Source of the DNA: Prolixibacter bellariivorans ATCC BAA-1284
GTDB lineage: Bacteria > Bacteroidota > Bacteroidia > Bacteroidales > Prolixibacteraceae
Direction of reading: 5' to 3'
DNA: 64,000 nucleotides
Assembly (NCBI RefSeq): GCF_000621705.1
Contig: NZ_KK211332.1
Location: 62,001 to 126,000 of the forward strand
Positions 1-64,000 of the stretch are shown one piece after another. The stretch's first letter is position 1, and each line of letters begins with the position of its first letter. Both the position numbers and the translations under genes were made by a program. Below the pieces are notes generated by a model that was not told where the DNA came from, did not search any database, and saw nothing but the letters and a program-made list of their open reading frames with translations.

Positions 1-2
1 CC

Positions 3-551
3 GATATCTTCGAGGAAGCCGGACCACGATTTACCCCGTTTCATGGCGGCTTTGGCTTGATGAATTACCAGGGGATCAAGAAGCCGGCTTTCTTCGCTTA
101 TTCTTACCTGAATAAGATGGGAAAGACGGAACTTCAGGATGCCGACAGCGCTTCATGGGCCTGCAAAGATGCCGACGGAGATATGCAGTTGCTGTTTTGG
201 GATTTCACCTATACCCTACCCGATTCTGTCAATAACCAGGCGTATTACATCAGGAATTTGCCATCCAAACCGAAAGGTAAAGTGAACGTGGAACTTAGTG
301 GTGTGCCTGCCGGAAAATATCAACTCGAAGTGTACAGGATTGGCTATGACATTAACGATCCGTATACGACCTATTATCAACTGGGAAAGCCGAATCAACT
401 CAGCCGGCAAGAGGTCGCCTTCATCAAGAAAAAGAATAGTGGCGCCCCGGTTGCTGAAGACTTGATTCAGGTCGACACGTCAGGCAAATTCAGCAAGGAA
501 TTCCCGCTAAGGGAAAATGACGTGTATTTGGTGAAGTTGGTCAAGCTCTGA
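3..551 (+). CDS. Glycoside hydrolase family 39-like beta-xylosidase, C-terminal part
   Basis: Partial gene: the reading frame is open from the window edge, so the true start and the catalytic TIM barrel lie upstream. The visible ~180 residues begin inside the end of the barrel (phrases HGGFGLMNYQGIKKPAFFAY, i.e. the 'play the whole gene, extend to the next sibling gene' region typical of xylan 1,4-beta-xylosidases) and continue into the C-terminal beta-sandwich (LLFWDFTY, VNVELSGVPAGKYQLEVYRI). The family hydrolyses xylo-oligosaccharides from the non-reducing end. This fits the xylan locus further along the window. Family assignment rests on the C-terminal third only; GH39 is my best call, a related clan-A enzyme is possible. 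Confidence 0.7.
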   Translation, partial: DIFEEAGPRFTPFHGGFGLMNYQGIKKPAFFAYSYLNKMGKTELQDADSASWACKDADGDMQLLFWDFTYTLPDSVNNQAYYIRNLPSKPKGKVNVELSGVPAGKYQLEVYRIGYDINDPYTTYYQLGKPNQLSRQEVAFIKKKNSGAPVAEDLIQVDTSGKFSKEFPLRENDVYLVKLVKL

Positions 552-571
552 TTGAAACGAAATACCTTAAA

Positions 572-608
572 AAAAAGAGATACGCAGACCTTTTGAGTAT
601 CTCTTTTT
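572..608 (+). terminator. Intrinsic terminator after the GH39-like gene
   Basis: Perfect 12-bp inverted repeat (572-583 with 597-608) with a 13-nt loop, an A-run on one side and a T-run on the other. It sits about 20 bp after the stop codon of the GH39-like gene and can act for the plus strand; the flanking A/T runs would let it work in both directions. Confidence 0.8.
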
Positions 609-628
609 TATTAACCTATGAAAATCGA

Positions 629-773
629 CTATTCCGATGCTCCTCCACCGTCAATGGTTTGAATGGAACCAGCTTTATTGTATTTCAGCCCGGTCACTTC
701 AGCACTTCGCAACGATATTTTCCCGTAACGACGGTCACCTGTATATGATGACCATTCGATGGTGAAATCAGAA
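629..773 (-). pseudogene. Stump of a GH43-type gene (C-terminal ~45 codons)
   Basis: On the minus strand this reads ...SLRSAEVTGLKYNKAGSIQTIDG... then a stop at 629-631. The intact GH43 protein at 11892-12971 ends with the closely similar LRSVKVTELKYNKDGSIQTIDG. By eye the DNA shows about 12 mismatches in 78 aligned bases, so this is the 3' end of a diverged paralogue and not a recent copy. The similarity stops at about 773, where the U32 gene ends in an overlapping frame. The rest of the GH43 gene is missing, which marks the junction where the cassette-like island replaced it. Confidence 0.75.
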
Positions 774-3014
774 TTAGATACCTTGCTTATATGGCGTGTT
801 GATGGTTGGATGAATCATGTTTTGGAGTTGCTGTGCGGCATCAGCATTAGCACTTAACAGGCTTTTGAAAAGTGCAATAATGCCTGCTTTATCCAGCTCC
901 GTTTTCGTTTCGGTTTTTATATTCCGTAAATCGATGAAGAAACCGGAATACAGCGTAGGCTGATCGGTAACAATCTCCGTATTCAGAAAATTAACGGCGT
1001 TGTAAATCTGATGATAATTCCCTTTTGTTTTCCGGATAACGAAAGTGTCGTTTCTCAAATTGGTAATCGTAGCATACTTCTCACATTGCTGAACACAGCT
1101 ACCATCCATTTTAGTTTTATGACATCCGGTTACCTGATGAAACAAACACTGTCTGTTCGTCATTAATTCGATTGGGTGAAAGATGCTGCAGTACAATTTG
1201 AAATCTTCAGGTACTTTTATCGACATCCGCTGTTCTTTACTTATCTCATTGGAAAGAAATGCGCCGGAACAGTTGAAACTTTCCTTTAAACATCGCAGGC
1301 TATAGGAATTCGCACTATTCAGGTAGGGCCCGGCTATCCAGGAAATCCCTCTTTTCCAGGCTTCAAAAGCGATGCCTGTATTGTTGGTTACAATACGTTT
1401 TGGTTGCAACTCATCAAGAAATTCTAAGGCTGCCTCATAATCGTCACCGATTAATACGGACGGGAACCATGGTATTAGTTTTGTATGCTTTTTAAACAGG
1501 TCGATAAACCCGGTATTTCCCTTTTTGAAACGATTCGGAAGCTGAAAGTAAACATCTATTGAGGCATCATCACAAATGTCCACATCGGCGGGCGATGATA
1601 TCAACACGGAAAGAGCAGGCTTACCTGGGTTCTTCTGTTTCTTTAAAACCGGAACATTTACAGGGGCAATCATTTCTCTCGAACCATTCAATATGAACAG
1701 TACTCTTTTTTTAATCGACGTGAGTTCCTTAAAAGGCAGATAGAGCGCCGTATCGAAATCAAGCTCCATATGCCTGATGAAATATTCCGTATCATTTATC
1801 GCTTTCAGTCTCTTCAGTATCATCTTGCGATCGATAGCTTCGGTACCAACATCGACCAGGTTAACCGATGAAAGTACATCAAATGATGTGTCCGCAGTTT
1901 CAACCGATACTTTTAACGGAGCGCCGCACTTCCCGGAAATACGTATTGTTAGGGGAAGCTTCGCTGTATCAAATTGTTCTATTTCATTTTTAATGTACGC
2001 CCTGAGATTTTCCTTTTCGTCGTTATACTCCGCTAAGCCCTTCTTCCTTTCATCTTCTGAAGAATAATGATTCACATTCAAAAAGTGTTGGGTTGAATGA
2101 CTCATCGGATTATCAATAAACATGTCCCGATGAATTTCGCCTTTTAAGAAACCGTTTGTGAAATCGCGGTTAAACACCTTGTAAAGCTCGCTGTTGTCAT
2201 CAATCAGACTGTTTTTCTCATAAAAGTGATGAAGCTGTTTTCTCCAGGCATTCACCACCCGATACACGTATTCAAACTCCTTAATCCGCCCTTCAATCTT
2301 GAGTGAGTCAACCCCTGCATCATACAATTCCCGTAAATCGAAATAAGCCGAATTATCCTTCATGTTAAGCGGGTACTCTTTACCGGCAGCGGTTTTTACA
2401 TATTTTTCCCGACAGGGCTGACTGCATCGGCCCCGATTCCCCGAGTTCCCTCCATGAACCGAACTCATATAACAGAGGCCCGAAAAAGAGATGCAATAGG
2501 AACCATGAACAAATACTTCGGTTAGGACACCGTTGGCATGTGCGACAGCCGTCAACGCTTCAATTTCATGAATAGCTAACTCTCGTGAGAGATTAACCCG
2601 CTCGGCATTCAGTTGACGTAAAAACTGGATTTGACCTCGATTATGGGTGGTCAGTTGCGTCGATGCGTGTATATTGAGCCCTTTGAAATATTTCGACAAC
2701 AGATGAAAGACACCTAAGTCCTGAACAATCACCCCATCGATAGCTGTATTAACTAATCGATTCAGCAACTTGACAAGCGCCGGAATTTCACTATCCAACA
2801 CAATGATATTGAGCGTTAGGAAAACCTTGCAACTGTTTTTATGCGCTAATCGTACAATTCCCTGCAAATCTTCGAAGCTGATATTTGCTGCCCGGTTTCT
2901 CGCATTAAATTTACTCAAACCACAGTAAACAGCATCGGCCCCGGCAAGAATTGCCGTTTTTATGGAATCAATATCCCCTCCAGGTGACAGCAATTCAATT
3001 TTTCTTTTCATCAT
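774..3014 (-). CDS. U32 family peptidase-like protein (RlhA-like)
   Basis: 746 residues. N-terminal barrel starts with KIELLSPGGDIDSIKTAILAG and ADAVYCGL. The U32 cysteine region GLCYMSSVHGG...GRCSQPCR is near residues 178-200, and a second cluster (CLFHQVTGCHKTKMDGSCVQQC) lies near the C-terminus; together these fit the four-cysteine iron-sulfur site of U32 RNA-hydroxylation proteins. E. coli RlhA makes 5-hydroxycytidine in 23S rRNA; other members modify tRNA or are annotated as collagenases. The N-terminal half resembles RlhA most, but substrate is not proven. Two adjacent ATGs exist; the second (3011) has a GAAGA upstream. The gene lies after an attC-like element and runs into the GH43 stump, so it is the last unit of island A. 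Confidence 0.8.
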   Translation of the reverse strand: MMKRKIELLSPGGDIDSIKTAILAGADAVYCGLSKFNARNRAANISFEDLQGIVRLAHKNSCKVFLTLNIIVLDSEIPALVKLLNRLVNTAIDGVIVQDLGVFHLLSKYFKGLNIHASTQLTTHNRGQIQFLRQLNAERVNLSRELAIHEIEALTAVAHANGVLTEVFVHGSYCISFSGLCYMSSVHGGNSGNRGRCSQPCREKYVKTAAGKEYPLNMKDNSAYFDLRELYDAGVDSLKIEGRIKEFEYVYRVVNAWRKQLHHFYEKNSLIDDNSELYKVFNRDFTNGFLKGEIHRDMFIDNPMSHSTQHFLNVNHYSSEDERKKGLAEYNDEKENLRAYIKNEIEQFDTAKLPLTIRISGKCGAPLKVSVETADTSFDVLSSVNLVDVGTEAIDRKMILKRLKAINDTEYFIRHMELDFDTALYLPFKELTSIKKRVLFILNGSREMIAPVNVPVLKKQKNPGKPALSVLISSPADVDICDDASIDVYFQLPNRFKKGNTGFIDLFKKHTKLIPWFPSVLIGDDYEAALEFLDELQPKRIVTNNTGIAFEAWKRGISWIAGPYLNSANSYSLRCLKESFNCSGAFLSNEISKEQRMSIKVPEDFKLYCSIFHPIELMTNRQCLFHQVTGCHKTKMDGSCVQQCEKYATITNLRNDTFVIRKTKGNYHQIYNAVNFLNTEIVTDQPTLYSGFFIDLRNIKTETKTELDKAGIIALFKSLLSANADAAQQLQNMIHPTINTPYKQGI

Positions 3015-3033
3015 TCTTCAGCGTGAGGTAATT

Positions 3034-3228
3034 GGCATTAACGGTTTGGCCATGTGGAGTGTGGGCTTTCGAAGCACTTCACTTTTCCCAAATGCCCGGG
3101 ACACGGAGCCAATTCGTTTATTCAATATTTCAAATTTTTCGTCAATCATCAAAGACGAATTGGCGGTGTTGCAACAAACAACTACAATTGGATTGCCCGC
3201 TGACACCCACATTACATTTTGTTGAACG
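3034..3228 (-). repeat. attC-like element A4, subfamily III
   Basis: Imperfect palindrome between the LytR gene and the U32 gene. On the minus strand it opens TTCAACAAAATGTAATGTGG and closes CCACATGGCCAAACCGTTAA. Inside, CGCCAATTCGTCTTTGATGA and ACGAATTGGC form the inner arms. The same arms, in the same order, occur in element B1 (39213-39404). Twenty bases separate its end from the U32 start. Confidence 0.75.
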
Positions 3229-3380
3229 AACCCTAAAGGTAGCAAAAGTGCCCAGGCTCCAATACCTTTAAGGTTCATACGAAACCAATATATCATGAAA
3301 AAAGCCCCACGTTAATGGAGCACGCTTGTATTTCACTCCCACCCTAACATGAAGAATTCAAGACCATATAGAACAACCTT

Positions 3381-4145
3381 TTAATCAAAGTCTAACCATC
3401 TTTTAAACTGGGATGATTTCTCCTGACTTACAATTATATCTCCGTAAAATTCAGGATTCAGTTTAACCAGCAACTTGCTTTTCGAATACACATCTGTTGA
3501 CCTGATGGCCTTTATATTTACAATTAGCTTCCTGTTGGCCCTGAAAAACTGTCGTGGCTGCAAGATTCTTTCCAGTTCATCCAGTGAATATTCAACAATA
3601 AATTTGTTCTTATCAAAGGTTGTTAAAAATACCAGTTCATCGCGGTGGAAGTATGCTACATCATTAGTATCGATTGCAAATAACTTATTACGGGATTTAA
3701 CAAGAAAACGCTCTTTGTAATTTGTTGTCTCAACGGTGTTGTTCCCTATTAACTGTTTAAGTTTATGTAATATATGATCGTCAATTGTTGCATGAAACGC
3801 TTTAAATTTATCCAGACTTTGATTCAGGCGTCCCTGCTTAAAAGGTTTTAGCAAGTAATCTACACTATTGGCTTCAAATGCCTGAATGGCGTATTGATGA
3901 TAAGCAGTTGTAAAAATAATTGGAACTTTAAGGTCAATTTGCTTAAACAGCTCGAATGACAATCCATCGGATAAATAAATATCGAGAAATAGCAAATCGG
4001 GCATATTGTTTTTTTCAAACCAGTTGATTGCATCTTTTATACTGGTAACCCATCCCGAAATTTCAATCTCCGGATCGTACACTTTAAGCATCGATTCCAG
4101 GTTTTCAAAGGCTGCTTTTTCATCTTCTATGATTAATACTTTCAT
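3381..4145 (-). CDS. LytTR-family response regulator
   Basis: 254 residues. Receiver domain at the N-terminus with acidic pocket IIEDE and phosphoacceptor Asp55 (LLFLDIYLSDG), switch Thr in FTTAYH and conserved Lys in LLKPF. The C-terminal ~100 residues (KERFLVKSRNKLFAIDTNDV...FFRANRKLIVNIKAI) are a LytTR DNA-binding domain, which binds tandem direct repeats. It overlaps the upstream kinase gene by 26 bp, so the two are translationally coupled. Its partner is the LytS-type kinase and the likely signal comes through the TonB receptor at the head of the operon; target promoters cannot be read from the window. Confidence 0.92.
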   Translation of the reverse strand: MKVLIIEDEKAAFENLESMLKVYDPEIEISGWVTSIKDAINWFEKNNMPDLLFLDIYLSDGLSFELFKQIDLKVPIIFTTAYHQYAIQAFEANSVDYLLKPFKQGRLNQSLDKFKAFHATIDDHILHKLKQLIGNNTVETTNYKERFLVKSRNKLFAIDTNDVAYFHRDELVFLTTFDKNKFIVEYSLDELERILQPRQFFRANRKLIVNIKAIRSTDVYSKSKLLVKLNPEFYGDIIVSQEKSSQFKRWLDFD

Positions 4146-5196
4146 AGTTCTCTACATCAATTAATGGAACTTTTACGACAAACTCAGTATCGTTATTCAT
4201 TATTGAAATTTCTTTGTTAATCAGGTATCTATAGCGATTATTCAGATTCTGCAACCCCACCCCTGTTGCGTTTTTTTGAACGTTTTTAGCTGTTATGTTA
4301 TTTTTAATGACCAGTTCGTTGTTGTTTGCTACAGAAACTGAGAACATGAGCTTGTTGTGCAAATCCAACTTATTATGTTTTAAGGCGTTTTCGGCCAATA
4401 TTTGCATCGTTAGTGGTGGAATATGCTTATCCATAAGTTTTTCAGGAACGTTCACATTAAATTCAAATGCATCGCCAAATCTCTTACCTATCAGAAATGC
4501 ATAATCGCGTGCAAAATCCAGTTCCTTTTTTAGTTCAATTAATTCGTTGTTCTCATTCTCCAGTACATAACGATAAATGTCAGCTATTTTCAAGAGATAG
4601 TCTTTCGCCAATTCCTTGTCCTTGTCAATTATATTATAAAGGGTGTTTAACGTATTGAATAAAAAATGCGGGCTGAGTTGCTTTTTAAGGGAGTGAAATT
4701 TAGCTTCTGCATTTTCTTTTTTAAATCGTTCCATTTTAATAAGCGAGTTTCTCAGGTTTTTGTTTGTTTCGTACAGAGAAACTGCCAGCACAACAATAAA
4801 TGAATAGCAAATTGCAACAAGATTAGTAGTTAGCAAATCAAAAAATGTAATTATCACTTTATCGTCGGACGCAAATGCCAGCATCAGAAAAATACCGGAT
4901 GCACTTACGAGGATTAGTACAAATATTATATCGACACTGACCTGAACAAGAATACGATGCAAATTACTTTTTGAAAAATTTTCCCGATTTTTAATATATG
5001 AATTAATGAAAAACAAGCCTTCAGTTAAAATTGCGGTTGATACAATCGTTCCTATATGTTGTGACAGGCTGTATTCTTTTGGATAGTCGTAATAAATCTG
5101 GAATATGAAATTGATTGTAATGTACAACAAACTACCTGCTACCAAATAAAACAGGACTTTAAGCAAAATAATATTTTGTTTACGAATTGTTTCCAT
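4120..5196 (-). CDS. LytS-type sensor histidine kinase
   Basis: 358 residues. Several hydrophobic segments fill residues ~10-145 (about four to five membrane passes, no large extracytoplasmic sensor). A short coiled region leads to the His_kinase motif KKQLSPHFLFNTLN with phospho-acceptor His177, then a HATPase region (ILAENALKHN; GVGLQNLNNRY). This is the family that pairs with LytTR regulators. Its ATG shares one base with the TonB-receptor stop codon (TAATG), and its 3' end overlaps the regulator gene. Confidence 0.92.
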   Translation of the reverse strand: METIRKQNIILLKVLFYLVAGSLLYITINFIFQIYYDYPKEYSLSQHIGTIVSTAILTEGLFFINSYIKNRENFSKSNLHRILVQVSVDIIFVLILVSASGIFLMLAFASDDKVIITFFDLLTTNLVAICYSFIVVLAVSLYETNKNLRNSLIKMERFKKENAEAKFHSLKKQLSPHFLFNTLNTLYNIIDKDKELAKDYLLKIADIYRYVLENENNELIELKKELDFARDYAFLIGKRFGDAFEFNVNVPEKLMDKHIPPLTMQILAENALKHNKLDLHNKLMFSVSVANNNELVIKNNITAKNVQKNATGVGLQNLNNRYRYLINKEISIMNNDTEFVVKVPLIDVENYESINHRR

Positions 5197-7553
5197 TAAA
5201 ATTCTATCTTATAGTTAAAGACCGGAACCATTCCCAAATTATAAATATGTCTGATTTCATCATTGTAAAAGTCGTAATAATTACGTTGAATATTTTTACG
5301 ATTTGTGGCATTCTGAATATCTAACGAGAAAATATGCGCTGTATTTTTTCTGTTTATCCTAAAGCTTGCGCTTACATCAATTCTGAAATAATGCGGCAAC
5401 TGCTTTGTAAACCGCTCTTTCTGAACAACAATAGTGCGTTCCTGTTCTTTTGTAGCTACTTTATCTATCGGGGTGTAACGCTGGCCTCCGGCATACACCG
5501 CTTTTGCATTTAGTCCAAGAATTTTATTATTCTTGCTTCCCATGTAGAATTCCTTTCCACCGAGAATATTAAAGGCATAATTTGAATTGTACTGTGTATT
5601 ATACCATTTCATGTCGGCTGCCCTGAATTTTGAATTGAACAATGAAGCGGTAATCATAAAATAATATGAGTTGCTAAAACTTTTTTCAAGCGTTAGCTCA
5701 ATACCATAATTTCGTCCAATGCCACTACTCTTAAGCGAATCTGAGTTCCAGCCATCCCATTTTTGACTAATGGTTGAAAACGTGCTGTTAGGATTAACTG
5801 CTATAGGTACATTGTACAAATGTTGGTAGTACACTTCAGATTTAAACATAAGGTTGTTGGCTATAGCATTGTTGTAACTTAAAACAAAATGAGCTGTTTT
5901 TTTCAGTTTTAAGTTCTTATTCGGATAACTATATTCCGTTTCGTTTACAGGAATACTCATGAAATAAGCAATTAATTCCTCATGACGGCTATATATTCCG
6001 CTGGCAAACCCGATACTCTGCTTGGGTGTGAATGACCATTCGATAGCAAATTTGGGCTCGAGAGAATGTGAGTTACCCAGATTCATATAAGAATAAGCCA
6101 ATCCAAAGTTTGCTGTAATGGATTTACTTAAGCGGTATTTGTTTTGATTAAATACATAATAGTACCACGAATTTCCTTTTTTATTGATGTTGGATTCTAA
6201 CTTCCCCGATTTTCTTTCATTTGCCATCATATTGAAGCCAATATAACTATAATTGAAACCAAATCTTGAGGTTAGTTTTGAATTAAACTTTCTATTTACA
6301 AAAGAAGAAAACCTAAGCGCATAATTATTAAACCTGTCTTCATAAATTTTATGAAGGATATAATCATTGTTAAGCTCGAAAACATTGTCCTGGCTGTAAT
6401 TCCCTGAAACTGAAAGGACCGACTTTATATATGATTCTTTTCCAATATGAGAAAAGTGTGTAACTCCGCCGGCACCCATACCGGTTTTAAAATAGTCTTT
6501 TTTATTGCTGTCCCAGCTATTCCATAGCGTAGAATCGGCAATGGCATCTGCACTTTCTGTATTGCTGTTTCCGCCTATGCCCCAGATTGAAAAAGTGCCT
6601 GCTTTTTTAGTTGGAAAATTAAGCTTGAAAGATAAATCCTGGTAATGAGGTGTTTCATCTCCCATTACATCAACACCAATTTTTTTTAAAATACTAAGAG
6701 TTGAATACCTGTAATTAATAAGATAAGATGATTTACTGTTTTTATTAAATGGCCCTTCAGTTGTTAAATCAGTACCTAATGCACCAAATTGAAAAGCATT
6801 TTCGTTTCTGTCCGAATTGCCATTTCTTAGCCTAATATCAAATACCCCGGAATAAGCATTATTGAATTCGGCAGGGAATGCCCCGGTATAAAAATCGGAA
6901 GTACTTAACATATTGGCATTTAAAATGCTTACAAACCCTGCGGCATATCCTTCCTCGGCGAAATGGCTTGGGGCAGGAATCTCTACGCCTTCCAGCCGCC
7001 AAAGCAAGCCGTTGGGTGAATTTCCCCTGATAATAATTTGGTTGGTAGCATCATCGCTACTGGTAACCCCTGCATATGATTGTGCCATTCTGCCTGGATC
7101 GCTTATACTGGCAGCATATCTTTTGGTTTCTTCTACCGAAAAAGATTTTGAACTCAGTGTTGCCATTTCATTCAACGCCTTATTCTTTTTAGAAGCAACA
7201 ACCTTTACTTCATTCAAACTGGTAATCGATTCGGTTAATTTTATTTCGAGATATACTTCTTTTGCAGAGCCAACCATTATGTCGGGGATGGTCACGGGTT
7301 CGTATCCTATAAAGTTTACCCGGATTGTCTGCCGACCAACAGGTACATTTTCTAAATAAAACATTCCCTCACTATTGCTGGTACATCCTTTCAGCGGCTC
7401 TGTTCCCAAAATGACAATAGTTGCTCCGGGTAGTGGTTGTAATGATTCACTATCCAGTATTTTTCCTTTAATTGTTTGAGTAATTTCCTGACTATAGCAA
7501 TTTGTTGATAAAACTAAGGTGAAAAAATAAAAAACGTATCGCATCATTTTCAT
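5196..7553 (-). CDS. TonB-dependent outer-membrane receptor with carboxypeptidase-regulatory-like domain
   Basis: 785 residues with signal peptide (MMRYVFYFFTLVLSTNCYSQ), then a CarboxypepD_reg-like domain (~23-110: IKGKILDSESLQPLPGATI...), a plug domain (~125-240: DPGRMAQSYAGVTSSDDATN...LWRLEGVEIPAPSHF) and a long beta-barrel ending NYKIEF with the aromatic C-terminal residue typical of outer-membrane proteins. No SusD partner accompanies it, unlike the SusC at 19949-23353, so glycan uptake is less likely than peptide, metal or other small-ligand uptake or sensing. It heads a three-gene operon with LytS and LytR. The DNA is AT-rich compared with the xylan locus, in line with acquisition. Confidence 0.9.
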   Translation of the reverse strand: MKMMRYVFYFFTLVLSTNCYSQEITQTIKGKILDSESLQPLPGATIVILGTEPLKGCTSNSEGMFYLENVPVGRQTIRVNFIGYEPVTIPDIMVGSAKEVYLEIKLTESITSLNEVKVVASKKNKALNEMATLSSKSFSVEETKRYAASISDPGRMAQSYAGVTSSDDATNQIIIRGNSPNGLLWRLEGVEIPAPSHFAEEGYAAGFVSILNANMLSTSDFYTGAFPAEFNNAYSGVFDIRLRNGNSDRNENAFQFGALGTDLTTEGPFNKNSKSSYLINYRYSTLSILKKIGVDVMGDETPHYQDLSFKLNFPTKKAGTFSIWGIGGNSNTESADAIADSTLWNSWDSNKKDYFKTGMGAGGVTHFSHIGKESYIKSVLSVSGNYSQDNVFELNNDYILHKIYEDRFNNYALRFSSFVNRKFNSKLTSRFGFNYSYIGFNMMANERKSGKLESNINKKGNSWYYYVFNQNKYRLSKSITANFGLAYSYMNLGNSHSLEPKFAIEWSFTPKQSIGFASGIYSRHEELIAYFMSIPVNETEYSYPNKNLKLKKTAHFVLSYNNAIANNLMFKSEVYYQHLYNVPIAVNPNSTFSTISQKWDGWNSDSLKSSGIGRNYGIELTLEKSFSNSYYFMITASLFNSKFRAADMKWYNTQYNSNYAFNILGGKEFYMGSKNNKILGLNAKAVYAGGQRYTPIDKVATKEQERTIVVQKERFTKQLPHYFRIDVSASFRINRKNTAHIFSLDIQNATNRKNIQRNYYDFYNDEIRHIYNLGMVPVFNYKIEF

Positions 7554-7742
7554 TATTCTTTAAATATTTAAACCAAAAAAAGAATAATGTGAAATGACGA
7601 TAAAGAGAGAATCCTTGAAACCGGAAAAAAACTATATAGAACCGAATTTTCAAGGCATAAACAAAAAATGGTATTAATCACCAATAAGAATGAATTTTTC
7701 GTGGGACCGGATTATTGAGCACCTAAAAGGTTTCTTACACTC

Positions 7743-7876
7743 GCATGCAACGTTTAGTATATGAATACTAGCCGACTGCGTGGCACTTACCTGCCAAACT
7801 ACAAGAAAGCCGAAGCGGTCTGAAGCCCTTAAAACACGACTGTATCGGCCATTATTTTTATACATTGTTTTGCGTT
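7743..7876 (-). repeat. attC-like element A3, subfamily II
   Basis: Nine bases after the methyltransferase stop codon. Minus strand opens CAAAACAATGTATAAAAATA and closes CATATACTAAACGTTGCATG. The core (TAATGGCCG ... CAGACCGCTTCGGCTTTC ... CGGCTAGTATT) matches elements B2 and B4, which carry AATAGCCGG ... TGTAGCCCGCTTCAA ... CGGCTACTATT. A 63-codon frame through it (7674-7865) is not a gene. Confidence 0.75.
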
Positions 7877-7884
7877 CGTACTTT

Positions 7885-8646
7885 TTATTTCTTAGTCAAT
7901 TTGCATATCATAAAATCGCTTTCCTGAATATCAAATTTACCATATGAATAGTCTCCATAAATTGTTGTGATTTCCATATCTGTTTTCGAAATCATTTCTC
8001 TCAATGAGCCTAATCGGATTGGTTTAAAATTTATTTCTAAATACCTTTTCTCTGTCATTATGTTCTCAGAATTATAAATCTCATAAAACTGATAACCAGA
8101 AACAATATTCTCTTTCTCATTGTAATGATTTGTGTATGACAGAACCATTTCTTTGTCTTTGTCAACAGAAAATTTTCCTATAACCCTCATCTTTCCATCT
8201 GCCTGTTTCAGTCTGTTTTTTGGGTTTTGCAAAGTCAAAATAAAAGTCCCTCCCGTTTCAAGGTGGTCTGAAATACATTTTAACGCTTCTTGTTGTTTTT
8301 CTGTTGTTAATATTTCGCTTAGAGAATGAAAAGGTAATATTATCAATTCAAATTTTTTATTAAGCTTAAGATTAGTCACATCCATTTCCACTAAGTCAAC
8401 AGAATAACCTTCATTGTTAATTTTTTTATTGAATGAATTAAGCATTCCTTTTGAATAATCGACGCAGGTCATTTTTCTGCCAGATTTTAACAGTGGGATT
8501 GAAACACGTCCAGTTCCACACATTAATTCCAAAATTTCTTTGCCAAATCCTTCTGTTTCTTTGAGGAAAAATGGAATATCAAAATCTACATTGACATAAA
8601 AATCATATATGTCAGCGACTTTATCAAATTTTATAGTTTCTTTCAT
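7885..8646 (-). CDS. Class I SAM-dependent methyltransferase
   Basis: 253 residues, Rossmann-type methyltransferase. Motif I is ILELMCGTGRVS (residues 38-49), followed by an acidic loop (MTCVDYSKGML), motif 'VEMDVTNL' and LIILPFHSLSEI as motif IV. The C-terminal half (TGGTFILTLQNPKNRL...) is the usual small-molecule methyltransferase fold. The substrate is not recognisable. It is the single gene between two attC-like elements in island A, with a start about 29 bp after the preceding element and a stop 9 bp before the next one. Confidence 0.9.
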   Translation of the reverse strand: MKETIKFDKVADIYDFYVNVDFDIPFFLKETEGFGKEILELMCGTGRVSIPLLKSGRKMTCVDYSKGMLNSFNKKINNEGYSVDLVEMDVTNLKLNKKFELIILPFHSLSEILTTEKQQEALKCISDHLETGGTFILTLQNPKNRLKQADGKMRVIGKFSVDKDKEMVLSYTNHYNEKENIVSGYQFYEIYNSENIMTEKRYLEINFKPIRLGSLREMISKTDMEITTIYGDYSYGKFDIQESDFMICKLTKK

Positions 8647-8674
8647 TTTTTTCCAGGGTCTTTGTTAGTATGAC

Positions 8675-8832
8675 GCACAACGGCTGGTACATGTTGTCGG
8701 GGCGTTCCGATACTTCGGAATCGGAGAGCGTTCCTGTCCGAAGGACACGGAACTGCGAAACGAGCCCCGAAGCTTCGGGCGCAATTGGCGTACCACCGAA
8801 CCCCGCCCTGCAATATGTACTTTATTAGCGGC
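8675..8832 (-). repeat. attC-like element A2, subfamily I (GC-rich)
   Basis: Minus strand opens GCCGCTAATAAAGTACATAT and closes CATGTACCAGCCGTTGTGCG. The inner part is a series of nested hairpins: CGAAGCTTCG, GTGTCCTTCGGACAGGA and TTCCGAAGTATCGGAA. Outer arms GTACATATTG and CAACATGTAC pair but leave unpaired bases on one side, as the extrahelical bases of attC sites do. Nearly the same sequence appears as element B3 (40957-41104), in the opposite chromosomal orientation and the same orientation relative to its gene. Confidence 0.8.
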
Positions 8833-8840
8833 TGGCATTT

Positions 8841-9320
8841 TTATTCTTTCTTTAAGTATGGATTAAAAGCTATTTCCCAAAGATTTCCATCAGGGTCTGC
8901 AACATAACTGCTATATCCACCCCAAAATACTTTCTGGGGTTCCTTTACTATCTTAACTCCTTTGTCACTTAGTGATTTTATTAAATCGTCAACGTCCTTC
9001 TCGCTCCAAACATTATATGAAATAGTAAATCCTTTGAATCCATTACCAGTTGAATCGATAGTCGCATCTTTAGCTAATTCTTCTCTTGAATACAAAGCAA
9101 TATGAATTCCGTTTAATTGGTACAAAATCAAGTTGTCATTACTCATTTCCGAACGTTTCCAACCGAATTTATTTTCATAAAAATCTATGGAAGTTTTTAA
9201 GTCATTTACCCCCAATGTCATAAAAGTTATTCTTTGTTCCATCTTAATATCATTTTTGTTTTGTCCAAAACTATTTGTTGTTATTAAAATTAATATGCTC
9301 AATAAACCGATGATTTTCAT
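8841..9320 (-). CDS. VOC-family (glyoxalase/bleomycin-resistance-like) protein with export signal
   Basis: 159 residues. The VOC module starts at MEQRITFMTLGVNDLKTSIDFYE and ends VADPDGNLWEIAFNP, two babbab units typical of glyoxalase-like, metal-binding proteins. What is unusual is the preceding stretch MKIIGLLSILILITTNSFGQ, a plausible Sec signal peptide; most VOC proteins are cytoplasmic. A second start at the internal MEQR (25 codons on) would give a normal cytoplasmic protein. The gene follows MmcQ/YjbR by 17 bp on the same strand, so the pair forms one two-gene unit between elements A1 and A2. Confidence 0.85.
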   Translation of the reverse strand: MKIIGLLSILILITTNSFGQNKNDIKMEQRITFMTLGVNDLKTSIDFYENKFGWKRSEMSNDNLILYQLNGIHIALYSREELAKDATIDSTGNGFKGFTISYNVWSEKDVDDLIKSLSDKGVKIVKEPQKVFWGGYSSYVADPDGNLWEIAFNPYLKKE

Positions 9321-9337
9321 AAGTTTTATTTTAAGGT

Positions 9338-9706
9338 TTACATTTTTTGTCTGTCAAGCATCTCTTTTTGAACCGATTTACTTAATGAGGACAACACTAA
9401 CTGATAGGACTGATTTATCATTTCTTTTAACACTTCATCAGGCACATCTCCATTCAAATCAACGGAGTTCCAATGGCTTTTATTCATATAATAGCCTGGT
9501 CTAATACATGAATATTGGTTTCTCAATGAGAGACCTAAAGATGGCTCACTTTTTAACGTGATTATATTCCGTCCGTCTTTGTCAACACATATGGCTGCAA
9601 ACATTTTATCCATTATAAGGAATCTATGCCATTGCCATTCAGTTTTAAAGTCCCGTGTTACACTATTTTTGGTCATTAGATAATCTTCAATCCATTTATG
9701 TTTCAT
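9338..9706 (-). CDS. MmcQ/YjbR family protein
   Basis: 122 residues, matching the size and pattern of the CyaY-like-fold MmcQ/YjbR family: KTEWQWHRFLIMDKMFAAICVDKDG near the N-terminus, ITLKSEPSLGLSLR in the middle, then the signature PGYYMNKSHWNSVDLNGDVPDEVLKEMINQSYQLV. The family is thought to bind DNA, but its role is unknown; members are frequent on mobile cassettes. It starts about 47 bp after element A1. Confidence 0.9.
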   Translation of the reverse strand: MKHKWIEDYLMTKNSVTRDFKTEWQWHRFLIMDKMFAAICVDKDGRNIITLKSEPSLGLSLRNQYSCIRPGYYMNKSHWNSVDLNGDVPDEVLKEMINQSYQLVLSSLSKSVQKEMLDRQKM

Positions 9707-9752
9707 AAAATAGTCCGTTTAGAATTGCCTGTTTCACTGTGTGTGTATGCTT

Positions 9753-9888
9753 GCCGCTAACGGTGGTGGTATGAGGTCGTGGCGGTCAGACGAGAGTCTG
9801 AGTGTCCGACCGAAACTGGGGTTGGGACGAGATTCGACTTGTCGAATCCGCACTGCCCAGCCATGCCTTATACCACGTGTTAGCACTC
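9753..9888 (-). repeat. attC-like element A1, subfamily IV
   Basis: Minus strand opens GTGCTAACACGTGGTATAAG and closes ATACCACCACCGTTAGCGGC. The outer boxes GCTAAC and GTTAGC are exact inverted repeats and resemble classical attC ends best of all elements here. It contains a perfect internal palindrome (GATTCGAC-TT-GTCGAATC at 9831-9848). It lies 9 bp after the DUF1287 stop codon. Confidence 0.75.
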
Positions 9889-9896
9889 GTATTTTT

Positions 9897-10481
9897 CTAT
9901 ATTTCATATTGGTAATGTCCAATTATTTTGTAGCTAAATAAACAGTCCTCAAGAACCTGTCCACCACCAATGTTATGAACCATTAAATATCGTTGTCCAT
10001 CAGTTGATTTCAGTCTAGTTACGATTCCAATATGAGTTATTCCTCCTCCTAGGTTCCAACAAACAATATCTCCTGGTTGATAGTCTTGCGGATTGTCTGT
10101 AATTGTCATTACTGTACCATGTCTTGTGAAAAATGTCATTAAATTTGGAACTCGTCTATGGTCAATATTTTTGTCAGGATGTGATAGCCCCCAATTTTTA
10201 GGATACTTGTCAAAATCTAATTTCATGTCCTCATGAACTTCTTTTTGTAAGTCAATACCGAGTTTTCTGTAAGCTCTAATTACAACATCTGTACAAACTC
10301 CTTTGTCTGCAGGAACATCTCCATTTGGGTATGCTATTACTCTATATGTCGGGTCATAAGTGACTTTATGATGTGTCAGAACTAGTGCTGAGTCAGCAAG
10401 TCTTTGATAAAAATTTGTCTGTCCATTGGCAAGACCAAATGTCAGAAAAAAAATAAATATGAGTATGTGTTTCTTTTTCAT
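9897..10481 (-). CDS. DUF1287-domain secreted protein
   Basis: 194 residues: signal peptide (MKKKHILIFIFFLTFGLANGQ), then the DUF1287 domain, an NlpC/P60-like cysteine-hydrolase fold. The likely catalytic residues are Cys in DKGVCTDVVIRAYR, His in GGGITHIGIVT and a polar residue in YLMVHNIGGG. E. coli YijF is the better known relative. A role in cell-wall peptide hydrolysis or amidase activity is inferred from the fold. It is the first unit after the recombinase tail in island A; the box CGTTAGCAC sits just upstream of its start (10488-10496). Confidence 0.88.
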   Translation of the reverse strand: MKKKHILIFIFFLTFGLANGQTNFYQRLADSALVLTHHKVTYDPTYRVIAYPNGDVPADKGVCTDVVIRAYRKLGIDLQKEVHEDMKLDFDKYPKNWGLSHPDKNIDHRRVPNLMTFFTRHGTVMTITDNPQDYQPGDIVCWNLGGGITHIGIVTRLKSTDGQRYLMVHNIGGGQVLEDCLFSYKIIGHYQYEI

Positions 10482-10543
10482 AATATGAGTGCTAACGTAT
10501 GTATATATCGCATATATATTTCGGCTTGCAATGTCTTGTAAAC

Positions 10544-10750
10544 CTATGTTTTATATTTCAAAATTAAGTCTAACGGACTTTTTATTTTTGCAAGAGATTT
10601 AGTGCTCACGTGGGTGTAAATCTCTGTTGTTGTACAAGATTTAAATCTCGATATACTTCGGTCAGTTTTCATTTGTTGGTTGTTATGGCTCATCAAGTTA
10701 ATAAAAAACTTCCTGAATTTGGTTCTCAGTTCCTTTACGGATTCCCATTT
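10544..10750 (-). pseudogene. Tyrosine recombinase (integron-integrase-like) 3' remnant, island A
   Basis: Open minus-strand frame of 68 codons without a usable start. The last 30 codons read TTTEIYTHVSTKSLAKIKSP then LDLILKYKT: the extreme C-terminus of a tyrosine recombinase with the catalytic Tyr in IYTHV, very like integron and phage integrases of Bacteroidota. Upstream of that, where box II Arg and the LGH motif should be, the frame is unrelated (KWESVKELRTKFRKFFINLM...) and no integrase is present beyond it. The same truncation at the same codon is found at 38005-38229. After the stop, 60 bp of AT-rich sequence (attI position) leads to the first cassette gene. Confidence 0.75.
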
Positions 10751-10777
10751 TCAATTATCATAATTTTAGTTCGCATA
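10625..10777 (+). repeat. Inverted repeat arm bracketing the xylan locus, left copy
   Basis: About 150 bp that recur, reverse-complemented and with roughly nine differences by eye, at 38005-38157. The repeat starts inside the recombinase tail at TTGTTGTACAAGATTTAAAT and runs to TTCGCATA; weaker similarity continues another ~50 bp through a GGTCGG...CCGACC segment. Plus-strand ORFs through either copy are spurious. Confidence 0.85.
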
Positions 10778-10979
10778 CCGGGTCGGTACGTTCATCATCA
10801 AAAACCGACCATTCATCAAAAAAAAGTGAGAGAAGTTACTCCGGCATACCCTACTTTCGACAACGCCAAACATTTTTATGGCCGGCCTGTTTTAAGGTCT
10901 GAAATGGCAATGTGTTTCTACAAAGGACACGTCTTGTCGTAATTCGGTTCATGATCATCAGACCAGTCAATTCTACAAC

Positions 10980-11759
10980 ATGACGAATAACGCAAAATAT
11001 ACTTCTCAAATAACCACGGTTTCGCGAAGCCTGGTTTTTGCTTTGTTCTTTCTTACTTATTTTCCTGTACGGGCATTATCGGCTAATACTCATTGCGCTG
11101 AAAACGCATTGCCAAATCCGGTAGAAAAATCGAAAATGAAAGAACTGCCCTTGACTATTTTGCCCGTTACCGAGGATAACGGATTGCCAATGGTCTTTTT
11201 TATTTCGGGCGACGGAGGCTGGATTAAAACGGACAAGGCAGTCAGCAAACTGCTGAATGAACATGGAATGCCGGTGGTCGGCCTAAACGCGCTGAAATAT
11301 TTCTGGAAAGGAAAAACACCGGACGGTTCGGCAGCTGAATTTTCAAAAATCATTAGCCATTACATGCAACACTGGAACCGCCATTCGTTTATTTTGGTAG
11401 GCTATTCGTTTGGGGCAAGTGTGGTGCCGTTTATTGCAACACGATTGAATGAGCAGCTGAAGAGCTCTCTTAAAGGTGTCTATTGTTTTTCGCCGGAAGA
11501 AAAAGGTAATTTTAAAATCAGGCTTTCCGACTTCCTGTACCGAAAATATGGAGGGAAATACAAGGTACTACCGGAATTAAAGAAGATTACCCGGGTTACG
11601 CCGGTTTGTGCTTTTGGGAAAGGGGAAGACAAAAATATCAGAAAGCATTTCTTACCGTCGTCGGGACTACGAATTGTCATACTTCCGGGCAAACACCATT
11701 ATGACGACAAATTTGCGAGAGTAGCAAACGTTATTTTGAATGATTTTCAAGTCAACTAG
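10980..11759 (+). CDS. AcvB/VirJ-family alpha/beta hydrolase
   Basis: 259 residues with an N-terminal signal (SLVFALFFLTYFPVRALS). The VirJ domain shows SGDGGWIKTDKAVSKLL (76-92), the elbow LVGYSFGASVVPF with nucleophile Ser143, and a final His in PGKHHYDDKFA. AcvB/VirJ proteins are periplasmic serine hydrolases; in Agrobacterium AcvB acts on lysyl-phosphatidylglycerol. The substrate here is unknown. It stands alone between island A and the GH43 gene. Confidence 0.85.
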   Translation: MTNNAKYTSQITTVSRSLVFALFFLTYFPVRALSANTHCAENALPNPVEKSKMKELPLTILPVTEDNGLPMVFFISGDGGWIKTDKAVSKLLNEHGMPVVGLNALKYFWKGKTPDGSAAEFSKIISHYMQHWNRHSFILVGYSFGASVVPFIATRLNEQLKSSLKGVYCFSPEEKGNFKIRLSDFLYRKYGGKYKVLPELKKITRVTPVCAFGKGEDKNIRKHFLPSSGLRIVILPGKHHYDDKFARVANVILNDFQVN

Positions 11760-11814
11760 CCTGAGTTCGGGATAAAATCCAGGCAAAACCGGATTCTGAA
11801 TCTCGGCAACAAGT

Positions 11815-11860
11815 TGGTATTTATTCTTGCTGCCAGAACAGAACAACAGAATAAATACCA
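11815..11860. terminator. Bidirectional hairpin between convergent genes
   Basis: Perfect 13-bp arms (TGGTATTTATTCT and its complement) with a 20-nt loop, between the VirJ-like gene (+) and the GH43 gene (-), which converge. A second small hairpin GAGG...CCTC follows, then a T-rich run at 11889-11899. Transcription termination is the likely role. Confidence 0.6.
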
Positions 11861-11891
11861 GCGGAGGAAGCGCCTCTATCAGCAGGCTTTT

Positions 11892-12971
11892 TTATTTTTT
11901 ACCATCAATGGTTTGAATAGAACCATCTTTGTTGTATTTCAGCTCGGTTACCTTAACACTTCGCAACCAGGTTTTCCCGCCGGATAATCGGGCATCGTGA
12001 TAAAACAAATACCACTTTCCTTTAAACTCGACAATTGATTGATGGGTGGTCCAACCGACCACCGGAGTCAAAATTACACCCTGATAGGTAAACGGTCCGT
12101 AAGGATTATCTCCGGTGGCGTAGCAAAGTTTGTGTGTATCGCCTGTTGAGTAGGTGAAATAGTATTTCCCGTTGTATTTGTACATCCAGGAAGCTTCAAA
12201 GAAACGACGGTCGTGATCTCCGGCCAACAGTGGCTTTCCGTTTTTATCCAGAATCTGTATCGTCTTCGGTGCTTCAGCAAATTGAAGCATATCGTCACTC
12301 ATCCGTGCTACCTGGGGGCCTAACGCCGGTTTGTTATCGGCCGGCTCTTTACCGCACTCAATGGCTTTTCCATTACGGTAACGCTGCAGCTGTCCGCCCC
12401 AGATTCCACCAAAATACATGTAATATTTTCCATCGTCATCTTTGAATACGGCCGGGTCGATGCTAAAGCTGCCCCGGATGGGATCAGGCTCTGCTTTAAA
12501 CGGACCTTCTGGTTTGTCACTGACTGCAACACCTATCCGAAAAATGTCGGTCTTGTCTTTAGCAGGAAAATAGAGATAGTATTTTCCGTCTTTTTCTGCC
12601 GCATCAGGAGCCCACATTTGACGTCCCACCCACGGAACACTATCCTCATCAAGAACGACTCCGTGATCGGTAACCTTTCCGTCGATGTTATCCATTGAGA
12701 ACACGTGGTAATCGCGCATGGCGAAATGATCGCCGTTGTCATCTTGCGGAATGCCGGCATCGATATCATGCGAAGGATAAACATAGAGTTTTCCGTTAAA
12801 AACATGGGCCGATGGATCGGCGATGTAGATATCTTTTACCAAATACCGGGTTCCCCCCTCACTTACTTTCTTATCAGATTGCTCTGACTTATGCCCGTTG
12901 CTGAACGCCATCAAAACAAGTGATGTTGCGACAACCGCAAACGCCATTCCCTGTAATACGTATTTTTTCAT
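11892..12971 (-). CDS. Glycoside hydrolase family 43 (beta-xylosidase / alpha-L-arabinofuranosidase)
   Basis: 359 residues; N-terminal signal (MKKYVLQGMAFAVVATSLVLMAFS). Five-bladed propeller with the three GH43 acidic residues: Asp in YIADPSAHVF (general base), Asp in SIDPAVFKDDDGKYY (pKa modulator) and Glu in RFFEASWMYKYNGKYY (general acid). Single catalytic domain, no CBM. It lies downstream of GH115 on the same strand as the last gene of the sus operon, so it should act on xylo-oligosaccharides or arabinosyl side chains in the periplasm or at the surface. A truncated paralogue survives at 629-773. Confidence 0.93.
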   Translation of the reverse strand: MKKYVLQGMAFAVVATSLVLMAFSNGHKSEQSDKKVSEGGTRYLVKDIYIADPSAHVFNGKLYVYPSHDIDAGIPQDDNGDHFAMRDYHVFSMDNIDGKVTDHGVVLDEDSVPWVGRQMWAPDAAEKDGKYYLYFPAKDKTDIFRIGVAVSDKPEGPFKAEPDPIRGSFSIDPAVFKDDDGKYYMYFGGIWGGQLQRYRNGKAIECGKEPADNKPALGPQVARMSDDMLQFAEAPKTIQILDKNGKPLLAGDHDRRFFEASWMYKYNGKYYFTYSTGDTHKLCYATGDNPYGPFTYQGVILTPVVGWTTHQSIVEFKGKWYLFYHDARLSGGKTWLRSVKVTELKYNKDGSIQTIDGKK

Positions 12972-13028
12972 CTAGTTAATTATTTATTCTGGTGCATTGT
13001 TTATTGGTTTTGGGCTATATCTGTTTTC

Positions 13029-15953
13029 TTATTTTAATCTGGCACTTTCCGGTGGGCCAAGATAAGATGCTTTTTCTCCACCGGCATCCACAACGATTTT
13101 CTGAAGTACGACTGCCGGATTAATCATCCAGACTTTCAGCGTATGCTTACCCGGACGCTCAACCGGTAAACTGACTTGTTGTATGTTGATCTCGTTGCTA
13201 ACCCAGCTGGCCCATTTCCGGTAATTTTCGTCTTTGTTCATGTTAATGACAACGGGCTTCTGATTGTCAAATGAGACGGCCACCTGCAATCCATTATCAT
13301 TGTAGAAATTCAGCGTAGGCGAAAGATACAGGTTCACTTTCGCTGTGCCGGCTTGGTACAGGTACATGTCGTATTCCATATGCGGACAATCCGAGCCGGG
13401 TGTTTGCTTATTTGCCGTTACCGGGAAAGGAGACATGGCAGAAAGTGTTCGTCCCAAACCGGGTATTTCTTCCCATTGAATTCCGTTGGCCGGAATATTC
13501 CGGGTATAATGTGCGGCCTCCATAGAAACATAACCGTTACTTTCTACAAACCCGTTAAAAGTCTTTGGGTTGGGTTGAGTCAGATGCTCGACGACTGCAT
13601 TCACGGTAATTGTTTTGCCCCCTTCCTGTTGTATTTCGACCGCTACCGTGTGTTTACCTTCCGGGACTTTGTTCCAGTCGGCCGACAGCCAAATCCGCTG
13701 GTTCTGTTGAACGGTACCGCTTTCCGGCTCTGCTTTCAGCCAGGGTTCTGCTGATGTAATCTTGTATTTGACAGACTCTTTTCCACGGTTAAACACATCG
13801 ATGTAAACCGGTTTCCGGTTGAAATTATCCATCTCCTGAAGTTCAGCGGCAAAAGTTCCTTCCGTCAGGAATGTGTCTGTCCCTTGTATCGCTACTCCCA
13901 TTTGTGCCTTTTCGGGAATCGTAAGTTTATCCAGTTTCGGCATGCGATTGTACTTCGGCTCCTGCCAGTAAGTGTAGCCAATGTGCGTCTGAGCCATCAT
14001 ATGATTCCATTTGCCGTCGGCCAACTTGGTATGATAGTAAACCGTTATCAGCGAATCCTTCTCAAAACGCGCCTTGACGGAGTCGCCCCAGTCGTTGGTC
14101 ATAGCGCTTCCCCGTTGAAAAGCCTGGTGGTTTTTCGCGGCAGCGTAATACAAGGCATTCAAATTGGCACATGCTGTAATCGGGTGCAGTACCAACTCGT
14201 AATAAGCATCTTTGTATTTCGCCGGCATTTTATGACCCAATTCTTCAGCCTCCCGGGCCAGTTGATTATACTCATTCACCACCCGCTCATACTCCTGGTA
14301 ATGATTCAGGCTATAGGTTTTAGGCGACAGTAATTCCGGTTTCCGACGTCCGTTGTATTTCGCGTACAACTGGAGCATCCGGCCAATTTCGTTGGCATGT
14401 TCGGTGCCAAATTGCTGAGCAGCCCATTCGGTTGTATATTCCGGTAACTTCTCTTTCGGCATGGCATCAGGGTTCCATGCATAATCCAGGAAGAAGGAAA
14501 TGGGCAGTTCCATCGGTTTGAGGTCCCCCACGTTCACCAGCCAAATGCGATCGACACCGTGTTTGTATGCCAGGTGCATCTGTTCCCACACCCGTGGCAG
14601 CGGATTGGTGTTTAACCATTTGTAGTTACGCGGTCCGCCCACATAATCGAAATGGTAGTAAATACCATAACCACCGGAACGCGGTTTGGCATCCGGTTTG
14701 GGTAATTTGCGGATATTACCCCAGTTATCATCGCACAACAACAAAGTCACGTCATCGGGTACGCGCATCCCCTGATCGTAATAAGCCTGCACTTCCTTAT
14801 AAAGCGCCCACAACTGAGGCGTTTCTTTAGCCGGTTTACCGGTTACTTGTTCTATGATTTTCCGTTGGTCAGCTACAATTCGCTCCAGCAGGGCAATGTT
14901 GGTCTTGTCCCCCATCGCTTCGTCACCGTCGCCACGCATACCGACCGTGACAATACTTTCGTGATGGTCCATCCGCTCAATGCCTTTGGTCCAGAAGGTA
15001 TCCAGCACTGCCTTACTCTTGGTATAATCCCAGGGGATGCCTTTCTTCCGGTAGGGAGCCCACTCGGCATGAGCCCGCATCATGGGTTCGTGGTGCGAAG
15101 TTCCCATCACGATTCCCATCTCGTCGGCGAGTTTCGGATTTTCCGGGTCATCACTGTTGAAGCTGGCCCACCACATCGCCGGCCACATGTAGTTGCCTCG
15201 CAGGCGCAGCAGTAATTCAAATACCTTTTCATAGAACTTATGATTGAAACCGCCGTAATTGGCCACAGCCCAACGTCCCAATGCCGGCTCTTCGTCATTG
15301 AGAAAGATTCCCCGGTATTTTACTGTCGGCGAATCGACCAAATAACGGCCCGGCTTTACGTAGAGCGATGTGCGCAACGGAACCGGTAGATCAGCCCACC
15401 AATTCCACGGCGATACACCCATGTTCCGCGACAAATCGAACAAACCGTAAATGGTTCCCCGCTTGTCGCTTCCGGCGATGACCAACGCCTTCTTCACACC
15501 CGGGAAAGGATTGTCGACAACCTGGGTGACAGTTGCTTCCCATTTGCCTTTGATATCGGAAACATCGATTTTGTGCTGATCGATGAGTTGCTGAATCAAC
15601 GAACTCTTTCCAACCGTACCCGCCAGAATAATCTCCTGTGCCTTCGGAATATCTCCGACTACCAGCAAGGGCTTTTTCTGCGTTACTTTTTGCAAGTCGT
15701 TCTGAACAAAGCCCGCAATGAGCTTCACGCCTTTATAATCACCGCTGCCAATAACGATAGGAGCTGTTTTGCTATCCTCCGCAAGCGCAAATCCGTTATC
15801 AACTTCAGTCGTGCTAATGTAATTGTGAGTGGGTTGATTATCCCCTTCCGGGGCAACCTGCGACTGACACGATTGCATCACAAACCCAAGAGTAAACAAA
15901 AACACCCAAAGGCTCCTGCTCAATATTTTTTTTGTTCTTCTGATTTCCTCCAT
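13029..15953 (-). CDS. Glycoside hydrolase family 115 alpha-glucuronidase
   Basis: About 974 residues from the ATG of MEEIRRTKK (an earlier in-frame ATG at 15974 gives a poorer signal peptide). Signal region SLWVFLFTLGFVMQSCQS looks like a lipoprotein signal. Recognisable GH115 segments: KYRGIFLNDEEPALGRWAVANYGGFNHKFYEKVFELLLRLRGNYMWPAMW and GTSHHEPMMRAHAEW, YVGGPRNYKWLNTNPLPRVWEQM. GH115 enzymes remove (4-O-methyl)glucuronic acid from internal or terminal xylose units of polymeric xylan. It complements the GH67 enzyme in the plus-strand arm, which needs short oligosaccharides. A C-terminal beta domain (from ~residue 800) is present. Confidence 0.95.
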   Translation of the reverse strand: MEEIRRTKKILSRSLWVFLFTLGFVMQSCQSQVAPEGDNQPTHNYISTTEVDNGFALAEDSKTAPIVIGSGDYKGVKLIAGFVQNDLQKVTQKKPLLVVGDIPKAQEIILAGTVGKSSLIQQLIDQHKIDVSDIKGKWEATVTQVVDNPFPGVKKALVIAGSDKRGTIYGLFDLSRNMGVSPWNWWADLPVPLRTSLYVKPGRYLVDSPTVKYRGIFLNDEEPALGRWAVANYGGFNHKFYEKVFELLLRLRGNYMWPAMWWASFNSDDPENPKLADEMGIVMGTSHHEPMMRAHAEWAPYRKKGIPWDYTKSKAVLDTFWTKGIERMDHHESIVTVGMRGDGDEAMGDKTNIALLERIVADQRKIIEQVTGKPAKETPQLWALYKEVQAYYDQGMRVPDDVTLLLCDDNWGNIRKLPKPDAKPRSGGYGIYYHFDYVGGPRNYKWLNTNPLPRVWEQMHLAYKHGVDRIWLVNVGDLKPMELPISFFLDYAWNPDAMPKEKLPEYTTEWAAQQFGTEHANEIGRMLQLYAKYNGRRKPELLSPKTYSLNHYQEYERVVNEYNQLAREAEELGHKMPAKYKDAYYELVLHPITACANLNALYYAAAKNHQAFQRGSAMTNDWGDSVKARFEKDSLITVYYHTKLADGKWNHMMAQTHIGYTYWQEPKYNRMPKLDKLTIPEKAQMGVAIQGTDTFLTEGTFAAELQEMDNFNRKPVYIDVFNRGKESVKYKITSAEPWLKAEPESGTVQQNQRIWLSADWNKVPEGKHTVAVEIQQEGGKTITVNAVVEHLTQPNPKTFNGFVESNGYVSMEAAHYTRNIPANGIQWEEIPGLGRTLSAMSPFPVTANKQTPGSDCPHMEYDMYLYQAGTAKVNLYLSPTLNFYNDNGLQVAVSFDNQKPVVINMNKDENYRKWASWVSNEINIQQVSLPVERPGKHTLKVWMINPAVVLQKIVVDAGGEKASYLGPPESARLK

Positions 15954-16040
15954 GATAATATATTCAGTAGCCAATCCACTAGTTCTCCAACACCATCCTT
16001 GTGATAATAGAACTGTTTACATCCGACCTCAATATTTGTA

Positions 16041-17999
16041 CTATTTAGTCTCTTTACTCATCCATGAATCTGTCCGGAACGGAGCTACAGGCAGGCCTTC
16101 TTTGGTATACAGGTTCACTCCTTCCGGGTTATCAGCCCAGGCGTAACGCACAGCAACCGGATGTTCAATTTTGTTACTGTAAACAGCCACTTTGTTCTTG
16201 CCGATGATTTTGGCTTTCGCCCAAACAAAATGTTTGTCCTTTCCAGCAATCGAGAACTGTTTCAACTCTCCGCCTCCTTTCACGGTCAGTCCATCTCCAA
16301 CCTGATCGAAAGTAATGACGATACGATTTCCCTCTACCTTCATCGATTGATACAAAGGGCTCAAATACTTAGCGTTCTTTTTTCCATAAGCCACTTTCTG
16401 AGCTAGCCACACCAGTCGATTCCCCACATCTTTCTTATCCAACGGATGAATATCATTCCATTCTCCCAGGTCGATGGTAACAGCCAACCCTGTATTAGGT
16501 AAACTAAGCGCTTTCATCTGCGATTCCCGCAACAATGCCCAGTTGCTTTCCGATGGTTTCGCTTGTGATTTCATGAAGTTGGGTAGCTGTACAACCAAAA
16601 ACGGGAAATTTCCTTCGTTCCAGTAATGACGCCAACTCGCAATCATATCTTTTAGCAGATACCGATACTCTACCGGACGATCAGCATTGGATTCCCCCTG
16701 GTACCATACAGCCCCCTTAATGCGATAATTTTCCAGGGGAGCAATCATGGCGTTGTATAACCCCGTGGGTTTCCATCGAATAAACGTCGGACCAGCCAAC
16801 GGCTTCATCGTGGTTCCCAGCCGGTATTTCCAAGGGCCTTTCAGATCGATTGTCGTTTTACCATCAGATATCTGGTAAGGCTTATCCGGTACAAAACCTC
16901 CACGACCGGCATTGCTGATAACGCGCACAACAATGGAATTTTTGCCGGCCTTTAAAACATGAGCCGGTATTTCATATCGGCGCGGTGGATATTGATAGCT
17001 GGTCGTTCCAACAAACGTCCCGTTTACGAACACCGAATCGGCGTCCACTATACGCCCCATTAAAAGTTTAGCCGGCTTACCAGCCATTGCAGCGGGAACA
17101 TCAATTACTTTTCGGAACCAAACTACGCCGTTTACTTTACCGAGCGGCGTGTCCGCCCAAAAACCCGGTAAGTCCATCGTAGCCCAGCTGGATGTATTCA
17201 GGTCTGGATTACGCCACGTTTTCGAAGGATTTTGGTATCCCAAATCTTTTGCCTGTAATTCGCTGTACCAATTATGAGAGCGTGCCTGGTCGGCTTTTTG
17301 AATACTATCTCTAAGACTTTGACTCTGGAAACGAAGCGCTTCATGGTAATATTTCGGAAACTTCTTTAACGTTTTTAAATCAATCCAGGCTTCCACCGGC
17401 GAACCACCAAGCGCTGAATTGATGATACCTACCGGAACTTGTAAAGAATCGTAAAGCGCTTTGGCAAAAAAGTAGGACACCGCTGAAAAATCAAGGATAT
17501 TAGATGGACTTGGCGATATCCACCTACCCGATTTTAACTTGCTTTGCGGAGCCTGAAAATTGTACGTTTTCGGAACAGCAAAATAACGGATGGACTTGTT
17601 CCCTGCATTTTTAATTTCTTCCGGATATAACGGGCTCACTCTCTCCATTGTAATTTCCATATTGGATTGTCCGGAACAAAGCCAAACATCGCCAACCAGA
17701 ATATTTTTGATGGTAATCGTGTTCTCACCTGTAATCGTCATATCGTACGGTCCTCCAGCTTTGAGCGGGGGCAAAACGATATTCCATTTACCGGAAGCAT
17801 CTGCTTCGGTTTGATAAGTTTTCCCGATAAACTGAACTGCTATCTTTTCATTGGCACCAGCCCAGCCCCAGATTTTTACATCGGACTGTCGCTGCAAAAC
17901 CATCCCGTCGCTAATGAGCTTTGGTAATTTTACTTCTGCTTTTCCCGAAAGGGCAATAGAAAGGAATATGAATAAAAGGATGAATTTACTTCGTTTCAT
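16041..17999 (-). CDS. Sialate O-acetylesterase-type SGNH esterase
   Basis: 652 residues with signal peptide. SGNH blocks: LCSGQSNMEITM with nucleophile Ser, GSPVEAWID, AVWYQGESNADRP, and the Asp-x-x-His of WNDIHPLDKKDVGNRL. A jelly-roll (GH2 N-like) domain is inserted around residues 255-385. The family is named for sialate O-acetylesterases, but members inside xylan loci act as acetylxylan esterases, which fits the GH115/GH43 neighbours. The gene is read after susD, across an 18209-17999 gap with a strong hairpin. Confidence 0.9.
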   Translation of the reverse strand: MKRSKFILLFIFLSIALSGKAEVKLPKLISDGMVLQRQSDVKIWGWAGANEKIAVQFIGKTYQTEADASGKWNIVLPPLKAGGPYDMTITGENTITIKNILVGDVWLCSGQSNMEITMERVSPLYPEEIKNAGNKSIRYFAVPKTYNFQAPQSKLKSGRWISPSPSNILDFSAVSYFFAKALYDSLQVPVGIINSALGGSPVEAWIDLKTLKKFPKYYHEALRFQSQSLRDSIQKADQARSHNWYSELQAKDLGYQNPSKTWRNPDLNTSSWATMDLPGFWADTPLGKVNGVVWFRKVIDVPAAMAGKPAKLLMGRIVDADSVFVNGTFVGTTSYQYPPRRYEIPAHVLKAGKNSIVVRVISNAGRGGFVPDKPYQISDGKTTIDLKGPWKYRLGTTMKPLAGPTFIRWKPTGLYNAMIAPLENYRIKGAVWYQGESNADRPVEYRYLLKDMIASWRHYWNEGNFPFLVVQLPNFMKSQAKPSESNWALLRESQMKALSLPNTGLAVTIDLGEWNDIHPLDKKDVGNRLVWLAQKVAYGKKNAKYLSPLYQSMKVEGNRIVITFDQVGDGLTVKGGGELKQFSIAGKDKHFVWAKAKIIGKNKVAVYSNKIEHPVAVRYAWADNPEGVNLYTKEGLPVAPFRTDSWMSKETK

Positions 18000-18141
18000 G
18001 GATGCAATTTTAATTCACTTTACTAAAAACAAAAATGGATAAGCGAATTACCCATATCCAGAAATACCTTAAAACCGGTATTCAAAATGTTTTTCCTTAG
18101 GGGCACATACGGAGAGCCAGCTTATAGAGTTTCTTCTTAGT

Positions 18142-18173
18142 TAAGAGGGAGTTGATTTCCAACTCCCTCTTAA
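18142..18173 (-). terminator. Hairpin between susD and the esterase gene
   Basis: Near-perfect stem AAGAGGGAGTTG / CAACTCCCTCTT (one mismatched pair at the loop) in the gap after susD. There is no clear U-run after it on the minus strand, so it may be an mRNA-stabilising or partial-termination hairpin that sets susCD above the enzyme genes. Confidence 0.55.
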
Positions 18174-18208
18174 AATAACTAATCCAAAAATATAAATCTA
18201 TTACTCTT

Positions 18209-19927
18209 TTAGTAGCCTGGATTTTGGTAGGCTGTTTTCTCTGCCTCCGCATTCCCCATCAAATCGATCTGCCCTTGTGGAATAGGGCGCAAATTATAAT
18301 AATCCTTGATATCGCGGGTTATCATATCCACGCCATTAAGAGAATAAGTACCTGCGCGGTCAACCCATTTTCCTGTTCGCTTCAAATCAAACCAGCGCAT
18401 TTGCTCTCCGCAAAGTTCCCGGGAACGTTCATCCAGAATATAATCCATCGTTATGGTACCTGGTGTTGCGTCTATCATATCCTGCACATGTCCTGCGGTC
18501 GCCGCCCGCTTACGCAATATCAGGATATAGTCGTAAGCCTTACTGTTTTCTCCTAAATTAAACGCTGCTTCTGCTGCGACCAAATAAGTTTCTGACAATT
18601 TTGCCAACAGAAACGGTCGACCAGACGCATCGTTTGGATCCTGCCTGTTTGGATCGAAGAACTTCTTCAAAGCAGGGAAAATAGTCCTGTCCATTTGGCT
18701 TGGTGTCCAAATACGGTAATTTTTACTGGCCCGGTAGGCATCCGAAACTTCATGAGTAAGCATAACAAATGCCGTATCACCATAATTAATTGGCTGGTTA
18801 AGTAAACCATTAGGTGTTACGTCCGGATTATTATTGAGCCATACAGTTTGAAAACTGGCATCAAAACGAGAATCGGCGGCCTTATTGGAAAAAACATTTG
18901 CCAGCAAACCATAAGTAGCCCGAAAACGTACCCACGGACGTGAATACGCTGTCGTTCTTATCAGAAATCCGACGTCACCATCCCGGCCCAGGTTGAACTG
19001 CTGATAATTCGGGACATAATATGACAAAGAACGGTCGTCTTTATTAGCCGGACCTGATCCCCATCCGGCAGCTGTCTCATTAAACGCATATTCTTCGGTA
19101 TGCTCACAGGTAAACAGGATTTCACTATTTCTTTCATTTCCCGGAGCAATCACATCTGAATAGTTATCGAGCAGAGCCACCCCGTACGAATTAACGGAGT
19201 ATGGATCGGATGGGTTCAGCAACTTCTCAGCCTCATTCAATGCCAATTGGTTATCTCCATGAGTTAAGTAAACCTTTGCCAGGTAATGAATAGCTGTCGC
19301 CTTAAATGCACATCCGGGAAGTCTTGCACTTTCAGGCAAATTATCTTCGGCATATTTCAGATCTGCAATAATAGCAGCATATACCTCTTCCTGTGTATTC
19401 CGTTTTGAAAGCGTGCTGGGATTCGTATTAAACTTCAACTCCCCGGAACCCAAATCAAGCGGTACTCCACCAAACATCTGAACCATTTTAAAATAATAAT
19501 AGCCACGAAGGAAATGTGCTTCAGCAATCATTGCATCACTTAAACCGGCTTCCGTACCAAATTCAATAACACCATTGCAGGTATTAATGAAAGAGAAAGG
19601 ATAATTCCAAAAAACATTGATACCTCCGGTTGCCGGAGTTATTCCCGTTCCTCCATTGTCCGGCGTCATATCCAGTTCTTTCGAGCCACCACTTGCCGCT
19701 GAGGTAAATTCGTCTGTCCCCATTTCGGTACTACCCATGGTCGCCTCTGTTCCTGAGATATAGCGCAAACCATCGTAGGCCGCAGTAAGACCGTCTTTCA
19801 GTCCTGACTCCGTTTTAAACAAATCCGGCGTTAGGACAGAGCGAGGTTGTTCATCCAATATTTTTGTACATGAAGCCAACAGAAGCAGCGACATGACTGT
19901 AAGGATATTTAATATATTTCGTTTCAT
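18209..19927 (-). CDS. susD: SusD/RagB-family glycan-binding lipoprotein
   Basis: 572 residues. Lipobox LLLASC puts the lipidated Cys at residue 20. SusD TPR-type region (AEAHFLRGYYYFKMVQMFGGVPL) and the RagB C-terminal signature (ILDERSRELCGEQMRWFDLKRTGK) are plain. It caps the SusC pore and binds xylan-derived oligosaccharides at the cell surface. Twenty-one bases separate it from susC on the same strand. The symbol denotes the family; this is a xylan-type, not starch, locus by context. Confidence 0.95.
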   Translation of the reverse strand: MKRNILNILTVMSLLLLASCTKILDEQPRSVLTPDLFKTESGLKDGLTAAYDGLRYISGTEATMGSTEMGTDEFTSAASGGSKELDMTPDNGGTGITPATGGINVFWNYPFSFINTCNGVIEFGTEAGLSDAMIAEAHFLRGYYYFKMVQMFGGVPLDLGSGELKFNTNPSTLSKRNTQEEVYAAIIADLKYAEDNLPESARLPGCAFKATAIHYLAKVYLTHGDNQLALNEAEKLLNPSDPYSVNSYGVALLDNYSDVIAPGNERNSEILFTCEHTEEYAFNETAAGWGSGPANKDDRSLSYYVPNYQQFNLGRDGDVGFLIRTTAYSRPWVRFRATYGLLANVFSNKAADSRFDASFQTVWLNNNPDVTPNGLLNQPINYGDTAFVMLTHEVSDAYRASKNYRIWTPSQMDRTIFPALKKFFDPNRQDPNDASGRPFLLAKLSETYLVAAEAAFNLGENSKAYDYILILRKRAATAGHVQDMIDATPGTITMDYILDERSRELCGEQMRWFDLKRTGKWVDRAGTYSLNGVDMITRDIKDYYNLRPIPQGQIDLMGNAEAEKTAYQNPGY

Positions 19928-19948
19928 AATTTCTTATCATTTTAACGA

Positions 19949-22900
19949 TTAGAATTTCATACTCAGCCCAATTATAAAATTACGTGTTGGAGGTGTATTG
20001 GCTCCTATCGTCAACTGACGTGCCTGAATACCACTATTCTTAGTAAGAGTTTCATTTGCTCCCTGTCCACCACTACCTGTCGGTTCCGGATCTAATCCTC
20101 CGGCATCCATGTAGGGAGAAAACAGAACAAAAGGATTTTCACAAGTGAAATAGACTCGGGCATCTTTACATCCGATTTTCGAAAGAAGACTTTTGTCGAA
20201 AGTATACCCCAATGAAATCGTTCGGAATTTCCAGTATGAAGCATCGAAATATCCAAGCGTCGAACCAAAGTCATTTACATCGGCTGTATTCTGGTTTCCG
20301 GGTTCCGGATAAGTTCCGGATGTGTGTTCCGGTGTCCAATAATCTACTCTTATTGAATTGCGTCTCCCGTTGTTGGTACTTAAATAGCTCTGAGGCATGT
20401 AAATCGAACTAATCAACATCCCCCCTGACTTAAAGAAACTGACAATAGATAGGTCAAAATTCTTGTAGTAAAAACGGGTAGAGAAACCTCCGGCAAAATC
20501 AGGCTCAAAAGAACCTAGAATTGTCCTATCTTCATCAGCACTGATTTTACCATCATCATTTAGGTCAGCCACTTTTATTTGCCCGGCCGGACGCCCCAAA
20601 TAGGGTGCTTCATTTTCCTGAATAATACCTAACTTCTTATAATCGTAGATAACATTAATCGGATGGCCAACAAACAAGCCGTTTCCAATATCCTCACTCA
20701 CACCACTGTTAAGTGATAACAGTTTATTTCGGTTCGCATAAATATTGAAATCGACATCCCATCCAAAGCTACCTTTTTCTGCAGGCTTAATAATCTGGGC
20801 TGAAAGAGATAATTCAAATCCTTTATTCCGGGTTTCTCCAACATTTTGCCACATCGGATTGGACACACCGGCACTTTGCGGAAGGTTCACTTTAACCAAC
20901 ACATCTTTGGTCTTCTGATAGTAATAATCAAAATAGCCGGACAAACGATTGTTGAACAAACTGAAATCTAAACCGCCATTATAACTTTGCGTATATTCCC
21001 AACCAAGATTACTGTTTGGAAGGGTTGACACATAATAGCCGTACATGTTATTACTTCCAAAGTTGTATGGCACCTGTGCCAATTCTCCTTTCGTTGCATA
21101 AGGTGAGATGGCCTGGTTCGAAGTCTGTCCATAACCAAATCGCAGCTTTAACTGGTTGATCGATTTTACATCTTTTAAAAATGATTCTTTGTTTATATTC
21201 CAACCTGCTGAAAGAGCCGGATAATTATGCCACTGATGCCCCGGTGCCAGGACTGAAGCGCCGTCTGTGCGAAAAGTCAATGTCACCATATAACGATCAT
21301 CGTAAGCATATTGTGCTCTGGCCATATATGACAATAATCCTCGCTTGTGGTAATTCTGGTCGTCTGCAACAATGTTTTTTGCCCCGTTGGCAAGCCCCAG
21401 GTTATAATAAAAAAGATAATCGGCTGGCAAGTCATCAGCGCTCATCCGCGACTCTACATATTCCGATTCCTCGGCCGAATACATCGCCGTCACATTTAAA
21501 CGATGCTTTTCAGCAAAAACTTTGTCATAATACAACAAGTTCTCTATGGTCCAAACAGTATTTCGAACGTTCTGAACCGTCGCTGATGATACTGAACCGT
21601 TTTTGAATGGAGTATCCGAACCAAAATAATTACCATAATCGTCGTGAGAATAACTCAGTCCTAAATTAATCCTGTATCTCAACGAATTTGTAAATTTAAT
21701 TTCTCCGTAAAGCGAATTAAATGAAGCAAATCTCTTTCTCCTTTCCTGCCATAAGTCCGAATTTTTAATCAACAAAGGATTGTAATACGTGTCAATCCAA
21801 CCTTCTGTTGGAATCTGCCGAATACTCCCATCATCATTGTAAGCCGGCAACAGAGGAGACAACGTAATGATATTGTTCATCAACCCCTTCCCTTCGTCGG
21901 TAAAACCTTCTCCATCTGTTATCCCAAATGAATTCTGCGAACTTAAACCGATTTTAACAAACTGACCAATCTGCTGATCAATTGCTGTTCGCAGAGAATA
22001 ACGAGTATACTTTTGTCCGGGTAATACGGCAGTTTCGTCATAATAGCCGGCACCAAGAGAATAGGCTCCTTTGTTTGTTCCGGCAGACACACTAACATCC
22101 TGACTTGTCACCACTGCATTCTGATACATCAAATCCTGCCAGTCGGTATATGACTTTGATGCAATGGAAGCTTGTTCCAGTGCAGTGTAGTTATCTTTGT
22201 AATCGGGATTTAACGTCGCGTGTCGAAAAGCCTGAAACTCTTCACCGTTATATACAGGATATTTTTTAGCTACAGTTTTTACACCATAATAGCCATTGTA
22301 TGATACAGTCGGTTTTTCAGCCACTCGCCCTCTGTAAGTTGTTATCAGGATCACGCCGTTAGCACCGCGGGAACCATAAATGGCAGTTGAAGAAGCATCT
22401 TTCAGAATATCGATGCTTTTTATATCACTTGGAGAGATATCATTTAAAGACCCGGCAAATGGAATTCCATCGACAACAATCAACGGATCATTTGTAGCAT
22501 TGATGGAACGAACGCCCCGAATACGGATTTGCATGTCGGATCCGGGCCGTGTTGATGTCTGCGATATTTGTATACCTGGTAAACGTCCCTGAAGCGCTTT
22601 CGTTGCACTAACTGAAGGAACTTCCTTTATTACTTCTGCGTTGGCCGAGACTATCGAACCGCTGACATCCAGCTTCTTCATAGTACCATATCCAACGACG
22701 ACGACTTCGTTCAGTCCCACATTGGATTCCGTCATGGTAATATCAACTTGAGAACGACCATTGATAGCAACCTCCTGAGGTTCCATTCCCACAAATGAAA
22801 ATACAAGAGTTTGTGCACTTTCAGGTATCGATAGCGTATAATTTCCGTCAGGATCGGTTATCGTGCCCATTGTCGTGCCTTTTACCACGATGGAGACTCC

Positions 22901-23353
22901 GGGAATTGGTTTACCATCTTTATCTGTGACCTTTCCTTTAATCTCCTGATTCTTTTGTGTGACAGGCTTAGGCTTCTTTACATCGGCAGGCTTTTCTGCT
23001 TTCTTGATAATCACGGTCCTGTCATCTATTTCGTAGGTAAAACCATACGGAACCAATATTTTGTTGAGAATATCCTCTACTCGCTCACCGTTAACATTAA
23101 CGTTTTGCGTCGGAATATCCTTCAATAAATCAGACCGATATAGAAATCGAAACTCTGTCTGCTCTTCAATATTCTTAAGAATATCTTCAACAGTAGCATT
23201 CTCCAGTTTAACCTGAATACTTGTCTCTTGTGAATAAACACTTGCAGTTACACTGCCTAGTGTAAGGATGAGAAATACAAACGTAATTCCCACATTGAGC
23301 AAGACTCTTCTTAACCTGCAACGAATCGCAGGTATACTTCGGTTTTTTTTCAT
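19949..23353 (-). CDS. susC: SusC/RagA-family TonB-linked outer-membrane transporter with STN domain
   Basis: 1134 residues. Signal region to ~43, a secretin/TonB N-terminal (STN) domain (~46-100: VKLENATVEDILKNIEEQTE...), a CarboxypepD_reg-like domain (~113-200: IKGKVTDKDGKPIPGVSIVV), plug (~215-335: VVGYGTMKKLDVSG...LQGRLPGIQIS...IRIRGVRSI) and barrel with C-terminal LSMKF. The STN domain is the part that contacts a FecR anti-sigma factor, which agrees with the FecR/ECF genes directly upstream. It imports oligosaccharides across the outer membrane with SusD. Confidence 0.96.
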   Translation of the reverse strand: MKKNRSIPAIRCRLRRVLLNVGITFVFLILTLGSVTASVYSQETSIQVKLENATVEDILKNIEEQTEFRFLYRSDLLKDIPTQNVNVNGERVEDILNKILVPYGFTYEIDDRTVIIKKAEKPADVKKPKPVTQKNQEIKGKVTDKDGKPIPGVSIVVKGTTMGTITDPDGNYTLSIPESAQTLVFSFVGMEPQEVAINGRSQVDITMTESNVGLNEVVVVGYGTMKKLDVSGSIVSANAEVIKEVPSVSATKALQGRLPGIQISQTSTRPGSDMQIRIRGVRSINATNDPLIVVDGIPFAGSLNDISPSDIKSIDILKDASSTAIYGSRGANGVILITTYRGRVAEKPTVSYNGYYGVKTVAKKYPVYNGEEFQAFRHATLNPDYKDNYTALEQASIASKSYTDWQDLMYQNAVVTSQDVSVSAGTNKGAYSLGAGYYDETAVLPGQKYTRYSLRTAIDQQIGQFVKIGLSSQNSFGITDGEGFTDEGKGLMNNIITLSPLLPAYNDDGSIRQIPTEGWIDTYYNPLLIKNSDLWQERRKRFASFNSLYGEIKFTNSLRYRINLGLSYSHDDYGNYFGSDTPFKNGSVSSATVQNVRNTVWTIENLLYYDKVFAEKHRLNVTAMYSAEESEYVESRMSADDLPADYLFYYNLGLANGAKNIVADDQNYHKRGLLSYMARAQYAYDDRYMVTLTFRTDGASVLAPGHQWHNYPALSAGWNINKESFLKDVKSINQLKLRFGYGQTSNQAISPYATKGELAQVPYNFGSNNMYGYYVSTLPNSNLGWEYTQSYNGGLDFSLFNNRLSGYFDYYYQKTKDVLVKVNLPQSAGVSNPMWQNVGETRNKGFELSLSAQIIKPAEKGSFGWDVDFNIYANRNKLLSLNSGVSEDIGNGLFVGHPINVIYDYKKLGIIQENEAPYLGRPAGQIKVADLNDDGKISADEDRTILGSFEPDFAGGFSTRFYYKNFDLSIVSFFKSGGMLISSIYMPQSYLSTNNGRRNSIRVDYWTPEHTSGTYPEPGNQNTADVNDFGSTLGYFDASYWKFRTISLGYTFDKSLLSKIGCKDARVYFTCENPFVLFSPYMDAGGLDPEPTGSGGQGANETLTKNSGIQARQLTIGANTPPTRNFIIGLSMKF

Positions 23354-23406
23354 AGATTTGAATTTGTTTAGATAATTAATTTTTAATTACTCACCACTGG
23401 TGACCT

Positions 23407-23440
23407 GCGGGAAGTGTTTGCACCATTTCCCGCTTTTTTT
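23407..23440. terminator. Hairpin with T-run between fecR and susC
   Basis: GCGGGAAGTG... pairs with ...TTTCCCGC, followed on the plus strand by seven T. For minus-strand transcription from fecR into susC the T-run is on the wrong side, so it could attenuate rather than stop read-through. A small palindrome CACCACTGGTG lies beside it. Confidence 0.5.
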
Positions 23441-24605
23441 ATTCTATTGTTACCAGGTTGCCTTTAATGATAAATTTTACTTCGTCCGTTTTTTCAATCA
23501 TATTCAACATACCTGCAAAATCGGAGTACCGCTCCAGATTTCCTGTAAATTGAATGTCTTTTGCCCGTTGATTTGAAAAAATGACCTGAACATCGTACCA
23601 CCTTGATAAGGTGTGCATTATATCACCCAGTCGCTCATCTTTAAAAATAAATCGTCCGTTTTTCCATGCAACATAACGAGACGGATCGACTGCCCGTATA
23701 GAAATTTGCCTATCTAGCCGACTTATACTACTTTGCTCGTTAGGCACAAGCGAACGCTCCACTGACGGATTATCTTTCAATGCAACATTCACATGCCCTT
23801 CAACCAACGTAGTGTAAGTAAGCGAATCTTCCGGGTAAGATGAGATATTGAACTTGGTTCCCAAAACTGTTACTATTTGTGTGCCGGAAACAACCCTGAA
23901 AGGTTTGTGCTTATTTTTTGTCACTTCGAAATATGCCTCTCCGGTTAATTCAATCCGTCTTTCGTCCCCCAAAAATTTTACTGGATAGCGTAATGTACTT
24001 TCTGAATTCAGCCAGACTTTGGTACCATCGGCTAACACCAGATAGTATTCTCCTCCTCTTGGAACTTTTAACGTATTGAAGCATAATTTTTCATTGGATT
24101 TTGTGGCAGCAGTATACTCCAGTTTATTTCCTGTGTTTTTAAGAGAAGCTCCGTTTTCTTTTATCTGAAAAGTATCATTTTCTGCCAGGTTAAGAGTCTT
24201 CCCGTTATCCAGAATCAGCACTGCTTTTTTACTACCTGGACGGATAGCATTCTCATTTCCTACAATCGGAGCTTCCATTTGACTGGGTTGCTTATCGTGG
24301 AATAAAACGAAAGCTATAACCAATGAAGCAGCAACAGATGCTATCGCGATCAATCGACCGAACGTCCCTGATTTTCGGGGTGCGATCCGTTGTTCCACGC
24401 TTCTCCATGCAGTATCTGTTTCTTCTGGCAAGGTATTTTGCGTAAAATCTTGTTTATAATAACGATTTAGATTTTCATAGTAACGCTGATGCCCTTCAGC
24501 TTCCAGCAACCACTTTTCAAGCTCCTCTTTTTCTTTTGGGGTTGCCTGATTGTGAAGAGCTTTCCAAATAATCTTAATATCAATGAAGTCGCCGTTCTTA
24601 TCCAT
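23439..24605 (-). CDS. FecR-family anti-sigma factor
   Basis: 388 residues. Cytoplasmic N-terminal part (~1-80) that would hold the sigma factor, one membrane helix (LIAIASVAASLVIAFVLF, ~84-102), a FecR domain (LNTLKVPRGGEYYLVLADGTKVWLNSESTLRYP...ELTGEAYFEV) and a C-terminal domain (DERLGDIMHTLSRWYDVQVIF...) of the STN-binding type. It relays SusC occupancy to the ECF sigma factor encoded 56 bp upstream on the same strand. Confidence 0.95.
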   Translation of the reverse strand: MDKNGDFIDIKIIWKALHNQATPKEKEELEKWLLEAEGHQRYYENLNRYYKQDFTQNTLPEETDTAWRSVEQRIAPRKSGTFGRLIAIASVAASLVIAFVLFHDKQPSQMEAPIVGNENAIRPGSKKAVLILDNGKTLNLAENDTFQIKENGASLKNTGNKLEYTAATKSNEKLCFNTLKVPRGGEYYLVLADGTKVWLNSESTLRYPVKFLGDERRIELTGEAYFEVTKNKHKPFRVVSGTQIVTVLGTKFNISSYPEDSLTYTTLVEGHVNVALKDNPSVERSLVPNEQSSISRLDRQISIRAVDPSRYVAWKNGRFIFKDERLGDIMHTLSRWYDVQVIFSNQRAKDIQFTGNLERYSDFAGMLNMIEKTDEVKFIIKGNLVTIE

Positions 24606-24661
24606 TTTTCAGAAATCTTTACTCTTTTAGACACGGTTATCAGAAAAATGGGTGACAACAA

Positions 24662-25219
24662 TTACAGAAAAAAATTGATTGAAGTACTTTCACTTAGCTT
24701 TCTCTTCAGCTTTTTGCGGGCACGCAAAAGTTGTGTTTTAATCGTATTGGGAGAGATTCTTTTAATATTGGCAATTTCTTTTATATCCAAACCTTTAAGA
24801 TATTTCAATTTAAAAATGTCAAGCATCTCTTTGGGTAATGATTCGATGGCTTGCTGAATACAATCAACTATCTCATCATCTTGCAAAAACAACTGATCGT
24901 CACAACTAAGGCTGGCCTCCAAAAAAAGTAGATTGTGCTTATCTTTTACTTTTAAATCGCGTAAATGGTTCAAGCATCTGTTTCGTATCGATTGATAGAA
25001 ATAGGAACGGATAGAAGTTTGAACATTCAGATGACGCCCGCTCTCCCATAAATACGCAAAGAAATTCTGCACGATATCTTCGCTAATAGTTTTGTCAAAC
25101 ACAAATTTACCAGCAAATCGAACCAAGCCGGGATAGTAGTCACGGAACAGCGCCTCAAATACTTTGCTGTTACGTTTTCTTATTTCATTAAGCAGTATTT
25201 TATCTTCAATTTTCATCAA
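24662..25219 (-). CDS. ECF-type RNA polymerase sigma factor
   Basis: 185 residues. Region 2 (FRDYYPGLVRFAGKFVFDKTISEDIVQNFFAYLWE) and region 4 (LPKEMLDIFKLKYLKGLDIKEIANIKRISPNTIKTQLLRARKKLKRKL) are intact; spacing is that of the Bacteroidota RpoE-like group that controls SusC/D systems. It heads the minus-strand arm and is divergent from the Nudix-type regulator, with 172 bp between their starts. Confidence 0.95.
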   Translation of the reverse strand: MMKIEDKILLNEIRKRNSKVFEALFRDYYPGLVRFAGKFVFDKTISEDIVQNFFAYLWESGRHLNVQTSIRSYFYQSIRNRCLNHLRDLKVKDKHNLLFLEASLSCDDQLFLQDDEIVDCIQQAIESLPKEMLDIFKLKYLKGLDIKEIANIKRISPNTIKTQLLRARKKLKRKLSESTSINFFL

Positions 25220-25359
25220 TTTAGATGAGTAGTTAGGTTTAGTAATTTCCGCTCTATAAAAAAAATTTCCTATTCTATTATAACCACTTTTATTATCTCA
25301 ACTAAACTTATCACTTAAATTTAACTTTGACAAGTTAGTAAAAGCAATTATTATTTACG

Positions 25360-25377
25360 TACTTTGTACGCAAAGTA
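25360..25377. promoter_or_regulatory. Palindromic operator candidate upstream of the Nudix-type regulator
   Basis: TACTTTG-TACG-CAAAGTA is a perfect 7-bp inverted repeat with a 4-bp spacer, 15 bp before the regulator's ATG. A related half (ACTTTGACAAGTTAGT) lies about 35 bp upstream. The symmetry and position suit autoregulation by the adjacent NrtR/AraR-type dimer. I did not see another copy before the uxuB-like gene. Function is inferred. Confidence 0.55.
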
Positions 25378-25391
25378 TATATTTTTTTCTG

Positions 25392-26027
25392 ATGAACGAA
25401 ATCTTGCCTAACATTTCCATCGATAATGCCATTTTTGGCTTTGCTAACGGAGAACTTAAGATACTGTTAATCAAGAGGGACAAGCAACCCGAATTTGACC
25501 GATGGTCGCTTCCTGGTGGTTATGTTTACTGCAATGAAAACATGGATGATGCTTCCAGAAGGTTGCTGCAGGAATTAACCGGTATGTCCAACCTGTTTTT
25601 ATCGCGGGTAGACGTATTTGGAGATACAGACCGATATCCCGATCGTCGGGTCATTTCTGTTTTGTATTGTGCCTTGGTGAAACCGGAACAGTTTGAATTA
25701 CTTGCTGGTGCACACGCCAAAAAGGTCAAATGGTTTAAAGTAAAAGGAATTAAAAAACTACCGTTTGACCATAATGAGATGATCGATACAGCGCTGAGCT
25801 GGCTAAGAGACGAAATATGGAGAAAGCCAGTCCTTATCAATCTCCTCCCGGAGAAGTTTCCACTCAACCAAATGCACGATCTGTTTCAGACATTTCTTCA
25901 TGAAACGATCGACAACCGAAACTTCAGGAAGAAAGTGATTTCACAGGAACTGGTGGAGCGGCTGAATGAAAAAACCAAAGGGGGAAAACAACGGCCGGCA
26001 TACCTATACCGGTTGAAAAGGAAGTAA
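25392..26027 (+). CDS. NrtR/AraR-type transcriptional regulator (Nudix sensor + winged helix)
   Basis: 211 residues: N-terminal Nudix-fold domain (~1-140) and C-terminal winged-helix region (~150-211). The Nudix box reads GGYVYCNENMDDASRRLLQE then LTGM; the Gly, first Glu and Arg fit GX5EX7R but the catalytic REUXEE acids are mostly replaced (RLLQEL), so it should bind rather than hydrolyse its ligand. Bacteroides AraR is a precedent for Nudix proteins that sense sugar metabolites. It leads the plus-strand glucuronate/xylan operon, which suggests a uronate or xylan-derived effector. Confidence 0.88.
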   Translation: MNEILPNISIDNAIFGFANGELKILLIKRDKQPEFDRWSLPGGYVYCNENMDDASRRLLQELTGMSNLFLSRVDVFGDTDRYPDRRVISVLYCALVKPEQFELLAGAHAKKVKWFKVKGIKKLPFDHNEMIDTALSWLRDEIWRKPVLINLLPEKFPLNQMHDLFQTFLHETIDNRNFRKKVISQELVERLNEKTKGGKQRPAYLYRLKRK

Positions 26028-26077
26028 AAATCAATTACATCTGCATTACATAAATCGACACAAAATATAATAGTACA

Positions 26078-26884
26078 ATGTTTGATATTAATGGAAAAGT
26101 TGCAGTCGTTACCGGAGGTGGCGGTGTTTTGGGAGGCAGTATTGCCCGCAGTTTGATTGAAGCAGGTGCGAAAGTAGCCATCCTCGATATCCGGGAAGAA
26201 CAAATTAACAACCGGGTTAAGGAACTGGAGCAACTGGGCGGCGAAGCAATGGGAATTGTCGGTAGTGTACTCGACATGGAGGAACTGCGGCTAGCGCGCG
26301 AAACTCTCATAAAGAAATGGGGCAAAGTAGATATCCTGATCAATGCAGCCGGTGGTAATATGCCGGGCGCTACTTTAACGGAAGACCAAACGGTTTTTGA
26401 CATGAAAATTGAGGACTTTCAGAAGGTGACCGACCTCAATTTAAACGGAACCATCTACCCTTGCCTGATTTTTGGTGAAGCAATGGCGCAGCAAGGCTCA
26501 GGCAGCATTGTCACTGTTTCATCGATGGCCACCTATTCTGCCATTACACGCGTGCCCGGATATTCGGTAGCTAAAACGGGTATCAACATTTTCACACAGT
26601 GGATGGCCATGGAGATGGCAACGAAATTCAGCGAAAAAATCCGTGTAAATGCCATTGCTCCCGGATTCTTCATCGGCGACCAGAACCGTAATGTGCTTAT
26701 CAATCCCGATGGTTCTTACACCGAGCGTAGTAAAAAAGTAATCGGGCGAACCCCGATGGGGCGCTTTGGTGATATCAAGGAACTAAATGGCGCCGTGCAG
26801 TTTTTATGCTCCGATGCCGCTTCTTTCATTACGGGAGTTATTCTGCCGGTCGATGGTGGATTCAGTTCATTCAGCGGAGTTTAA
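26078..26884 (+). CDS. uxuB: SDR-family D-mannonate oxidoreductase (fructuronate reductase type)
   Basis: 268 residues, classical short-chain dehydrogenase: dinucleotide loop VVTGGGGVLGGSIARSL, NAAGGNMPG, active-site Ser (SIVTVSSMATYSA) and YxxxK (YSVAKTG), C-terminal GVILPVDGGFSSF. Bacteroidota use this SDR type, not the E. coli UxuB family, to reduce D-fructuronate to D-mannonate. The call is supported by the mannonate dehydratase gene 24 bp downstream. The symbol refers to function, not to homology with E. coli UxuB. Confidence 0.85.
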   Translation: MFDINGKVAVVTGGGGVLGGSIARSLIEAGAKVAILDIREEQINNRVKELEQLGGEAMGIVGSVLDMEELRLARETLIKKWGKVDILINAAGGNMPGATLTEDQTVFDMKIEDFQKVTDLNLNGTIYPCLIFGEAMAQQGSGSIVTVSSMATYSAITRVPGYSVAKTGINIFTQWMAMEMATKFSEKIRVNAIAPGFFIGDQNRNVLINPDGSYTERSKKVIGRTPMGRFGDIKELNGAVQFLCSDAASFITGVILPVDGGFSSFSGV

Positions 26885-26908
26885 CTTACAAAACAAAAAA
26901 GGCACAAC

Positions 26909-28123
26909 ATGGCTCTGGAAAAAACATGGCGATGGTTTGGTGAGAAAGATCCCATCAGGTTGGAGCAGCTGGCCCAAATTGGAGTGGAAGGCGTCATAAC
27001 AGCTCTTCACCATATTCCTAACGGCGAAGTTTGGCCCAAAGAGGAAATTCTAAAGGTGAAGAATGCCATCGAAGCGCACGGCATGCACTGGAGTGTTGTG
27101 GAAAGTCTTCCCGTAAGCGAAGGAATCAAGATCCAGTCTGAAGACCGACCGAGATTAATTGCAAACTATCAGCAGTCGGTCCGTAATCTGGGCGAATGCG
27201 GAATCGATACCATCTGCTATAATTTTATGCCGGTGCTCGATTGGGCCCGGACCGACCTCCATTACCAACTTCCCAACGGTGCTGAGTCGATGCATTTCGA
27301 CTTCCCCACCTTCGTGGCATTCGATGTCCTCATATTGAAACGCCCGGGCGCTGAAGCTGACTATCCCAGGGAACTGGTTGAAAAAGCCCGAACGGTATTC
27401 AATAATATGACTGAAGAAGAAGCAGAGGAGCTGGCTTATAATATTATTGTGGTAACGCAGGGATTTATCGACGGAGTGATTGATGGTTCGGTTCCCGACC
27501 CGAAAGCGTTGTTCCTGGAGTTTATCGACCGTTACAAAGACATTGACAAAGCGAAACTGCGGGAAAACCTGAAGGCCTTTCTCGACGATGTAATTCCCGT
27601 TGCTGAGGAAGCGGGTGTTCGCCTGGCTATTCACCCGGATGATCCTCCTTTCCCCGTTTTGGGACTTCCGCGGATTATCGGGCAATTGGAAGACTACGAG
27701 TGGTTATTTGAAGCAAATCAATCACCGAATAACGGCATCACTTTTTGTGCCGGTTCCCTTTCGGCAAGAAGAGAAAACAATCTGGCTGAAATCATTGAAA
27801 AGACCCGTGAGCGAATCCACTTTGTCCACTTGCGGAACACGCAAATGCTGGAAGACGGAAGCTTTTATGAATCCGGTCATCTAACCGGTACGCAAGATAT
27901 GGTTCCGCTGGTGACGGCGTTATTGCAGGAGCAAAAAAGAAGAATCGAAGCTGGCCGCGCCGATTTCAAAATGCCGGTAAGACCTGATCACGGACTCAAA
28001 CTTCTCGATGATTTCAATCACCCGTACAATCCGGGTTATCCACTAATCGGAAGGCTGAAAGGTCTGGCAGAACTCGACGGCATCATGACGGCGATTGACT
28101 ATGCTTTATCCCAACAAGGATAA
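26909..28123 (+). CDS. uxuA: D-mannonate dehydratase
   Basis: 404 residues, full length for the xylose-isomerase-like TIM barrel UxuA family. Characteristic segments: LEKTWRWFGEKDPIRLEQLAQIGVEGVITALHHIPNGEVWP at the N-terminus, GIDTICYNFMPVLDWARTDL, RLAIHPDDPPFPVLGLPRI and MPVRPDHGLKLLDD at the C-terminus, which carry the metal-binding His/Asp positions. It converts D-mannonate to 2-keto-3-deoxygluconate. With the upstream reductase it channels glucuronate freed by GH115 and GH67. Confidence 0.97.
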   Translation: MALEKTWRWFGEKDPIRLEQLAQIGVEGVITALHHIPNGEVWPKEEILKVKNAIEAHGMHWSVVESLPVSEGIKIQSEDRPRLIANYQQSVRNLGECGIDTICYNFMPVLDWARTDLHYQLPNGAESMHFDFPTFVAFDVLILKRPGAEADYPRELVEKARTVFNNMTEEEAEELAYNIIVVTQGFIDGVIDGSVPDPKALFLEFIDRYKDIDKAKLRENLKAFLDDVIPVAEEAGVRLAIHPDDPPFPVLGLPRIIGQLEDYEWLFEANQSPNNGITFCAGSLSARRENNLAEIIEKTRERIHFVHLRNTQMLEDGSFYESGHLTGTQDMVPLVTALLQEQKRRIEAGRADFKMPVRPDHGLKLLDDFNHPYNPGYPLIGRLKGLAELDGIMTAIDYALSQQG

Positions 28124-28214
28124 AGAACACACTCCTTAACGAGCAACAAAGAAGCTCTGCACTGACATTGATGAGCTTCTCTTTATCAACCAAATGAATA
28201 ATAAATCGAGACCA

Positions 28215-29429
28215 ATGAAACGACTTATTCTTATCATGGCTGTCCTGCTAACAACAGGCACGACGGCTATATCACAAAATAAAACTACTGCATCAAAATC
28301 GTGGGTGGGAACCTGGGCCACGGCGCCTCAACTTGTGGAACCACGCAACATGCCCCCGGCCCCCGGATTAACAAACAGTACCTTGCGTCAGGTGGTTTGT
28401 GTTTCCATTGGTGGAAAGCAACTGCAGTTCCGGTTTTCCAATAGATTCAGCAAAAGTCCTGTTACCATGAAAACAGTCCACATCGCTGTTTCGAAAGGCG
28501 GAAGTGAAATTGAGCCGTCTACCTCTAAAGAATTAACCTTCAACGGACAACCGGATGTCACAATGGAGCCGGGAAAAGCGGTTATTTCTGACCCGATTTC
28601 ATTTAATCTGAAGCCAAGAATGCTGGTTGCCATTACAATTTCATTTGGAGAAACATCACCCGACGTAACCGGACATCCGGGGTCACGCACGACTTCGTAT
28701 TTGCTCGCAGGCGACCAGTCCTCCCCTGATGCTGATTTCTCGCAAGCCGTCAAAACTGACCACTGGTATGTAATTAATGGCATTGATCTGATGGCCCAAA
28801 AACGGGCAGCAGCCATCGCGATTCTCGGGAACTCCATCACCGACGGACGCGGTTCAGGCACGAATAAACAGGACCGCTGGCCCGACGAACTGGCTCTGCG
28901 CCTGTTGAAGAACAAGCGGACCCGGGACATTGGCGTACTGAACATGGGAATTGGAGGCAACTGCGTACTTCACGGCGGTCTCGGCCCCACGGCTCTCAGC
29001 CGGTTTAACCGCGACATTCTCAAACAGCACGGGGTGCGCTGGCTAATCATCTTCGAAGGGGTTAACGATATAGGAGGAACGCCCGACAAAGAAGCTGCTG
29101 ACAAAGTAGCGCAAGGCCTCATCGCCGCTTATGATAAAATGATTGATGAGGCACATGCAAAGGGAATCAAAGTGTACGGAGGAACCATTACTCCCATCAA
29201 GAAGTCGTTCTATTACAAAGATTACCGCGAAACGGCCCGACAAACCGTGAATAAATGGATTCGTACCAGCGGCCATTTCGATGCTGTGATTGATTTTGAC
29301 AAAGCCATGCGAAACCCGAAAGATACGTTAACTCTTCGGCCGGAAGCACAGTCAGGCGACTACCTGCACCCTAATGAGCTGGGGTATCGCATCATGGCCG
29401 GTGCCATCGACCTTTCGCTGTTTAAATAG
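28215..29429 (+). CDS. Secreted SGNH/GDSL hydrolase, probable carbohydrate esterase
   Basis: About 404 residues from the ATG of MKRLILIMAV (signal peptide; an upstream ATG at 28194 adds seven residues). An N-terminal beta domain (~25-190) precedes the SGNH domain: block I ILGNSITDG with Ser207, block II NMGIGGN, block III GVNDIGG, block V Asp/His in DYLHPNELGY. In a glucuronoxylan operon it may be an acetylxylan or related esterase. It is the first extracytoplasmic enzyme of the plus-strand operon. Confidence 0.88.
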   Translation: MKRLILIMAVLLTTGTTAISQNKTTASKSWVGTWATAPQLVEPRNMPPAPGLTNSTLRQVVCVSIGGKQLQFRFSNRFSKSPVTMKTVHIAVSKGGSEIEPSTSKELTFNGQPDVTMEPGKAVISDPISFNLKPRMLVAITISFGETSPDVTGHPGSRTTSYLLAGDQSSPDADFSQAVKTDHWYVINGIDLMAQKRAAAIAILGNSITDGRGSGTNKQDRWPDELALRLLKNKRTRDIGVLNMGIGGNCVLHGGLGPTALSRFNRDILKQHGVRWLIIFEGVNDIGGTPDKEAADKVAQGLIAAYDKMIDEAHAKGIKVYGGTITPIKKSFYYKDYRETARQTVNKWIRTSGHFDAVIDFDKAMRNPKDTLTLRPEAQSGDYLHPNELGYRIMAGAIDLSLFK

Positions 29430-29504
29430 AACGGCACTTTTTTATCGTTACATGACACCGTAAAAAATCTACAGACCCAATAGCTAAGCATAAAAAATAA
29501 ACCG

Positions 29505-30821
29505 ATGAAAGGAACAAACTACGCAATCAAACCGAATATTCCGTATCGAATAGCCTCATTGCTGGTGGCCATTTTATTTTTAGGCATCAATCATTCATTT
29601 GCCGGAAATACCGGTGATGGTCATCCCGATGCTGCAATTTTACCTGTAAAATCAAGGAATTTGCTGAAAGAAGCCGGCTATCAACAATCGGCGATCGATA
29701 AAAAGATAGCTCAAACCTATAACCAACTCTTCCACGGCCCCAACCGTATCTATTTTGAGGTGGGCGATTCGATGGCTTATATTTCCGACCTGAAGAATCA
29801 AGATGTTCGCACCGAAGGCATGTCATACGGAATGATGATTGCCGTTCAGTTGAACAAAAAAGACGTTTTCGACCGGATTTGGCGTTTCTCGAAGCACTAT
29901 CTTCAGCATCAATCCGGACCACGGAAAGAGTATTTCGCCTGGAGTTTCAATCCCAAAACCATGAAACGGAATTCCGAAGGTTCGGCATCGGACGGTGAAC
30001 TGTACTATGTCACCACGTTGTTGTTTGCATCGAACCGGTGGGGAAACGATACCGGCATTAACTATTATGCCGAAGCCAGAAAGATACTGGATGCCATGTG
30101 GCAGAAAGATGGCACCGGAAATATTTACCATCTCATCAATGTGAAGCACAAGCTGATTTCGTTTGTGCCTGAAGGTGTCGGCTATCGCTGGACCGATCCG
30201 TCATACAACGTGCCAGCCTTTTTCGAAGTCTGGGCACAATATGCCCAAGACGGGCACGCACAGTTCTACCGCGATTGTGCCGACTCTGCCCGCGTATTTC
30301 TTCACCGCGCATGTAATCCGAAGACAGGTTTAAATACCGATTATACCAATTTTGACGGCACACCGCATTCCACTCCCTGGATGCCCGCAGCGTTCCGCTA
30401 CGATTCATGGCGGGTTCCGATGAACATTGCGATGGATTACGTGTGGTTTGGGAAGGACAAAAAATGGCAGGAAGCTTACGCCGAAAAGTTTCAAAACTTC
30501 CTGCGCTCACGCGGAATCAACTCATTCAAGGATCAGTTCAACCCGGATGGTTCGAAACCAGAATACATTCTTCCGGCAGGAGGTTTCCAAAAGCTGAGAC
30601 ATTCGCTGGGATTGGTTGCTACCGCGGCTACAGCTTCCCTAATCACGGTAAACGAAGACAGGAACAGCCTCGATTTTGTGCGTGCCCTCTGGAATGCCAA
30701 ACTCGAACCGTACAGCGACGGCTACTTCGATCCGTATTACGACGGACTGATGTATATGTTCAGCCTAATGCATTTGAGCGGTGAATACCGAATCATTACG
30801 CCCCAAACAGCGAATCAATAG
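29505..30821 (+). CDS. Glycoside hydrolase family 8 (xylanase / reducing-end exo-oligoxylanase)
   Basis: 438 residues with signal peptide ending ..INHSFAG. Family 8 (alpha/alpha)6 barrel: RTEGMSYGMMIAVQ with acid Glu104, ASDGELYYVTTLLFA, and FRYDSWRVPMN with Asp300 as probable base. Size and sequence suit the Rex/xylanase branch of GH8 rather than cellulases. It would trim xylo-oligosaccharides from the reducing end or cut xylan. Its 3' end overlaps the long-frame version of the GH67 ORF, but the likely GH67 start is 37 bp downstream. Confidence 0.92.
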   Translation: MKGTNYAIKPNIPYRIASLLVAILFLGINHSFAGNTGDGHPDAAILPVKSRNLLKEAGYQQSAIDKKIAQTYNQLFHGPNRIYFEVGDSMAYISDLKNQDVRTEGMSYGMMIAVQLNKKDVFDRIWRFSKHYLQHQSGPRKEYFAWSFNPKTMKRNSEGSASDGELYYVTTLLFASNRWGNDTGINYYAEARKILDAMWQKDGTGNIYHLINVKHKLISFVPEGVGYRWTDPSYNVPAFFEVWAQYAQDGHAQFYRDCADSARVFLHRACNPKTGLNTDYTNFDGTPHSTPWMPAAFRYDSWRVPMNIAMDYVWFGKDKKWQEAYAEKFQNFLRSRGINSFKDQFNPDGSKPEYILPAGGFQKLRHSLGLVATAATASLITVNEDRNSLDFVRALWNAKLEPYSDGYFDPYYDGLMYMFSLMHLSGEYRIITPQTANQ

Positions 30822-30858
30822 ACACTCTTATACATTAACGAAAATCAGAATCCAAGAT

Positions 30859-32925
30859 ATGAAAGTCACATTCACACTTCTTATTTTCCTGTTTGCCGCC
30901 CTTACGCTCAATGCCGAGAACGGGCACGACCTATGGCTGCGCGCCAAACATACGGCTACGGTCAACATTGTTTGCTCCGGGAAATCCCCTACCCTTACCA
31001 TTGCCAAACAGGAATTGCGCCAGGGCTGGCAGGGCAAAGCCAATGCAACATTTGTACTGAAAAAGAAGCACAACAAATTAATCAAAGGCGATGGTTACCG
31101 GCTCAGCTCCGGCCGCATCGAGGCGAACACCGACTTAGGTATATTATATGGCGTCTATGACCTGCTGCGCCGTCAGCAAACGGGAGAAGCCATCACCGAA
31201 CAGGTAGAGAATCCGTCGTACGAACGGCGTATTCTCGATCACTGGGACAATCTGGATGGCACCATCGAACGTGGTTATGCCGGTCGCTCCATATTCTGGC
31301 ACGGCAAAGATTCGCTTGCAGTAACAGAAAAGGACAAAAAGTTGTGGCAGGAATACGCCCGTGCCGATGCTTCGATTGGCATTAACGGCGCTGTTCTCGA
31401 TAATGTCAATGCTTCGCCGCTGGTTTTGACAACCGAATACCTGAAGAGAGTGCAGGCGATTGCCGAAGTCCTGCGTCCTTATGGTATTAAGACTTACCTT
31501 TCGGTGAATTTCGCTTCCCCTTCGGTGATAGGCGGACTAAAAACGTCGGACCCGCTCGACCCGCAGGTGAAAGAATGGTGGAAAAACAAAGCCAAAGAGA
31601 TTTACAAGCTGATTCCCGATTTTGGAGGCTTCCTGGTAAAGGCCAACAGTGAAGGACAACCCGGTCCGCAAAATTTCGGCCGCACGCATGCCGACGGTGC
31701 CAATACCATTGCCGATGCCGTGAAACCCTATGGAGGTATTGTGATGTGGCGGGCCTTTGTATACAGCGCCAACGACGAAGACCGGGCCAAACAGGCCTAC
31801 AACGAATTCATGCCACTGGACGGGAAATTCCATGACAATGTAATCATCCAGGTGAAGAACGGTCCCATCGACTTTCAGCCGCGCGAACCGTTCAGCCCGC
31901 TTTTCGGAGCCATGAAAAAGACTCCGGTTATGCCGGAACTGCAAGTAACACAGGAATACCTGGGGCAAGCTATCCATCTGGTGTTTTTAGCCCCTATGTG
32001 GGAAGAGTTCCTGAAGAGCGACACGTACCAGGAAGGCAAAGGAAGCACCGTTGCCCGTTGTACCGATGGCAGCATCTCCCAACAAAAGCACACAGCGATT
32101 GCCGGTGTAGCCAATATCGGGCTGGACACCAACTGGTGCGGACACCCGTTTGCCCAGGCCAACTGGTACGCCTTTGGCCGTCTGGCCTGGAACAACCAAT
32201 TATCCAGTGACCAGATTGCTGATGAATGGTTGAAGCTCACATTTAAGCCGACACCTGCAGAAGACAAGACAAAATCGACTGTTCTTCCCATTGTCTGGAA
32301 CATCAATTTTCTGAAACCAGTGAAACGAATGATGCTGGAAAGTCGCGAAGCAGCTGTGAATTACATGATGCCATTAGGCTTGCACCACCTGTTTTCGGCC
32401 AACGAACATTATGGTCCCGGCCCGTGGTGGGCACCCAAAGGAGTTCGCAAAGACTGGACTCCTCCGTACTTTCACAAGGCCGACACATTGGGAATCGGGT
32501 TCGACCGGACGGAAAAGGGTAGCAATGCCGTTAGCCAGTACCACGAACCGCTTCGTTCGCTATTTAATAATGTGAATACTTGTCCGGAAATCTATCTGCT
32601 GTGGTTCCATCACCTCCCGTGGGATTACCAAACCAAAGGCGGATTGACCCTGTGGGACGACCTGTGCTATCATTACCAGGGAGGTTTGGACCAGGTGCGC
32701 AGTTTTCAGAAAACGTGGGACAAAGCAAAGCCATACGTCGATAAAGAACGGTTTAGCATGGTGCAGAAAAAACTCCGGAAACAGTGCGTCAATGCCCAGG
32801 TGTGGAAAGATGCCTGCCTGCTGTACTTCCAGCAGTTCAGTCGCATGCCCATTCCGTACAATATCGAACGGCCCGTGCATAATCTGAAAGATTTAATCGA
32901 AAACGATATGAAAAGAATAAGATAA
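30859..32925 (+). CDS. Glycoside hydrolase family 67 alpha-glucuronidase
   Basis: 688 residues from MKVTFTLLIFLFAALTLNAE, which gives a clean signal peptide; the frame is open further up to 30781 but that would overlap GH8. Catalytic acid Glu265 (VKANSEGQPGP), and Asp338 (NGPIDFQPREP) and Glu366 (QVTQEYLG) match the spacing of the two GH67 general-base residues. GH67 releases 4-O-methylglucuronate from the non-reducing terminal xylose of oligosaccharides. It acts after GH115 or xylanase cleavage and feeds UxuB/UxuA. Confidence 0.96.
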   Translation: MKVTFTLLIFLFAALTLNAENGHDLWLRAKHTATVNIVCSGKSPTLTIAKQELRQGWQGKANATFVLKKKHNKLIKGDGYRLSSGRIEANTDLGILYGVYDLLRRQQTGEAITEQVENPSYERRILDHWDNLDGTIERGYAGRSIFWHGKDSLAVTEKDKKLWQEYARADASIGINGAVLDNVNASPLVLTTEYLKRVQAIAEVLRPYGIKTYLSVNFASPSVIGGLKTSDPLDPQVKEWWKNKAKEIYKLIPDFGGFLVKANSEGQPGPQNFGRTHADGANTIADAVKPYGGIVMWRAFVYSANDEDRAKQAYNEFMPLDGKFHDNVIIQVKNGPIDFQPREPFSPLFGAMKKTPVMPELQVTQEYLGQAIHLVFLAPMWEEFLKSDTYQEGKGSTVARCTDGSISQQKHTAIAGVANIGLDTNWCGHPFAQANWYAFGRLAWNNQLSSDQIADEWLKLTFKPTPAEDKTKSTVLPIVWNINFLKPVKRMMLESREAAVNYMMPLGLHHLFSANEHYGPGPWWAPKGVRKDWTPPYFHKADTLGIGFDRTEKGSNAVSQYHEPLRSLFNNVNTCPEIYLLWFHHLPWDYQTKGGLTLWDDLCYHYQGGLDQVRSFQKTWDKAKPYVDKERFSMVQKKLRKQCVNAQVWKDACLLYFQQFSRMPIPYNIERPVHNLKDLIENDMKRIR

Positions 32926-33029
32926 ATTTCACGTGAAAACGGCTCTGAAATTGAATCCTATCCGAGGATATAATTATATTGAGCACATTGAGAATTATTA
33001 TCGAAAGAATCCAAACCAAGTAAAGTATC

Positions 33030-35438
33030 ATGAGAATAAAGTATCCGTTTTGGTGTTTGCTTATCGGCCTCTTTTTTATGGCTGGTCACACGCAGGCTCA
33101 GGACAAGCTGTATCACAACGAATTTCCGCTAAAAGACGTCAAACTGCTGGACGGGCCGTTTAAACATGCCCGCGACCTGAATATACAAACGTTGCTGAAG
33201 TACAACGTCGATCGCCTGCTGGCGCCTTACCGCAAAGAAGCCGGACTGAAACCCAAAGCTCCCAGCTATACCAACTGGGCGGGCCTCGACGGACACATCG
33301 GCGGCCATTACTTATCGGCCATGGCTATCAACACTGCAGCAACCGGTAACGCGGCCTGCAAGCAACGACTGGAATACATGATTTCCGAACTGAAGAAATG
33401 CCAGGATGCCAACACCGTCAACCATCCGGGATGGGGCAAAGGATATGTAGGCGGCGTTCCCAACAGCAAAGAAACTTGGAGTACCCTGAAGAACGGAGAT
33501 TTTAAGGCCTATCATAAAGCGTGGGTTCCGTGGTACAACGTGCACAAAATGTACGCAGGTCTGAGAGATGCCTGGTTGTATGCCGGCAACAAAGAGGCCA
33601 AAAGCATGTTCCTCAAATTTTGCGATTGGGGAATCAATATCACCTCTGGCCTGACAGATGCCCAGATGCAATCGATGCTGGACACCGAACACGGAGGGAT
33701 GAATGAAATGTTTGCCGATGCTTACCAAATGACCGGCGACAAGAAATACCTGATAGCTGCCAAACGGTTTTCGCACCATATGCTGCTGGACCCGATGTCG
33801 AAAGACAGTGACAACCTCGATAACAAACATGCCAATACACAAATTCCCAAAGCCATCGGTTTTCAACGAATCGGTGAATTGTCGCATGACAAGAAATACG
33901 TGGAAGCCGGCCGGTTCTTTTGGCAAACCATAACACAAAACCGGACACTGGCATTCGGAGGAAACAGCCGGAGAGAATTCTTTCCAAGCGCTTCGTCGTG
34001 CACCGATTATGTGAATGACGTGGAAGGACCGGAAACCTGCAATTCCTACAACATGCTGAAGTTGACGGAAGACCTGTTCCGGGTACACCCGAAGGAGAAA
34101 TATGTCGACTACTACGAACGGACGGTATTCAACCATATTCTGTCCACTCAAAACCCGGAGACCGGAGGATACGTGTATTTCACTCCCGTGCGGCCGCGCA
34201 GTTACCGGGTCTACTCCGCCCCAAACGAAGCCATGTGGTGTTGTGTAGGCAGCGGCATGGAAAACCACAGTAAATACAACGAGTTTATCTATACCCACCA
34301 GGGCGATTCATTGTATCTGAATCTCTTCGTCGCGTCGGAACTGAATTGGGAAAAGACGGGAGTGAAGATCAGGCAGGAGACAAAATTCCCGTACGAACCG
34401 CAAACGAAATTGATTGTCGAGAAGGGCTCTTCTCATTTCAGCTTAATGGTCCGCTACCCGTCGTGGGTGAAAGACGGTGCTTTGAAAATAACCGTCAACG
34501 GGAAGAACTTTCCCTACAAGGCCCATCCGGCATCGTATATTGCGGTTGACCGGTTGTGGAAAGCCGGCGACACCGTTACGATTCAGTTGCCCATGCACAA
34601 TACCTATGAGCAGCTGCCCAATGTGCCAAATTACATTGCCTTACTGCACGGGCCCATCGTATTGGGTGCCAAAACAGGTACGCAGGACTTGAAAGGACTG
34701 ATTGCCGACGACAGCCGGTGGGGACATATTCCCAGCGGGAAAAAATTCCCGTTGAACACCGCGCCTATCATTATCTCGGACAACAAGTCAGAAATTCCGA
34801 AAGATCTGGTACCCGTGAAAAACAAGCCGTTGTTCTTTACAGCACCCAAATGGGAATTGATTAACCCGATAAAAGTGGTACTGGAACCTTTCTTCCTGAT
34901 ACACGATGCCAGGTATATGATGTATTGGATGACCCTGACCCATAAGCAATATCATTCGTATCTCGACTCGCTGTCGACGCTGGAAAAAAAGCGAATGGCA
35001 CTCGACAAGCGTACCGTGGATTTTGTGGCGCCAGGCGAACAGCAGCCCGAGGTGGATCACGCCATGCAAAATTCCAATTCCTATACAGGAAACAACATGG
35101 ACGAATTTTGGCGAAGTGCCCGTGACGGAGGCTATTTCAGTTACCAAATGGCCACCGATTCGGCTACCAACCTTAGTTTGATTGTCCGTTACTGGGGCGA
35201 AGAACAGGGAAACCGGAAGTTCGACATTTACATCGACAACCAGAAACTGGTATCGGAGGATAACACCGGGAAGTGGAATCAAAAGAAATTCCAGGAAGTA
35301 GAATACCCGATTCCCAATTCGATGCTTGAAGGGAAAACACACGTCCGGGTGAAGTTTCAGTCGTTTCCGCACAGTACAGCCGGAGGTGTTTACTACATCC
35401 GCCTGGCGAGGAAGAAAGCCGGACCGGAAAAGCAGTAA
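33030..35438 (+). CDS. Glycoside hydrolase family 127/DUF1680 beta-L-arabinofuranosidase-like
   Basis: 802 residues, signal peptide MRIKYPFWCLLIGLFFMAGHTQA. (alpha/alpha)6 barrel (~25-440) with the Zn/catalytic set: Glu335 and Cys337 (GPETCNSYNM), Cys404 and Cys405 (AMWCCVGSGMENHSKY), which correspond to Glu338/Cys340/Cys417/Cys418 of the HypBA1 enzyme, Cys404 being the expected nucleophile. Two beta domains follow; the last (~680-802: NSNSYTGNNMDEFWRSARDGGYFSYQM...) is a C-terminal module common in Bacteroidota members. Probable target: arabinofuranosyl decorations. GH146 is an alternative family label. Confidence 0.9.
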   Translation: MRIKYPFWCLLIGLFFMAGHTQAQDKLYHNEFPLKDVKLLDGPFKHARDLNIQTLLKYNVDRLLAPYRKEAGLKPKAPSYTNWAGLDGHIGGHYLSAMAINTAATGNAACKQRLEYMISELKKCQDANTVNHPGWGKGYVGGVPNSKETWSTLKNGDFKAYHKAWVPWYNVHKMYAGLRDAWLYAGNKEAKSMFLKFCDWGINITSGLTDAQMQSMLDTEHGGMNEMFADAYQMTGDKKYLIAAKRFSHHMLLDPMSKDSDNLDNKHANTQIPKAIGFQRIGELSHDKKYVEAGRFFWQTITQNRTLAFGGNSRREFFPSASSCTDYVNDVEGPETCNSYNMLKLTEDLFRVHPKEKYVDYYERTVFNHILSTQNPETGGYVYFTPVRPRSYRVYSAPNEAMWCCVGSGMENHSKYNEFIYTHQGDSLYLNLFVASELNWEKTGVKIRQETKFPYEPQTKLIVEKGSSHFSLMVRYPSWVKDGALKITVNGKNFPYKAHPASYIAVDRLWKAGDTVTIQLPMHNTYEQLPNVPNYIALLHGPIVLGAKTGTQDLKGLIADDSRWGHIPSGKKFPLNTAPIIISDNKSEIPKDLVPVKNKPLFFTAPKWELINPIKVVLEPFFLIHDARYMMYWMTLTHKQYHSYLDSLSTLEKKRMALDKRTVDFVAPGEQQPEVDHAMQNSNSYTGNNMDEFWRSARDGGYFSYQMATDSATNLSLIVRYWGEEQGNRKFDIYIDNQKLVSEDNTGKWNQKKFQEVEYPIPNSMLEGKTHVRVKFQSFPHSTAGGVYYIRLARKKAGPEKQ

Positions 35439-35575
35439 TGCGTTCCCATAGCTGTATCCCTCTCCCATTTGGCAACCGGCGTTCACAACCTGGCCGTCGA
35501 ACAACTGTCGGGTACGCCTGTTGAATTGGATTGGGGGCAGTTTGCCCGGCAAAAGCGGAACAAAATCGACTAAAT
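35439..35575 (+). pseudogene. In-frame tail after the GH127 stop, CBM6-like C-terminal fragment
   Basis: Directly after the TAA of the GH127 gene the same frame stays open for 44 codons to a second TAA: CVPIAVSLSHLATGVHNLAV then EQLSGTPVELDWGQFARQKRNKID. The pattern TGVHNL...PVELDWGQF resembles the last strands of CBM6-type modules (TGxHDLyl...xxLDWFqF). There is no start codon of its own. It is either the remnant of a deleted gene fused next to GH127 or a former extension of GH127 cut off by a nonsense change. Confidence 0.5.
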
Positions 35576-35585
35576 ACCAAGAGAA

Positions 35586-36575
35586 ATGAAGAAACGAATA
35601 CTGGGAAAAACAGAATTTGAAATTTCGGAAGTGGGATTAGGAACCTGGCAGGTGGGCGGCAAATGGGGCAGCCTGTTCAGTCACCCGAATGCCGATGCCA
35701 TACTGAATTCGGCGGTCGATAACGGCGTGAACTTTATCGATACCGCGGATGTGTATAACGACGGTGATAGTGAAAAAGCGGTGGGCCGCCTGGTGCGCTC
35801 CCGCAGCGAGCGGATTTATGTGGCGACCAAGTGCGGCCGTCAGTTTTCGCCCCACGTGGATGCCTCGTACACGACCGAGGGACTTCGCCGGTTTGTGGAA
35901 GACAGCCTGAGGCGGATGGAGCTGGAAACGATCGACCTGATTCAGCTGCACTGCCCGCCTACCGAGACGTACTACCGTCCCGAGATTTTCGAGCTATTCG
36001 ATACCCTGAAGAAAGAGGGGAAAATCAGGAACCTGGGCGTGAGCGTGGAACGGATTGATGAAGCAATGAAAGCCCTGGAATACGAGAATGTGACCACGAT
36101 ACAGATTATTTTCAACATGCTGCGGCAGCGTCCTGCTGAAGATTTCTTCGCGGAAGCGGCAAAAAAGAACATCGGGATACTGGCACGTGTGCCGCTGGCC
36201 AGCGGACTCCTGACCGGGAAGTTCACACCTGATACCACCTTTGGGAAAGACGACCACCGTACCTTTAACCGGAACGGCGAAGCGTTTGATAAGGGCGAAA
36301 CCTTTTCGGGAGTGGATTATATGAAAGGTCTGGAAGCCGTGGAAGAAATCAAGCAACTCTTCCCCGAGCAGACGAACCTCGCAGCCATGGCCCTTCGATG
36401 GATTTTGATGTTTAAGGAAGTGAGCTGTGTCATTCCCGGTGCCTCGAGGCCGGAGCAGGTGCTTTCCAACGTACAGGCATCGGAATTGCCCGAGCTATCG
36501 GCAGAGCAGATGGACGGCATCCGGCAGATTTACGAGCAACACATCTGGCCCGATATTGCCAACGAGAAGTGGTGA
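35586..36575 (+). CDS. Aldo/keto reductase
   Basis: 329 residues, NADPH-dependent (beta/alpha)8 reductase of the AKR fold. The tetrad is visible: Asp and Tyr in FIDTADVYNDGDSE, Lys in YVATKCGR, His in IDLIQLHCPP; the cofactor end has VSCVIPGASRPEQVLSNV. It is cytoplasmic (no signal) and the last gene of the plus-strand operon, followed by a terminator; a role in sugar or sugar-acid reduction is likely but not specified by the sequence. Confidence 0.92.
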   Translation: MKKRILGKTEFEISEVGLGTWQVGGKWGSLFSHPNADAILNSAVDNGVNFIDTADVYNDGDSEKAVGRLVRSRSERIYVATKCGRQFSPHVDASYTTEGLRRFVEDSLRRMELETIDLIQLHCPPTETYYRPEIFELFDTLKKEGKIRNLGVSVERIDEAMKALEYENVTTIQIIFNMLRQRPAEDFFAEAAKKNIGILARVPLASGLLTGKFTPDTTFGKDDHRTFNRNGEAFDKGETFSGVDYMKGLEAVEEIKQLFPEQTNLAAMALRWILMFKEVSCVIPGASRPEQVLSNVQASELPELSAEQMDGIRQIYEQHIWPDIANEKW

Positions 36576-36590
36576 TGTGGCAGACAATTT

Positions 36591-36618
36591 TGAATGTTGA
36601 ATGCTGAATGTTGAATGA
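36591..36618 (+). repeat. Heptamer tandem repeat (TGAATGN)x4
   Basis: Four uninterrupted 7-bp units TGAATGT, TGAATGC, TGAATGT, TGAATGA just after the aldo/keto reductase stop codon. A simple-sequence tract; no function seen. Confidence 0.7.
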
Positions 36619-36755
36619 GCCGAATGACGCGAATTGGTGAAGGAGAAAGTGAGAGGGGGAGAACCGGAGAGAATGGGAAAATTGGGAGGCCGTAGGCAAA
36701 GGCTCAGCGAAAGCGAAGATAAAACAGTAAATAGAACGAGATAACGATGAACAGA

Positions 36756-36790
36756 AAGGATGTCGCCCGAAATGGACGGCATCCTTTTTT
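36756..36790 (+). terminator. Intrinsic terminator of the plus-strand xylan operon
   Basis: AAGGATGTCG and CGGCATCCTT form a stem with one G-T pair and a ~12-nt loop, followed by a run of T. It lies between the aldo/keto reductase (+) and the convergent coiled-coil gene (-), whose stop codon is a few bases away, so it may serve both. Confidence 0.8.
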
Positions 36791-36796
36791 GTGCTA

Positions 36797-37453
36797 CTAG
36801 CTTTTGACTACTTTACCAAGTGCTTCGAGCAGCTGGGGCTGGTCTTCGAGGGCGATGCGGGCGACGGCATAGAACTCCGACATCCAATCGTCTATTTTAG
36901 CAAATGCGGCATCTTTCTTTTTGGTAGCTTCCTGCGACTCTCCAACTTCGCGGCGGTAGCTAGCCCTTGTGGTTTTTAGTTCTCCGATTTGTGCCTGGGT
37001 GGCATTTAGCTCCTCCAGACTAATTTTCAAGCTTGCCAATTTTTCCTGGATAGCCGTATCGGCAATAGCTTCCGTGTAGAATTTTTGCACTGCTTCGAGC
37101 CATTTGGCGTAGCTTCGGGGTATTGAGCCATCGATGTTCAGTTTAGCGAGCATCAACGGGTCTTTACGATAAATCACTTTTGCTTTTTTGCGGTGCTTCC
37201 GATAAATCTCGTCGATGGCATCGTAGTTGGCTGTAAAGCTGTTGTAGGCTTCGGATGTTTCATCGTCCTCGGTTTTGTTGAAATTGTAGGCTTGTTGGTT
37301 TTCTGCCAACAGCGTTTTACCTTCGGCGATTTTGGTGGCATCGTAGCCCAGTTCGGACATGGCTGATGCAATTTCGGGTTGTTGTTCGGCGTTTTCTAAC
37401 GCTACGCGGTTGCGTTCCAGCAGTTCCGCTTCTGATAATTTAGGTCTGGACAT
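36797..37453 (-). CDS. Hypothetical helical protein
   Basis: 218 residues, no signal peptide and no membrane segment. Rich in Ala, Glu, Lys and Leu; starts MSRPKLSEAELLERNRVALE and contains long predicted helices (e.g. AIQEKLASLKISLEELNATQ, with heptad-like spacing). Basic centre IYRKHRKKAKVIYRKDP. I do not recognise the family with certainty; similar proteins of unknown function occur in other Bacteroidota. Directly upstream on its own strand lies the 21-bp tandem array (37578-37787), which is where its promoter or leader would be. Confidence 0.7.
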   Translation of the reverse strand: MSRPKLSEAELLERNRVALENAEQQPEIASAMSELGYDATKIAEGKTLLAENQQAYNFNKTEDDETSEAYNSFTANYDAIDEIYRKHRKKAKVIYRKDPLMLAKLNIDGSIPRSYAKWLEAVQKFYTEAIADTAIQEKLASLKISLEELNATQAQIGELKTTRASYRREVGESQEATKKKDAAFAKIDDWMSEFYAVARIALEDQPQLLEALGKVVKS

Positions 37454-37577
37454 AGACTAAGTTGTTTGAAGTTAAACATGTTGGCCGGGTGTCCGGCCGT
37501 TATCTAGTACTTTTCGATACGTATGACGTATTAGAGACGCAAAGCGTTGTGCACTACCATCGAACGGTTCGGGGCTT

Positions 37578-37787
37578 GCTACACTTTTGGGATGCGTTGC
37601 TACAGAACTACCCTATTTTGCTACAGAACGCCCCTGGTTTGCTACCGGGCGACGGTGTTCTGCTACCGGGCGATGGTGCTTTGCTACCGGGCGACGGTGC
37701 TTTGCTACCGGGCGACGGTGTTCTGCTACCAGGCACCCCTGGTTTGCTATCCGCAGATCTTGATTTGCTACCGGGATCCGTTTTCTA
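37578..37787. repeat. 21-bp tandem repeat array 1, ten units without indels
   Basis: GCTAC recurs at 37578, 37599, 37620, 37641, 37662, 37683, 37704 and 37725, with GCTAT at 37746 and GCTAC at 37767, exactly every 21 bp. The central units read GCTACCGGGCGACGGTGYTY plus one base; outer units are degenerate. Because 21 is a multiple of three, frames on both strands stay open: LLPGDGA/V heptads and CYRATVF heptads on plus, VAKHRRP heptads on minus (37613-37879). Two helical turns per unit would also place any bound protein on one DNA face. Which, if any, is expressed is unknown. Confidence 0.85.
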
Positions 37788-38004
37788 TTTTGGATACCAG
37801 GAGCCTGTTTAAAGAACGCTTCGTGTTCGTTCCGGGCAAACAAAAGAAAGCCTCCGGCCTCCGTGCTCCACTGTTCCAACCTTCCGCTAAAGTTTCCGTT
37901 TTCTGTCCTGATAACGAATGAGTTTTTAACTTAAGTAAAAAATATGTTTTGTGCCAAAAATTTTGACGAACGGCCCGATTTCTTCCATGAACGGTCGGAT
38001 CTGA

Positions 38005-38157
38005 TATGCGAACGAAAATTATGATAACCTAAAATGGGAATCCGTAAAGGAACTGAGAACCAAATTCAGAAAGTTTTTTATTAACTTGATGAGCCATAAC
38101 AGCCAACAAATGAAAACTGACCCAAGTATATCGAGATTTAAATCTTGTACAACAACA
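38005..38157 (-). repeat. Inverted repeat arm bracketing the xylan locus, right copy
   Basis: Reverse-complement partner of 10625-10777, about 94% identical by eye. It begins within a stretch of TATGCGAACGAAAATTATGA and ends in the TACAACAACA of the recombinase tail. Outside it, weak similarity extends to about 37948 (an inverted CCGACCGTTC...GGGCCGTTCG segment). Confidence 0.85.
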
Positions 38158-38229
38158 AAGATTTATACACACGTAAGTAACCGTGCATTGCAAAACATTA
38201 AAAACCCATTTGATGATCTCAAAATATAA
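38005..38229 (+). pseudogene. Tyrosine recombinase (integron-integrase-like) 3' remnant, island B
   Basis: Open plus-strand frame of 74 codons without a credible start. The end reads TTTKIYTHVSNRALQNIKNP then FDDLKI: a tyrosine-recombinase C-terminus with the catalytic Tyr in IYTHV. It is a diverged homologue of the island A tail (TTTEIYTHVSTKSLAKIKSP), while the DNA upstream of the joint is nearly identical in the two islands. Box I/II residues and the LGH motif are absent. Downstream, a CTAGTTAGGGC box (38295-38305) sits 23 bp before the first cassette gene, at the expected attI/cassette boundary. Confidence 0.75.
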
Positions 38230-38327
38230 GATACCAAAGGTACACATAACACTCCCGTATGGGAAATATCTGTTACTTTTAGTACACATATAAACTAGTT
38301 AGGGCAAATTATAAAATATAAAAACCA

Positions 38328-39200
38328 ATGGCACTAAAACCTGATTTGATAAGCTTTTTTCTAAGGAATATTCAAGGAGCAAATATGCAAACTTTCGGAA
38401 GTGAAGTTGCGCATTTGTTTGAACATTTAGACAATGAAATAAAAGATAATCCCATTTATAATTTCTATCAACAAGAAAGAGAAAAATGGAAAAATTGGCC
38501 AGGTGAGAACACAAGTCATTGGAGTCTACCAACAAAATTTGAAGATGCTAAATCATTGGTTTATGACTTATATAGAACCGTCGGAGAGCAGGGGGAAAAT
38601 GGATATAATTTACCGATGAATTTAACTTATATTTCTCATGGTGATATCAATGACTCAATAAGCAATTTTAATAGCCAATTTATTGAATACTTCCAAGAAG
38701 TTTTACAAGAAATTGTAAACGCAAATCCAGAGATTGAAAAAGATACAATAAAAAAAGTAACTGGTGATACTGTTTTTATTGTACATGGTCATGACAATGA
38801 GTTAAAGACTGAACTACAATTATTACTTACGAGGGCTGGAGTAAACAACATTGTCTTACATGAGCAGGCCGACAAGGGGCGTACAATTATCGATAAATTG
38901 GTTGAAGAGTCATCGGAGTCCAATTACGCTATTGCTTTGTTGTCACCAGACGACAAATTGGAAGATGGTTCTACCAGAACAAGACAAAATGTGATTTTAG
39001 AAATTGGATATTTCATTGGTCAATTGGGGAAAGAAAGGGTTCGATTATTAAAAAAGGGTGACACTGAAATACCCTCTGACTTACAAGGGATATTATATGA
39101 AAATTATGACTCAGCAGGTGCATGGAAGATGAAAATTTGTAAGGAATTAATTGCTGTAGGCATTTTTGTTGATATAAAGAGTATTGCAAGTACGTTGTAA
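38328..39200 (+). CDS. TIR-like nucleotide-binding effector
   Basis: 290 residues. The C-terminal half (~147-280) is a TIR-like domain (the 'predicted nucleotide-binding, TIR-like' family also found as effectors in Pycsar/CBASS-type defence): DTVFIVHGHDNELKTELQLL, HEQADKGRTIIDKLVEESSE with Glu193/194 as candidate catalytic acid, YAIALLSPDD, RTRQNVILEIGYFIGQLGKERVRLL. The N-terminal ~140 residues are helical with no known domain. Such proteins usually degrade NAD+ when triggered. No cyclase gene is adjacent, so the trigger is unknown; a stand-alone anti-phage cassette is likely. First gene after the recombinase tail, where cassette expression is normally highest. Confidence 0.85.
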   Translation: MALKPDLISFFLRNIQGANMQTFGSEVAHLFEHLDNEIKDNPIYNFYQQEREKWKNWPGENTSHWSLPTKFEDAKSLVYDLYRTVGEQGENGYNLPMNLTYISHGDINDSISNFNSQFIEYFQEVLQEIVNANPEIEKDTIKKVTGDTVFIVHGHDNELKTELQLLLTRAGVNNIVLHEQADKGRTIIDKLVEESSESNYAIALLSPDDKLEDGSTRTRQNVILEIGYFIGQLGKERVRLLKKGDTEIPSDLQGILYENYDSAGAWKMKICKELIAVGIFVDIKSIASTL

Positions 39201-39212
39201 GAAAAATAACTT

Positions 39213-39404
39213 GTGCTAACAAAAGCTATATGTAATGCGGGATTCAGCGAGTATTTTAACTGCAGTTCTTCGTAACAACAACGCCAATTCGTCTTTGATG
39301 ATTTGGCTATAAAAACAAAAATATGAATATACGAATTGGCTCAGTGGCAACCTGATTGTGAAACGTTTCAAAGTCCCGCACTCCACATAGCCAAACCGTT
39401 GGGC
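39213..39404 (+). repeat. attC-like element B1, subfamily III
   Basis: Opens GTGCTAACAAAAGCTATATG and closes CATAGCCAAACCGTTGGGC; the last seven bases GTTGGGC satisfy the GTTRRRY rule exactly. Outer arms pair ATGTAATGCGGGA with TCCCGCACTCCACAT (with bulges), inner arms pair GCCAATTCGT with ACGAATTGGC. Shares the order and sequence of arms with element A4. Confidence 0.78.
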
Positions 39405-39469
39405 ATAATAGTGACTTGCTGCGCCGAATTCAATAAGATATCTGTGAACTAAAAACAAAATTTACGTTT

Positions 39470-40216
39470 ATGAAAAAAGCTTTACTAATCTTTATCCTCT
39501 TTTTGAATATTTCATCTGGAGTTGGACAAGTGATTAAACGAGACTCAATTAATTTAACTACAAGAATTATTGAACTTGAATCAAAAATCGTTAATCTTGA
39601 ATCTCAAGTCCAAATTTTGAATGAACGTAAAGACTACTTTCAGAATACTTTATCTGAACAGACTAACAAATTTTCATTAATTATTGGAGCAATAATTTCT
39701 ATAATAGGATTATTAACTTTCACTGGTTACAAATATGAGATTAAGCGGGTTAAAAAAGCTTTTGAATCATTGATTAATAATAGAGAGAAAGAACAAAAGG
39801 ATTTTAAGCAGAAAGTATATAAGCTTCTAACAAAAACCTATAAATCGTCAGCAAATAGTAACACGATGATTTCTGAAGAATTTGCAAATTCAGGGATTTT
39901 TATTGGAAGTTTCATCCATAAACTAATTACTGCAAAAAACCTAAATGACTTATATGAAGTCATACATCTGTTAGAATCTGAAAAAAAAGTAAAAGAAAAG
40001 GATTTAATTGATTGCAAAGAATCACTCATAGTAAACCTTATGGATGCTCAAGAATTGTTCAACAAACAGATTAATCTTGATATTAGAAATACCCTAGTAA
40101 TTAAAGAAAGAGAGAGAGAAATTTTTTACTACTTGGATGAGATATCAAAATCTGAAATTGATGATGCAAGAAACGAAATATCAAAAATAAGAGCAGATAT
40201 ACTAAGGTTTAAATAA
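39470..40216 (+). CDS. Hypothetical coiled-coil membrane protein
   Basis: 248 residues, family not recognised. Signal-like start (MKKALLIFILFLNISSGVGQ), a coiled coil at ~27-62 (IIELESKIVNLESQVQIL), one membrane helix (FSLIIGAIISIIGLLTFTGY, ~71-90), then a cytoplasmic helical region rich in Lys and Glu that runs to the C-terminus. Very AT-rich, like the rest of island B. It starts about 65 bp after element B1 and stops 8 bp before B2. Anchored coiled-coil proteins without known domains are common in phage-defence cassettes, but nothing here proves that role. Confidence 0.75.
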   Translation: MKKALLIFILFLNISSGVGQVIKRDSINLTTRIIELESKIVNLESQVQILNERKDYFQNTLSEQTNKFSLIIGAIISIIGLLTFTGYKYEIKRVKKAFESLINNREKEQKDFKQKVYKLLTKTYKSSANSNTMISEEFANSGIFIGSFIHKLITAKNLNDLYEVIHLLESEKKVKEKDLIDCKESLIVNLMDAQELFNKQINLDIRNTLVIKEREREIFYYLDEISKSEIDDARNEISKIRADILRFK

Positions 40217-40224
40217 ACTACTAT

Positions 40225-40357
40225 GCCCAACAATGTATAAAAATAATAGCCGGTTCAGTAGTAAATTCAAGAGTTGTAGCCCGCTTCAACTTTTGTGTAA
40301 CTTGACAGGGTTGAAGCCCGCAAACGGCTACTATTCTTATACAAACCGTTGTGTGCC
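40225..40357 (+). repeat. attC-like element B2, subfamily II
   Basis: Opens GCCCAACAATGTATAAAAAT, whose first seven bases GCCCAAC fit RYYYAAC exactly, and closes TTATACAAACCGTTGTGTGC. Central arms TGTAGCCCGCTTCAA and TTGAAGCCCGC, then AATAGCCGG with CGGCTACTATT. Nearly the same layout as B4 and A3. Confidence 0.78.
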
Positions 40358-40406
40358 ATGTTAAATGACTCTTGTTTCATTGACAATTTGTAAAAATCAT
40401 TAAAAT

Positions 40407-40928
40407 ATGAGAATACTTTCAGGCAAAATTGAAGATAGAATGCTACATATCGGTTATTATCAAATAGTCGGTGGACTATTAGGACTGATTCTAACATTAA
40501 GAACATTTATTTATGAAAGCACCTTAAGTGGACTTTCATTACTCTTTTATGTTGTAGCAATATTGCTATTTGTCTTTTCAATATACTCCGGCAACTTATT
40601 GAGGAAAAAAAATATAAAAGGACTTTACCTTTCAACCTGGAATCAGGTTCTTCAATTAATTCAGATTTCGATATCGGCATTTGGATTCGAATATTATTCC
40701 GGTGTATTCTTTAACATAGGTTTTGAGTGGACAGAGAAATTTATTCCAGATTTTAATTTTGGACTTTCCGGATGGATTCTAAGGTATACGGAAAACGATT
40801 TAAATCACAATTCAGTTTACATCAACTTAATACCTATTTTAATTTTATATTACATCAACAAAACTCGACATGAAATTGAGGAAAGAAAACAATTAATTGA
40901 ATCTGCTGAAAAAATAAATCAGGAATGA
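40407..40928 (+). CDS. Hypothetical multi-spanning membrane protein
   Basis: 173 residues, no recognised family. About four hydrophobic segments: near 12-25 (IGYYQIVGGLLGLIL), 38-58 (LSGLSLLFYVVAILLFVFSIYSG), 78-97 and 144-154 (YINLIPILILYYI), then a charged C-terminal tail (KTRHEIEERKQLIESAEKIN). AT-rich and flanked on both sides by attC-like elements. Function unknown. Confidence 0.72.
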   Translation: MRILSGKIEDRMLHIGYYQIVGGLLGLILTLRTFIYESTLSGLSLLFYVVAILLFVFSIYSGNLLRKKNIKGLYLSTWNQVLQLIQISISAFGFEYYSGVFFNIGFEWTEKFIPDFNFGLSGWILRYTENDLNHNSVYINLIPILILYYINKTRHEIEERKQLIESAEKINQE

Positions 40929-40956
40929 ATTTAATGAGAATAAAAATAAAACACGG

Positions 40957-41104
40957 GCACACAACAACGTACATATTGCAGGGCGGGGTTTGGTGGTACG
41001 CCAACTGCGCCCCGAGGCTTCGGGGCTCGTTTCGCAGTTCCGTGTCCTTCGGACAGGAACGCTCTCCGAAATCCGCCCCGACAACATGTACCAACCGTTA
41101 TGCC
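40957..41104 (+). repeat. attC-like element B3, subfamily I (GC-rich)
   Basis: Opens GCACACAACAACGTACATAT and closes CATGTACCAACCGTTATGCC. Contains CCCCGAGGCTTCGGGG and GTGTCCTTCGGACAGGA hairpins. By eye more than 85% identical to the reverse complement of A2 (8675-8832) over its length, which makes it the best pair for showing that both islands draw on one element family. Confidence 0.82.
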
Positions 41105-41138
41105 GCAATTAGGTGCAACACGGTATAGACATTAAAAA

Positions 41139-42734
41139 ATGAAGCATAAGAAAAAAAATATTATAGCAGTCTCAAGTCTGTTGGCAGTTTTTGTTGCTTT
41201 TGGGGTTTTTATTGTTTTCCAGCAGAAAACACAAGTAAAAGAACTCTTTAAGCTGAATAAACAATTGCAAAAAGAAGGCTATTACATGGCCGATTTTGAG
41301 TTCCGAATGCTAGGAGCCGCATACCTGTTGGATAAAGGGGAATATTCAAAATCAATAAACACTTTATCGGAATATCATAATAAATTAAAGAACAGGGATG
41401 GATTACTGAAAATTCCGGCTTTCAACAATAAACAGGAAGAAATAGTTTTTTTTCTTAGTCTGCAAAATCCCAAAACAGGAGCATTTATTGATGAGTCTGT
41501 CCCCTATTGCATTTATTGGGAAATTTCACAAAACATAATAAATCACCTGGAATCATTATTGGATTCAACATCAGGCCCTTTGAATCTTAAATATCCATTA
41601 ACATTTCTGGATGATATTAACACACCTGAGAAACTCAAAGCTTTCCTGAACGATATTTCTTATGTTGGCTGGATAGCTTCTAAATTTCCCCAAACCACCT
41701 TTCATTTTGCCCGCAACATATTAGATTGTACAAACCAGGATAATATTCTGGAAAGAAATAATTTGTACCGTTTTTCGCCCGAATGGAAATATGCTATGCT
41801 AACGTGGATGTATGATTTTCAGGATAGCATAACGGGTATGTGGGGCCCCAAAAGCAAAAGTACAGGTAGATTGCTCAAAAACGACCTTAATAATACAGCC
41901 TCAGTATTAAAAGCATATCGAGATTATGACGGGAACGATTTATATGACGACTTTCCGTTGCGATATACTGACAAACTATTTTCAAATTCTTTGAAAATTC
42001 TTTCAGAACCATATCCTGCCAATGAAGATGAATTAGATGAAATCCATGAATGGAACCTAAAGAAAGTAAAAGGATTTAAAATGATTTTACGGTATCTGTG
42101 GAAAGATATATCAAAAAAAGATAAGCAAACTATGGAGCATTTATTGGCAGATTTTGTAACAATAAGCTTTGATAAATACTACGTAAAATCAGAAGGGGCA
42201 TTTAGTTACTATCCCAAATCAAAACATGCATCGGCTGATGGATTTTCAAATATGATTTTTGATGATATCGGAGCATTTTCATACACAAAACAAAAGAAAC
42301 TGTTTGGCGAATCTATTGATTCCATTCAAAATCATGGAATTATTACAATTGAAAATTTTAAGCCTTTTGTTCAGAAAATTTTGAAAAGCGATATGAAAAT
42401 TAACTCTCTTCGTTTTTATAAAACAAAACCTGATAGTACGAAATTAACCGAAAATGTTTGGGCTATATTTTATCCAAATAATTCAGTCGTGCTGGATGTT
42501 ACTGAATTAGTCCCAAACCTATTGACATGGGCCGATTCAACTAAACTTTCGTTAGGTAACTGGACATCAGTAGCAAAGAAAAAACAAGAACTGGAAAAGC
42601 TACATATCAAAAAGCCAATAATTTTGTTGGAAAATAATATTGAAAATGCACTTGCAGTTGAAGAAGATGTATATTGTATTGGATTCAACGTTCTTCAGAT
42701 ACCGAAATTTATAATAAAATGCAATTCAAAATAA
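41139..42734 (+). CDS. Hypothetical membrane-anchored protein
   Basis: 531 residues. One N-terminal membrane helix (IIAVSSLLAVFVAFGVFIVF, ~8-27) and a large outside domain without recognised motifs. Segments such as EGYYMADFEFRMLGAAYLLDKGEYSKSINTL, MLTWMYDFQDSITGMWGPKS and SEGAFSYYPKSKHASADGFSNMIFDDIGAF suggest an (alpha/alpha)-barrel or terpenoid-cyclase-like helical fold (the WMYDFQD...GMWGP phrase is of the kind seen in such barrels), but this is only an impression. Low GC. The stop codon is 2 bp before element B4. Confidence 0.75.
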   Translation: MKHKKKNIIAVSSLLAVFVAFGVFIVFQQKTQVKELFKLNKQLQKEGYYMADFEFRMLGAAYLLDKGEYSKSINTLSEYHNKLKNRDGLLKIPAFNNKQEEIVFFLSLQNPKTGAFIDESVPYCIYWEISQNIINHLESLLDSTSGPLNLKYPLTFLDDINTPEKLKAFLNDISYVGWIASKFPQTTFHFARNILDCTNQDNILERNNLYRFSPEWKYAMLTWMYDFQDSITGMWGPKSKSTGRLLKNDLNNTASVLKAYRDYDGNDLYDDFPLRYTDKLFSNSLKILSEPYPANEDELDEIHEWNLKKVKGFKMILRYLWKDISKKDKQTMEHLLADFVTISFDKYYVKSEGAFSYYPKSKHASADGFSNMIFDDIGAFSYTKQKKLFGESIDSIQNHGIITIENFKPFVQKILKSDMKINSLRFYKTKPDSTKLTENVWAIFYPNNSVVLDVTELVPNLLTWADSTKLSLGNWTSVAKKKQELEKLHIKKPIILLENNIENALAVEEDVYCIGFNVLQIPKFIIKCNSK

Positions 42735-42736
42735 AA

Positions 42737-42873
42737 GCACATAACACTGTATAAACAAAATGGGCGGTATTGTAGTAAATTCAAGGGCTGTAGCCCGCTT
42801 CAAAATTATAGGGGCTTGACAAGTTTAAAGCCCGAAATCGCCCACATTTGCATATGCTTGTACGTTGTGTGGC
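42737..42873 (+). repeat. attC-like element B4, subfamily II
   Basis: Opens GCACATAACACTGTATAAAC and closes GCTTGTACGTTGTGTGGC. Central TGTAGCCCGCTTCAAAATTA and TTTAAAGCCCG arms, and GGGCGGTATTGTAGTAAATT versus the same TAGTAAATTCAAG phrase in B2. Immediately follows the preceding stop codon. Confidence 0.78.
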
Positions 42874-42882
42874 ATTTGAAAA

Positions 42883-43023
42883 ATGACGACAAAGAAATAC
42901 ATATCGACACTTTTGAACGGAATTTTCGCTCTGACAATTCTGCTTTTCATTCTTGACGGACTGACCTCATTTGAGATAACCAGACGATTAAATCATTTAC
43001 ATATTTCGGAATTTTGTTTTTGA
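42883..43023 (+). CDS. Small membrane protein, probably truncated last cassette gene
   Basis: 46 codons: MTTKKYISTLLNGIFALTIL then LFILDGLTSFEITRRLNHLH. One hydrophobic segment after a short basic start, 9 bp after element B4 exactly where a cassette gene should begin. The frame stops next to the terminator of the opposing jelly-roll gene and no element follows, so the cassette was probably cut at its 3' side. No family recognised. Confidence 0.45.
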   Translation: MTTKKYISTLLNGIFALTILLFILDGLTSFEITRRLNHLHISEFCF

Positions 43024-43035
43024 CTTTCAGAAAAA

Positions 43036-43069
43036 AAATAGCAGGTCGTTTCCAACCTGCTATTCGAAC
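43036..43069 (-). terminator. Intrinsic terminator of the jelly-roll gene pair
   Basis: Perfect 11-bp stem (AATAGCAGGTT in minus-strand sense... with its complement) around a 7-nt loop, followed on the minus strand by eight T. It is 35 bp after the stop codon of the 43104-44090 gene. Confidence 0.8.
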
Positions 43070-43103
43070 CATGATAATCTAATCCTCGCTCTATTCGCAA
43101 AAA

Positions 43104-44090
43104 CTAGTTTCTTCGCTTTGCTTTCCAGTATTCTCTGAATTTTTTCTGGGTCATAATTCCAACCGGACCTTCGTAAATTCCCCCGTCTCCACCCGAGTCG
43201 TACACCTTTATTTCAATCAGGTTCTCTCCTGGCTCCAAGGTATTGGGAGGAAGAAAATAGTTCCGAAACTCCCGGTATATATTACCATTGTATTCACCAA
43301 ATTGCCCTGTTTGTCCAATGTATTTTCCGTTGATGTAAAGCTTATCGGCATCGTCGATGCGACCTGCCAGCAAGACCAATCGCTGGGAAGCCAGCTCATT
43401 ACTTACCTCAATTTTCTTTGCGTAAACAGCGTAACCGTCGTAACCAAAGTATCCCTGGTTTTCCCATGCGCCCGGTACATGAATCGGCCGCGCACGACTC
43501 TCACTGTATGACCGCCCCTTGTTGAACTGCCATTTTCCTGCCAGGTTGATATCGAACCGTGGCAAAAATCCGGTAGAATATATTTTCAAATTGCCGGCAA
43601 TGATCCCTCCGTCCAACTGCGCATCGTATACCCGAACGGCAATTACGTTCTTTTCGCCAAAACGAATCAGTTCAGCGGGTACCTGATATTTCCGTAATGC
43701 GGTATAGGCAGTTGCAAAATGCGGTGGAAACGCCCCCGTTTTGCCAATTAGGGTACCATTGAAATAAACTTCATCAGCATCATCAATATACCCCATCTCC
43801 AGGATAACCGATTGGTTTTTCATGGAAGCCGATATAATGGGTGAAATCCGGTACCAGGCGTATCCGTCATACCCATTATAACCTTGATTCTCCCAACGGG
43901 CAGGCGCTTTAATCAAATTCCATCCGGAATCATCGTAATTCGGCGATGCCCAATCCATGTTGTCTCCTATCCGGAATTTCCACATTCCGTTCAGGCTTTG
44001 CTCCATTGGGCCGAATGCCGCGGCAGAGGCTTTTAAGCTTCCTACAAAAATCAGAAGCACTATCCATTGTATGGTGATAATCTTCTTCAT
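43104..44090 (-). CDS. Secreted protein with two jelly-roll (GH2 sugar-binding-like) repeats
   Basis: About 328 residues from MKKIITIQWIVLLIFVGSLK (signal peptide); this start leaves 1 bp after the upstream gene's stop, whereas the longer frame would overlap it. Two copies of one ~150-residue module: LNGMWKFRIGDN...WENQGYNGYDGYAWYR...YIDDADEVYFNGTLIGKTG...NVIAVRVYDAQLDGGII, then LAGKWQFNKG...WENQGYFGYDGYAVYAKK...RIDDADKLYINGKYIGQTG...NLIEIKVYDSGGDGGIY. This is the galactose-binding-like sandwich of GH2 N-termini without any catalytic barrel. Probably a periplasmic or surface carbohydrate-binding protein. Tandem paralogue of the next gene. Confidence 0.85.
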   Translation of the reverse strand: MKKIITIQWIVLLIFVGSLKASAAAFGPMEQSLNGMWKFRIGDNMDWASPNYDDSGWNLIKAPARWENQGYNGYDGYAWYRISPIISASMKNQSVILEMGYIDDADEVYFNGTLIGKTGAFPPHFATAYTALRKYQVPAELIRFGEKNVIAVRVYDAQLDGGIIAGNLKIYSTGFLPRFDINLAGKWQFNKGRSYSESRARPIHVPGAWENQGYFGYDGYAVYAKKIEVSNELASQRLVLLAGRIDDADKLYINGKYIGQTGQFGEYNGNIYREFRNYFLPPNTLEPGENLIEIKVYDSGGDGGIYEGPVGIMTQKKFREYWKAKRRN

Positions 44091-44091
44091 G

Positions 44092-45165
44092 CTAATCGAA
44101 CAAATGGAGTAGGTTTCGCAAAATTGATTGCCAACTATCATCATCACCATTGCTGTACCGCTGAATATTCTCTTTCAGGGCTTTCACTTCATCCCCGGTT
44201 ATAATCCCCACAGGGCCTTCGTATATTCCTCCATTCCAACCAATATCCCTCACCTCAACCGAAATGAGGTTTTTGTTTCTCAGCAAATCCGACGGTATTT
44301 TATAAATGCGATACAACTGCCATGCTCTATCCTGGTGAAATCGGGAATAGCCTGGTAAATCTTCAACCTCTCCTATTTTTTCTCCATTCAAATATACCTT
44401 GTCAAAATCGTCGATCTTTCCGAGCACGAGATATAGTTCCCGCCCTTTCAACGATTCGGGTAGCGAAAAACGTTTATGATACCAGGCTATTCCGTCAAAA
44501 TCGCCATATCCCTGGTTATCCCATCTCATCGGGACGTATATGTCAGCCCAGTTGCTGTCGTCTGTTTCCGGGCTGTTCATGTTACCAAAATTATCGATAC
44601 TGAATTTCCATGTTCCGCTTAAATCCACTTTCATCATCGCCTGATCGCGGTCGTAAAACAAGCCGAACCGATCGGCCCTGATGATTCCTCCGTCCAAAGC
44701 TTCGTCGAACACACGAACGGCAATCACATTGTTTTCTCTTTTAAGCAACGAAACTGGCACAATATATTGCCTTTCTACGTTGTAGGCTGTCCGATAGTTC
44801 GGTGGAAATTTTCCCGTCTGTCCTACCTTTTTCCCGTTAATAAATACCTCATCCACGTCATCAATGTATCCTAAGAAGAGCATTACAGAGCCTGTAGCCG
44901 GCAGGCTTTGGATACTGAAATTCTTGCGGTACCAGCCATATCCGTTATACCCTTCATAGTAGTTTTCCCAGGCACGCGGAGCATAAATCTTATCCCAATC
45001 ATGCACATCAGCCGCAGGAGTTGCCCAAACCGGATCATCGCCCACTGTGAACAACCAACTGCCTCGTAAATCGACCAGAGACCTCCAATCCGAAGCCTCA
45101 GCCTTAAAAACTCCTGCGACTGCAAAAAGAAATAAATATGCAACTAAGAATTTACCAGTCATCAT
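44092..45165 (-). CDS. Secreted protein with two jelly-roll (GH2 sugar-binding-like) repeats, paralogue
   Basis: About 357 residues from MMTGKFLVAYLFLFAVAGVF (signal peptide; the frame is open to 45207). Same two-module plan as its neighbour: LRGSWLFTVGDD...WENYYEGYNGYGWYRK...YIDDVDEVFINGKKVGQTG...DEALDGGII, then LSGTWKFSID...WDNQGYGDFDGIAWYHK...KIDDFDKVYLNGEKIGEVE...DIGWNGGIY. Each module ends in (D/N)GGI and the protein ends with a short helical tail. Together with the downstream gene, four copies of the module are encoded in tandem, with no glycosidase domain. Confidence 0.85.
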   Translation of the reverse strand: MMTGKFLVAYLFLFAVAGVFKAEASDWRSLVDLRGSWLFTVGDDPVWATPAADVHDWDKIYAPRAWENYYEGYNGYGWYRKNFSIQSLPATGSVMLFLGYIDDVDEVFINGKKVGQTGKFPPNYRTAYNVERQYIVPVSLLKRENNVIAVRVFDEALDGGIIRADRFGLFYDRDQAMMKVDLSGTWKFSIDNFGNMNSPETDDSNWADIYVPMRWDNQGYGDFDGIAWYHKRFSLPESLKGRELYLVLGKIDDFDKVYLNGEKIGEVEDLPGYSRFHQDRAWQLYRIYKIPSDLLRNKNLISVEVRDIGWNGGIYEGPVGIITGDEVKALKENIQRYSNGDDDSWQSILRNLLHLFD

Positions 45166-45232
45166 GGTGATTATTTGCTGTACAAGATATTCAAAAACTC
45201 CTTTCATTCGAAACTTCGAACGATCAACTGAA

Positions 45233-45607
45233 TCAATGCGCGGTATAGCGCAGATACAGATTGAACGTATAAGCCTCTCCTGCTAATCCCCGGTCTGCTT
45301 TCACTTCTTGCTTGCTAAAAATGTATTTCACATAGTCTTTAGCATCGCTGTCATTGGTAATTACCTGCAGAAGTCTCAGCGTACGATCGTCGTTCACATA
45401 AAAGGTAATAGTTATATTCTCTTTTAGAGATTTTATATCGTTCTCGTAAAAGTAGTTTTTCCAGTTACTCATCTCCTGTTGGAAGCTTTCCCTGATGTCA
45501 TTCGTCAGATTTTTTTTGGCCATGCTTAATCCCGTCTCCCCGGCGAAAGTAAGACCCGTCATCATTAAAAATGTAACGATTGTTAAGAGTGCTGTTTTTG
45601 TTTTCAT
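45233..45607 (-). CDS. Small secreted protein of unknown function
   Basis: 124 residues; signal peptide MKTKTALLTIVTFLMMTGLTFAGE. The mature part NITITFYVNDDRTLRLLQVI...DAKDYVKYIFSKQEV...YTFNLYLRY has the strand-helix-strand pattern of small Bacteroidota secreted proteins distantly like a TonB C-terminal domain (FxVxxDG...vxxxn..A..YV...L). Promoter-like boxes and direct repeats lie upstream, next to the response-regulator gene, so it may be that regulator's target. Confidence 0.7.
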   Translation of the reverse strand: MKTKTALLTIVTFLMMTGLTFAGETGLSMAKKNLTNDIRESFQQEMSNWKNYFYENDIKSLKENITITFYVNDDRTLRLLQVITNDSDAKDYVKYIFSKQEVKADRGLAGEAYTFNLYLRYTAH

Positions 45608-45643
45608 CGATTAGGACTTTTACTGTTTTGTAATTAACTACCA

Positions 45644-45678
45644 CAAAGTAAAAGCCCCGATGTAACCCCGCTGTCAAA
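45644..45678 (-). promoter_or_regulatory. Bacteroidota-type promoter candidate for the small secreted protein
   Basis: On the minus strand TTTG (-33-like, 45675-45678) and TACTTTG (-7-like, 45644-45650) are about 24 bp apart. The -7 box deviates by one base from TAnnTTTG. Placed about 40 bp before the start codon. Confidence 0.4.
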
Positions 45679-45692
45679 CGCAAGTCATAAGA

Positions 45693-45720
45693 TGCCACAA
45701 GTTGTCACAGAAATGTCACA
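45693..45720 (-). promoter_or_regulatory. Direct repeats, possible response-regulator binding site
   Basis: Minus strand shows TGTGACATTTC, TGTGACAACT, TGTGGCA: three direct repeats at about one helical turn, the layout favoured by OmpR-type regulators. They lie between the regulator's stop codon and the promoter of the secreted protein gene. Confidence 0.45.
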
Positions 45721-45728
45721 GGGGAAAG

Positions 45729-46401
<673 letters not shown>

Positions 46402-46409
<8 letters not shown>

Positions 46410-47946
46410 GGTTCTGTTTTTTTACCGGAAATTTTAAAATGAATGTACTCCCCTCGCCCAGCTTACTTCGCAGAGCTACACTGCCGCCGTGTGCCTTCAT
46501 CATTCGTTTCACCAGGTTCAGTCCTAATCCCGAACCTTTGGCTTTGTGGGCCAAATTGCCTTCGGTTACCCGGAAAAACTGTTCGAAGACATGCTTCTGA
46601 TTTTTAGGTGAAATACCAATACCGTTGTCCTCCACTTCAACCCAAACGGATTTGGTTTTCTTCACCAAGCGAATACCAATTTTCTTGTCTTTTTCAGCAC
46701 TATATTTAATAGCATTGTCAACTAAATTCACCAACATCGTTTTCACCACGTCACTGTCGGCATACACCAAGGCTTGATCAACTTGCGACGAAAAACGGCA
46801 CTCTACCTGTGCAGCCTCCAAGTGTGACTTCATCGACGTCATAATTTCGGGAACCAATTCCCCAAGGTTGATCACCGAGAACTGGTATTTCAGCCGGTTT
46901 TTCTCCAGTCGCGAGAAGTTGAGAATCCGGTTGACAATATCCGTTAACCGGCCACTCTCCTGGTGAATGGTATGCAGATATTCTTCCTGTTTAGCTTCAG
47001 TTTTCACCCGCTTCAACAGCAAGGTTTCGGCATACATGCTTATGAGAGCCAATGGCGTTCGTATTTCGTGTGAAACATTGGAAACAAATTCCGATTTCAA
47101 TTCGGCCAACTTCATCTCTTTGCGGATGTTCCAGATGACAAAATAGAGTCCCAGCAGCACTACAATGGTCAATCCAATTAACATGTAGTTATCTCGCTGT
47201 GTGCGTTCGGATGCTAATTCTTCCAACGTTTTCGCCTTCAACCTGATTCCCAACTCGTAACCGGGAATGTACCACATTTTTTCCTTCTCGACCTTCCCGG
47301 TTAATTCGGTATTGTCTTCGGTGCTGTAAACCACGCTTCCCGATGTGGAATCAGAAATACTGATAAAGAAAAGGTTCTGTGCTATCTGTTGTATCTGCGG
47401 ACTCATGGTTTGCAAGACAAATGTCCGTGGATTGATCACCAACTGACAGACATGCTCTCCTTCCCTATTTTTTGACAGGAAATAAAGCATCAGTGTACTG
47501 TCTGTCATCATCTTCGTGTCAACACGCTGATAATTCGATTTCAGATAGTCCTGGAGCTTTTGAATTTCTGCAGTGGACGGCCATTCGTCAATATGAATAG
47601 CCTTGTTATTATTGAAGTACTCAGCCTCAACCTGGTGTGATGCTAAATCCAAAAAGCGAATAGCCAAAACGGAACGGTTATTTTGAAAAAGATTGTTGAC
47701 CAATCCTTTCTCCACATCTCCGTCGGGTGCCACGGGTTGATCCAAACTTTGGCGCCACTGATGAACCACATTTTCGGAATACTGATTGACCGAATAGAGG
47801 ATTGATTCCAACTGCGTACTAAATACACGTTGAACCATTTGCTCATTCTTAGTCAAGGTTGAGAACTCCCGAACCAGATAAAAGCTCAGGGGCAACGCAA
47901 CTATGACTAACAAAACCAGGCTTATTTTGGCTACCCTTCGGATCAT
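46402..47946 (-). CDS. Sensor histidine kinase (RprX-like)
   Basis: 514 residues. TM1 ~8-25, a periplasmic sensor of ~225 residues, TM2 ~253-272 (YMLIGLTIVVLLGLYFVIWN), HisKA with His293 (FVSNVSHEIRTPLALISMYAE) and HATPase (NLVDNAIKYS; VEDNGIGI; GSGLGLNLVKRMM). Sensor sequence shows no named domain. Paired with the OmpR-type regulator. Confidence 0.93.
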
Positions 47947-48046
47947 CGGCTTGTTATCAGTTTATCAGAAACCTGATAAAGATATTAAATCAATGGGAAT
48001 TTTCAGGTGACGGAATACTTTCCGACTGATGTCTCCTACCCTCTAA

Positions 48047-48943
48047 TTACTTTTTCTGATGTTGCCAGCAATATTTCGAACCGGGTTCAGCTTTCCGAGA
48101 ACATCGTTTACCCGATTTGGTAATGGCCTGACACTGTCTGGAGGTTGTTGCCTTTGTTGTACTTGCTTTTGATTGGTGATGTAAACTGGCGGTATAGGTT
48201 GATGTTGTAGCTGAAGAAAACGACCAGGCGCCCGGGTTTACGGCTGCCTCCAGTTTATTTTCGATACTGTCGGGCAATTCAGAAAAGAAATTAATGCCGG
48301 TCATTGCTTCCACCATGTCTACCGAAACCACATATTCCGGCAGCGTTTTCGTTCCTTTTTCATTCGGAAGAATGAAAGCAATCATTTTCTGTGCCCCATG
48401 CGGGTCATATACCACTTTGTAGTAAAAACCGGGAATAGTTATCCGGTCGGGACCAATAACGCCGAGATCGTTCTTGAAAATCGGGCCGGAAACTACATAG
48501 ATATCACCATCCATCAGCGCCCAGCTTCGTACCTGCGCTTCCAGTTTCTTCCAGATTCCCCTGTTGAAATCCGGCTTCTGCGGCGACATGTTCGACAGGT
48601 AAAACGTTTCTGACATCGATTTATGATTGAGGCGCATGGCTGCTGCCGGACAAAGGTGTCCCCGGTCGTAGCCGGAACCGCTGTAATCGGCCAAAGAGGC
48701 TGAACGCGTTCTCACTTCCGGATCGGGCCTGAAATCATCGGTCCGTGATTCTTTACCACGCACATCTGCCGCAGTCAAATGGTAATACACCCAGTTGGCC
48801 TGTTCTTTCGATTCATTATACGACAAGGTATAGTAGGTGTGTTTTACCGTTTCGCCTGTACTTAAAGGAAGAAAAGTCTGTGCCCAGCCAGTAAAAGGCA
48901 ACATCAATAAAATACTTACCAGCAATCGTTTCATTGTTATCAT
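48047..48943 (-). CDS. Secreted DNA/RNA non-specific endonuclease with C-terminal zinc-like domain
   Basis: 298 residues; signal peptide (MKRLLVSILLMLPFTGWAQ). beta-beta-alpha-metal nuclease core: DRGHLCPAAAM with base His96, SNMSPQKPDFNRGIWKKLE supplying the metal-binding Asn. A Ser/Thr-rich linker leads to the C-terminal CQAITKSGKRCSRKAEPGSK then YCWQHQKK (268-298), a short Cys/His module seen fused to many unrelated bacterial proteins. It may hydrolyse extracellular nucleic acid. The fusion to the C-terminal module is less usual for this nuclease family. Confidence 0.9.
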   Translation of the reverse strand: MITMKRLLVSILLMLPFTGWAQTFLPLSTGETVKHTYYTLSYNESKEQANWVYYHLTAADVRGKESRTDDFRPDPEVRTRSASLADYSGSGYDRGHLCPAAAMRLNHKSMSETFYLSNMSPQKPDFNRGIWKKLEAQVRSWALMDGDIYVVSGPIFKNDLGVIGPDRITIPGFYYKVVYDPHGAQKMIAFILPNEKGTKTLPEYVVSVDMVEAMTGINFFSELPDSIENKLEAAVNPGAWSFSSATTSTYTASLHHQSKASTTKATTSRQCQAITKSGKRCSRKAEPGSKYCWQHQKK

Positions 48944-49198
48944 TTGAGATTCATCTAATCAATTGGTTCCGGCTTCGTCCTTTGACAAACCACCCATATT
49001 AATATGTTCAGTAAAACAACGAATGATCACTCTGAATATTGCAGATTTTATGGAAAAGAGAAGCTTTTCGGTTACTATAAAAAGCTAATAACTTAACTGG
49101 CAGTACCTGATAAAGCAAAATATCTTGCGGAAAAAGAAAACCGCAAAAACGAAATACACGATCTCCTCTTTGCGGTGTAATATGGAAGGCATGGAATT

Positions 49199-49921
49199 TT
49201 ATTTTGAATGTCCCGGTTTCATCGACTCCGGGATATCCATGTGCAGAAGAATATACCGGGCAACAATGTATTCTCCTTCCGGGATAAGATGAACCCCATC
49301 CTTATTCATGGCTTGAAAAACGGGGTGAAATGGCTGGTAGATATTGATAAAATGACACTGCTTCTCTTTAGCAATGCCTGCATAAGTTTTTACAATATCC
49401 GCCAACCGCTTGTCTCCGCCATGATATTTTTCGAGAATACAGGAGTCGGGACTCATCGGCGGAGGCGAGATTAAAGTAATGTGAGCTTTCTGGTTCCGCG
49501 TAAGGTAATAAGTACGGATGCTGTCAATCAACGACTCCATATTCGTTTTCACTTCATCCTGCCTTTGGGCAAACACCTTTTTGGCATCATTGGTTCCCAG
49601 CCAGACGAGAATATGCTGCGGAGCCTTTCCATTCAATGTTTCCTCGGTTTCCTGAAGGTATTGGTGAATATTACGCAAGGTATTCAACCGCTTTTGTCCC
49701 AAATTATCGAAACCGATTGTATTCCCAGGAATAGAATGGTTGACAATCTCCACCGATGGCAGCAACCGTTGAAGTTGAGCCGGCCAGGCATCCGGGCCAT
49801 GGCCATTCGAATCACCAATGGTTAACCAACCGGGCTTCTGTGCAAACAACGAAGCCGGCAGCATCATAACAACCATCAGAATAACAATACGAAATACAGG
49901 ATTTGTCTTTTTTACTTTCAT
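49199..49921 (-). CDS. Secreted SGNH/GDSL hydrolase
   Basis: 240 residues with signal peptide (FRIVILMVVMMLPASLFAQ). SGNH blocks: WLTIGDSNGHGPDAWP (Ser), NHSIPGNTIG (Gly), WLGTNDAK (Asn), DGVHLIPEGEYIVA (Asp/His). Single compact domain, like rhamnogalacturonan or xylan acetylesterases. Same strand and close to the alpha/beta hydrolase and GH31 genes, so likely part of one small carbohydrate operon. Confidence 0.88.
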   Translation of the reverse strand: MKVKKTNPVFRIVILMVVMMLPASLFAQKPGWLTIGDSNGHGPDAWPAQLQRLLPSVEIVNHSIPGNTIGFDNLGQKRLNTLRNIHQYLQETEETLNGKAPQHILVWLGTNDAKKVFAQRQDEVKTNMESLIDSIRTYYLTRNQKAHITLISPPPMSPDSCILEKYHGGDKRLADIVKTYAGIAKEKQCHFINIYQPFHPVFQAMNKDGVHLIPEGEYIVARYILLHMDIPESMKPGHSK

Positions 49922-49951
49922 AACTCAGTCAATCTTTCAAATGCATTGTTC

Positions 49952-50950
49952 TTATTTTCCTACCGGGACATAATCCAGTGCCACCTTGTCCAACATTTCG
50001 TGCCGCCCGTCGAACACGGTTAAATGGATGTTTTTGTATGATTTATGGTAATATATTTTGCGATCGCCAATGGTCGGTGGAATGGCCGGTTTTGGGAAAC
50101 TGCGCTCGGCCAGCAACGTAACGATGTCTTTGCAGGGAACCAGATACTTTTCGGGATGCCGGGAACGCTCTTTCACCAGCTTATTGTAGAATAAAATGGA
50201 TTGCGTAATTGGCACCGAGCCGAGATAACCATCATTGGCTCCGGTATAAATGAACAGATGGGATCCTTCGCGCTCTTTGTCCGGATATTTCATGAAAATC
50301 GGGGAACGTTTCCTGGCTTCTGCCACATCGAGACTCTTCCCTTTTGATGTTGATGCCAGGATATCACCGGCATACTTGTTCTTCCGGGCCACTGATTCAC
50401 GGTACCAACTGGCAACATTCGAAATTGGCACCCATGCCGAAAAGCTTTTCACCTTCCGGTGAATTTCCATGAAGGCCAGCAATGTGGCATATCCGCCCCC
50501 CGAAACACCAATGATGTGGATTTCGCTGGTGTCGACCTGCCCATGTTGAATGGCGTAGTCAATAGCATCTTCCAAATCCGAAATCACCAACGGACTTCCG
50601 CAAGCCTGCGGATGATTGTTCGGGCCGCGAAAATTGGGATGAATGTAATTCCAGTTCCGGTTCAGAACATGCGCAGCCAGCGGATCGTTTTGTGTGTAAT
50701 CGCCACTCCAGGTGTGCAGCGACACAATCAACGGCTTTTTTTCGTTTCCGGTAGCCGAATGAAAAACGGCAGGTTGCATCGTTCCGTCAGCCGACGACTG
50801 AATCCTGACAACCTGAAATCCGGAAGGCCACGATTTATTCAGCGTATTATCCCATTTGGGTTCTTTCTTCGTTTGCCCGAAGGCTGTTCCATCGATCAGT
50901 GTAAAGGTTAGCAGTAATCCGTAAAAAATAATTCGGCGTATACTCATCAT
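49952..50950 (-). CDS. Secreted alpha/beta hydrolase
   Basis: 332 residues; signal peptide (IIFYGLLLTFTLIDGTAFGQ). Catalytic triad: Ser in IIGVSGGGYATLLAF, Asp in LFIYTGANDGYLGSVP, His in FDGRHEMLD. Prolyl-oligopeptidase/acetylesterase-like group. With the adjacent SGNH and GH31 genes a glycan esterase role is likely. Ends ..YVPVGK. Confidence 0.85.
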   Translation of the reverse strand: MMSIRRIIFYGLLLTFTLIDGTAFGQTKKEPKWDNTLNKSWPSGFQVVRIQSSADGTMQPAVFHSATGNEKKPLIVSLHTWSGDYTQNDPLAAHVLNRNWNYIHPNFRGPNNHPQACGSPLVISDLEDAIDYAIQHGQVDTSEIHIIGVSGGGYATLLAFMEIHRKVKSFSAWVPISNVASWYRESVARKNKYAGDILASTSKGKSLDVAEARKRSPIFMKYPDKEREGSHLFIYTGANDGYLGSVPITQSILFYNKLVKERSRHPEKYLVPCKDIVTLLAERSFPKPAIPPTIGDRKIYYHKSYKNIHLTVFDGRHEMLDKVALDYVPVGK

Positions 50951-50959
50951 TCCGGTCGA

Positions 50960-52768
50960 TTAAAGTTTAATTTTTACTTGATTACCGTTCTGCTTAGCAC
51001 TTCTCAGGCGAACGGTAATCGTTTTGTTTTCGTAATCGTACATCCAGCCGGTAGCTTCCTTTCCGTTGACAGTCACATTCCGCGGCTGCGATACATCATG
51101 GAAAACCAAGCGCCAGTAGCGATCCGGCTTCATGCCTTTGTAATTGCCTACTACAGATGAGATAGTAAAATTAATCCGGTCATCACTTTTGCTGGCGGAG
51201 AAGGTTGTAGAAGCAATTTCACCATTCAGGTAACCATTACTTTTGCCATCATCTTCGTACATCGTAAACCCCGATTCTTCGGTAGACGGATAAATATCGA
51301 CCGTCAGGGTATCGTTGTTCCCGCTTTCGATGGTTGGCGCATAATTCCGGGTAGGAATAATCGCCCCTTCTTTTACAAACACCGGTATCTTCTCCAACGG
51401 TGCCGCAACCTCGACCTCCTGATTCCCTTTATATTTTTCACCCGTTACCTTGTCAATCCAGGTTCCTTCCGGGAAGAATACCTTCCGGGAAAGGGCTCCC
51501 TGCACGTACACCGGGGCAACCAACATTTCGTTGCCAAACAAGAATTCATACAAATGGCCCGGAATTTTACCAATCATATGTTGACTCTGCAGCCGGCTCC
51601 GCAACGCGTAGGTGTAGATGTACGGGAAAAGTTGCATCCGCTGGTGTGCATAATTCCTGAAAAGCGTATCGGCCTGCTCCGAATAAAGATAGGCCAGATT
51701 GGACGTAGGATTTTCCGGCTGCGAGAAAACCTCGGTAGTGGGACAGAACATGGAAAATTCCATCCACCGGATGTAAAGTTCATTGTCCAATTTGTCGGTT
51801 TTTCCCATGTCGAAACCGCCGGTATCGTTAGTGAGAAACGGAATTTTGCTGGTCGCCTTCGATGTATCGGTGTACATGGCAATGTTTTCCTTAAATGCCA
51901 CGCGGGGAACCCATGAATTGAATTCCTTAGTCGGCTTCTCCACGGTCCAGTCCGAACGGGTATCATCCGTCCACTTGGCGGGATAACGTTCGTAGGTCGG
52001 ACTGTCTGTACCTCCGGTATGCGAAAGGATGAAACCCCGTCCTTCGGTTTCTTTGCCGAATTTCTGCGTCATCTCAAACATCGCTTTGCAAACGCTGATT
52101 TTCGACGTCCGGTCGAGCTTGATAAAGTCGGCACCTTCGTCGAAAAAGTGTTTCATTCGCTTTTGAAAGTAAGCCACCGCTTTCGGATTGTCGAAATCGA
52201 TATTCCCGGTAGGTGTTGCTACTTTACTTTTCGTGGTATTAAACATGGCTGTCGTCGTTCCGGCATTGTGCCATGTATCCGTATTCGTGAATACCTTTGA
52301 AAAATACCCCCGCTTTTCAAAATCGTTGAAGGCCGCTTCGTTGCCTGTTTTCTGTATGCAGTCCCAAACCCAGAATCCGCCTTTGATATCGTTTTTTTGC
52401 ATAAAATCCCACATCGTTTTCCGATTGGGAAAAGCCGTGGTATCAGCCACGAAGTCTATATATTTTTTGGGACCTTTACCATGATTATCAAAGCTCCAGA
52501 ACCACGAATCAATCCAATAGGCATCGATCGGGTAATCGTGCGCTTTGATGTCTTTGATGCGCTGAATAGTTTGCTGTTGGTTGGTATACCCTCCGTACAA
52601 TACGCCGAACGCCCATGCGGGAGGAACGACCAGGTTGGAATCAATTTTTAAACTTTGGGTTGCAACTCCAGAGGTGGCGGGATGCTGCTTTGGTGAACAG
52701 GATTGAAAAACTGCCAATGCGGCAATTAGTAGAGTCAAAATTTCTTTCATTGAAATGTTTTTATTCAT
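50960..52768 (-). CDS. Glycoside hydrolase family 31
   Basis: 602 residues; lipoprotein signal (TLLIAALAVFQSCSP). Catalytic barrel: AYWIDSWFWSFDNHGKGPKK, GGFWVWD, nucleophile Asp in GADFIKLDRTS, acid Asp region AKWTDDTRSDW, then FSQPENPTSNLAY and LFPYIYTYALRSR, and a C-terminal beta region. The usual N-terminal beta-sandwich of GH31 is almost absent: the barrel begins by residue ~50. Most GH31 alpha-xylosidases/alpha-glucosidases are longer. It is a member of a compact GH31 branch or has lost the domain. Substrate not assignable. Confidence 0.9.
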   Translation of the reverse strand: MNKNISMKEILTLLIAALAVFQSCSPKQHPATSGVATQSLKIDSNLVVPPAWAFGVLYGGYTNQQQTIQRIKDIKAHDYPIDAYWIDSWFWSFDNHGKGPKKYIDFVADTTAFPNRKTMWDFMQKNDIKGGFWVWDCIQKTGNEAAFNDFEKRGYFSKVFTNTDTWHNAGTTTAMFNTTKSKVATPTGNIDFDNPKAVAYFQKRMKHFFDEGADFIKLDRTSKISVCKAMFEMTQKFGKETEGRGFILSHTGGTDSPTYERYPAKWTDDTRSDWTVEKPTKEFNSWVPRVAFKENIAMYTDTSKATSKIPFLTNDTGGFDMGKTDKLDNELYIRWMEFSMFCPTTEVFSQPENPTSNLAYLYSEQADTLFRNYAHQRMQLFPYIYTYALRSRLQSQHMIGKIPGHLYEFLFGNEMLVAPVYVQGALSRKVFFPEGTWIDKVTGEKYKGNQEVEVAAPLEKIPVFVKEGAIIPTRNYAPTIESGNNDTLTVDIYPSTEESGFTMYEDDGKSNGYLNGEIASTTFSASKSDDRINFTISSVVGNYKGMKPDRYWRLVFHDVSQPRNVTVNGKEATGWMYDYENKTITVRLRSAKQNGNQVKIKL

Positions 52769-52984
52769 GATTTAGCTGGGAATCCTTTTTTATGCTGTTG
52801 TAATAGCTTTTTACATCAGTCAGGTTCAGTTATATTTCTCATCTTCAACACGCTTTTAGCCCATCAGTATTATCCTCTTCTGGATTCATGCCGGGACATG
52901 AATATTTCAATATCGAAACCGATAAACGAACCTATCTATAATACAATTGTTCCTTTCGTTACACTTAATTGGATTCCGTTTTTC

Positions 52985-53329
52985 ATGAACTTCATCAAAC
53001 AAATCAACCTGCTGGTTTCATTTCTGCTCGAACTGGGACTCATCATTCTGGCTGGTCTCTGGGGATTTCAACAAGGAGAAAATAGTTTTATGAGATATGT
53101 TTTCGTCGTCGCTATCCCGGCAGTTATCATTTTACTTTGGGGCGTCTGGGCTGCACCGAAATCCAAACGACGATTGAAAAACCCGGCCCGAACCATCTTC
53201 AAACTGGCGATGATGGCTTTAGCGGTATTCTTTGCCTATGCTTCCGGTCATCTGGTTTGGGCTTTGTCCTTTGCGGTTATCACGATTTTGAATGTGAGTC
53301 TCGCTTACCTTTGGAAACAGGATTATTGA
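52985..53329 (+). CDS. YrdB-family (DUF2568) membrane protein
   Basis: About 114 residues from MNFIKQINLLVSFLLELGLI; the upstream in-frame extension to 52898 is not membrane-like and was left out. Four hydrophobic segments in the order of YrdB proteins, with WGVWAAPKSKRRL between helices 2 and 3. Function of the family unknown. Start of a plus-strand group with a Crp-type regulator 28 bp downstream. Confidence 0.85.
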   Translation: MNFIKQINLLVSFLLELGLIILAGLWGFQQGENSFMRYVFVVAIPAVIILLWGVWAAPKSKRRLKNPARTIFKLAMMALAVFFAYASGHLVWALSFAVITILNVSLAYLWKQDY

Positions 53330-53357
53330 TTATTTTTAATCTGAAAAGGGAAATGCC

Positions 53358-53960
53358 ATGGATGAATTCGACAACTTCAGGAAGAGCTTCAAACAAAAAT
53401 TTGAAAGCTATGCGCCGATGAGTCCGGATTCATGGCAATTGATTGAGTCTTTGGTTGAGTTCCAAACCGTGCAAAAAGACGAGGTTTTACTGCACAATGG
53501 TCAGGTTGCCAGAAACCTTCATTTTATATGTCGCGGCGCTTTGATAGCTTACTATACCGATGATGAGGGAAACAGTTACAACAAAAACATTTTCCTTGAG
53601 AACGATTTCGCCGGCTCGACCATTTCGTTAATGAAAAGAACGCCCTCCAACTTTACACTGGAAGCCCTGGAAGACACCATCCTGATCAACATCAACTACC
53701 GAAAATACCGGGAACTGATTGACCAGCAAACAGATTTAAAAGACTTCTATATTGCCTACCTTGAAAAGAACTGGGTGATGGACAAAGAACCCCGGGAAAT
53801 CTCATTGGTGATGGAAACTGCGACTGAACGATATATCAAATTACTTCAGCAACATCCCGATATTGATAAAAGAATTCCTCAACGTCATCTTGCTTCACAC
53901 CTCGGAATTACGCCTACCCAACTCAGTCGGATCAGAAAAGATCTGAAAAAAAATTCCTGA
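53358..53960 (+). CDS. Crp/Fnr-family transcriptional regulator
   Basis: 200 residues. Cyclic-nucleotide-binding-type beta-roll (~15-115: VEFQTVQKDEVLLHNGQVARNLHFICRGAL) lacking the Arg of true cAMP binders, and a helix-turn-helix (RIPQRHLASHLGITPTQLSRIRKDL). This short form is common in Bacteroidota. It probably controls the neighbouring oxidoreductase and transporter genes; no operator is evident. Confidence 0.9.
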   Translation: MDEFDNFRKSFKQKFESYAPMSPDSWQLIESLVEFQTVQKDEVLLHNGQVARNLHFICRGALIAYYTDDEGNSYNKNIFLENDFAGSTISLMKRTPSNFTLEALEDTILININYRKYRELIDQQTDLKDFYIAYLEKNWVMDKEPREISLVMETATERYIKLLQQHPDIDKRIPQRHLASHLGITPTQLSRIRKDLKKNS

Positions 53961-54089
53961 ATCAACATATGTAAATGCGAGGCTCGCCATGCCCTCATAC
54001 CTTTGTTTCCAGAATCGATTCTATTTATTTCAATCAATGCCTCGATTATTACACGCGGTTATCAGGAATTTAAACGTAAAACAAGCAAG

Positions 54090-54767
54090 ATGAAATTAAT
54101 AGAAAACCTGAAGTGGCGTTACGCTACCAAAAACTTCGATAGTTCCCGGAAAATATCAAACAACGATCTGGAACAAATAAAAGAAGCCGTCCGTTTATCG
54201 GCCTCAGCCTACGGACTTCAACCTTACAAGGTTTTGATTATTGAAGACCAGTCTTTGAGGAACAAACTAAAACCTGTTTCCTGGAATCAACGCCAAATAA
54301 CGGATGCATCGCACCTGGTCGTCTTTTGTAACTATACTTCCGTGAAAACAAAACACATCGACGAGTTCATAGAATTAACGGCACAGATTCAGAACAGAAG
54401 TCAGAATGAGTTGACCGGCTACCGCGATTTTCTGAAAGTAAAAATGGAAGAAAAATCGGATGTAGAGCAGCTTTACTGGACAGCCAAACAGGCCTATCTG
54501 GCCATGGGAACTTTGTTGGCCGCATGTGCCGAATTGAAGATTGATGCTTGTCCCATGGAGGGATTTGAAGCCGAAAAATACAATGAAATTCTGGGGCTCA
54601 CAGAGCAGGGCTTACATGCTTCAGTCATTGCAGCCCTTGGTTATCGTTCCAAAGACGATGCCAACCAACACCAACCCAAAATCAGAAAGTCAGTCGACAA
54701 TTTATTTGAATATCTGGGCGATTTTGAACTGGTGGAAGTAATGGCAGGTGAACCGGAACGAGGCTAA
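54090..54767 (+). CDS. Nitroreductase-family NAD(P)H oxidoreductase
   Basis: 225 residues from MKLIENLKWRYATKNFDSSR; the open frame extends to 54003 but the extension is not family-like. FMN-binding segments RYATKNFDSS, RLSASAYGLQPYKVLI and LLAACAELKIDACPMEGFE with GYRSKDD at the end fit the NfsB/DrgA-type group. Acts on nitroaromatics, quinones or similar acceptors in the cytoplasm. Confidence 0.92.
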   Translation: MKLIENLKWRYATKNFDSSRKISNNDLEQIKEAVRLSASAYGLQPYKVLIIEDQSLRNKLKPVSWNQRQITDASHLVVFCNYTSVKTKHIDEFIELTAQIQNRSQNELTGYRDFLKVKMEEKSDVEQLYWTAKQAYLAMGTLLAACAELKIDACPMEGFEAEKYNEILGLTEQGLHASVIAALGYRSKDDANQHQPKIRKSVDNLFEYLGDFELVEVMAGEPERG

Positions 54768-54779
54768 TTATTTATTGCC

Positions 54780-55229
54780 ATGAATCAGTTATTTTTGCCA
54801 TTGCTGGCGTTTGTCGGAGGAATATTCCTCGCGATACAGGGAAGCCTGAATGCTCATCTGGGCGTGTTGCTGAAAAATCCGCTGCTGGCTTCGGTCACAG
54901 CCTTTTTCAGCAGCATGATTTTCGCCGTCACTTTTTTGTTGCTTAGCGCGAAAGAGATGCCGGCCTGGAATGACATCAGGCAAATCCCTTCCTATTTATG
55001 GGTTGCCGGAGGCTTCTTCAGTGTACTGGGAATCAGCATTTATTATTATACCATTCCCCGTTTGGGGGTCTCCACTATGATATCGTTGGGACTGTGCGGG
55101 CAATTATTATTTGCTGTTATTGCCGGCCATTTTGGTTGGTTCGACCTGCCGACTGAACCCATCACGATAAAACGTATATTGGGCGTATTGTCCATGATTA
55201 CCGGAATTCTTTTAATCAACCTGAAATGA
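54780..55229 (+). CDS. DMT-superfamily transporter (YdcZ/DUF606 type)
   Basis: 149 residues with five hydrophobic segments: FLPLLAFVGGIFLAIQGSLN, LASVTAFFSSMIFAVTFLLL, SYLWVAGGFFSVLGISIYYY, MISLGLCGQLLFAVIAGHFG, RILGVLSMITGILLINL. Length and layout match the half-size DMT carriers of the DUF606 family, which work as dimers. Its stop overlaps the next start (ATGA), so it is co-translated with the acetyltransferase. Confidence 0.9.
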   Translation: MNQLFLPLLAFVGGIFLAIQGSLNAHLGVLLKNPLLASVTAFFSSMIFAVTFLLLSAKEMPAWNDIRQIPSYLWVAGGFFSVLGISIYYYTIPRLGVSTMISLGLCGQLLFAVIAGHFGWFDLPTEPITIKRILGVLSMITGILLINLK

Positions 55230-55972
55230 AAAATAAACAAAACCTCATAAAAGCCAACTGGGAGAATCTTACCTCCCTATGGAAAACAGCAGCAACTCCC
55301 TTCCGGGGAAATGTTGCCGGAGAGATATTTGACTATGCCGAAATCGGAAACTCCGAATGGCCCAACCGATTGTGGTTCCACGAAGATGTCACGCAGGTAA
55401 GCGTGAGAAAAGCATTGGAGAAGCTAGGCTCTTCGAACACCCGTTTCACCATTCCCTACCGGGATATATACCACAGCCAATCCAACCAAATTCTGGAAGA
55501 TAACGGTTTTACTAAAACATTTGAACAAGTGGCCATGTCGATGCCGTTGACAAAAACTTTCGCGCTGGAAAACAAACTTGATTTCAAAGTGGTATCTAAC
55601 CCTGTCGACGCGAAAAAGTGGGCCAATATTTATCCATCCGCTTTTGGTTATCGCATCACTGAAGAAACATTGCTCTACACGATGAGCTCAATCGAATATA
55701 TTCTGGCGTTAAAACAAGAACAACCGGTTGGAACGGCCATTCTTTTTCAAACCGATCAGTTTGCCGGCATTCATGGCGTTGGTGTCATTCCCGAGATGCG
55801 CAGAAAAGGATTGGCGGAAGAAATCATGAAATTCGTGCTCAACAAAGCCATTCATGATGGAGCAGAATACGCCACGCTGCAGGCTTCGGCAATGGGCAAA
55901 GGCTTGTACCTGAAGTTGGGCTTTGACGAACAATTCCTGATGAAAAACTATATTCTCTCACCAGAGAAATGA
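55226..55972 (+). CDS. GNAT-family N-acetyltransferase
   Basis: 248 residues. The C-terminal GNAT domain carries the acetyl-CoA loop VGVIPEMRRKGLAEEIMKFVL (R/Q-x-x-G-x-G/A) and YLKLGFDEQFLMKNY. The N-terminal ~110 residues are a poorer second GNAT-like lobe (FTIPYRDIYHSQSNQILEDN). Substrate unknown. Overlaps the transporter gene by 4 bp. Confidence 0.9.
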   Translation: MKNKQNLIKANWENLTSLWKTAATPFRGNVAGEIFDYAEIGNSEWPNRLWFHEDVTQVSVRKALEKLGSSNTRFTIPYRDIYHSQSNQILEDNGFTKTFEQVAMSMPLTKTFALENKLDFKVVSNPVDAKKWANIYPSAFGYRITEETLLYTMSSIEYILALKQEQPVGTAILFQTDQFAGIHGVGVIPEMRRKGLAEEIMKFVLNKAIHDGAEYATLQASAMGKGLYLKLGFDEQFLMKNYILSPEK

Positions 55973-55985
55973 GCTGCAGTATTTG

Positions 55986-56162
55986 ATGATAACGCCCCGG
56001 CAACGGAGCGAACGCTATCATATGCGAGAGAAACTCGTCGGGAAGAAGCAATACTGCGTAGCCGACTTCCGGAATAGCAACGCACTGACCGAAGGTTGCC
56101 CGGCTTACGGCCGGTGGATCGGTTGCTTCGACATCAACCGTAATGGGAAAATCATACCGTAA
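55986..56162 (+). CDS. Possible small protein
   Basis: 58 codons: MITPRQRSERYHMREKLVGK then KQYCVADFRNSNALTEGCPA and YGRWIGCFDINRNGKIIP. GC-rich, two Cys near the centre, no signal or membrane part. It begins 13 bp after the acetyltransferase stop. Not recognised; it may be a chance frame in the 650-bp gene-poor stretch that ends at 56628. Confidence 0.25.
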   Translation: MITPRQRSERYHMREKLVGKKQYCVADFRNSNALTEGCPAYGRWIGCFDINRNGKIIP

Positions 56163-56515
56163 ATAAGGTCAGCAGCGTTATTCGCAGGTCTTTCGGGGTT
56201 CTCCTCAGGTTGGGTAATATCGTTCGCCGGCTCCGGGATGTCACTCCCTGCTTTTTCCATATCTGCCTCAACTCTTTCGTTGTCTTCCGCTACTCTGGCG
56301 ATGTCCTTCTCAGCTTCGGTAATGCCTTCCGCCACGTTAGCAGTGTCTTCCTCCATTCTTTCAGAGTCTTCCTCCGCTCTTTCGATGTTTTCCCCGGCTC
56401 TTTCAGTGTCTTCCTCCGCGACAATGTTGACAAAACAGCGGATGGCACCTCTGCCGGACGGAAGAACGGGTATAAACGAACAAAGCCATCCCTTCCGGAA
56501 CACACATAAGGCCAT
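56105..56515 (-). CDS. Possible heptad-repeat protein over 21-bp array 2
   Basis: 136-codon minus-strand frame. Its middle is a run of 7-residue units ERAGENI, ERAEEDS, ERMEEDT, ANVAEGI, TEAEKDI, ARVAEDN, ERVEADM, EKAGSDI, which would form an acidic coiled coil; the ends look unlike protein (MALCVFRKGWLCSFIPVLPS ... LRLMSKQPIHRP). Two plus-strand frames across the same DNA are also open, so coding on this strand is a choice among three. No promoter or homologue recognised. Confidence 0.3.
   Translation of the reverse strand: MALCVFRKGWLCSFIPVLPSGRGAIRCFVNIVAEEDTERAGENIERAEEDSERMEEDTANVAEGITEAEKDIARVAEDNERVEADMEKAGSDIPEPANDITQPEENPERPANNAADLIYGMIFPLRLMSKQPIHRP
56210..56419. repeat. 21-bp tandem repeat array 2, about ten degenerate units
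   Basis: Units begin every 21 bp from about 56210 to 56399 without an indel; the best preserved are 56357-56377, 56378-56398 and 56399-56419 (TCTTTCAGTGTCTTCCTCCGC and close variants). Unit sequence is unrelated to array 1 at 37578-37787, but period, copy number and lack of indels are the same. Confidence 0.75.
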
Positions 56516-56628
56516 ACTACTTAAGACATTCCGGTCACCATCAAGTCTGATTCTGAACCGTTTGCCCGGGTAGAACCAACCTCATGTGCTTTTCCTGGGA
56601 AAAGGGAGACAACAGGCCTTGCAGCCGG

Positions 56629-56892
56629 TTATCTCCACATTTCGGGTGTAACAACTTTCCTTTCCTTTGTTCTCAAATAGCGGCCATATAGAGCCATTTC
56701 CGTATTGAATAAAATATCAGTAACCCCTAAGTCGAACGTGCCGTCCGGTTTTTCGGCCACTTCGACTTCGTAGCCGTTGAATGTGAGCAATGATTTCAGA
56801 AAACCGACACGTTCTGCAGTAATCGACTTTTCGACGATGGAGCAACGTTTATTATTGATTTCACCAACCTGGTGATGTGTATTAATAGCCAT
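56629..56892 (-). CDS. Conserved-type hypothetical protein downstream of nuoN
   Basis: 87 residues from MAINTHHQVGEINNKRCSIV; the frame runs on to 56958 but that would overlap nuoN by 56 bp. Mixed alpha/beta composition: VEKSITAERVGFLKSLLTFN, GYEVEVAEKPDGTFDLGVTD, ILFNTEMALYGRYLRTKERK. Begins 11 bp after the nuoN stop codon on the same strand, so probably the last gene of the complex I operon. Function unknown. Confidence 0.75.
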   Translation of the reverse strand: MAINTHHQVGEINNKRCSIVEKSITAERVGFLKSLLTFNGYEVEVAEKPDGTFDLGVTDILFNTEMALYGRYLRTKERKVVTPEMWR

Positions 56893-56902
56893 AACCTTAC
56901 AA

Positions 56903-58315
56903 TTAAAGTTGTGAACTGATGCTGTCGATGTATTGATAGAATACTCCGGCGAAGCCAAGAATAATAATACCGATCAGACAAACTGCCAGTACAAAATTGG
57001 TCAGCACACTCTTCTTGATGAGTGGCATGCGTTCTTCTTCCGGATCGATGAACATCGCCTTCACTACACGTAAATAAGTATACAGCGAAAGCACCAGGTT
57101 GATAGTCGCAAATCCAAGTAACACATACATTCCCGATCCCATTCCGGAAGTCAGCAGGAACAGTTTACCAAAGAATCCGGCTGTTGGTGGTACACCAGCC
57201 AGCGAAAACAATGCGACCGTAAAAATGATGGCATAAAACGGATTCGATTTGTACAATCCTTTGTAATCGCTGATAGTCACTTTACCTGTTTCGTCTGAAA
57301 TGGCTTCGACAATGCTGAAGAGCGCAATATTGCTCAGCAGGTATATCACCAGAAAGTAAACCACTGAATCGGTTCCCATATTGGAAGCGCCGGCGATACC
57401 GACCAATACGAATCCCACCTGAGCGATGGACGAGAAGGCCAGGAATCGTTTGAGGTTTTGCTGCCGCAAAGCGAAGATGTTTCCCACCGTCATACTCAGC
57501 ACCGAAAGGACGCTGATAGCCAGCAGCCAGGCATTCTCCAGTTTCCCGAACACGGTGTACAGTACCGTAATGAAAATGAAAATCACCGAACCTTTCGAAA
57601 CGACTGCCAGGTAATTGGTCACCGGTGTCGGAGCTCCTTCGAATACATCGGCCGTCCACATATGGAACGGAACGATGGACATCTTGAAGGAGAAACCTGC
57701 CAGGATAAAGACAAATGCCGTCAACGTCAGCGCATCTTCGTGAATGTGTTGAATGATGGCGTCAAATCCCAGGTTACCAACTGCTCCGTACAACAATGAA
57801 ATCCCGAAAAGGGTAATTCCGGTAGAGAAGGCAGACGACAAGATGTATTTAACACCTGCTTCCGACGATTTTCGACTGTCGGTGTTGAAGGCCGCCAGTG
57901 CAGCCAGTGGCAGCGACGACAGCTCCAGTCCCAGGTACAATACCAGGATGTGTCCGCTGGAAAGCATCACATACATTCCCAGCACACTGGAAAACATGAG
58001 TATGAAAAACTCTGCCGGCCGTTTCGATTCAATAATCCACTGTTTCGCCGAAAAGGCAATCAGCATTAATCCCAGGTTCAGTATGTTTTTCTCCAGTACA
58101 ATCAGCGCTGTGGTATGATAAAATCCCTGAAACAGGTAACCGTCTTTAATGGGAATGAATCCGGCCACAAAGTTGATGACGAGCATCGCATTGACGATGT
58201 TCATGAAGCGTTTTGGATTTTTGTCAACCCCCATGAGATTTAGCACAAACAGCACCACAATCATCAGGGCGATTAGCCACTCAAAACGCAGTATAATTAT
58301 TGATTCGTTAATCAT
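56903..58315 (-). CDS. nuoN: NADH-quinone oxidoreductase subunit N
   Basis: 470 residues, about 14 membrane helices, antiporter-like proton-channel subunit of complex I. Key charged helix positions visible in LGLELSSLPLAALAAF (Glu), GFSFKMSIVPFHMWTADVFEGAPTPVTNYLAVVSKG (Lys, His) and LFSLAGVPPTAGFFGK. Last of the three antiporter-like subunits on the minus strand; 83 bp separate it from nuoM. Confidence 0.95.
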   Translation of the reverse strand: MINESIIILRFEWLIALMIVVLFVLNLMGVDKNPKRFMNIVNAMLVINFVAGFIPIKDGYLFQGFYHTTALIVLEKNILNLGLMLIAFSAKQWIIESKRPAEFFILMFSSVLGMYVMLSSGHILVLYLGLELSSLPLAALAAFNTDSRKSSEAGVKYILSSAFSTGITLFGISLLYGAVGNLGFDAIIQHIHEDALTLTAFVFILAGFSFKMSIVPFHMWTADVFEGAPTPVTNYLAVVSKGSVIFIFITVLYTVFGKLENAWLLAISVLSVLSMTVGNIFALRQQNLKRFLAFSSIAQVGFVLVGIAGASNMGTDSVVYFLVIYLLSNIALFSIVEAISDETGKVTISDYKGLYKSNPFYAIIFTVALFSLAGVPPTAGFFGKLFLLTSGMGSGMYVLLGFATINLVLSLYTYLRVVKAMFIDPEEERMPLIKKSVLTNFVLAVCLIGIIILGFAGVFYQYIDSISSQL

Positions 58316-58398
58316 CTTTCAATTGTATTCCGTTGTTAACATTGAAATTTTCTATCCCTTGTCCGTTACCGGGAAACCTCCCGAACGGATGCTCACTC

Positions 58399-59895
58399 CT
58401 ATCCTGCCGCCAGACGATTAAAAATCTCCTGAACATCGGCGTTGATCAAATGCATGAAAAGGAACGGAGCCAAACCAATCAATACAATCCCCGCGATGAG
58501 AATAATCGCAGCCCAACGTTCGTTCCAGCCGGCATCTTTCAGCAGGGCATATTCCTTTTTAGTAATGGTTCCCCAGATGGCCAAACCGGTTGCCCGGAGA
58601 ATATAAACCGCTGTTATCACGATAGAGGCAGCAGCCAGGATGGTGGCAATCCGGTAGAATAAACCGGTGTGTTCCCACGAACCGACAAACACCGTCATCT
58701 CGGAAACAAAACCACTAAATCCGGGCAATCCGAGTGAGGTTAAACCGGCAATGAAAAAGATGGTCCCGATAAACGGCATCTGTTTCAGTACACCGCCCAG
58801 CTCATTGCTCATTCGCGTATGAGCGCGATCGTAAATCATCCCGATAGCGGCGAAGAAAAGAGCCGTCATGATACCGTGCGATACCATTTGTAACACTGCT
58901 CCCGCAAAAGCCACTTTGGTAATCATCGCGACACCCAACACCACAAAACCTACGTGGCTTACGGATGAGTATGCGTTCATGTATTTCAAATCCTTTTGCA
59001 TCAAAGTGGCGAGGGCGCCATAAAAAATGGCAATGGTAGCCGGAATGATGAAAATCCAGGAATACTCCCGGGCTGCATCAGGCATGAGATAGGTAGCTAC
59101 ACGAAGTAAACCGTACCCCCCCAGTTTCATGGAGATACCTGCCAGAAACATCGAAGCCGCAGTAGGTGCCGAAGAGTGACCATCAGGTGCCCACGTATGA
59201 AACGGAAACATACCGGTGAATACACCAAAGCCGATAAAGGTGAGGAAGTAAATAATCACCTGCACATTCATCGGAAGATGCATATGCGACAACTTCATGA
59301 TGTCCCAGGTGTGTTCGCCACCGTACCAGCCCGAAGCGAAGTACAATCCGACGATTCCCAGAAAAACCAACGCTGAACCGGTCATCAGCATTAGCGCAAG
59401 CTTCATGGCGTTGTTCTCTTTCTTTCCGGTTCCCCAAATCCCGATAAGGAGATATTTGGGAATGACCGCCAGTTCGAGGAAGAAGAACATGGAGAACAGG
59501 TTCAGCGAAATGAAAAATCCATATGCCCCGACACTCAGCAAGAGCAACATGAAGAAAAACTCTTTTACCTGTTTTTCTATTTTCCACGAAACCAGTACGC
59601 CCGCCAGTACGACCGCTGCAGTTAACAAAATCATCACCAGCGAAATGCCATCCACACCAATGTGATAATTAATGCCTAACGGACGGAACCAAACACGGGA
59701 TGATTCAAACAGCATTTGCGCTGTAGCACCGGCGTTGCGTAACGAAACATACTGAGCCGTCAGCCAGCCGGAAAAAAGCAATTGAAGCACGGCTCCCGCC
59801 AACGCAATTTGCCGGATGAGTTTATCACTTTTGACCAGCAGGATGCCTACAACAGTCAAAAGAGGTATCAATATTAATAGAGACAGAATATTCAT
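58399..59895 (-). CDS. nuoM: NADH-quinone oxidoreductase subunit M
   Basis: 498 residues, ~14 helices. Proton-channel residues in FFFLELAVIPKYLLIG (Glu), GVFTGMFPFHTWAPDGHSSAPTAASMFLAGISMKLGGYGLLR and LTSLGLPGFSGFVSE. The start codon lies 2 bp after the nuoL stop. Confidence 0.96.
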   Translation of the reverse strand: MNILSLLILIPLLTVVGILLVKSDKLIRQIALAGAVLQLLFSGWLTAQYVSLRNAGATAQMLFESSRVWFRPLGINYHIGVDGISLVMILLTAAVVLAGVLVSWKIEKQVKEFFFMLLLLSVGAYGFFISLNLFSMFFFLELAVIPKYLLIGIWGTGKKENNAMKLALMLMTGSALVFLGIVGLYFASGWYGGEHTWDIMKLSHMHLPMNVQVIIYFLTFIGFGVFTGMFPFHTWAPDGHSSAPTAASMFLAGISMKLGGYGLLRVATYLMPDAAREYSWIFIIPATIAIFYGALATLMQKDLKYMNAYSSVSHVGFVVLGVAMITKVAFAGAVLQMVSHGIMTALFFAAIGMIYDRAHTRMSNELGGVLKQMPFIGTIFFIAGLTSLGLPGFSGFVSEMTVFVGSWEHTGLFYRIATILAAASIVITAVYILRATGLAIWGTITKKEYALLKDAGWNERWAAIILIAGIVLIGLAPFLFMHLINADVQEIFNRLAAG

Positions 59896-59897
59896 CG

Positions 59898-61832
59898 TTA
59901 TGCGAATTTATAGAGTAACAACACCACCATAAGCAACACACCGCCAAAGAAGTACATAGTGTATGCCTGCAATTTTCCCGATTGAACACGTTTGATGGCA
60001 TTCGACAAAGCAATCGTCAGGCTTCCGGTTTTTTGAACCGTACCGTCAACCACATTACGATCGAACCAGGCCGCTGGCCTTCCCATCAAATTGAACACAA
60101 TCTTTTTGGTGATGAACAAGTATATTTCGTCGACATAGAACTTTCGGTATGCAGCGCGGTAAAAACCTCCCAGCGTATTGACAATCCGTTGTGGCACATC
60201 CGACTCTTTCCGGTAAAGGACAGCGGCAGCCACAATACTCAATACACCTAATCCTACCGGTAGAATAATATGACTCAATTCGATAGGTAACTCCAGCGGT
60301 TTTCCGGTGGCACTAACAAAATCACCGAAAGGAATAAATCCGCCAAATACAGCTCCAACAGCCAGTAACATCATCGGAATCATCATGGCCCACTCGCCTT
60401 TCTCATGGTTATGCGCATGAGCATCGGGTGTTTTGTGCCAGAAAATCATGAAGTACAAGCGGAAAATATAGAAGGCGGTCAGCGTACCGGCAATCAGTCC
60501 TACCCAATAGATAAGCGGGTTACTTTGTTCCGCTGCGCTGAAGATGGCTTCCTTACTGAAGAATCCTGCGAAAGGAGGAATTCCGGAAATGGCCAGTGCA
60601 GCCAGCAGGAACGTAATATGCGTAATGGGCATCGATTTCCGCAGGCCTCCCATGTCTTTCATCTCGTTACTGTGAACGGCATGAATAATGGCGCCAGCGC
60701 CAAGAAAGAGCAGTGCTTTGAAGGAGGCGTGGGTGAAGAGGTGAAACAGACCAGCTGTGAAACCTTCGGTTTTGCCCGGTCCCCATCCGGCTACTCCCAA
60801 TGCAAACAGCATGAAGCCAATCTGCGAAATGGTAGAGTAAGCCAGCACCTTTTTGATATCGGTTTGCGTACAGGCAATGGTAGCTGCAAACAAAGCGGTA
60901 AAGGCACCTACGTAACCAACTACGGTTAAAGCATCCGGAGCACCGACGGCGAATATCGGGAACAAACGAGCTACCAGGTAAACACCGGCCACTACCATTG
61001 TTGCGGCGTGAATCAACGCCGAAACAGGCGTTGGACCTTCCATGGCATCGGGTAACCAGATGTGCAGCGGGAACATCGCCGATTTACCGGCACCGCCAAT
61101 GAAGACCAGGATCAGTGCCCAGGTCAGCGTGCTCATGCCCAGAAACGATGCGCCTGTCATGGTGGCCAGGTATGACGAGCCCGGCGTGGATAGCCTCTCA
61201 ATTAGCGTGAAGAAGTCGAAGCTGTGTGCGCCGTGTCCCAGCATCAGGATACCAATCAGGAATCCAAGGTCGGCAAAACGTGTGACGATAAACGCCTTCT
61301 TGGCGGCAGCCACAGCCGACGGCCGGCTGAAATAGAAACCAATGAGTAGGTATGAAGATACTCCTACCAGTTCCCAGAAGATGTACATCTGGAAAATGTT
61401 GGTCGAAAGCACCAACCCCAGCATAGAAAAGGTAAACAATCCCAAATAGGAATAATAGGTGGTAAAACGCTCCTCACCTTTCATGTATCCCAAACTGTAG
61501 ATGTGTACCATCGTCGAAACAAACGTAACGACCAGCAACATCATTACAGAAATTGGATCGAGAACCAGCCCCAGGTTAATGGACAGGTCTGTATTAAACG
61601 GCAACCAGTTCAGTTGCGCCGTCAGATACGGGACAAATTCACTTCCCTGTTTACCGATACTGAAGAAATAATCGTATGCTGTTACCAGCGAAAGAACCAG
61701 TGCAGCACCAAGAAGCACTGAACCAATTACTCCCGAGAAGCGGACCGAAATATGCTTTCCTGCTAACCCCAGCAACAGAAAGCTTAGCAGCGGTAATAAC
61801 GGTATGAGTAGTATGATATTATCTAATGTCAT
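59898..61832 (-). CDS. nuoL: NADH-quinone oxidoreductase subunit L
   Basis: 644 residues, ~16 helices plus the long C-terminal lateral helix (AYRKFYVDEIYLFITKKIVF onwards). Channel residues in YIFWELVGVSSYLLIGFYFSRP, GKSAMFPLHIWLPDAMEGPTPVSALIHAATMVVAGVYL and ISGIPPFAGFFSKEAIF. Three bases separate it from nuoK. Confidence 0.97.
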   Translation of the reverse strand: MTLDNIILLIPLLPLLSFLLLGLAGKHISVRFSGVIGSVLLGAALVLSLVTAYDYFFSIGKQGSEFVPYLTAQLNWLPFNTDLSINLGLVLDPISVMMLLVVTFVSTMVHIYSLGYMKGEERFTTYYSYLGLFTFSMLGLVLSTNIFQMYIFWELVGVSSYLLIGFYFSRPSAVAAAKKAFIVTRFADLGFLIGILMLGHGAHSFDFFTLIERLSTPGSSYLATMTGASFLGMSTLTWALILVFIGGAGKSAMFPLHIWLPDAMEGPTPVSALIHAATMVVAGVYLVARLFPIFAVGAPDALTVVGYVGAFTALFAATIACTQTDIKKVLAYSTISQIGFMLFALGVAGWGPGKTEGFTAGLFHLFTHASFKALLFLGAGAIIHAVHSNEMKDMGGLRKSMPITHITFLLAALAISGIPPFAGFFSKEAIFSAAEQSNPLIYWVGLIAGTLTAFYIFRLYFMIFWHKTPDAHAHNHEKGEWAMMIPMMLLAVGAVFGGFIPFGDFVSATGKPLELPIELSHIILPVGLGVLSIVAAAVLYRKESDVPQRIVNTLGGFYRAAYRKFYVDEIYLFITKKIVFNLMGRPAAWFDRNVVDGTVQKTGSLTIALSNAIKRVQSGKLQAYTMYFFGGVLLMVVLLLYKFA

Positions 61833-61835
61833 AGC

Positions 61836-62150
61836 TTAGAATTTCATGGTGTCAACTTCCTCTACATCGACTGTATTAAACTTGCGGAACAGATTGATGA
61901 TGATGGCAATGGCCAGCGAAACCTCCGCCGCAGCTACCGCGATGATGAAGAGGGTGAAAAATATTCCTTCAAGCTGATTCGGAAACAGGTACTTGTTGAA
62001 CGCGATAAAATTGATGTTCACGCTGTTCAGTATCAGCTCCACCGACATGAGCATAGTAATCATGTTCCGCCGGGTGAAAAATCCGTAGACGCCCAGAAAA
62101 AACAGGGCCGAACTGAGAATCAGCAAATGTGCTAATGGTACTTGTTCCAT
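61836..62150 (-). CDS. nuoK: NADH-quinone oxidoreductase subunit K
   Basis: 104 residues, three helices. The two membrane-buried glutamates of the family are in MSVELILNSVNINFIAF and AVAAAEVSLAIAII. Immediately downstream of nuoJ. Confidence 0.96.
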   Translation of the reverse strand: MEQVPLAHLLILSSALFFLGVYGFFTRRNMITMLMSVELILNSVNINFIAFNKYLFPNQLEGIFFTLFIIAVAAAEVSLAIAIIINLFRKFNTVDVEEVDTMKF

Positions 62151-62154
62151 AACG

Positions 62155-62667
62155 TTACTTGTTTTTGATTTTCACTGCAATCACAATACATCCCACCAGT
62201 GCCGCCAACAGCAAAAAGCTGACAATCTCGAACGGATAAACGTAACCGTGATGATGGTAATCGAGCATTTGCCGGCCGATGTTGCGTGCCGAATGGTCGA
62301 CGCCCATCTCGGTAGTGGCTTTGAAAGCAGTCCGATAAAAGACACCCAGGGTAAGAATAAGACCAAAGGCGGACATACCTGCTGCGACCACAATTCGTTT
62401 GAATAGTGGTTTCGGTAACTTATCACCCGACTGGTGTGTCAAAAAGATGGAAAAGATAATCAGGACGATAATCCCACCTACGTAGATTAGCACCTGCAGT
62501 GCCGCAATGAAATCCATGTTCATCAGGATATAAATTCCGGCTATTCCGATGAGGGAAAAGAGCAGGTATATCGCCGCGCGGAATATCATCCGGGTAAAAA
62601 CGCTCATCGCACCAAAAACAAGCACAAGAGCCGAAACGATATAAAATATAATGGTTGATGCACTCAT
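62155..62667 (-). CDS. nuoJ: NADH-quinone oxidoreductase subunit J
   Basis: 170 residues, five helices. The flexible third helix region ALQVLIYVGGIIVLIIFSIFLTH, which carries the pi-bulge in complex I, is clear. The start overlaps the nuoI stop by 4 bp. Confidence 0.95.
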   Translation of the reverse strand: MSASTIIFYIVSALVLVFGAMSVFTRMIFRAAIYLLFSLIGIAGIYILMNMDFIAALQVLIYVGGIIVLIIFSIFLTHQSGDKLPKPLFKRIVVAAGMSAFGLILTLGVFYRTAFKATTEMGVDHSARNIGRQMLDYHHHGYVYPFEIVSFLLLAALVGCIVIAVKIKNK

Positions 62668-63143
62668 TTCTTTGCGCTTTTTAGTTTTGAACCAGGTTGA
62701 TTGAGCACCTTGGTGAGTAACTTCCGGTCGTAAACCGAATGTTCAAAGGCGTTGGACATTTTAATCGCATCCTGCGGGCATGCATCGATGCATTGACCGC
62801 AAAAAGTACATAGTCCCAGATGATATACCCACTCGTCCAACTCCTTCTTCTTCTTCCCCTCGGGTGTTTCCACCTGGCGGGTAATGATTTTGATGGAACC
62901 ATTGGGACAGTTCATCTCACAAATGGTACAACCGGTGCACAAGTGCTCATTGTTCTCGTCATGCGGAAGAACCACTTCGCCCTGAAACCTTTCCGGGATG
63001 TACAGGGTATCGCGGTTTTCCGGATATTGCTCCGTCAGGATTTTCTTCGGATGTACCAGGTAGTGCCCGGTGAGCATCATCCCTTTCCAGAGGGAAGAAA
63101 ACCCGTACCAGATTGCTCTGAAATATTGATATATGCTATTCAT
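62664..63143 (-). CDS. nuoI: NADH-quinone oxidoreductase subunit I
   Basis: 159 residues from MNSIYQYFRAIWYGFSSLWK. A GGAGGG five bases upstream of this ATG decides the start; an earlier ATG at 63158, which abuts the nuoH stop, lacks such a site. Two [4Fe-4S] motifs, CTGCTICEMNCP and CTFCGQCIDACP, carry clusters N6a and N6b that pass electrons towards quinone. Confidence 0.95.
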   Translation of the reverse strand: MNSIYQYFRAIWYGFSSLWKGMMLTGHYLVHPKKILTEQYPENRDTLYIPERFQGEVVLPHDENNEHLCTGCTICEMNCPNGSIKIITRQVETPEGKKKKELDEWVYHLGLCTFCGQCIDACPQDAIKMSNAFEHSVYDRKLLTKVLNQPGSKLKSAKK

Positions 63144-63158
63144 TTTACCCTCCGTCAT

Positions 63159-63998
63159 TTACAGATACCATCCCATCAGGGCAATGAATGCCGCAAACAG
63201 AACATTGATTATACTTACCGGAAGCAGGTATTTCCACTCCAGTTTTAACAGCTGGTCAATACGCAGCCGCGGGAATGTCCAGCGGAACCACACAATCAGG
63301 AACAGGATGAAGAAAGTCTTCCCGAAGAACCATACAATCCCGGGGATGTAATCCATGAAGTGATTCAATCCGTCAAGTCCGGCAAGGTGGAAGGGCATCC
63401 AGCCTCCGAGGAAAACCGTGGCTGCCACCATCGACAAGACAAACATGTTCGTATATTCCGAAAGGAAAAACATGGCGAATTGCATCCCCGAATACTCGGT
63501 GTGGTAACCGGCTGTCAACTCCGATTCTGCTTCTGCCAGGTCGAACGGTGCGCGATTCAACTCGGCTGTACTGGTAATGATGAATGTAACGAAGGCAATA
63601 ATCACGGGAATGTGTCCTTTAATCACCCACCAGCCATCGGCCTGTGCCTGAACAATGCCGGAAATACTCAGTGTTCCGCTCATCATCACCACGACAATCA
63701 GTGCCAGTCCGCCGGATAGTTCGTAGCTCACAATCTGTGCTCCGCTTCGCATAGCTCCCAGCAACGAGTATTTGTTGTTACTCGACCAGCCGGCCATCAA
63801 AATCCCAATCACCGAAAGGGAGCTCACTGCCGTAATATAAAACACTCCGATGTTGATGTCCCAAAGTTGGATTCCTTTCGCAAAAGCGATGGGCACCAAT
63901 GTCATGAAGCTCACGATAGTCACCACAAACGGGGCAACCCGGAACATCAGTTTATCGGAATTAGTCGGAACTAAACATTCTTTCAATAAAAGTTTCAT
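63159..63998 (-). CDS. nuoH: NADH-quinone oxidoreductase subunit H, 5'-truncated by window edge
   Basis: 279 visible residues; the family is ~330-360 long, so the first helix lies outside the window and MKLLLKE is internal. The quinone-site loop FIITSTAELNRAPFDLAEAESELTAGYHTEYSG is complete. Gene order H-I-J-K-L-M-N is the ordinary one. Confidence 0.95.
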   Translation of the reverse strand: MKLLLKECLVPTNSDKLMFRVAPFVVTIVSFMTLVPIAFAKGIQLWDINIGVFYITAVSSLSVIGILMAGWSSNNKYSLLGAMRSGAQIVSYELSGGLALIVVVMMSGTLSISGIVQAQADGWWVIKGHIPVIIAFVTFIITSTAELNRAPFDLAEAESELTAGYHTEYSGMQFAMFFLSEYTNMFVLSMVAATVFLGGWMPFHLAGLDGLNHFMDYIPGIVWFFGKTFFILFLIVWFRWTFPRLRIDQLLKLEWKYLLPVSIINVLFAAFIALMGWYL

Positions 63999-64000
63999 CA

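Follow-up and report, generated by a model that had tools for sequence, protein, structure and literature searches.

Two probable decayed cassette arrays of an integron-like system with a non-IntI tyrosine recombinase in Prolixibacter bellariivorans

We analyzed a 64,000-nucleotide stretch of the Prolixibacter bellariivorans ATCC BAA-1284 genome (contig NZ_KK211332.1), hereafter the window, which contains two islands of genes separated by long palindromes: island A (774-10753, minus strand) and island B (38.0-42.9 kb, plus strand). Judging from sequence comparison, we are confident that islands A and B each represent a decayed array of a Bacteroidota gene-capture system that is integron-like but whose tyrosine recombinase is not IntI (Table 1).

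Table 1. Features of the two islands in window coordinates. R''/start gives the positions at which the R'' box matches the cassette start.
Feature	Positions	Strand	Content and remarks
Island A, order of elements	774..10753	-	U32 peptidase, A0, response regulator + histidine kinase + carboxypeptidase-regulatory protein, A1, methyltransferase, A2, glyoxalase + YjbR, A3, DUF1287
Integrase gene remnant, island A	10544..10672	-	42-codon ORF; start region in frame with the C-terminus (IYTHVSTKSLAKIKSPLDLI...)
attI-like site, island A	10494..10543	-	core GTT 10496-10494
Cassette 1	9761..10495	-	DUF1287 protein (9897-10481) + attC A3
attC A3	9752..9888	- (cassette strand; model match on +)	89.8 bits; training-set member
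Cassette 2	8681..9760	-	YjbR-like (9338-9706) + glyoxalase (8841-9320) + attC A2; R''/start 6/6
attC A2	8672..8833	-	49.3 bits; outside training set; R'' box ending AAT
Cassette 3	7751..8680	-	methyltransferase (7885-8646) + attC A1; R''/start 5/6
attC A1	7742..7876	-	90.3 bits; training-set member
Cassette 4 (probable)	3042..7750	-	carboxypeptidase-regulatory protein (inferred to be TonB-receptor-like), histidine kinase, LytTR response regulator + attC A0; R''/start 3/6
attC A0	3033..3230	-	long form, degenerate; 20.6 bits; outside training set
U32 peptidase gene	774..3014	-	downstream of A0; without closing attC
Platform leader, island B	38000..38109	+	promoter-like TAACTTGA near 38082, then start codon region
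Integrase remnant, island B	38110..38229	+	39-codon ORF (...IYTHVSNRALQNIKNPFDDLKI)
attI, island B	38230..38300	+	two GTACACATA direct repeats; core GTT 38298-38300
Cassette with attC B1	38299..39398	+	CAP12/Pycsar-type TIR protein (38328-39200)
attC B1	39211..39407	+	long form; 52 bits; outside training set
Cassette with attC B2	39399..40348	+	248-aa protein, no Pfam match (39470-40216); R''/start 6/6
attC B2	40222..40357	+	121.7 bits; training-set member
Cassette with attC B3	40349..41097	+	173-aa protein, no Pfam match (40407-40928); R''/start 6/6
attC B3	40956..41106	+	91.6 bits; outside training set
Cassette with attC B4	41098..42864	+	531-aa protein, no Pfam match (41139-42734); R''/start 3/6
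attC B4	42736..42873	+	105.8 bits; training-set member

The covariance model R1, whose training set excluded four of the eight window sites (A0, A2, B1 and B3), recovered all eight with E values from 8.7e-32 to 6.3e-4 (64 kb searched) and, except for an antisense echo of B2, matched nowhere else in the 64 kb. The original prediction had described island A as five gene units separated by four palindromes pointing the same way; their positions were confirmed, and the matches are indeed uniform in orientation within each island. The glyoxalase-YjbR junction of island A has no palindrome. A whole-genome search at E 1e-3 found three sites in island A and four in island B, missing only A0, the weakest of the eight, which was found only at the scale of the window. 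As no attC closes the U32 peptidase unit, the cassette status of 774-3041 is undecided. Both islands meet the CALIN layout criterion, with at least two neighbouring attC sites and only integrase remnants beside them.

Aligned alone with MAFFT, the eight window elements gave a poor alignment with 11 invariant columns; therefore, arms were scored by a script and relatives were added. On block-shuffled DNA (38.8 kb), the script gave no match at a score of at least 34. The consensus topology consists of an R box, unpaired columns 12-16, an L box and a variable centre, so that the unpaired central spacer foreseen for an attC is present. Over 30 sites, compensatory changes occurred in 16 of the 22 consensus pairs, three pairs were G.T in 26-29 sites, and a bulged base was present in only part of the sites. 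The bottom strand was more stable in 26 of the 30, a count that is biased because these training sites were mostly picked by bottom-strand score. The spacing from AAC to GTT is mostly 119-123 bases, with some sites near 150 or 180.

We also compared the R'' boxes with the cassette ends in 24 pairs of consecutive attC sites. Results showed that R'' matched the start of its own cassette at 123 of 144 positions, versus only 54 of 144 for its hairpin partner; upon permutation, the match to the start averaged 53.5 (sd 6.9), and none of 20000 permutations reached 123. Pairing was complete in 18 of the 24 pairs. Three matched in just 1 or 2 of 6 positions, one ascribed to an IS91-type insertion and the other two to missed sites, although these ascriptions are unchecked; two further pairs, both in the window (A0 and B4 cassettes), matched in 3 of 6. 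As R'' is complementary to the start of its own cassette and not to its hairpin partner, the sites behave as integron attC.

A precise break at GTT had been expected between related strains, and it was seen between two related genomes and, within the genus, in three pairs of matching loci. In the first case (G034 and G017), 97% identity extends over 3077 bp spanning integrase and attI, and the sequences are unrelated past GTT; in the others, our genome and G001 or G002 share 89-95% identity over 1567-1585 bp and then break at GTT. Matching loci of the sister species agree as far as GTT with different cassettes beyond, and two platforms of G003, 99.6% identical, diverge within five bases past it. 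Among 11 other attI copies in the P. bellariivorans genome, 9 stop at GTT or one base later, with the query continuing. Because both sides have the same bases, it cannot be told which bond within GTT is the point of exchange. Among 275 pairs, the 60 longest contained no whole cassette with both ends at GTT that was common to different loci. The outcome that would have refuted the prediction, namely random scatter of the palindromes with variable cassette ends, was not encountered.

Both islands are headed by a platform, composed of a tyrosine recombinase in truncated form followed by an attI-like site, that occurs at about 14 places in the genome. Island A had been proposed to start at the C-terminus of a recombinase: the C-terminal motif is there, identical to that of an intact 398-aa integrase of a relative (G033, locus L037), but no recombinase gene is left, only the 42-codon remnant. 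Ten bases of the island A attI, starting at GTT, equal the reverse complement of the A3 R'' box. The C-terminus of the island B remnant is that of an intact 386-aa integrase of G003 (L045); the 1.5 kb upstream of the island shows about 90% identity to G001 and G002 in a collinear arrangement, and at the matching locus of G002 (L158) the beginning of a full integrase gene is present where island B has the remnant. The control for the TAACTTGA promoter motif shuffled 270-base pieces as against 400 bases searched, and its chance rate is somewhat understated. An intact integrase of the new type was not found in the genome by Pfam (5 recombinases in the genome) or by profile (none at E 1e-60), and the copies seen were truncated, several of them through in-frame internal deletions. 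Since only truncated integrase genes of this type were found, both arrays look like remnants, which fits the term "degenerate" given to the integron at the outset; "variant" proved equally apt, as the tyrosine recombinase of intact relatives is without the IntI-specific insertion.

This insertion accounts for about 40 residues missing from the new integrases. The spacing from K-R to H-x-x-R is 58-63 aa in 36 new integrases versus 100-101 in 5 IntI; one of the 37 new rows and one of the 3 Xer rows do not show the motif pattern and were left out of the count. Four integrases scanned with TIGR02249 matched in two pieces and scored 194.3, 204.6, 208 and 220 bits, below the 265-bit cut-off. In the tree, the IntI rows form one clade (100/100) with the new integrases outside; 5 of 6 IntI rows were used (L022 absent), the 37 new rows were hand-chosen and do not represent all loci, L132 is a long row, and several "other2" rows have an odd composition. 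Lacking the insertion and falling outside the sampled IntI clade, these enzymes point to a system that is integron-like but uses an integrase other than IntI. Most of them have an extra N-terminal domain, for which the HARP fold was sought with weak results: the best Foldseek match was 4o66 (prob 0.92, E 0.055), and among 22 whole proteins 3 matched Pfam HARP (PF07443) at E <=1 (best 0.012), as did one of 16 N-terminal pieces (0.0013), below cut-off where shown, while a PDB sequence search with this domain gave nothing useful. Against NF040815 (cut-off 220), new integrases scored 206-226 bits, and their closest solved fold is 4a8e.

Across 80 integrase loci, 76 of 79 model matches lay downstream of the integrase and codirectional with it. 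Among the matches listed, from which 136 attC and 118 integrase matches were drawn, leaving out the attC of the P. bellariivorans genome and lower-scoring integrase matches, the same held for 24 of 29 integrase-attC pairs within 30 kb; five pairs were exceptions, and divergent pairs numbered four. At L118, attC matches were only upstream of the integrase. No attC match was found at 56 of the 80 loci, some being short contigs or from other phyla, and none of 18 integrase matches in phage records spanned 80% of the integrase.

The new integrase was found in 108 of 198 Bacteroidia genomes at E 1e-60; as matches at this threshold include other recombinases without the N-terminal part, a second count was made at 1e-70 (101 of 198). 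At 1e-70, 91 genomes had both attC and integrase, 47 attC only, 10 integrase only and 50 neither, and the rows are related genomes, so that no p value from this table reads as a probability. The 47 genomes with attC and no integrase, and the 10 of the reverse kind, stand as counter-evidence. In surveys of more than 40 genomes, only 11-16 candidates per genome were scored, which makes the per-genome attC counts lower bounds. Survey controls gave 1 of 200 Pseudomonadota genomes and 0 of 20 genomes of other loci.

Could the islands be ordinary CALINs, in which standard cassettes were moved by a true IntI in trans and the adjacent recombinases are bystanders? The genome and two sister species do encode a TIGR02249 IntI (356-358 bits), IntI is above cut-off in 85 of 296 genomes of the whole phylum, the attC model is also positive outside Bacteroidia, and the attC architecture resembles classical sites (PMC8946536). 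However, IntI is above cut-off in only 2 of 198 Bacteroidia genomes versus 138 positive for the attC model, on which ground IntI in trans was rejected as the main mover. Moreover, attI directly follows the new integrase and array breaks begin there. Scanning 20 kb around the P. bellariivorans IntI for attC arms found no site, and its surroundings contain 0 of 47 whole-genome matches. The IntI of this genome, G001 and G002 also carry Lys (GLKLNE) where that of G011 has Arg (GLRLME), which we take to be the catalytic Arg. Altogether, we find this explanation improbable.

We give still less weight to dispersed palindromic repeats, REP- or MITE-like, settled between genes by chance, even if the genome has 47 such palindromes in 21 clusters, 9 of them single-site, that fall into sequence subfamilies. 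Chance settlement does not predict a uniform orientation per window island, a position mostly downstream of and codirectional with an integrase or remnant platform, or exact breaks at GTT, and the complementarity of R'' to the far cassette end rather than to the near arm led us to reject plain dispersed repeats. Transcription terminators or operon RNA elements resembling attC would account for hairpins 3' of stop codons, stable in some folded sites, but leave the cassette-end complementarity unexplained; the 2 terminator-like sites of the island B region, the only one concerned, are at shuffle level with neither on an attC, and we see next to no room for this reading. An Rfam element was rejected, the window having no match at gathering score.

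We propose that the non-IntI recombinase is encoded directly upstream of attI, usually in the direction of the cassettes, and that circular cassettes of one or few genes plus an attC would enter attI at GTT, building the array; this build-up is supported by cassette-end matching and by the sister genomes. The attC bottom strand, probably folded into R box, unpaired spacer, L box and variable hairpin, would be the recombining strand, an inference from covariation and strand asymmetry. As the integrase reads in the direction of the array, its promoter probably drives the cassettes as well, and the truncation of the integrase copies suggests that the window arrays are frozen unless another recombinase acts in trans. 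Recombination itself, including integrase-catalysed attI x attC, is inferred from comparative evidence only. HARP binds branched DNA. A further idea, on which we are evenly divided, is that of a second integron lineage, where an Xer-like recombinase without the IntI insertion reads the folded single-stranded attC differently, perhaps with the N-terminal HARP-like domain and with G.T pairs replacing extrahelical bases. Should the new branch predate IntI or stand apart from it, cassette recombination on single strands would have originated repeatedly or earlier than the IntI insertion.

The integron surveys consulted rely on the IntI-specific domain and standard attC models (PMC9024848, PMC8352920), and the IntegronFinder 2.0 paper names one complete integron in Bacteroidetes proper (PMC9024848), which fits the initial suggestion that standard attC models would probably miss sites like these. 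We found no earlier description of the system in the open-access papers searched, subscription papers and preprints being outside the scope. As its recombinase is without the extra domain regarded as essential for integrons, this gene-capture machine, although widespread, seems to have escaped notice in Bacteroidota. If our interpretation is right, a major phylum with bacteria in soil, sea and gut has an unmapped pool of cassette genes, plasmids included, of which the TIR-type gene of a candidate defence family is an example, and the need for the IntI insertion in cassette recombination is challenged and becomes testable.

Like IntI integrons, the system has one-orientation arrays of cassettes with one or few genes each, attC sites with R and L boxes, an unpaired spacer and a variable terminal structure, insertion at GTT, a tyrosine recombinase and an attI with direct repeats adjoining the integrase. 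Unlike IntI, the new integrase is without the insertion, has an additional N-terminal domain and does not fall within the sampled IntI clade; instead of being divergent, it usually points the same way as the array, with attI adjoining its 3' end. Conserved G.T pairs seem to be the main basis of the strand asymmetry, in a set biased toward the bottom strand. The window arrays resemble CALINs in being attC sites without an intact integrase nearby, but the missing enzyme is not IntI; sister-species platforms of the same kind carry the other integrase. Xer enzymes act at dif-type sites. The new integrases are close to XerA in their scores near the NF040815 cut-off and in their closest solved fold, but they sit at attI with cassette arrays, mostly with the extra N-terminal domain. 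Integrons with an inverted IntI are exemplified by Treponema. In these, the integrase is likewise not divergent from the array, but it is a bona fide IntI (PMC8352920).

The original prediction held that palindromes lie between the gene units of island A, all oriented alike, and this was borne out: four imperfect palindromes separate the units on the minus strand, as four do in island B on the plus strand. All four of island A were matched by R1, a covariance model trained on 30 attC-like sites from the source genome (G000) and relatives. Across the 64 kb window, R1 matched all eight palindromes, 4 of which belonged to its training set, the sole extra match being an antisense echo of site B2. 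On the cassette bottom strand, the consensus comprises an outer box in which AAC and GTT are invariant, a spacer that stays unpaired, a 17-pair inner helix and a variable centre, with compensatory changes in 16 of 22 consensus pairs (30 sites). The window palindromes are attC-like. Folded singly, six window sites gave variable bottom-strand z-scores (-0.36 to -4.72). The bottom strand folded better than the top in 26/30 sites (mean difference 2.7 kcal/mol) and carried 102 G.T pairs vs 7 A.C, with G.T at three positions in 26-29 of the 30 sites; this asymmetry count is biased, because the sites were mostly picked by bottom-strand score.

Features and coordinates
Feature	Position	Remarks
Window	G000:C2:62001-126000	draft genome 5.15 Mb, 21 contigs
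Island A cargo	774-10753 (minus)	DUF1287; YjbR + glyoxalase; methyltransferase; carboxypeptidase-regulatory protein + kinase + regulator unit
Island B cargo	38.0-42.9 kb (plus)	CAP12/Pycsar-type TIR protein; three proteins without Pfam match
TIR-domain protein	38328-39200	first island B cassette; matches PADLOC candidate family PDC-S35 (2.7e-57)
Integrase remnants	10544-10672; 38110-38229	start codon in frame with C-terminus after internal deletion (likewise L009, L012, L013, L018)
79-nt direct repeat flanking island A	647-725; 11901-11979	85% alike; right copy within end of ORF 11892-12971
Partial platforms	C3:176039; C6:15868	
True IntI gene	G000:C3:207184-208119 (L006:10179-11138)	TIGR02249, 358 bits
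Loci L052 and L053	G003:C1:425000-464999	IS91-type element with own tyrosine recombinase; 2509-bp tandem copies, 97% alike
Locus L175	G671:C160:11942-12069	R1 match, 47.6 bits

If cassettes were once circular, the box closing a cassette (R'') must complement the stretch that follows GTT at that cassette's start, which lies hundreds to thousands of bases away, beside a different palindrome. Over 24 consecutive pairs from nine arrays, 123 of 144 positions were complementary, against 54 of 144 matching when R'' was compared with the opposite box of the same hairpin; permuting the cassette starts gave a mean of 53.5 (sd 6.9) and in 0 of 20000 cases a value as high as 123. All six positions matched in 18/24 pairs, among them one with GTTCTACG, and the six window pairs tested gave 6, 5 and 3 of 6 (island A) and 6, 6 and 3 of 6 (island B). 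Judged from sequence, the attC-like sites mark mobile units. At L052 and L053, several attC sites have a common R'' box, TTAAGTTCAAC, which is the end of the IS91-type element, as if attC were its target.

A precise break at GTT between related strains had also been predicted, and was seen in four comparisons of platforms (leader, tyrosine recombinase or its remnant, and attI-like site heading an array). Genomes G034 and G017 are 97% identical over a 3077-bp stretch that takes in integrase and attI, and are unrelated beyond ...AAACGAGTT. In three pairs, G000 platforms are collinear with their partners in the sister species G001/G002 over 1567-1585 bp (89-95%) and diverge at GTT. Two platforms of the congeneric G003, with 99.6% identity over 1363 bp, diverge within five bases past GTT. 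At the level of sequence comparison, these data demonstrate discrete cassettes, in a single orientation in each window island, an insertion point at the GTT adjoining a non-IntI integrase, and near-identical platforms preceding different array content.

The 300 bp preceding island B, where an attI-like stretch carries GTACACATA repeats before GTT, are repeated in G000: a 331-bp query gave 15 matches, counted as 14 platform places including that of island A, two of them partial. Of 11 other attI copies, 9 lost similarity at GTT or one base on, the query extending 30 bases beyond; of the remaining two, one continued to 329 and one ended at 291. A promoter-like TANNTTGR motif precedes GTT in 12/13 remnant platforms vs 12% of shuffled pieces, a chance rate somewhat understated since 270-base pieces were shuffled and 400 bases searched. 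A tyrosine recombinase C-terminus, decayed to varying degree, also precedes GTT, and 10 of the 14 platforms are followed, within 4 kb and on the same strand, by an attC cluster. Genome-wide, 47 R1 matches (E 1e-3) formed 21 clusters, 12 with at least two sites. The remnant is in frame with a start codon in six platforms (L007, L009, L012, L013, L018 and island A), which could be due to chance or to selection that keeps translation running as far as attI; in the remnant of island A the C-terminal motif is that of a second integrase type, intact in G033. As only truncated integrase copies were found in G000, its cassette system has probably stopped running. The true IntI gene of G000 has no attC that we could find in the surrounding 20 kb, and encodes GLKLNE, as in G001 and G002, where G011 has GLRLME; on the latter ground this IntI may be inactive.

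In G003 (L045) the gene for the new integrase is intact; it has 386 codons, terminates with NRALQNIKNPFDDLKI and is followed by a nearly identical attI. The G002 equivalent of island B (90.6% over 1495 bp; L158) has the full integrase gene start after the same leader, and its contig stops within the gene. Most new integrases consist of an N-terminal domain of ~80 residues, a SAM-like domain and a catalytic domain, L040 and a few others being without the first of these. Whether these are IntI proteins was judged on several grounds. Four scored 194-220 bits against TIGR02249, in two pieces and below the 265 cut-off, and near the cut-off of NF040815 (XerA family). The spacing from the K-R motif to H-x-x-R was 58-63 residues in 36 new integrases, 63-66 in two Xer and 100-101 in five IntI (one of 37 new and one of three Xer rows had no motif pattern). 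In a 61-row tree, IntI formed one clade (100/100) with the new integrases outside; a single clade of new integrases was not shown by this tree, for which 37 new rows were chosen rather than all loci, 5 of 6 IntI rows were used, L132 was a long row and several 'other2' rows had odd composition. The predicted structure (mean pLDDT 81.5, pTM 0.51) was closest to XerA 4a8e and Vibrio IntI4 2a3v; the N-terminal domain alone (pLDDT 86) best matched SMARCAL1 HARP 4o66, weakly (E 0.055), and Pfam HARP gave only weak matches. NCBI calls the family 'site-specific tyrosine recombinase/integron integrase', which is mere labelling and does not amount to a test.

Searching GTDB contigs with the integrase alignment returned at least 587 related stretches. 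Among the best 80, 56 are titled Bacteroidota (Flavobacterium, Algoriphagus, Chitinophaga, Saprospiraceae, Bacteroidales, others), one just 'bacterium' and 23 Spirochaetota, Bacillota, Pseudomonadota, Acidobacteria, Patescibacteria or archaeal. At these 80 loci, R1 gave 79 matches (E 0.01); 76, spread over 23 loci, lay downstream of the integrase in its direction, an orientation chosen by R1 at loci outside model building, and the others were two upstream in L118 and one antisense echo. No match at this threshold was found in 56/80 loci, some being short contigs or other phyla. In a few cases (G390, G067, G424) array and new integrase diverge, as in the classical layout.

R1 (E 1e-5) matched in 138/198 Bacteroidia genomes and 92/121 genera, the integrase profile (E 1e-60) in 108/198, and IntI exceeded its cut-off in 2/198. 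Since E 1e-60 includes some other recombinases without the N-terminal part, a second count was made at 1e-70: 101/198 genomes had the integrase, with both in 91, attC only in 47, integrase only in 10 and neither in 50, kinship among these related genomes being ignored. In surveys of more than 40 genomes, attC counts per genome are lower bounds (11-16 candidates scored per genome). As a control, R1 matched in 1/200 Pseudomonadota genomes and in 0/20 genomes reached via loci of other phyla; the lone Pseudomonadota match, L175, is a possible cross-phylum cassette. Over the whole phylum R1 matched in 138/296 genomes and IntI in 85/296, so other classes have both. Outside Bacteroidia, G112, G065 and G344 have strong R1 matches; IntI accompanies them in G065 and G344, and thus the two integrase kinds may share cassettes there. 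Among plasmids, 86 records matched the integrase (E 1e-40), 12 covering at least 80% of it. One Chryseobacterium plasmid has four attC matches (E 1e-5 or better) downstream of the integrase, a mobilizable Pontibacter plasmid with integrase a single weak one, and a second Chryseobacterium plasmid with integrase no R1 match.

Messier and Roy (2001) reportedly dealt with the necessity of the IntI additional domain. Ghaly et al., in the portion available, picked IntI by this domain (PMC8352920). According to the accessible part of the IntegronFinder 2.0 paper, its own earlier study had found only In0 in Bacteroidetes, to which one complete integron, in Salinibacter ruber, is now added (PMC9024848); the available parts of two others mention Bacteroidota as carrying integrons but give no particulars (PMC8618304, PMC9668308). 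We found no description in the open-access papers searched of the new integrase as integron integrase of Bacteroidia, subscription papers and preprints being outside the search. In the mechanism we infer, the integrase N-terminal domain would recognise the sites, the bottom-strand attC hairpin would be the recombining form, and integrase and cassettes would have a common promoter. For attC features and bottom-strand selection in integrons, our reference is the description in PMC8946536, as far as its accessible part goes.
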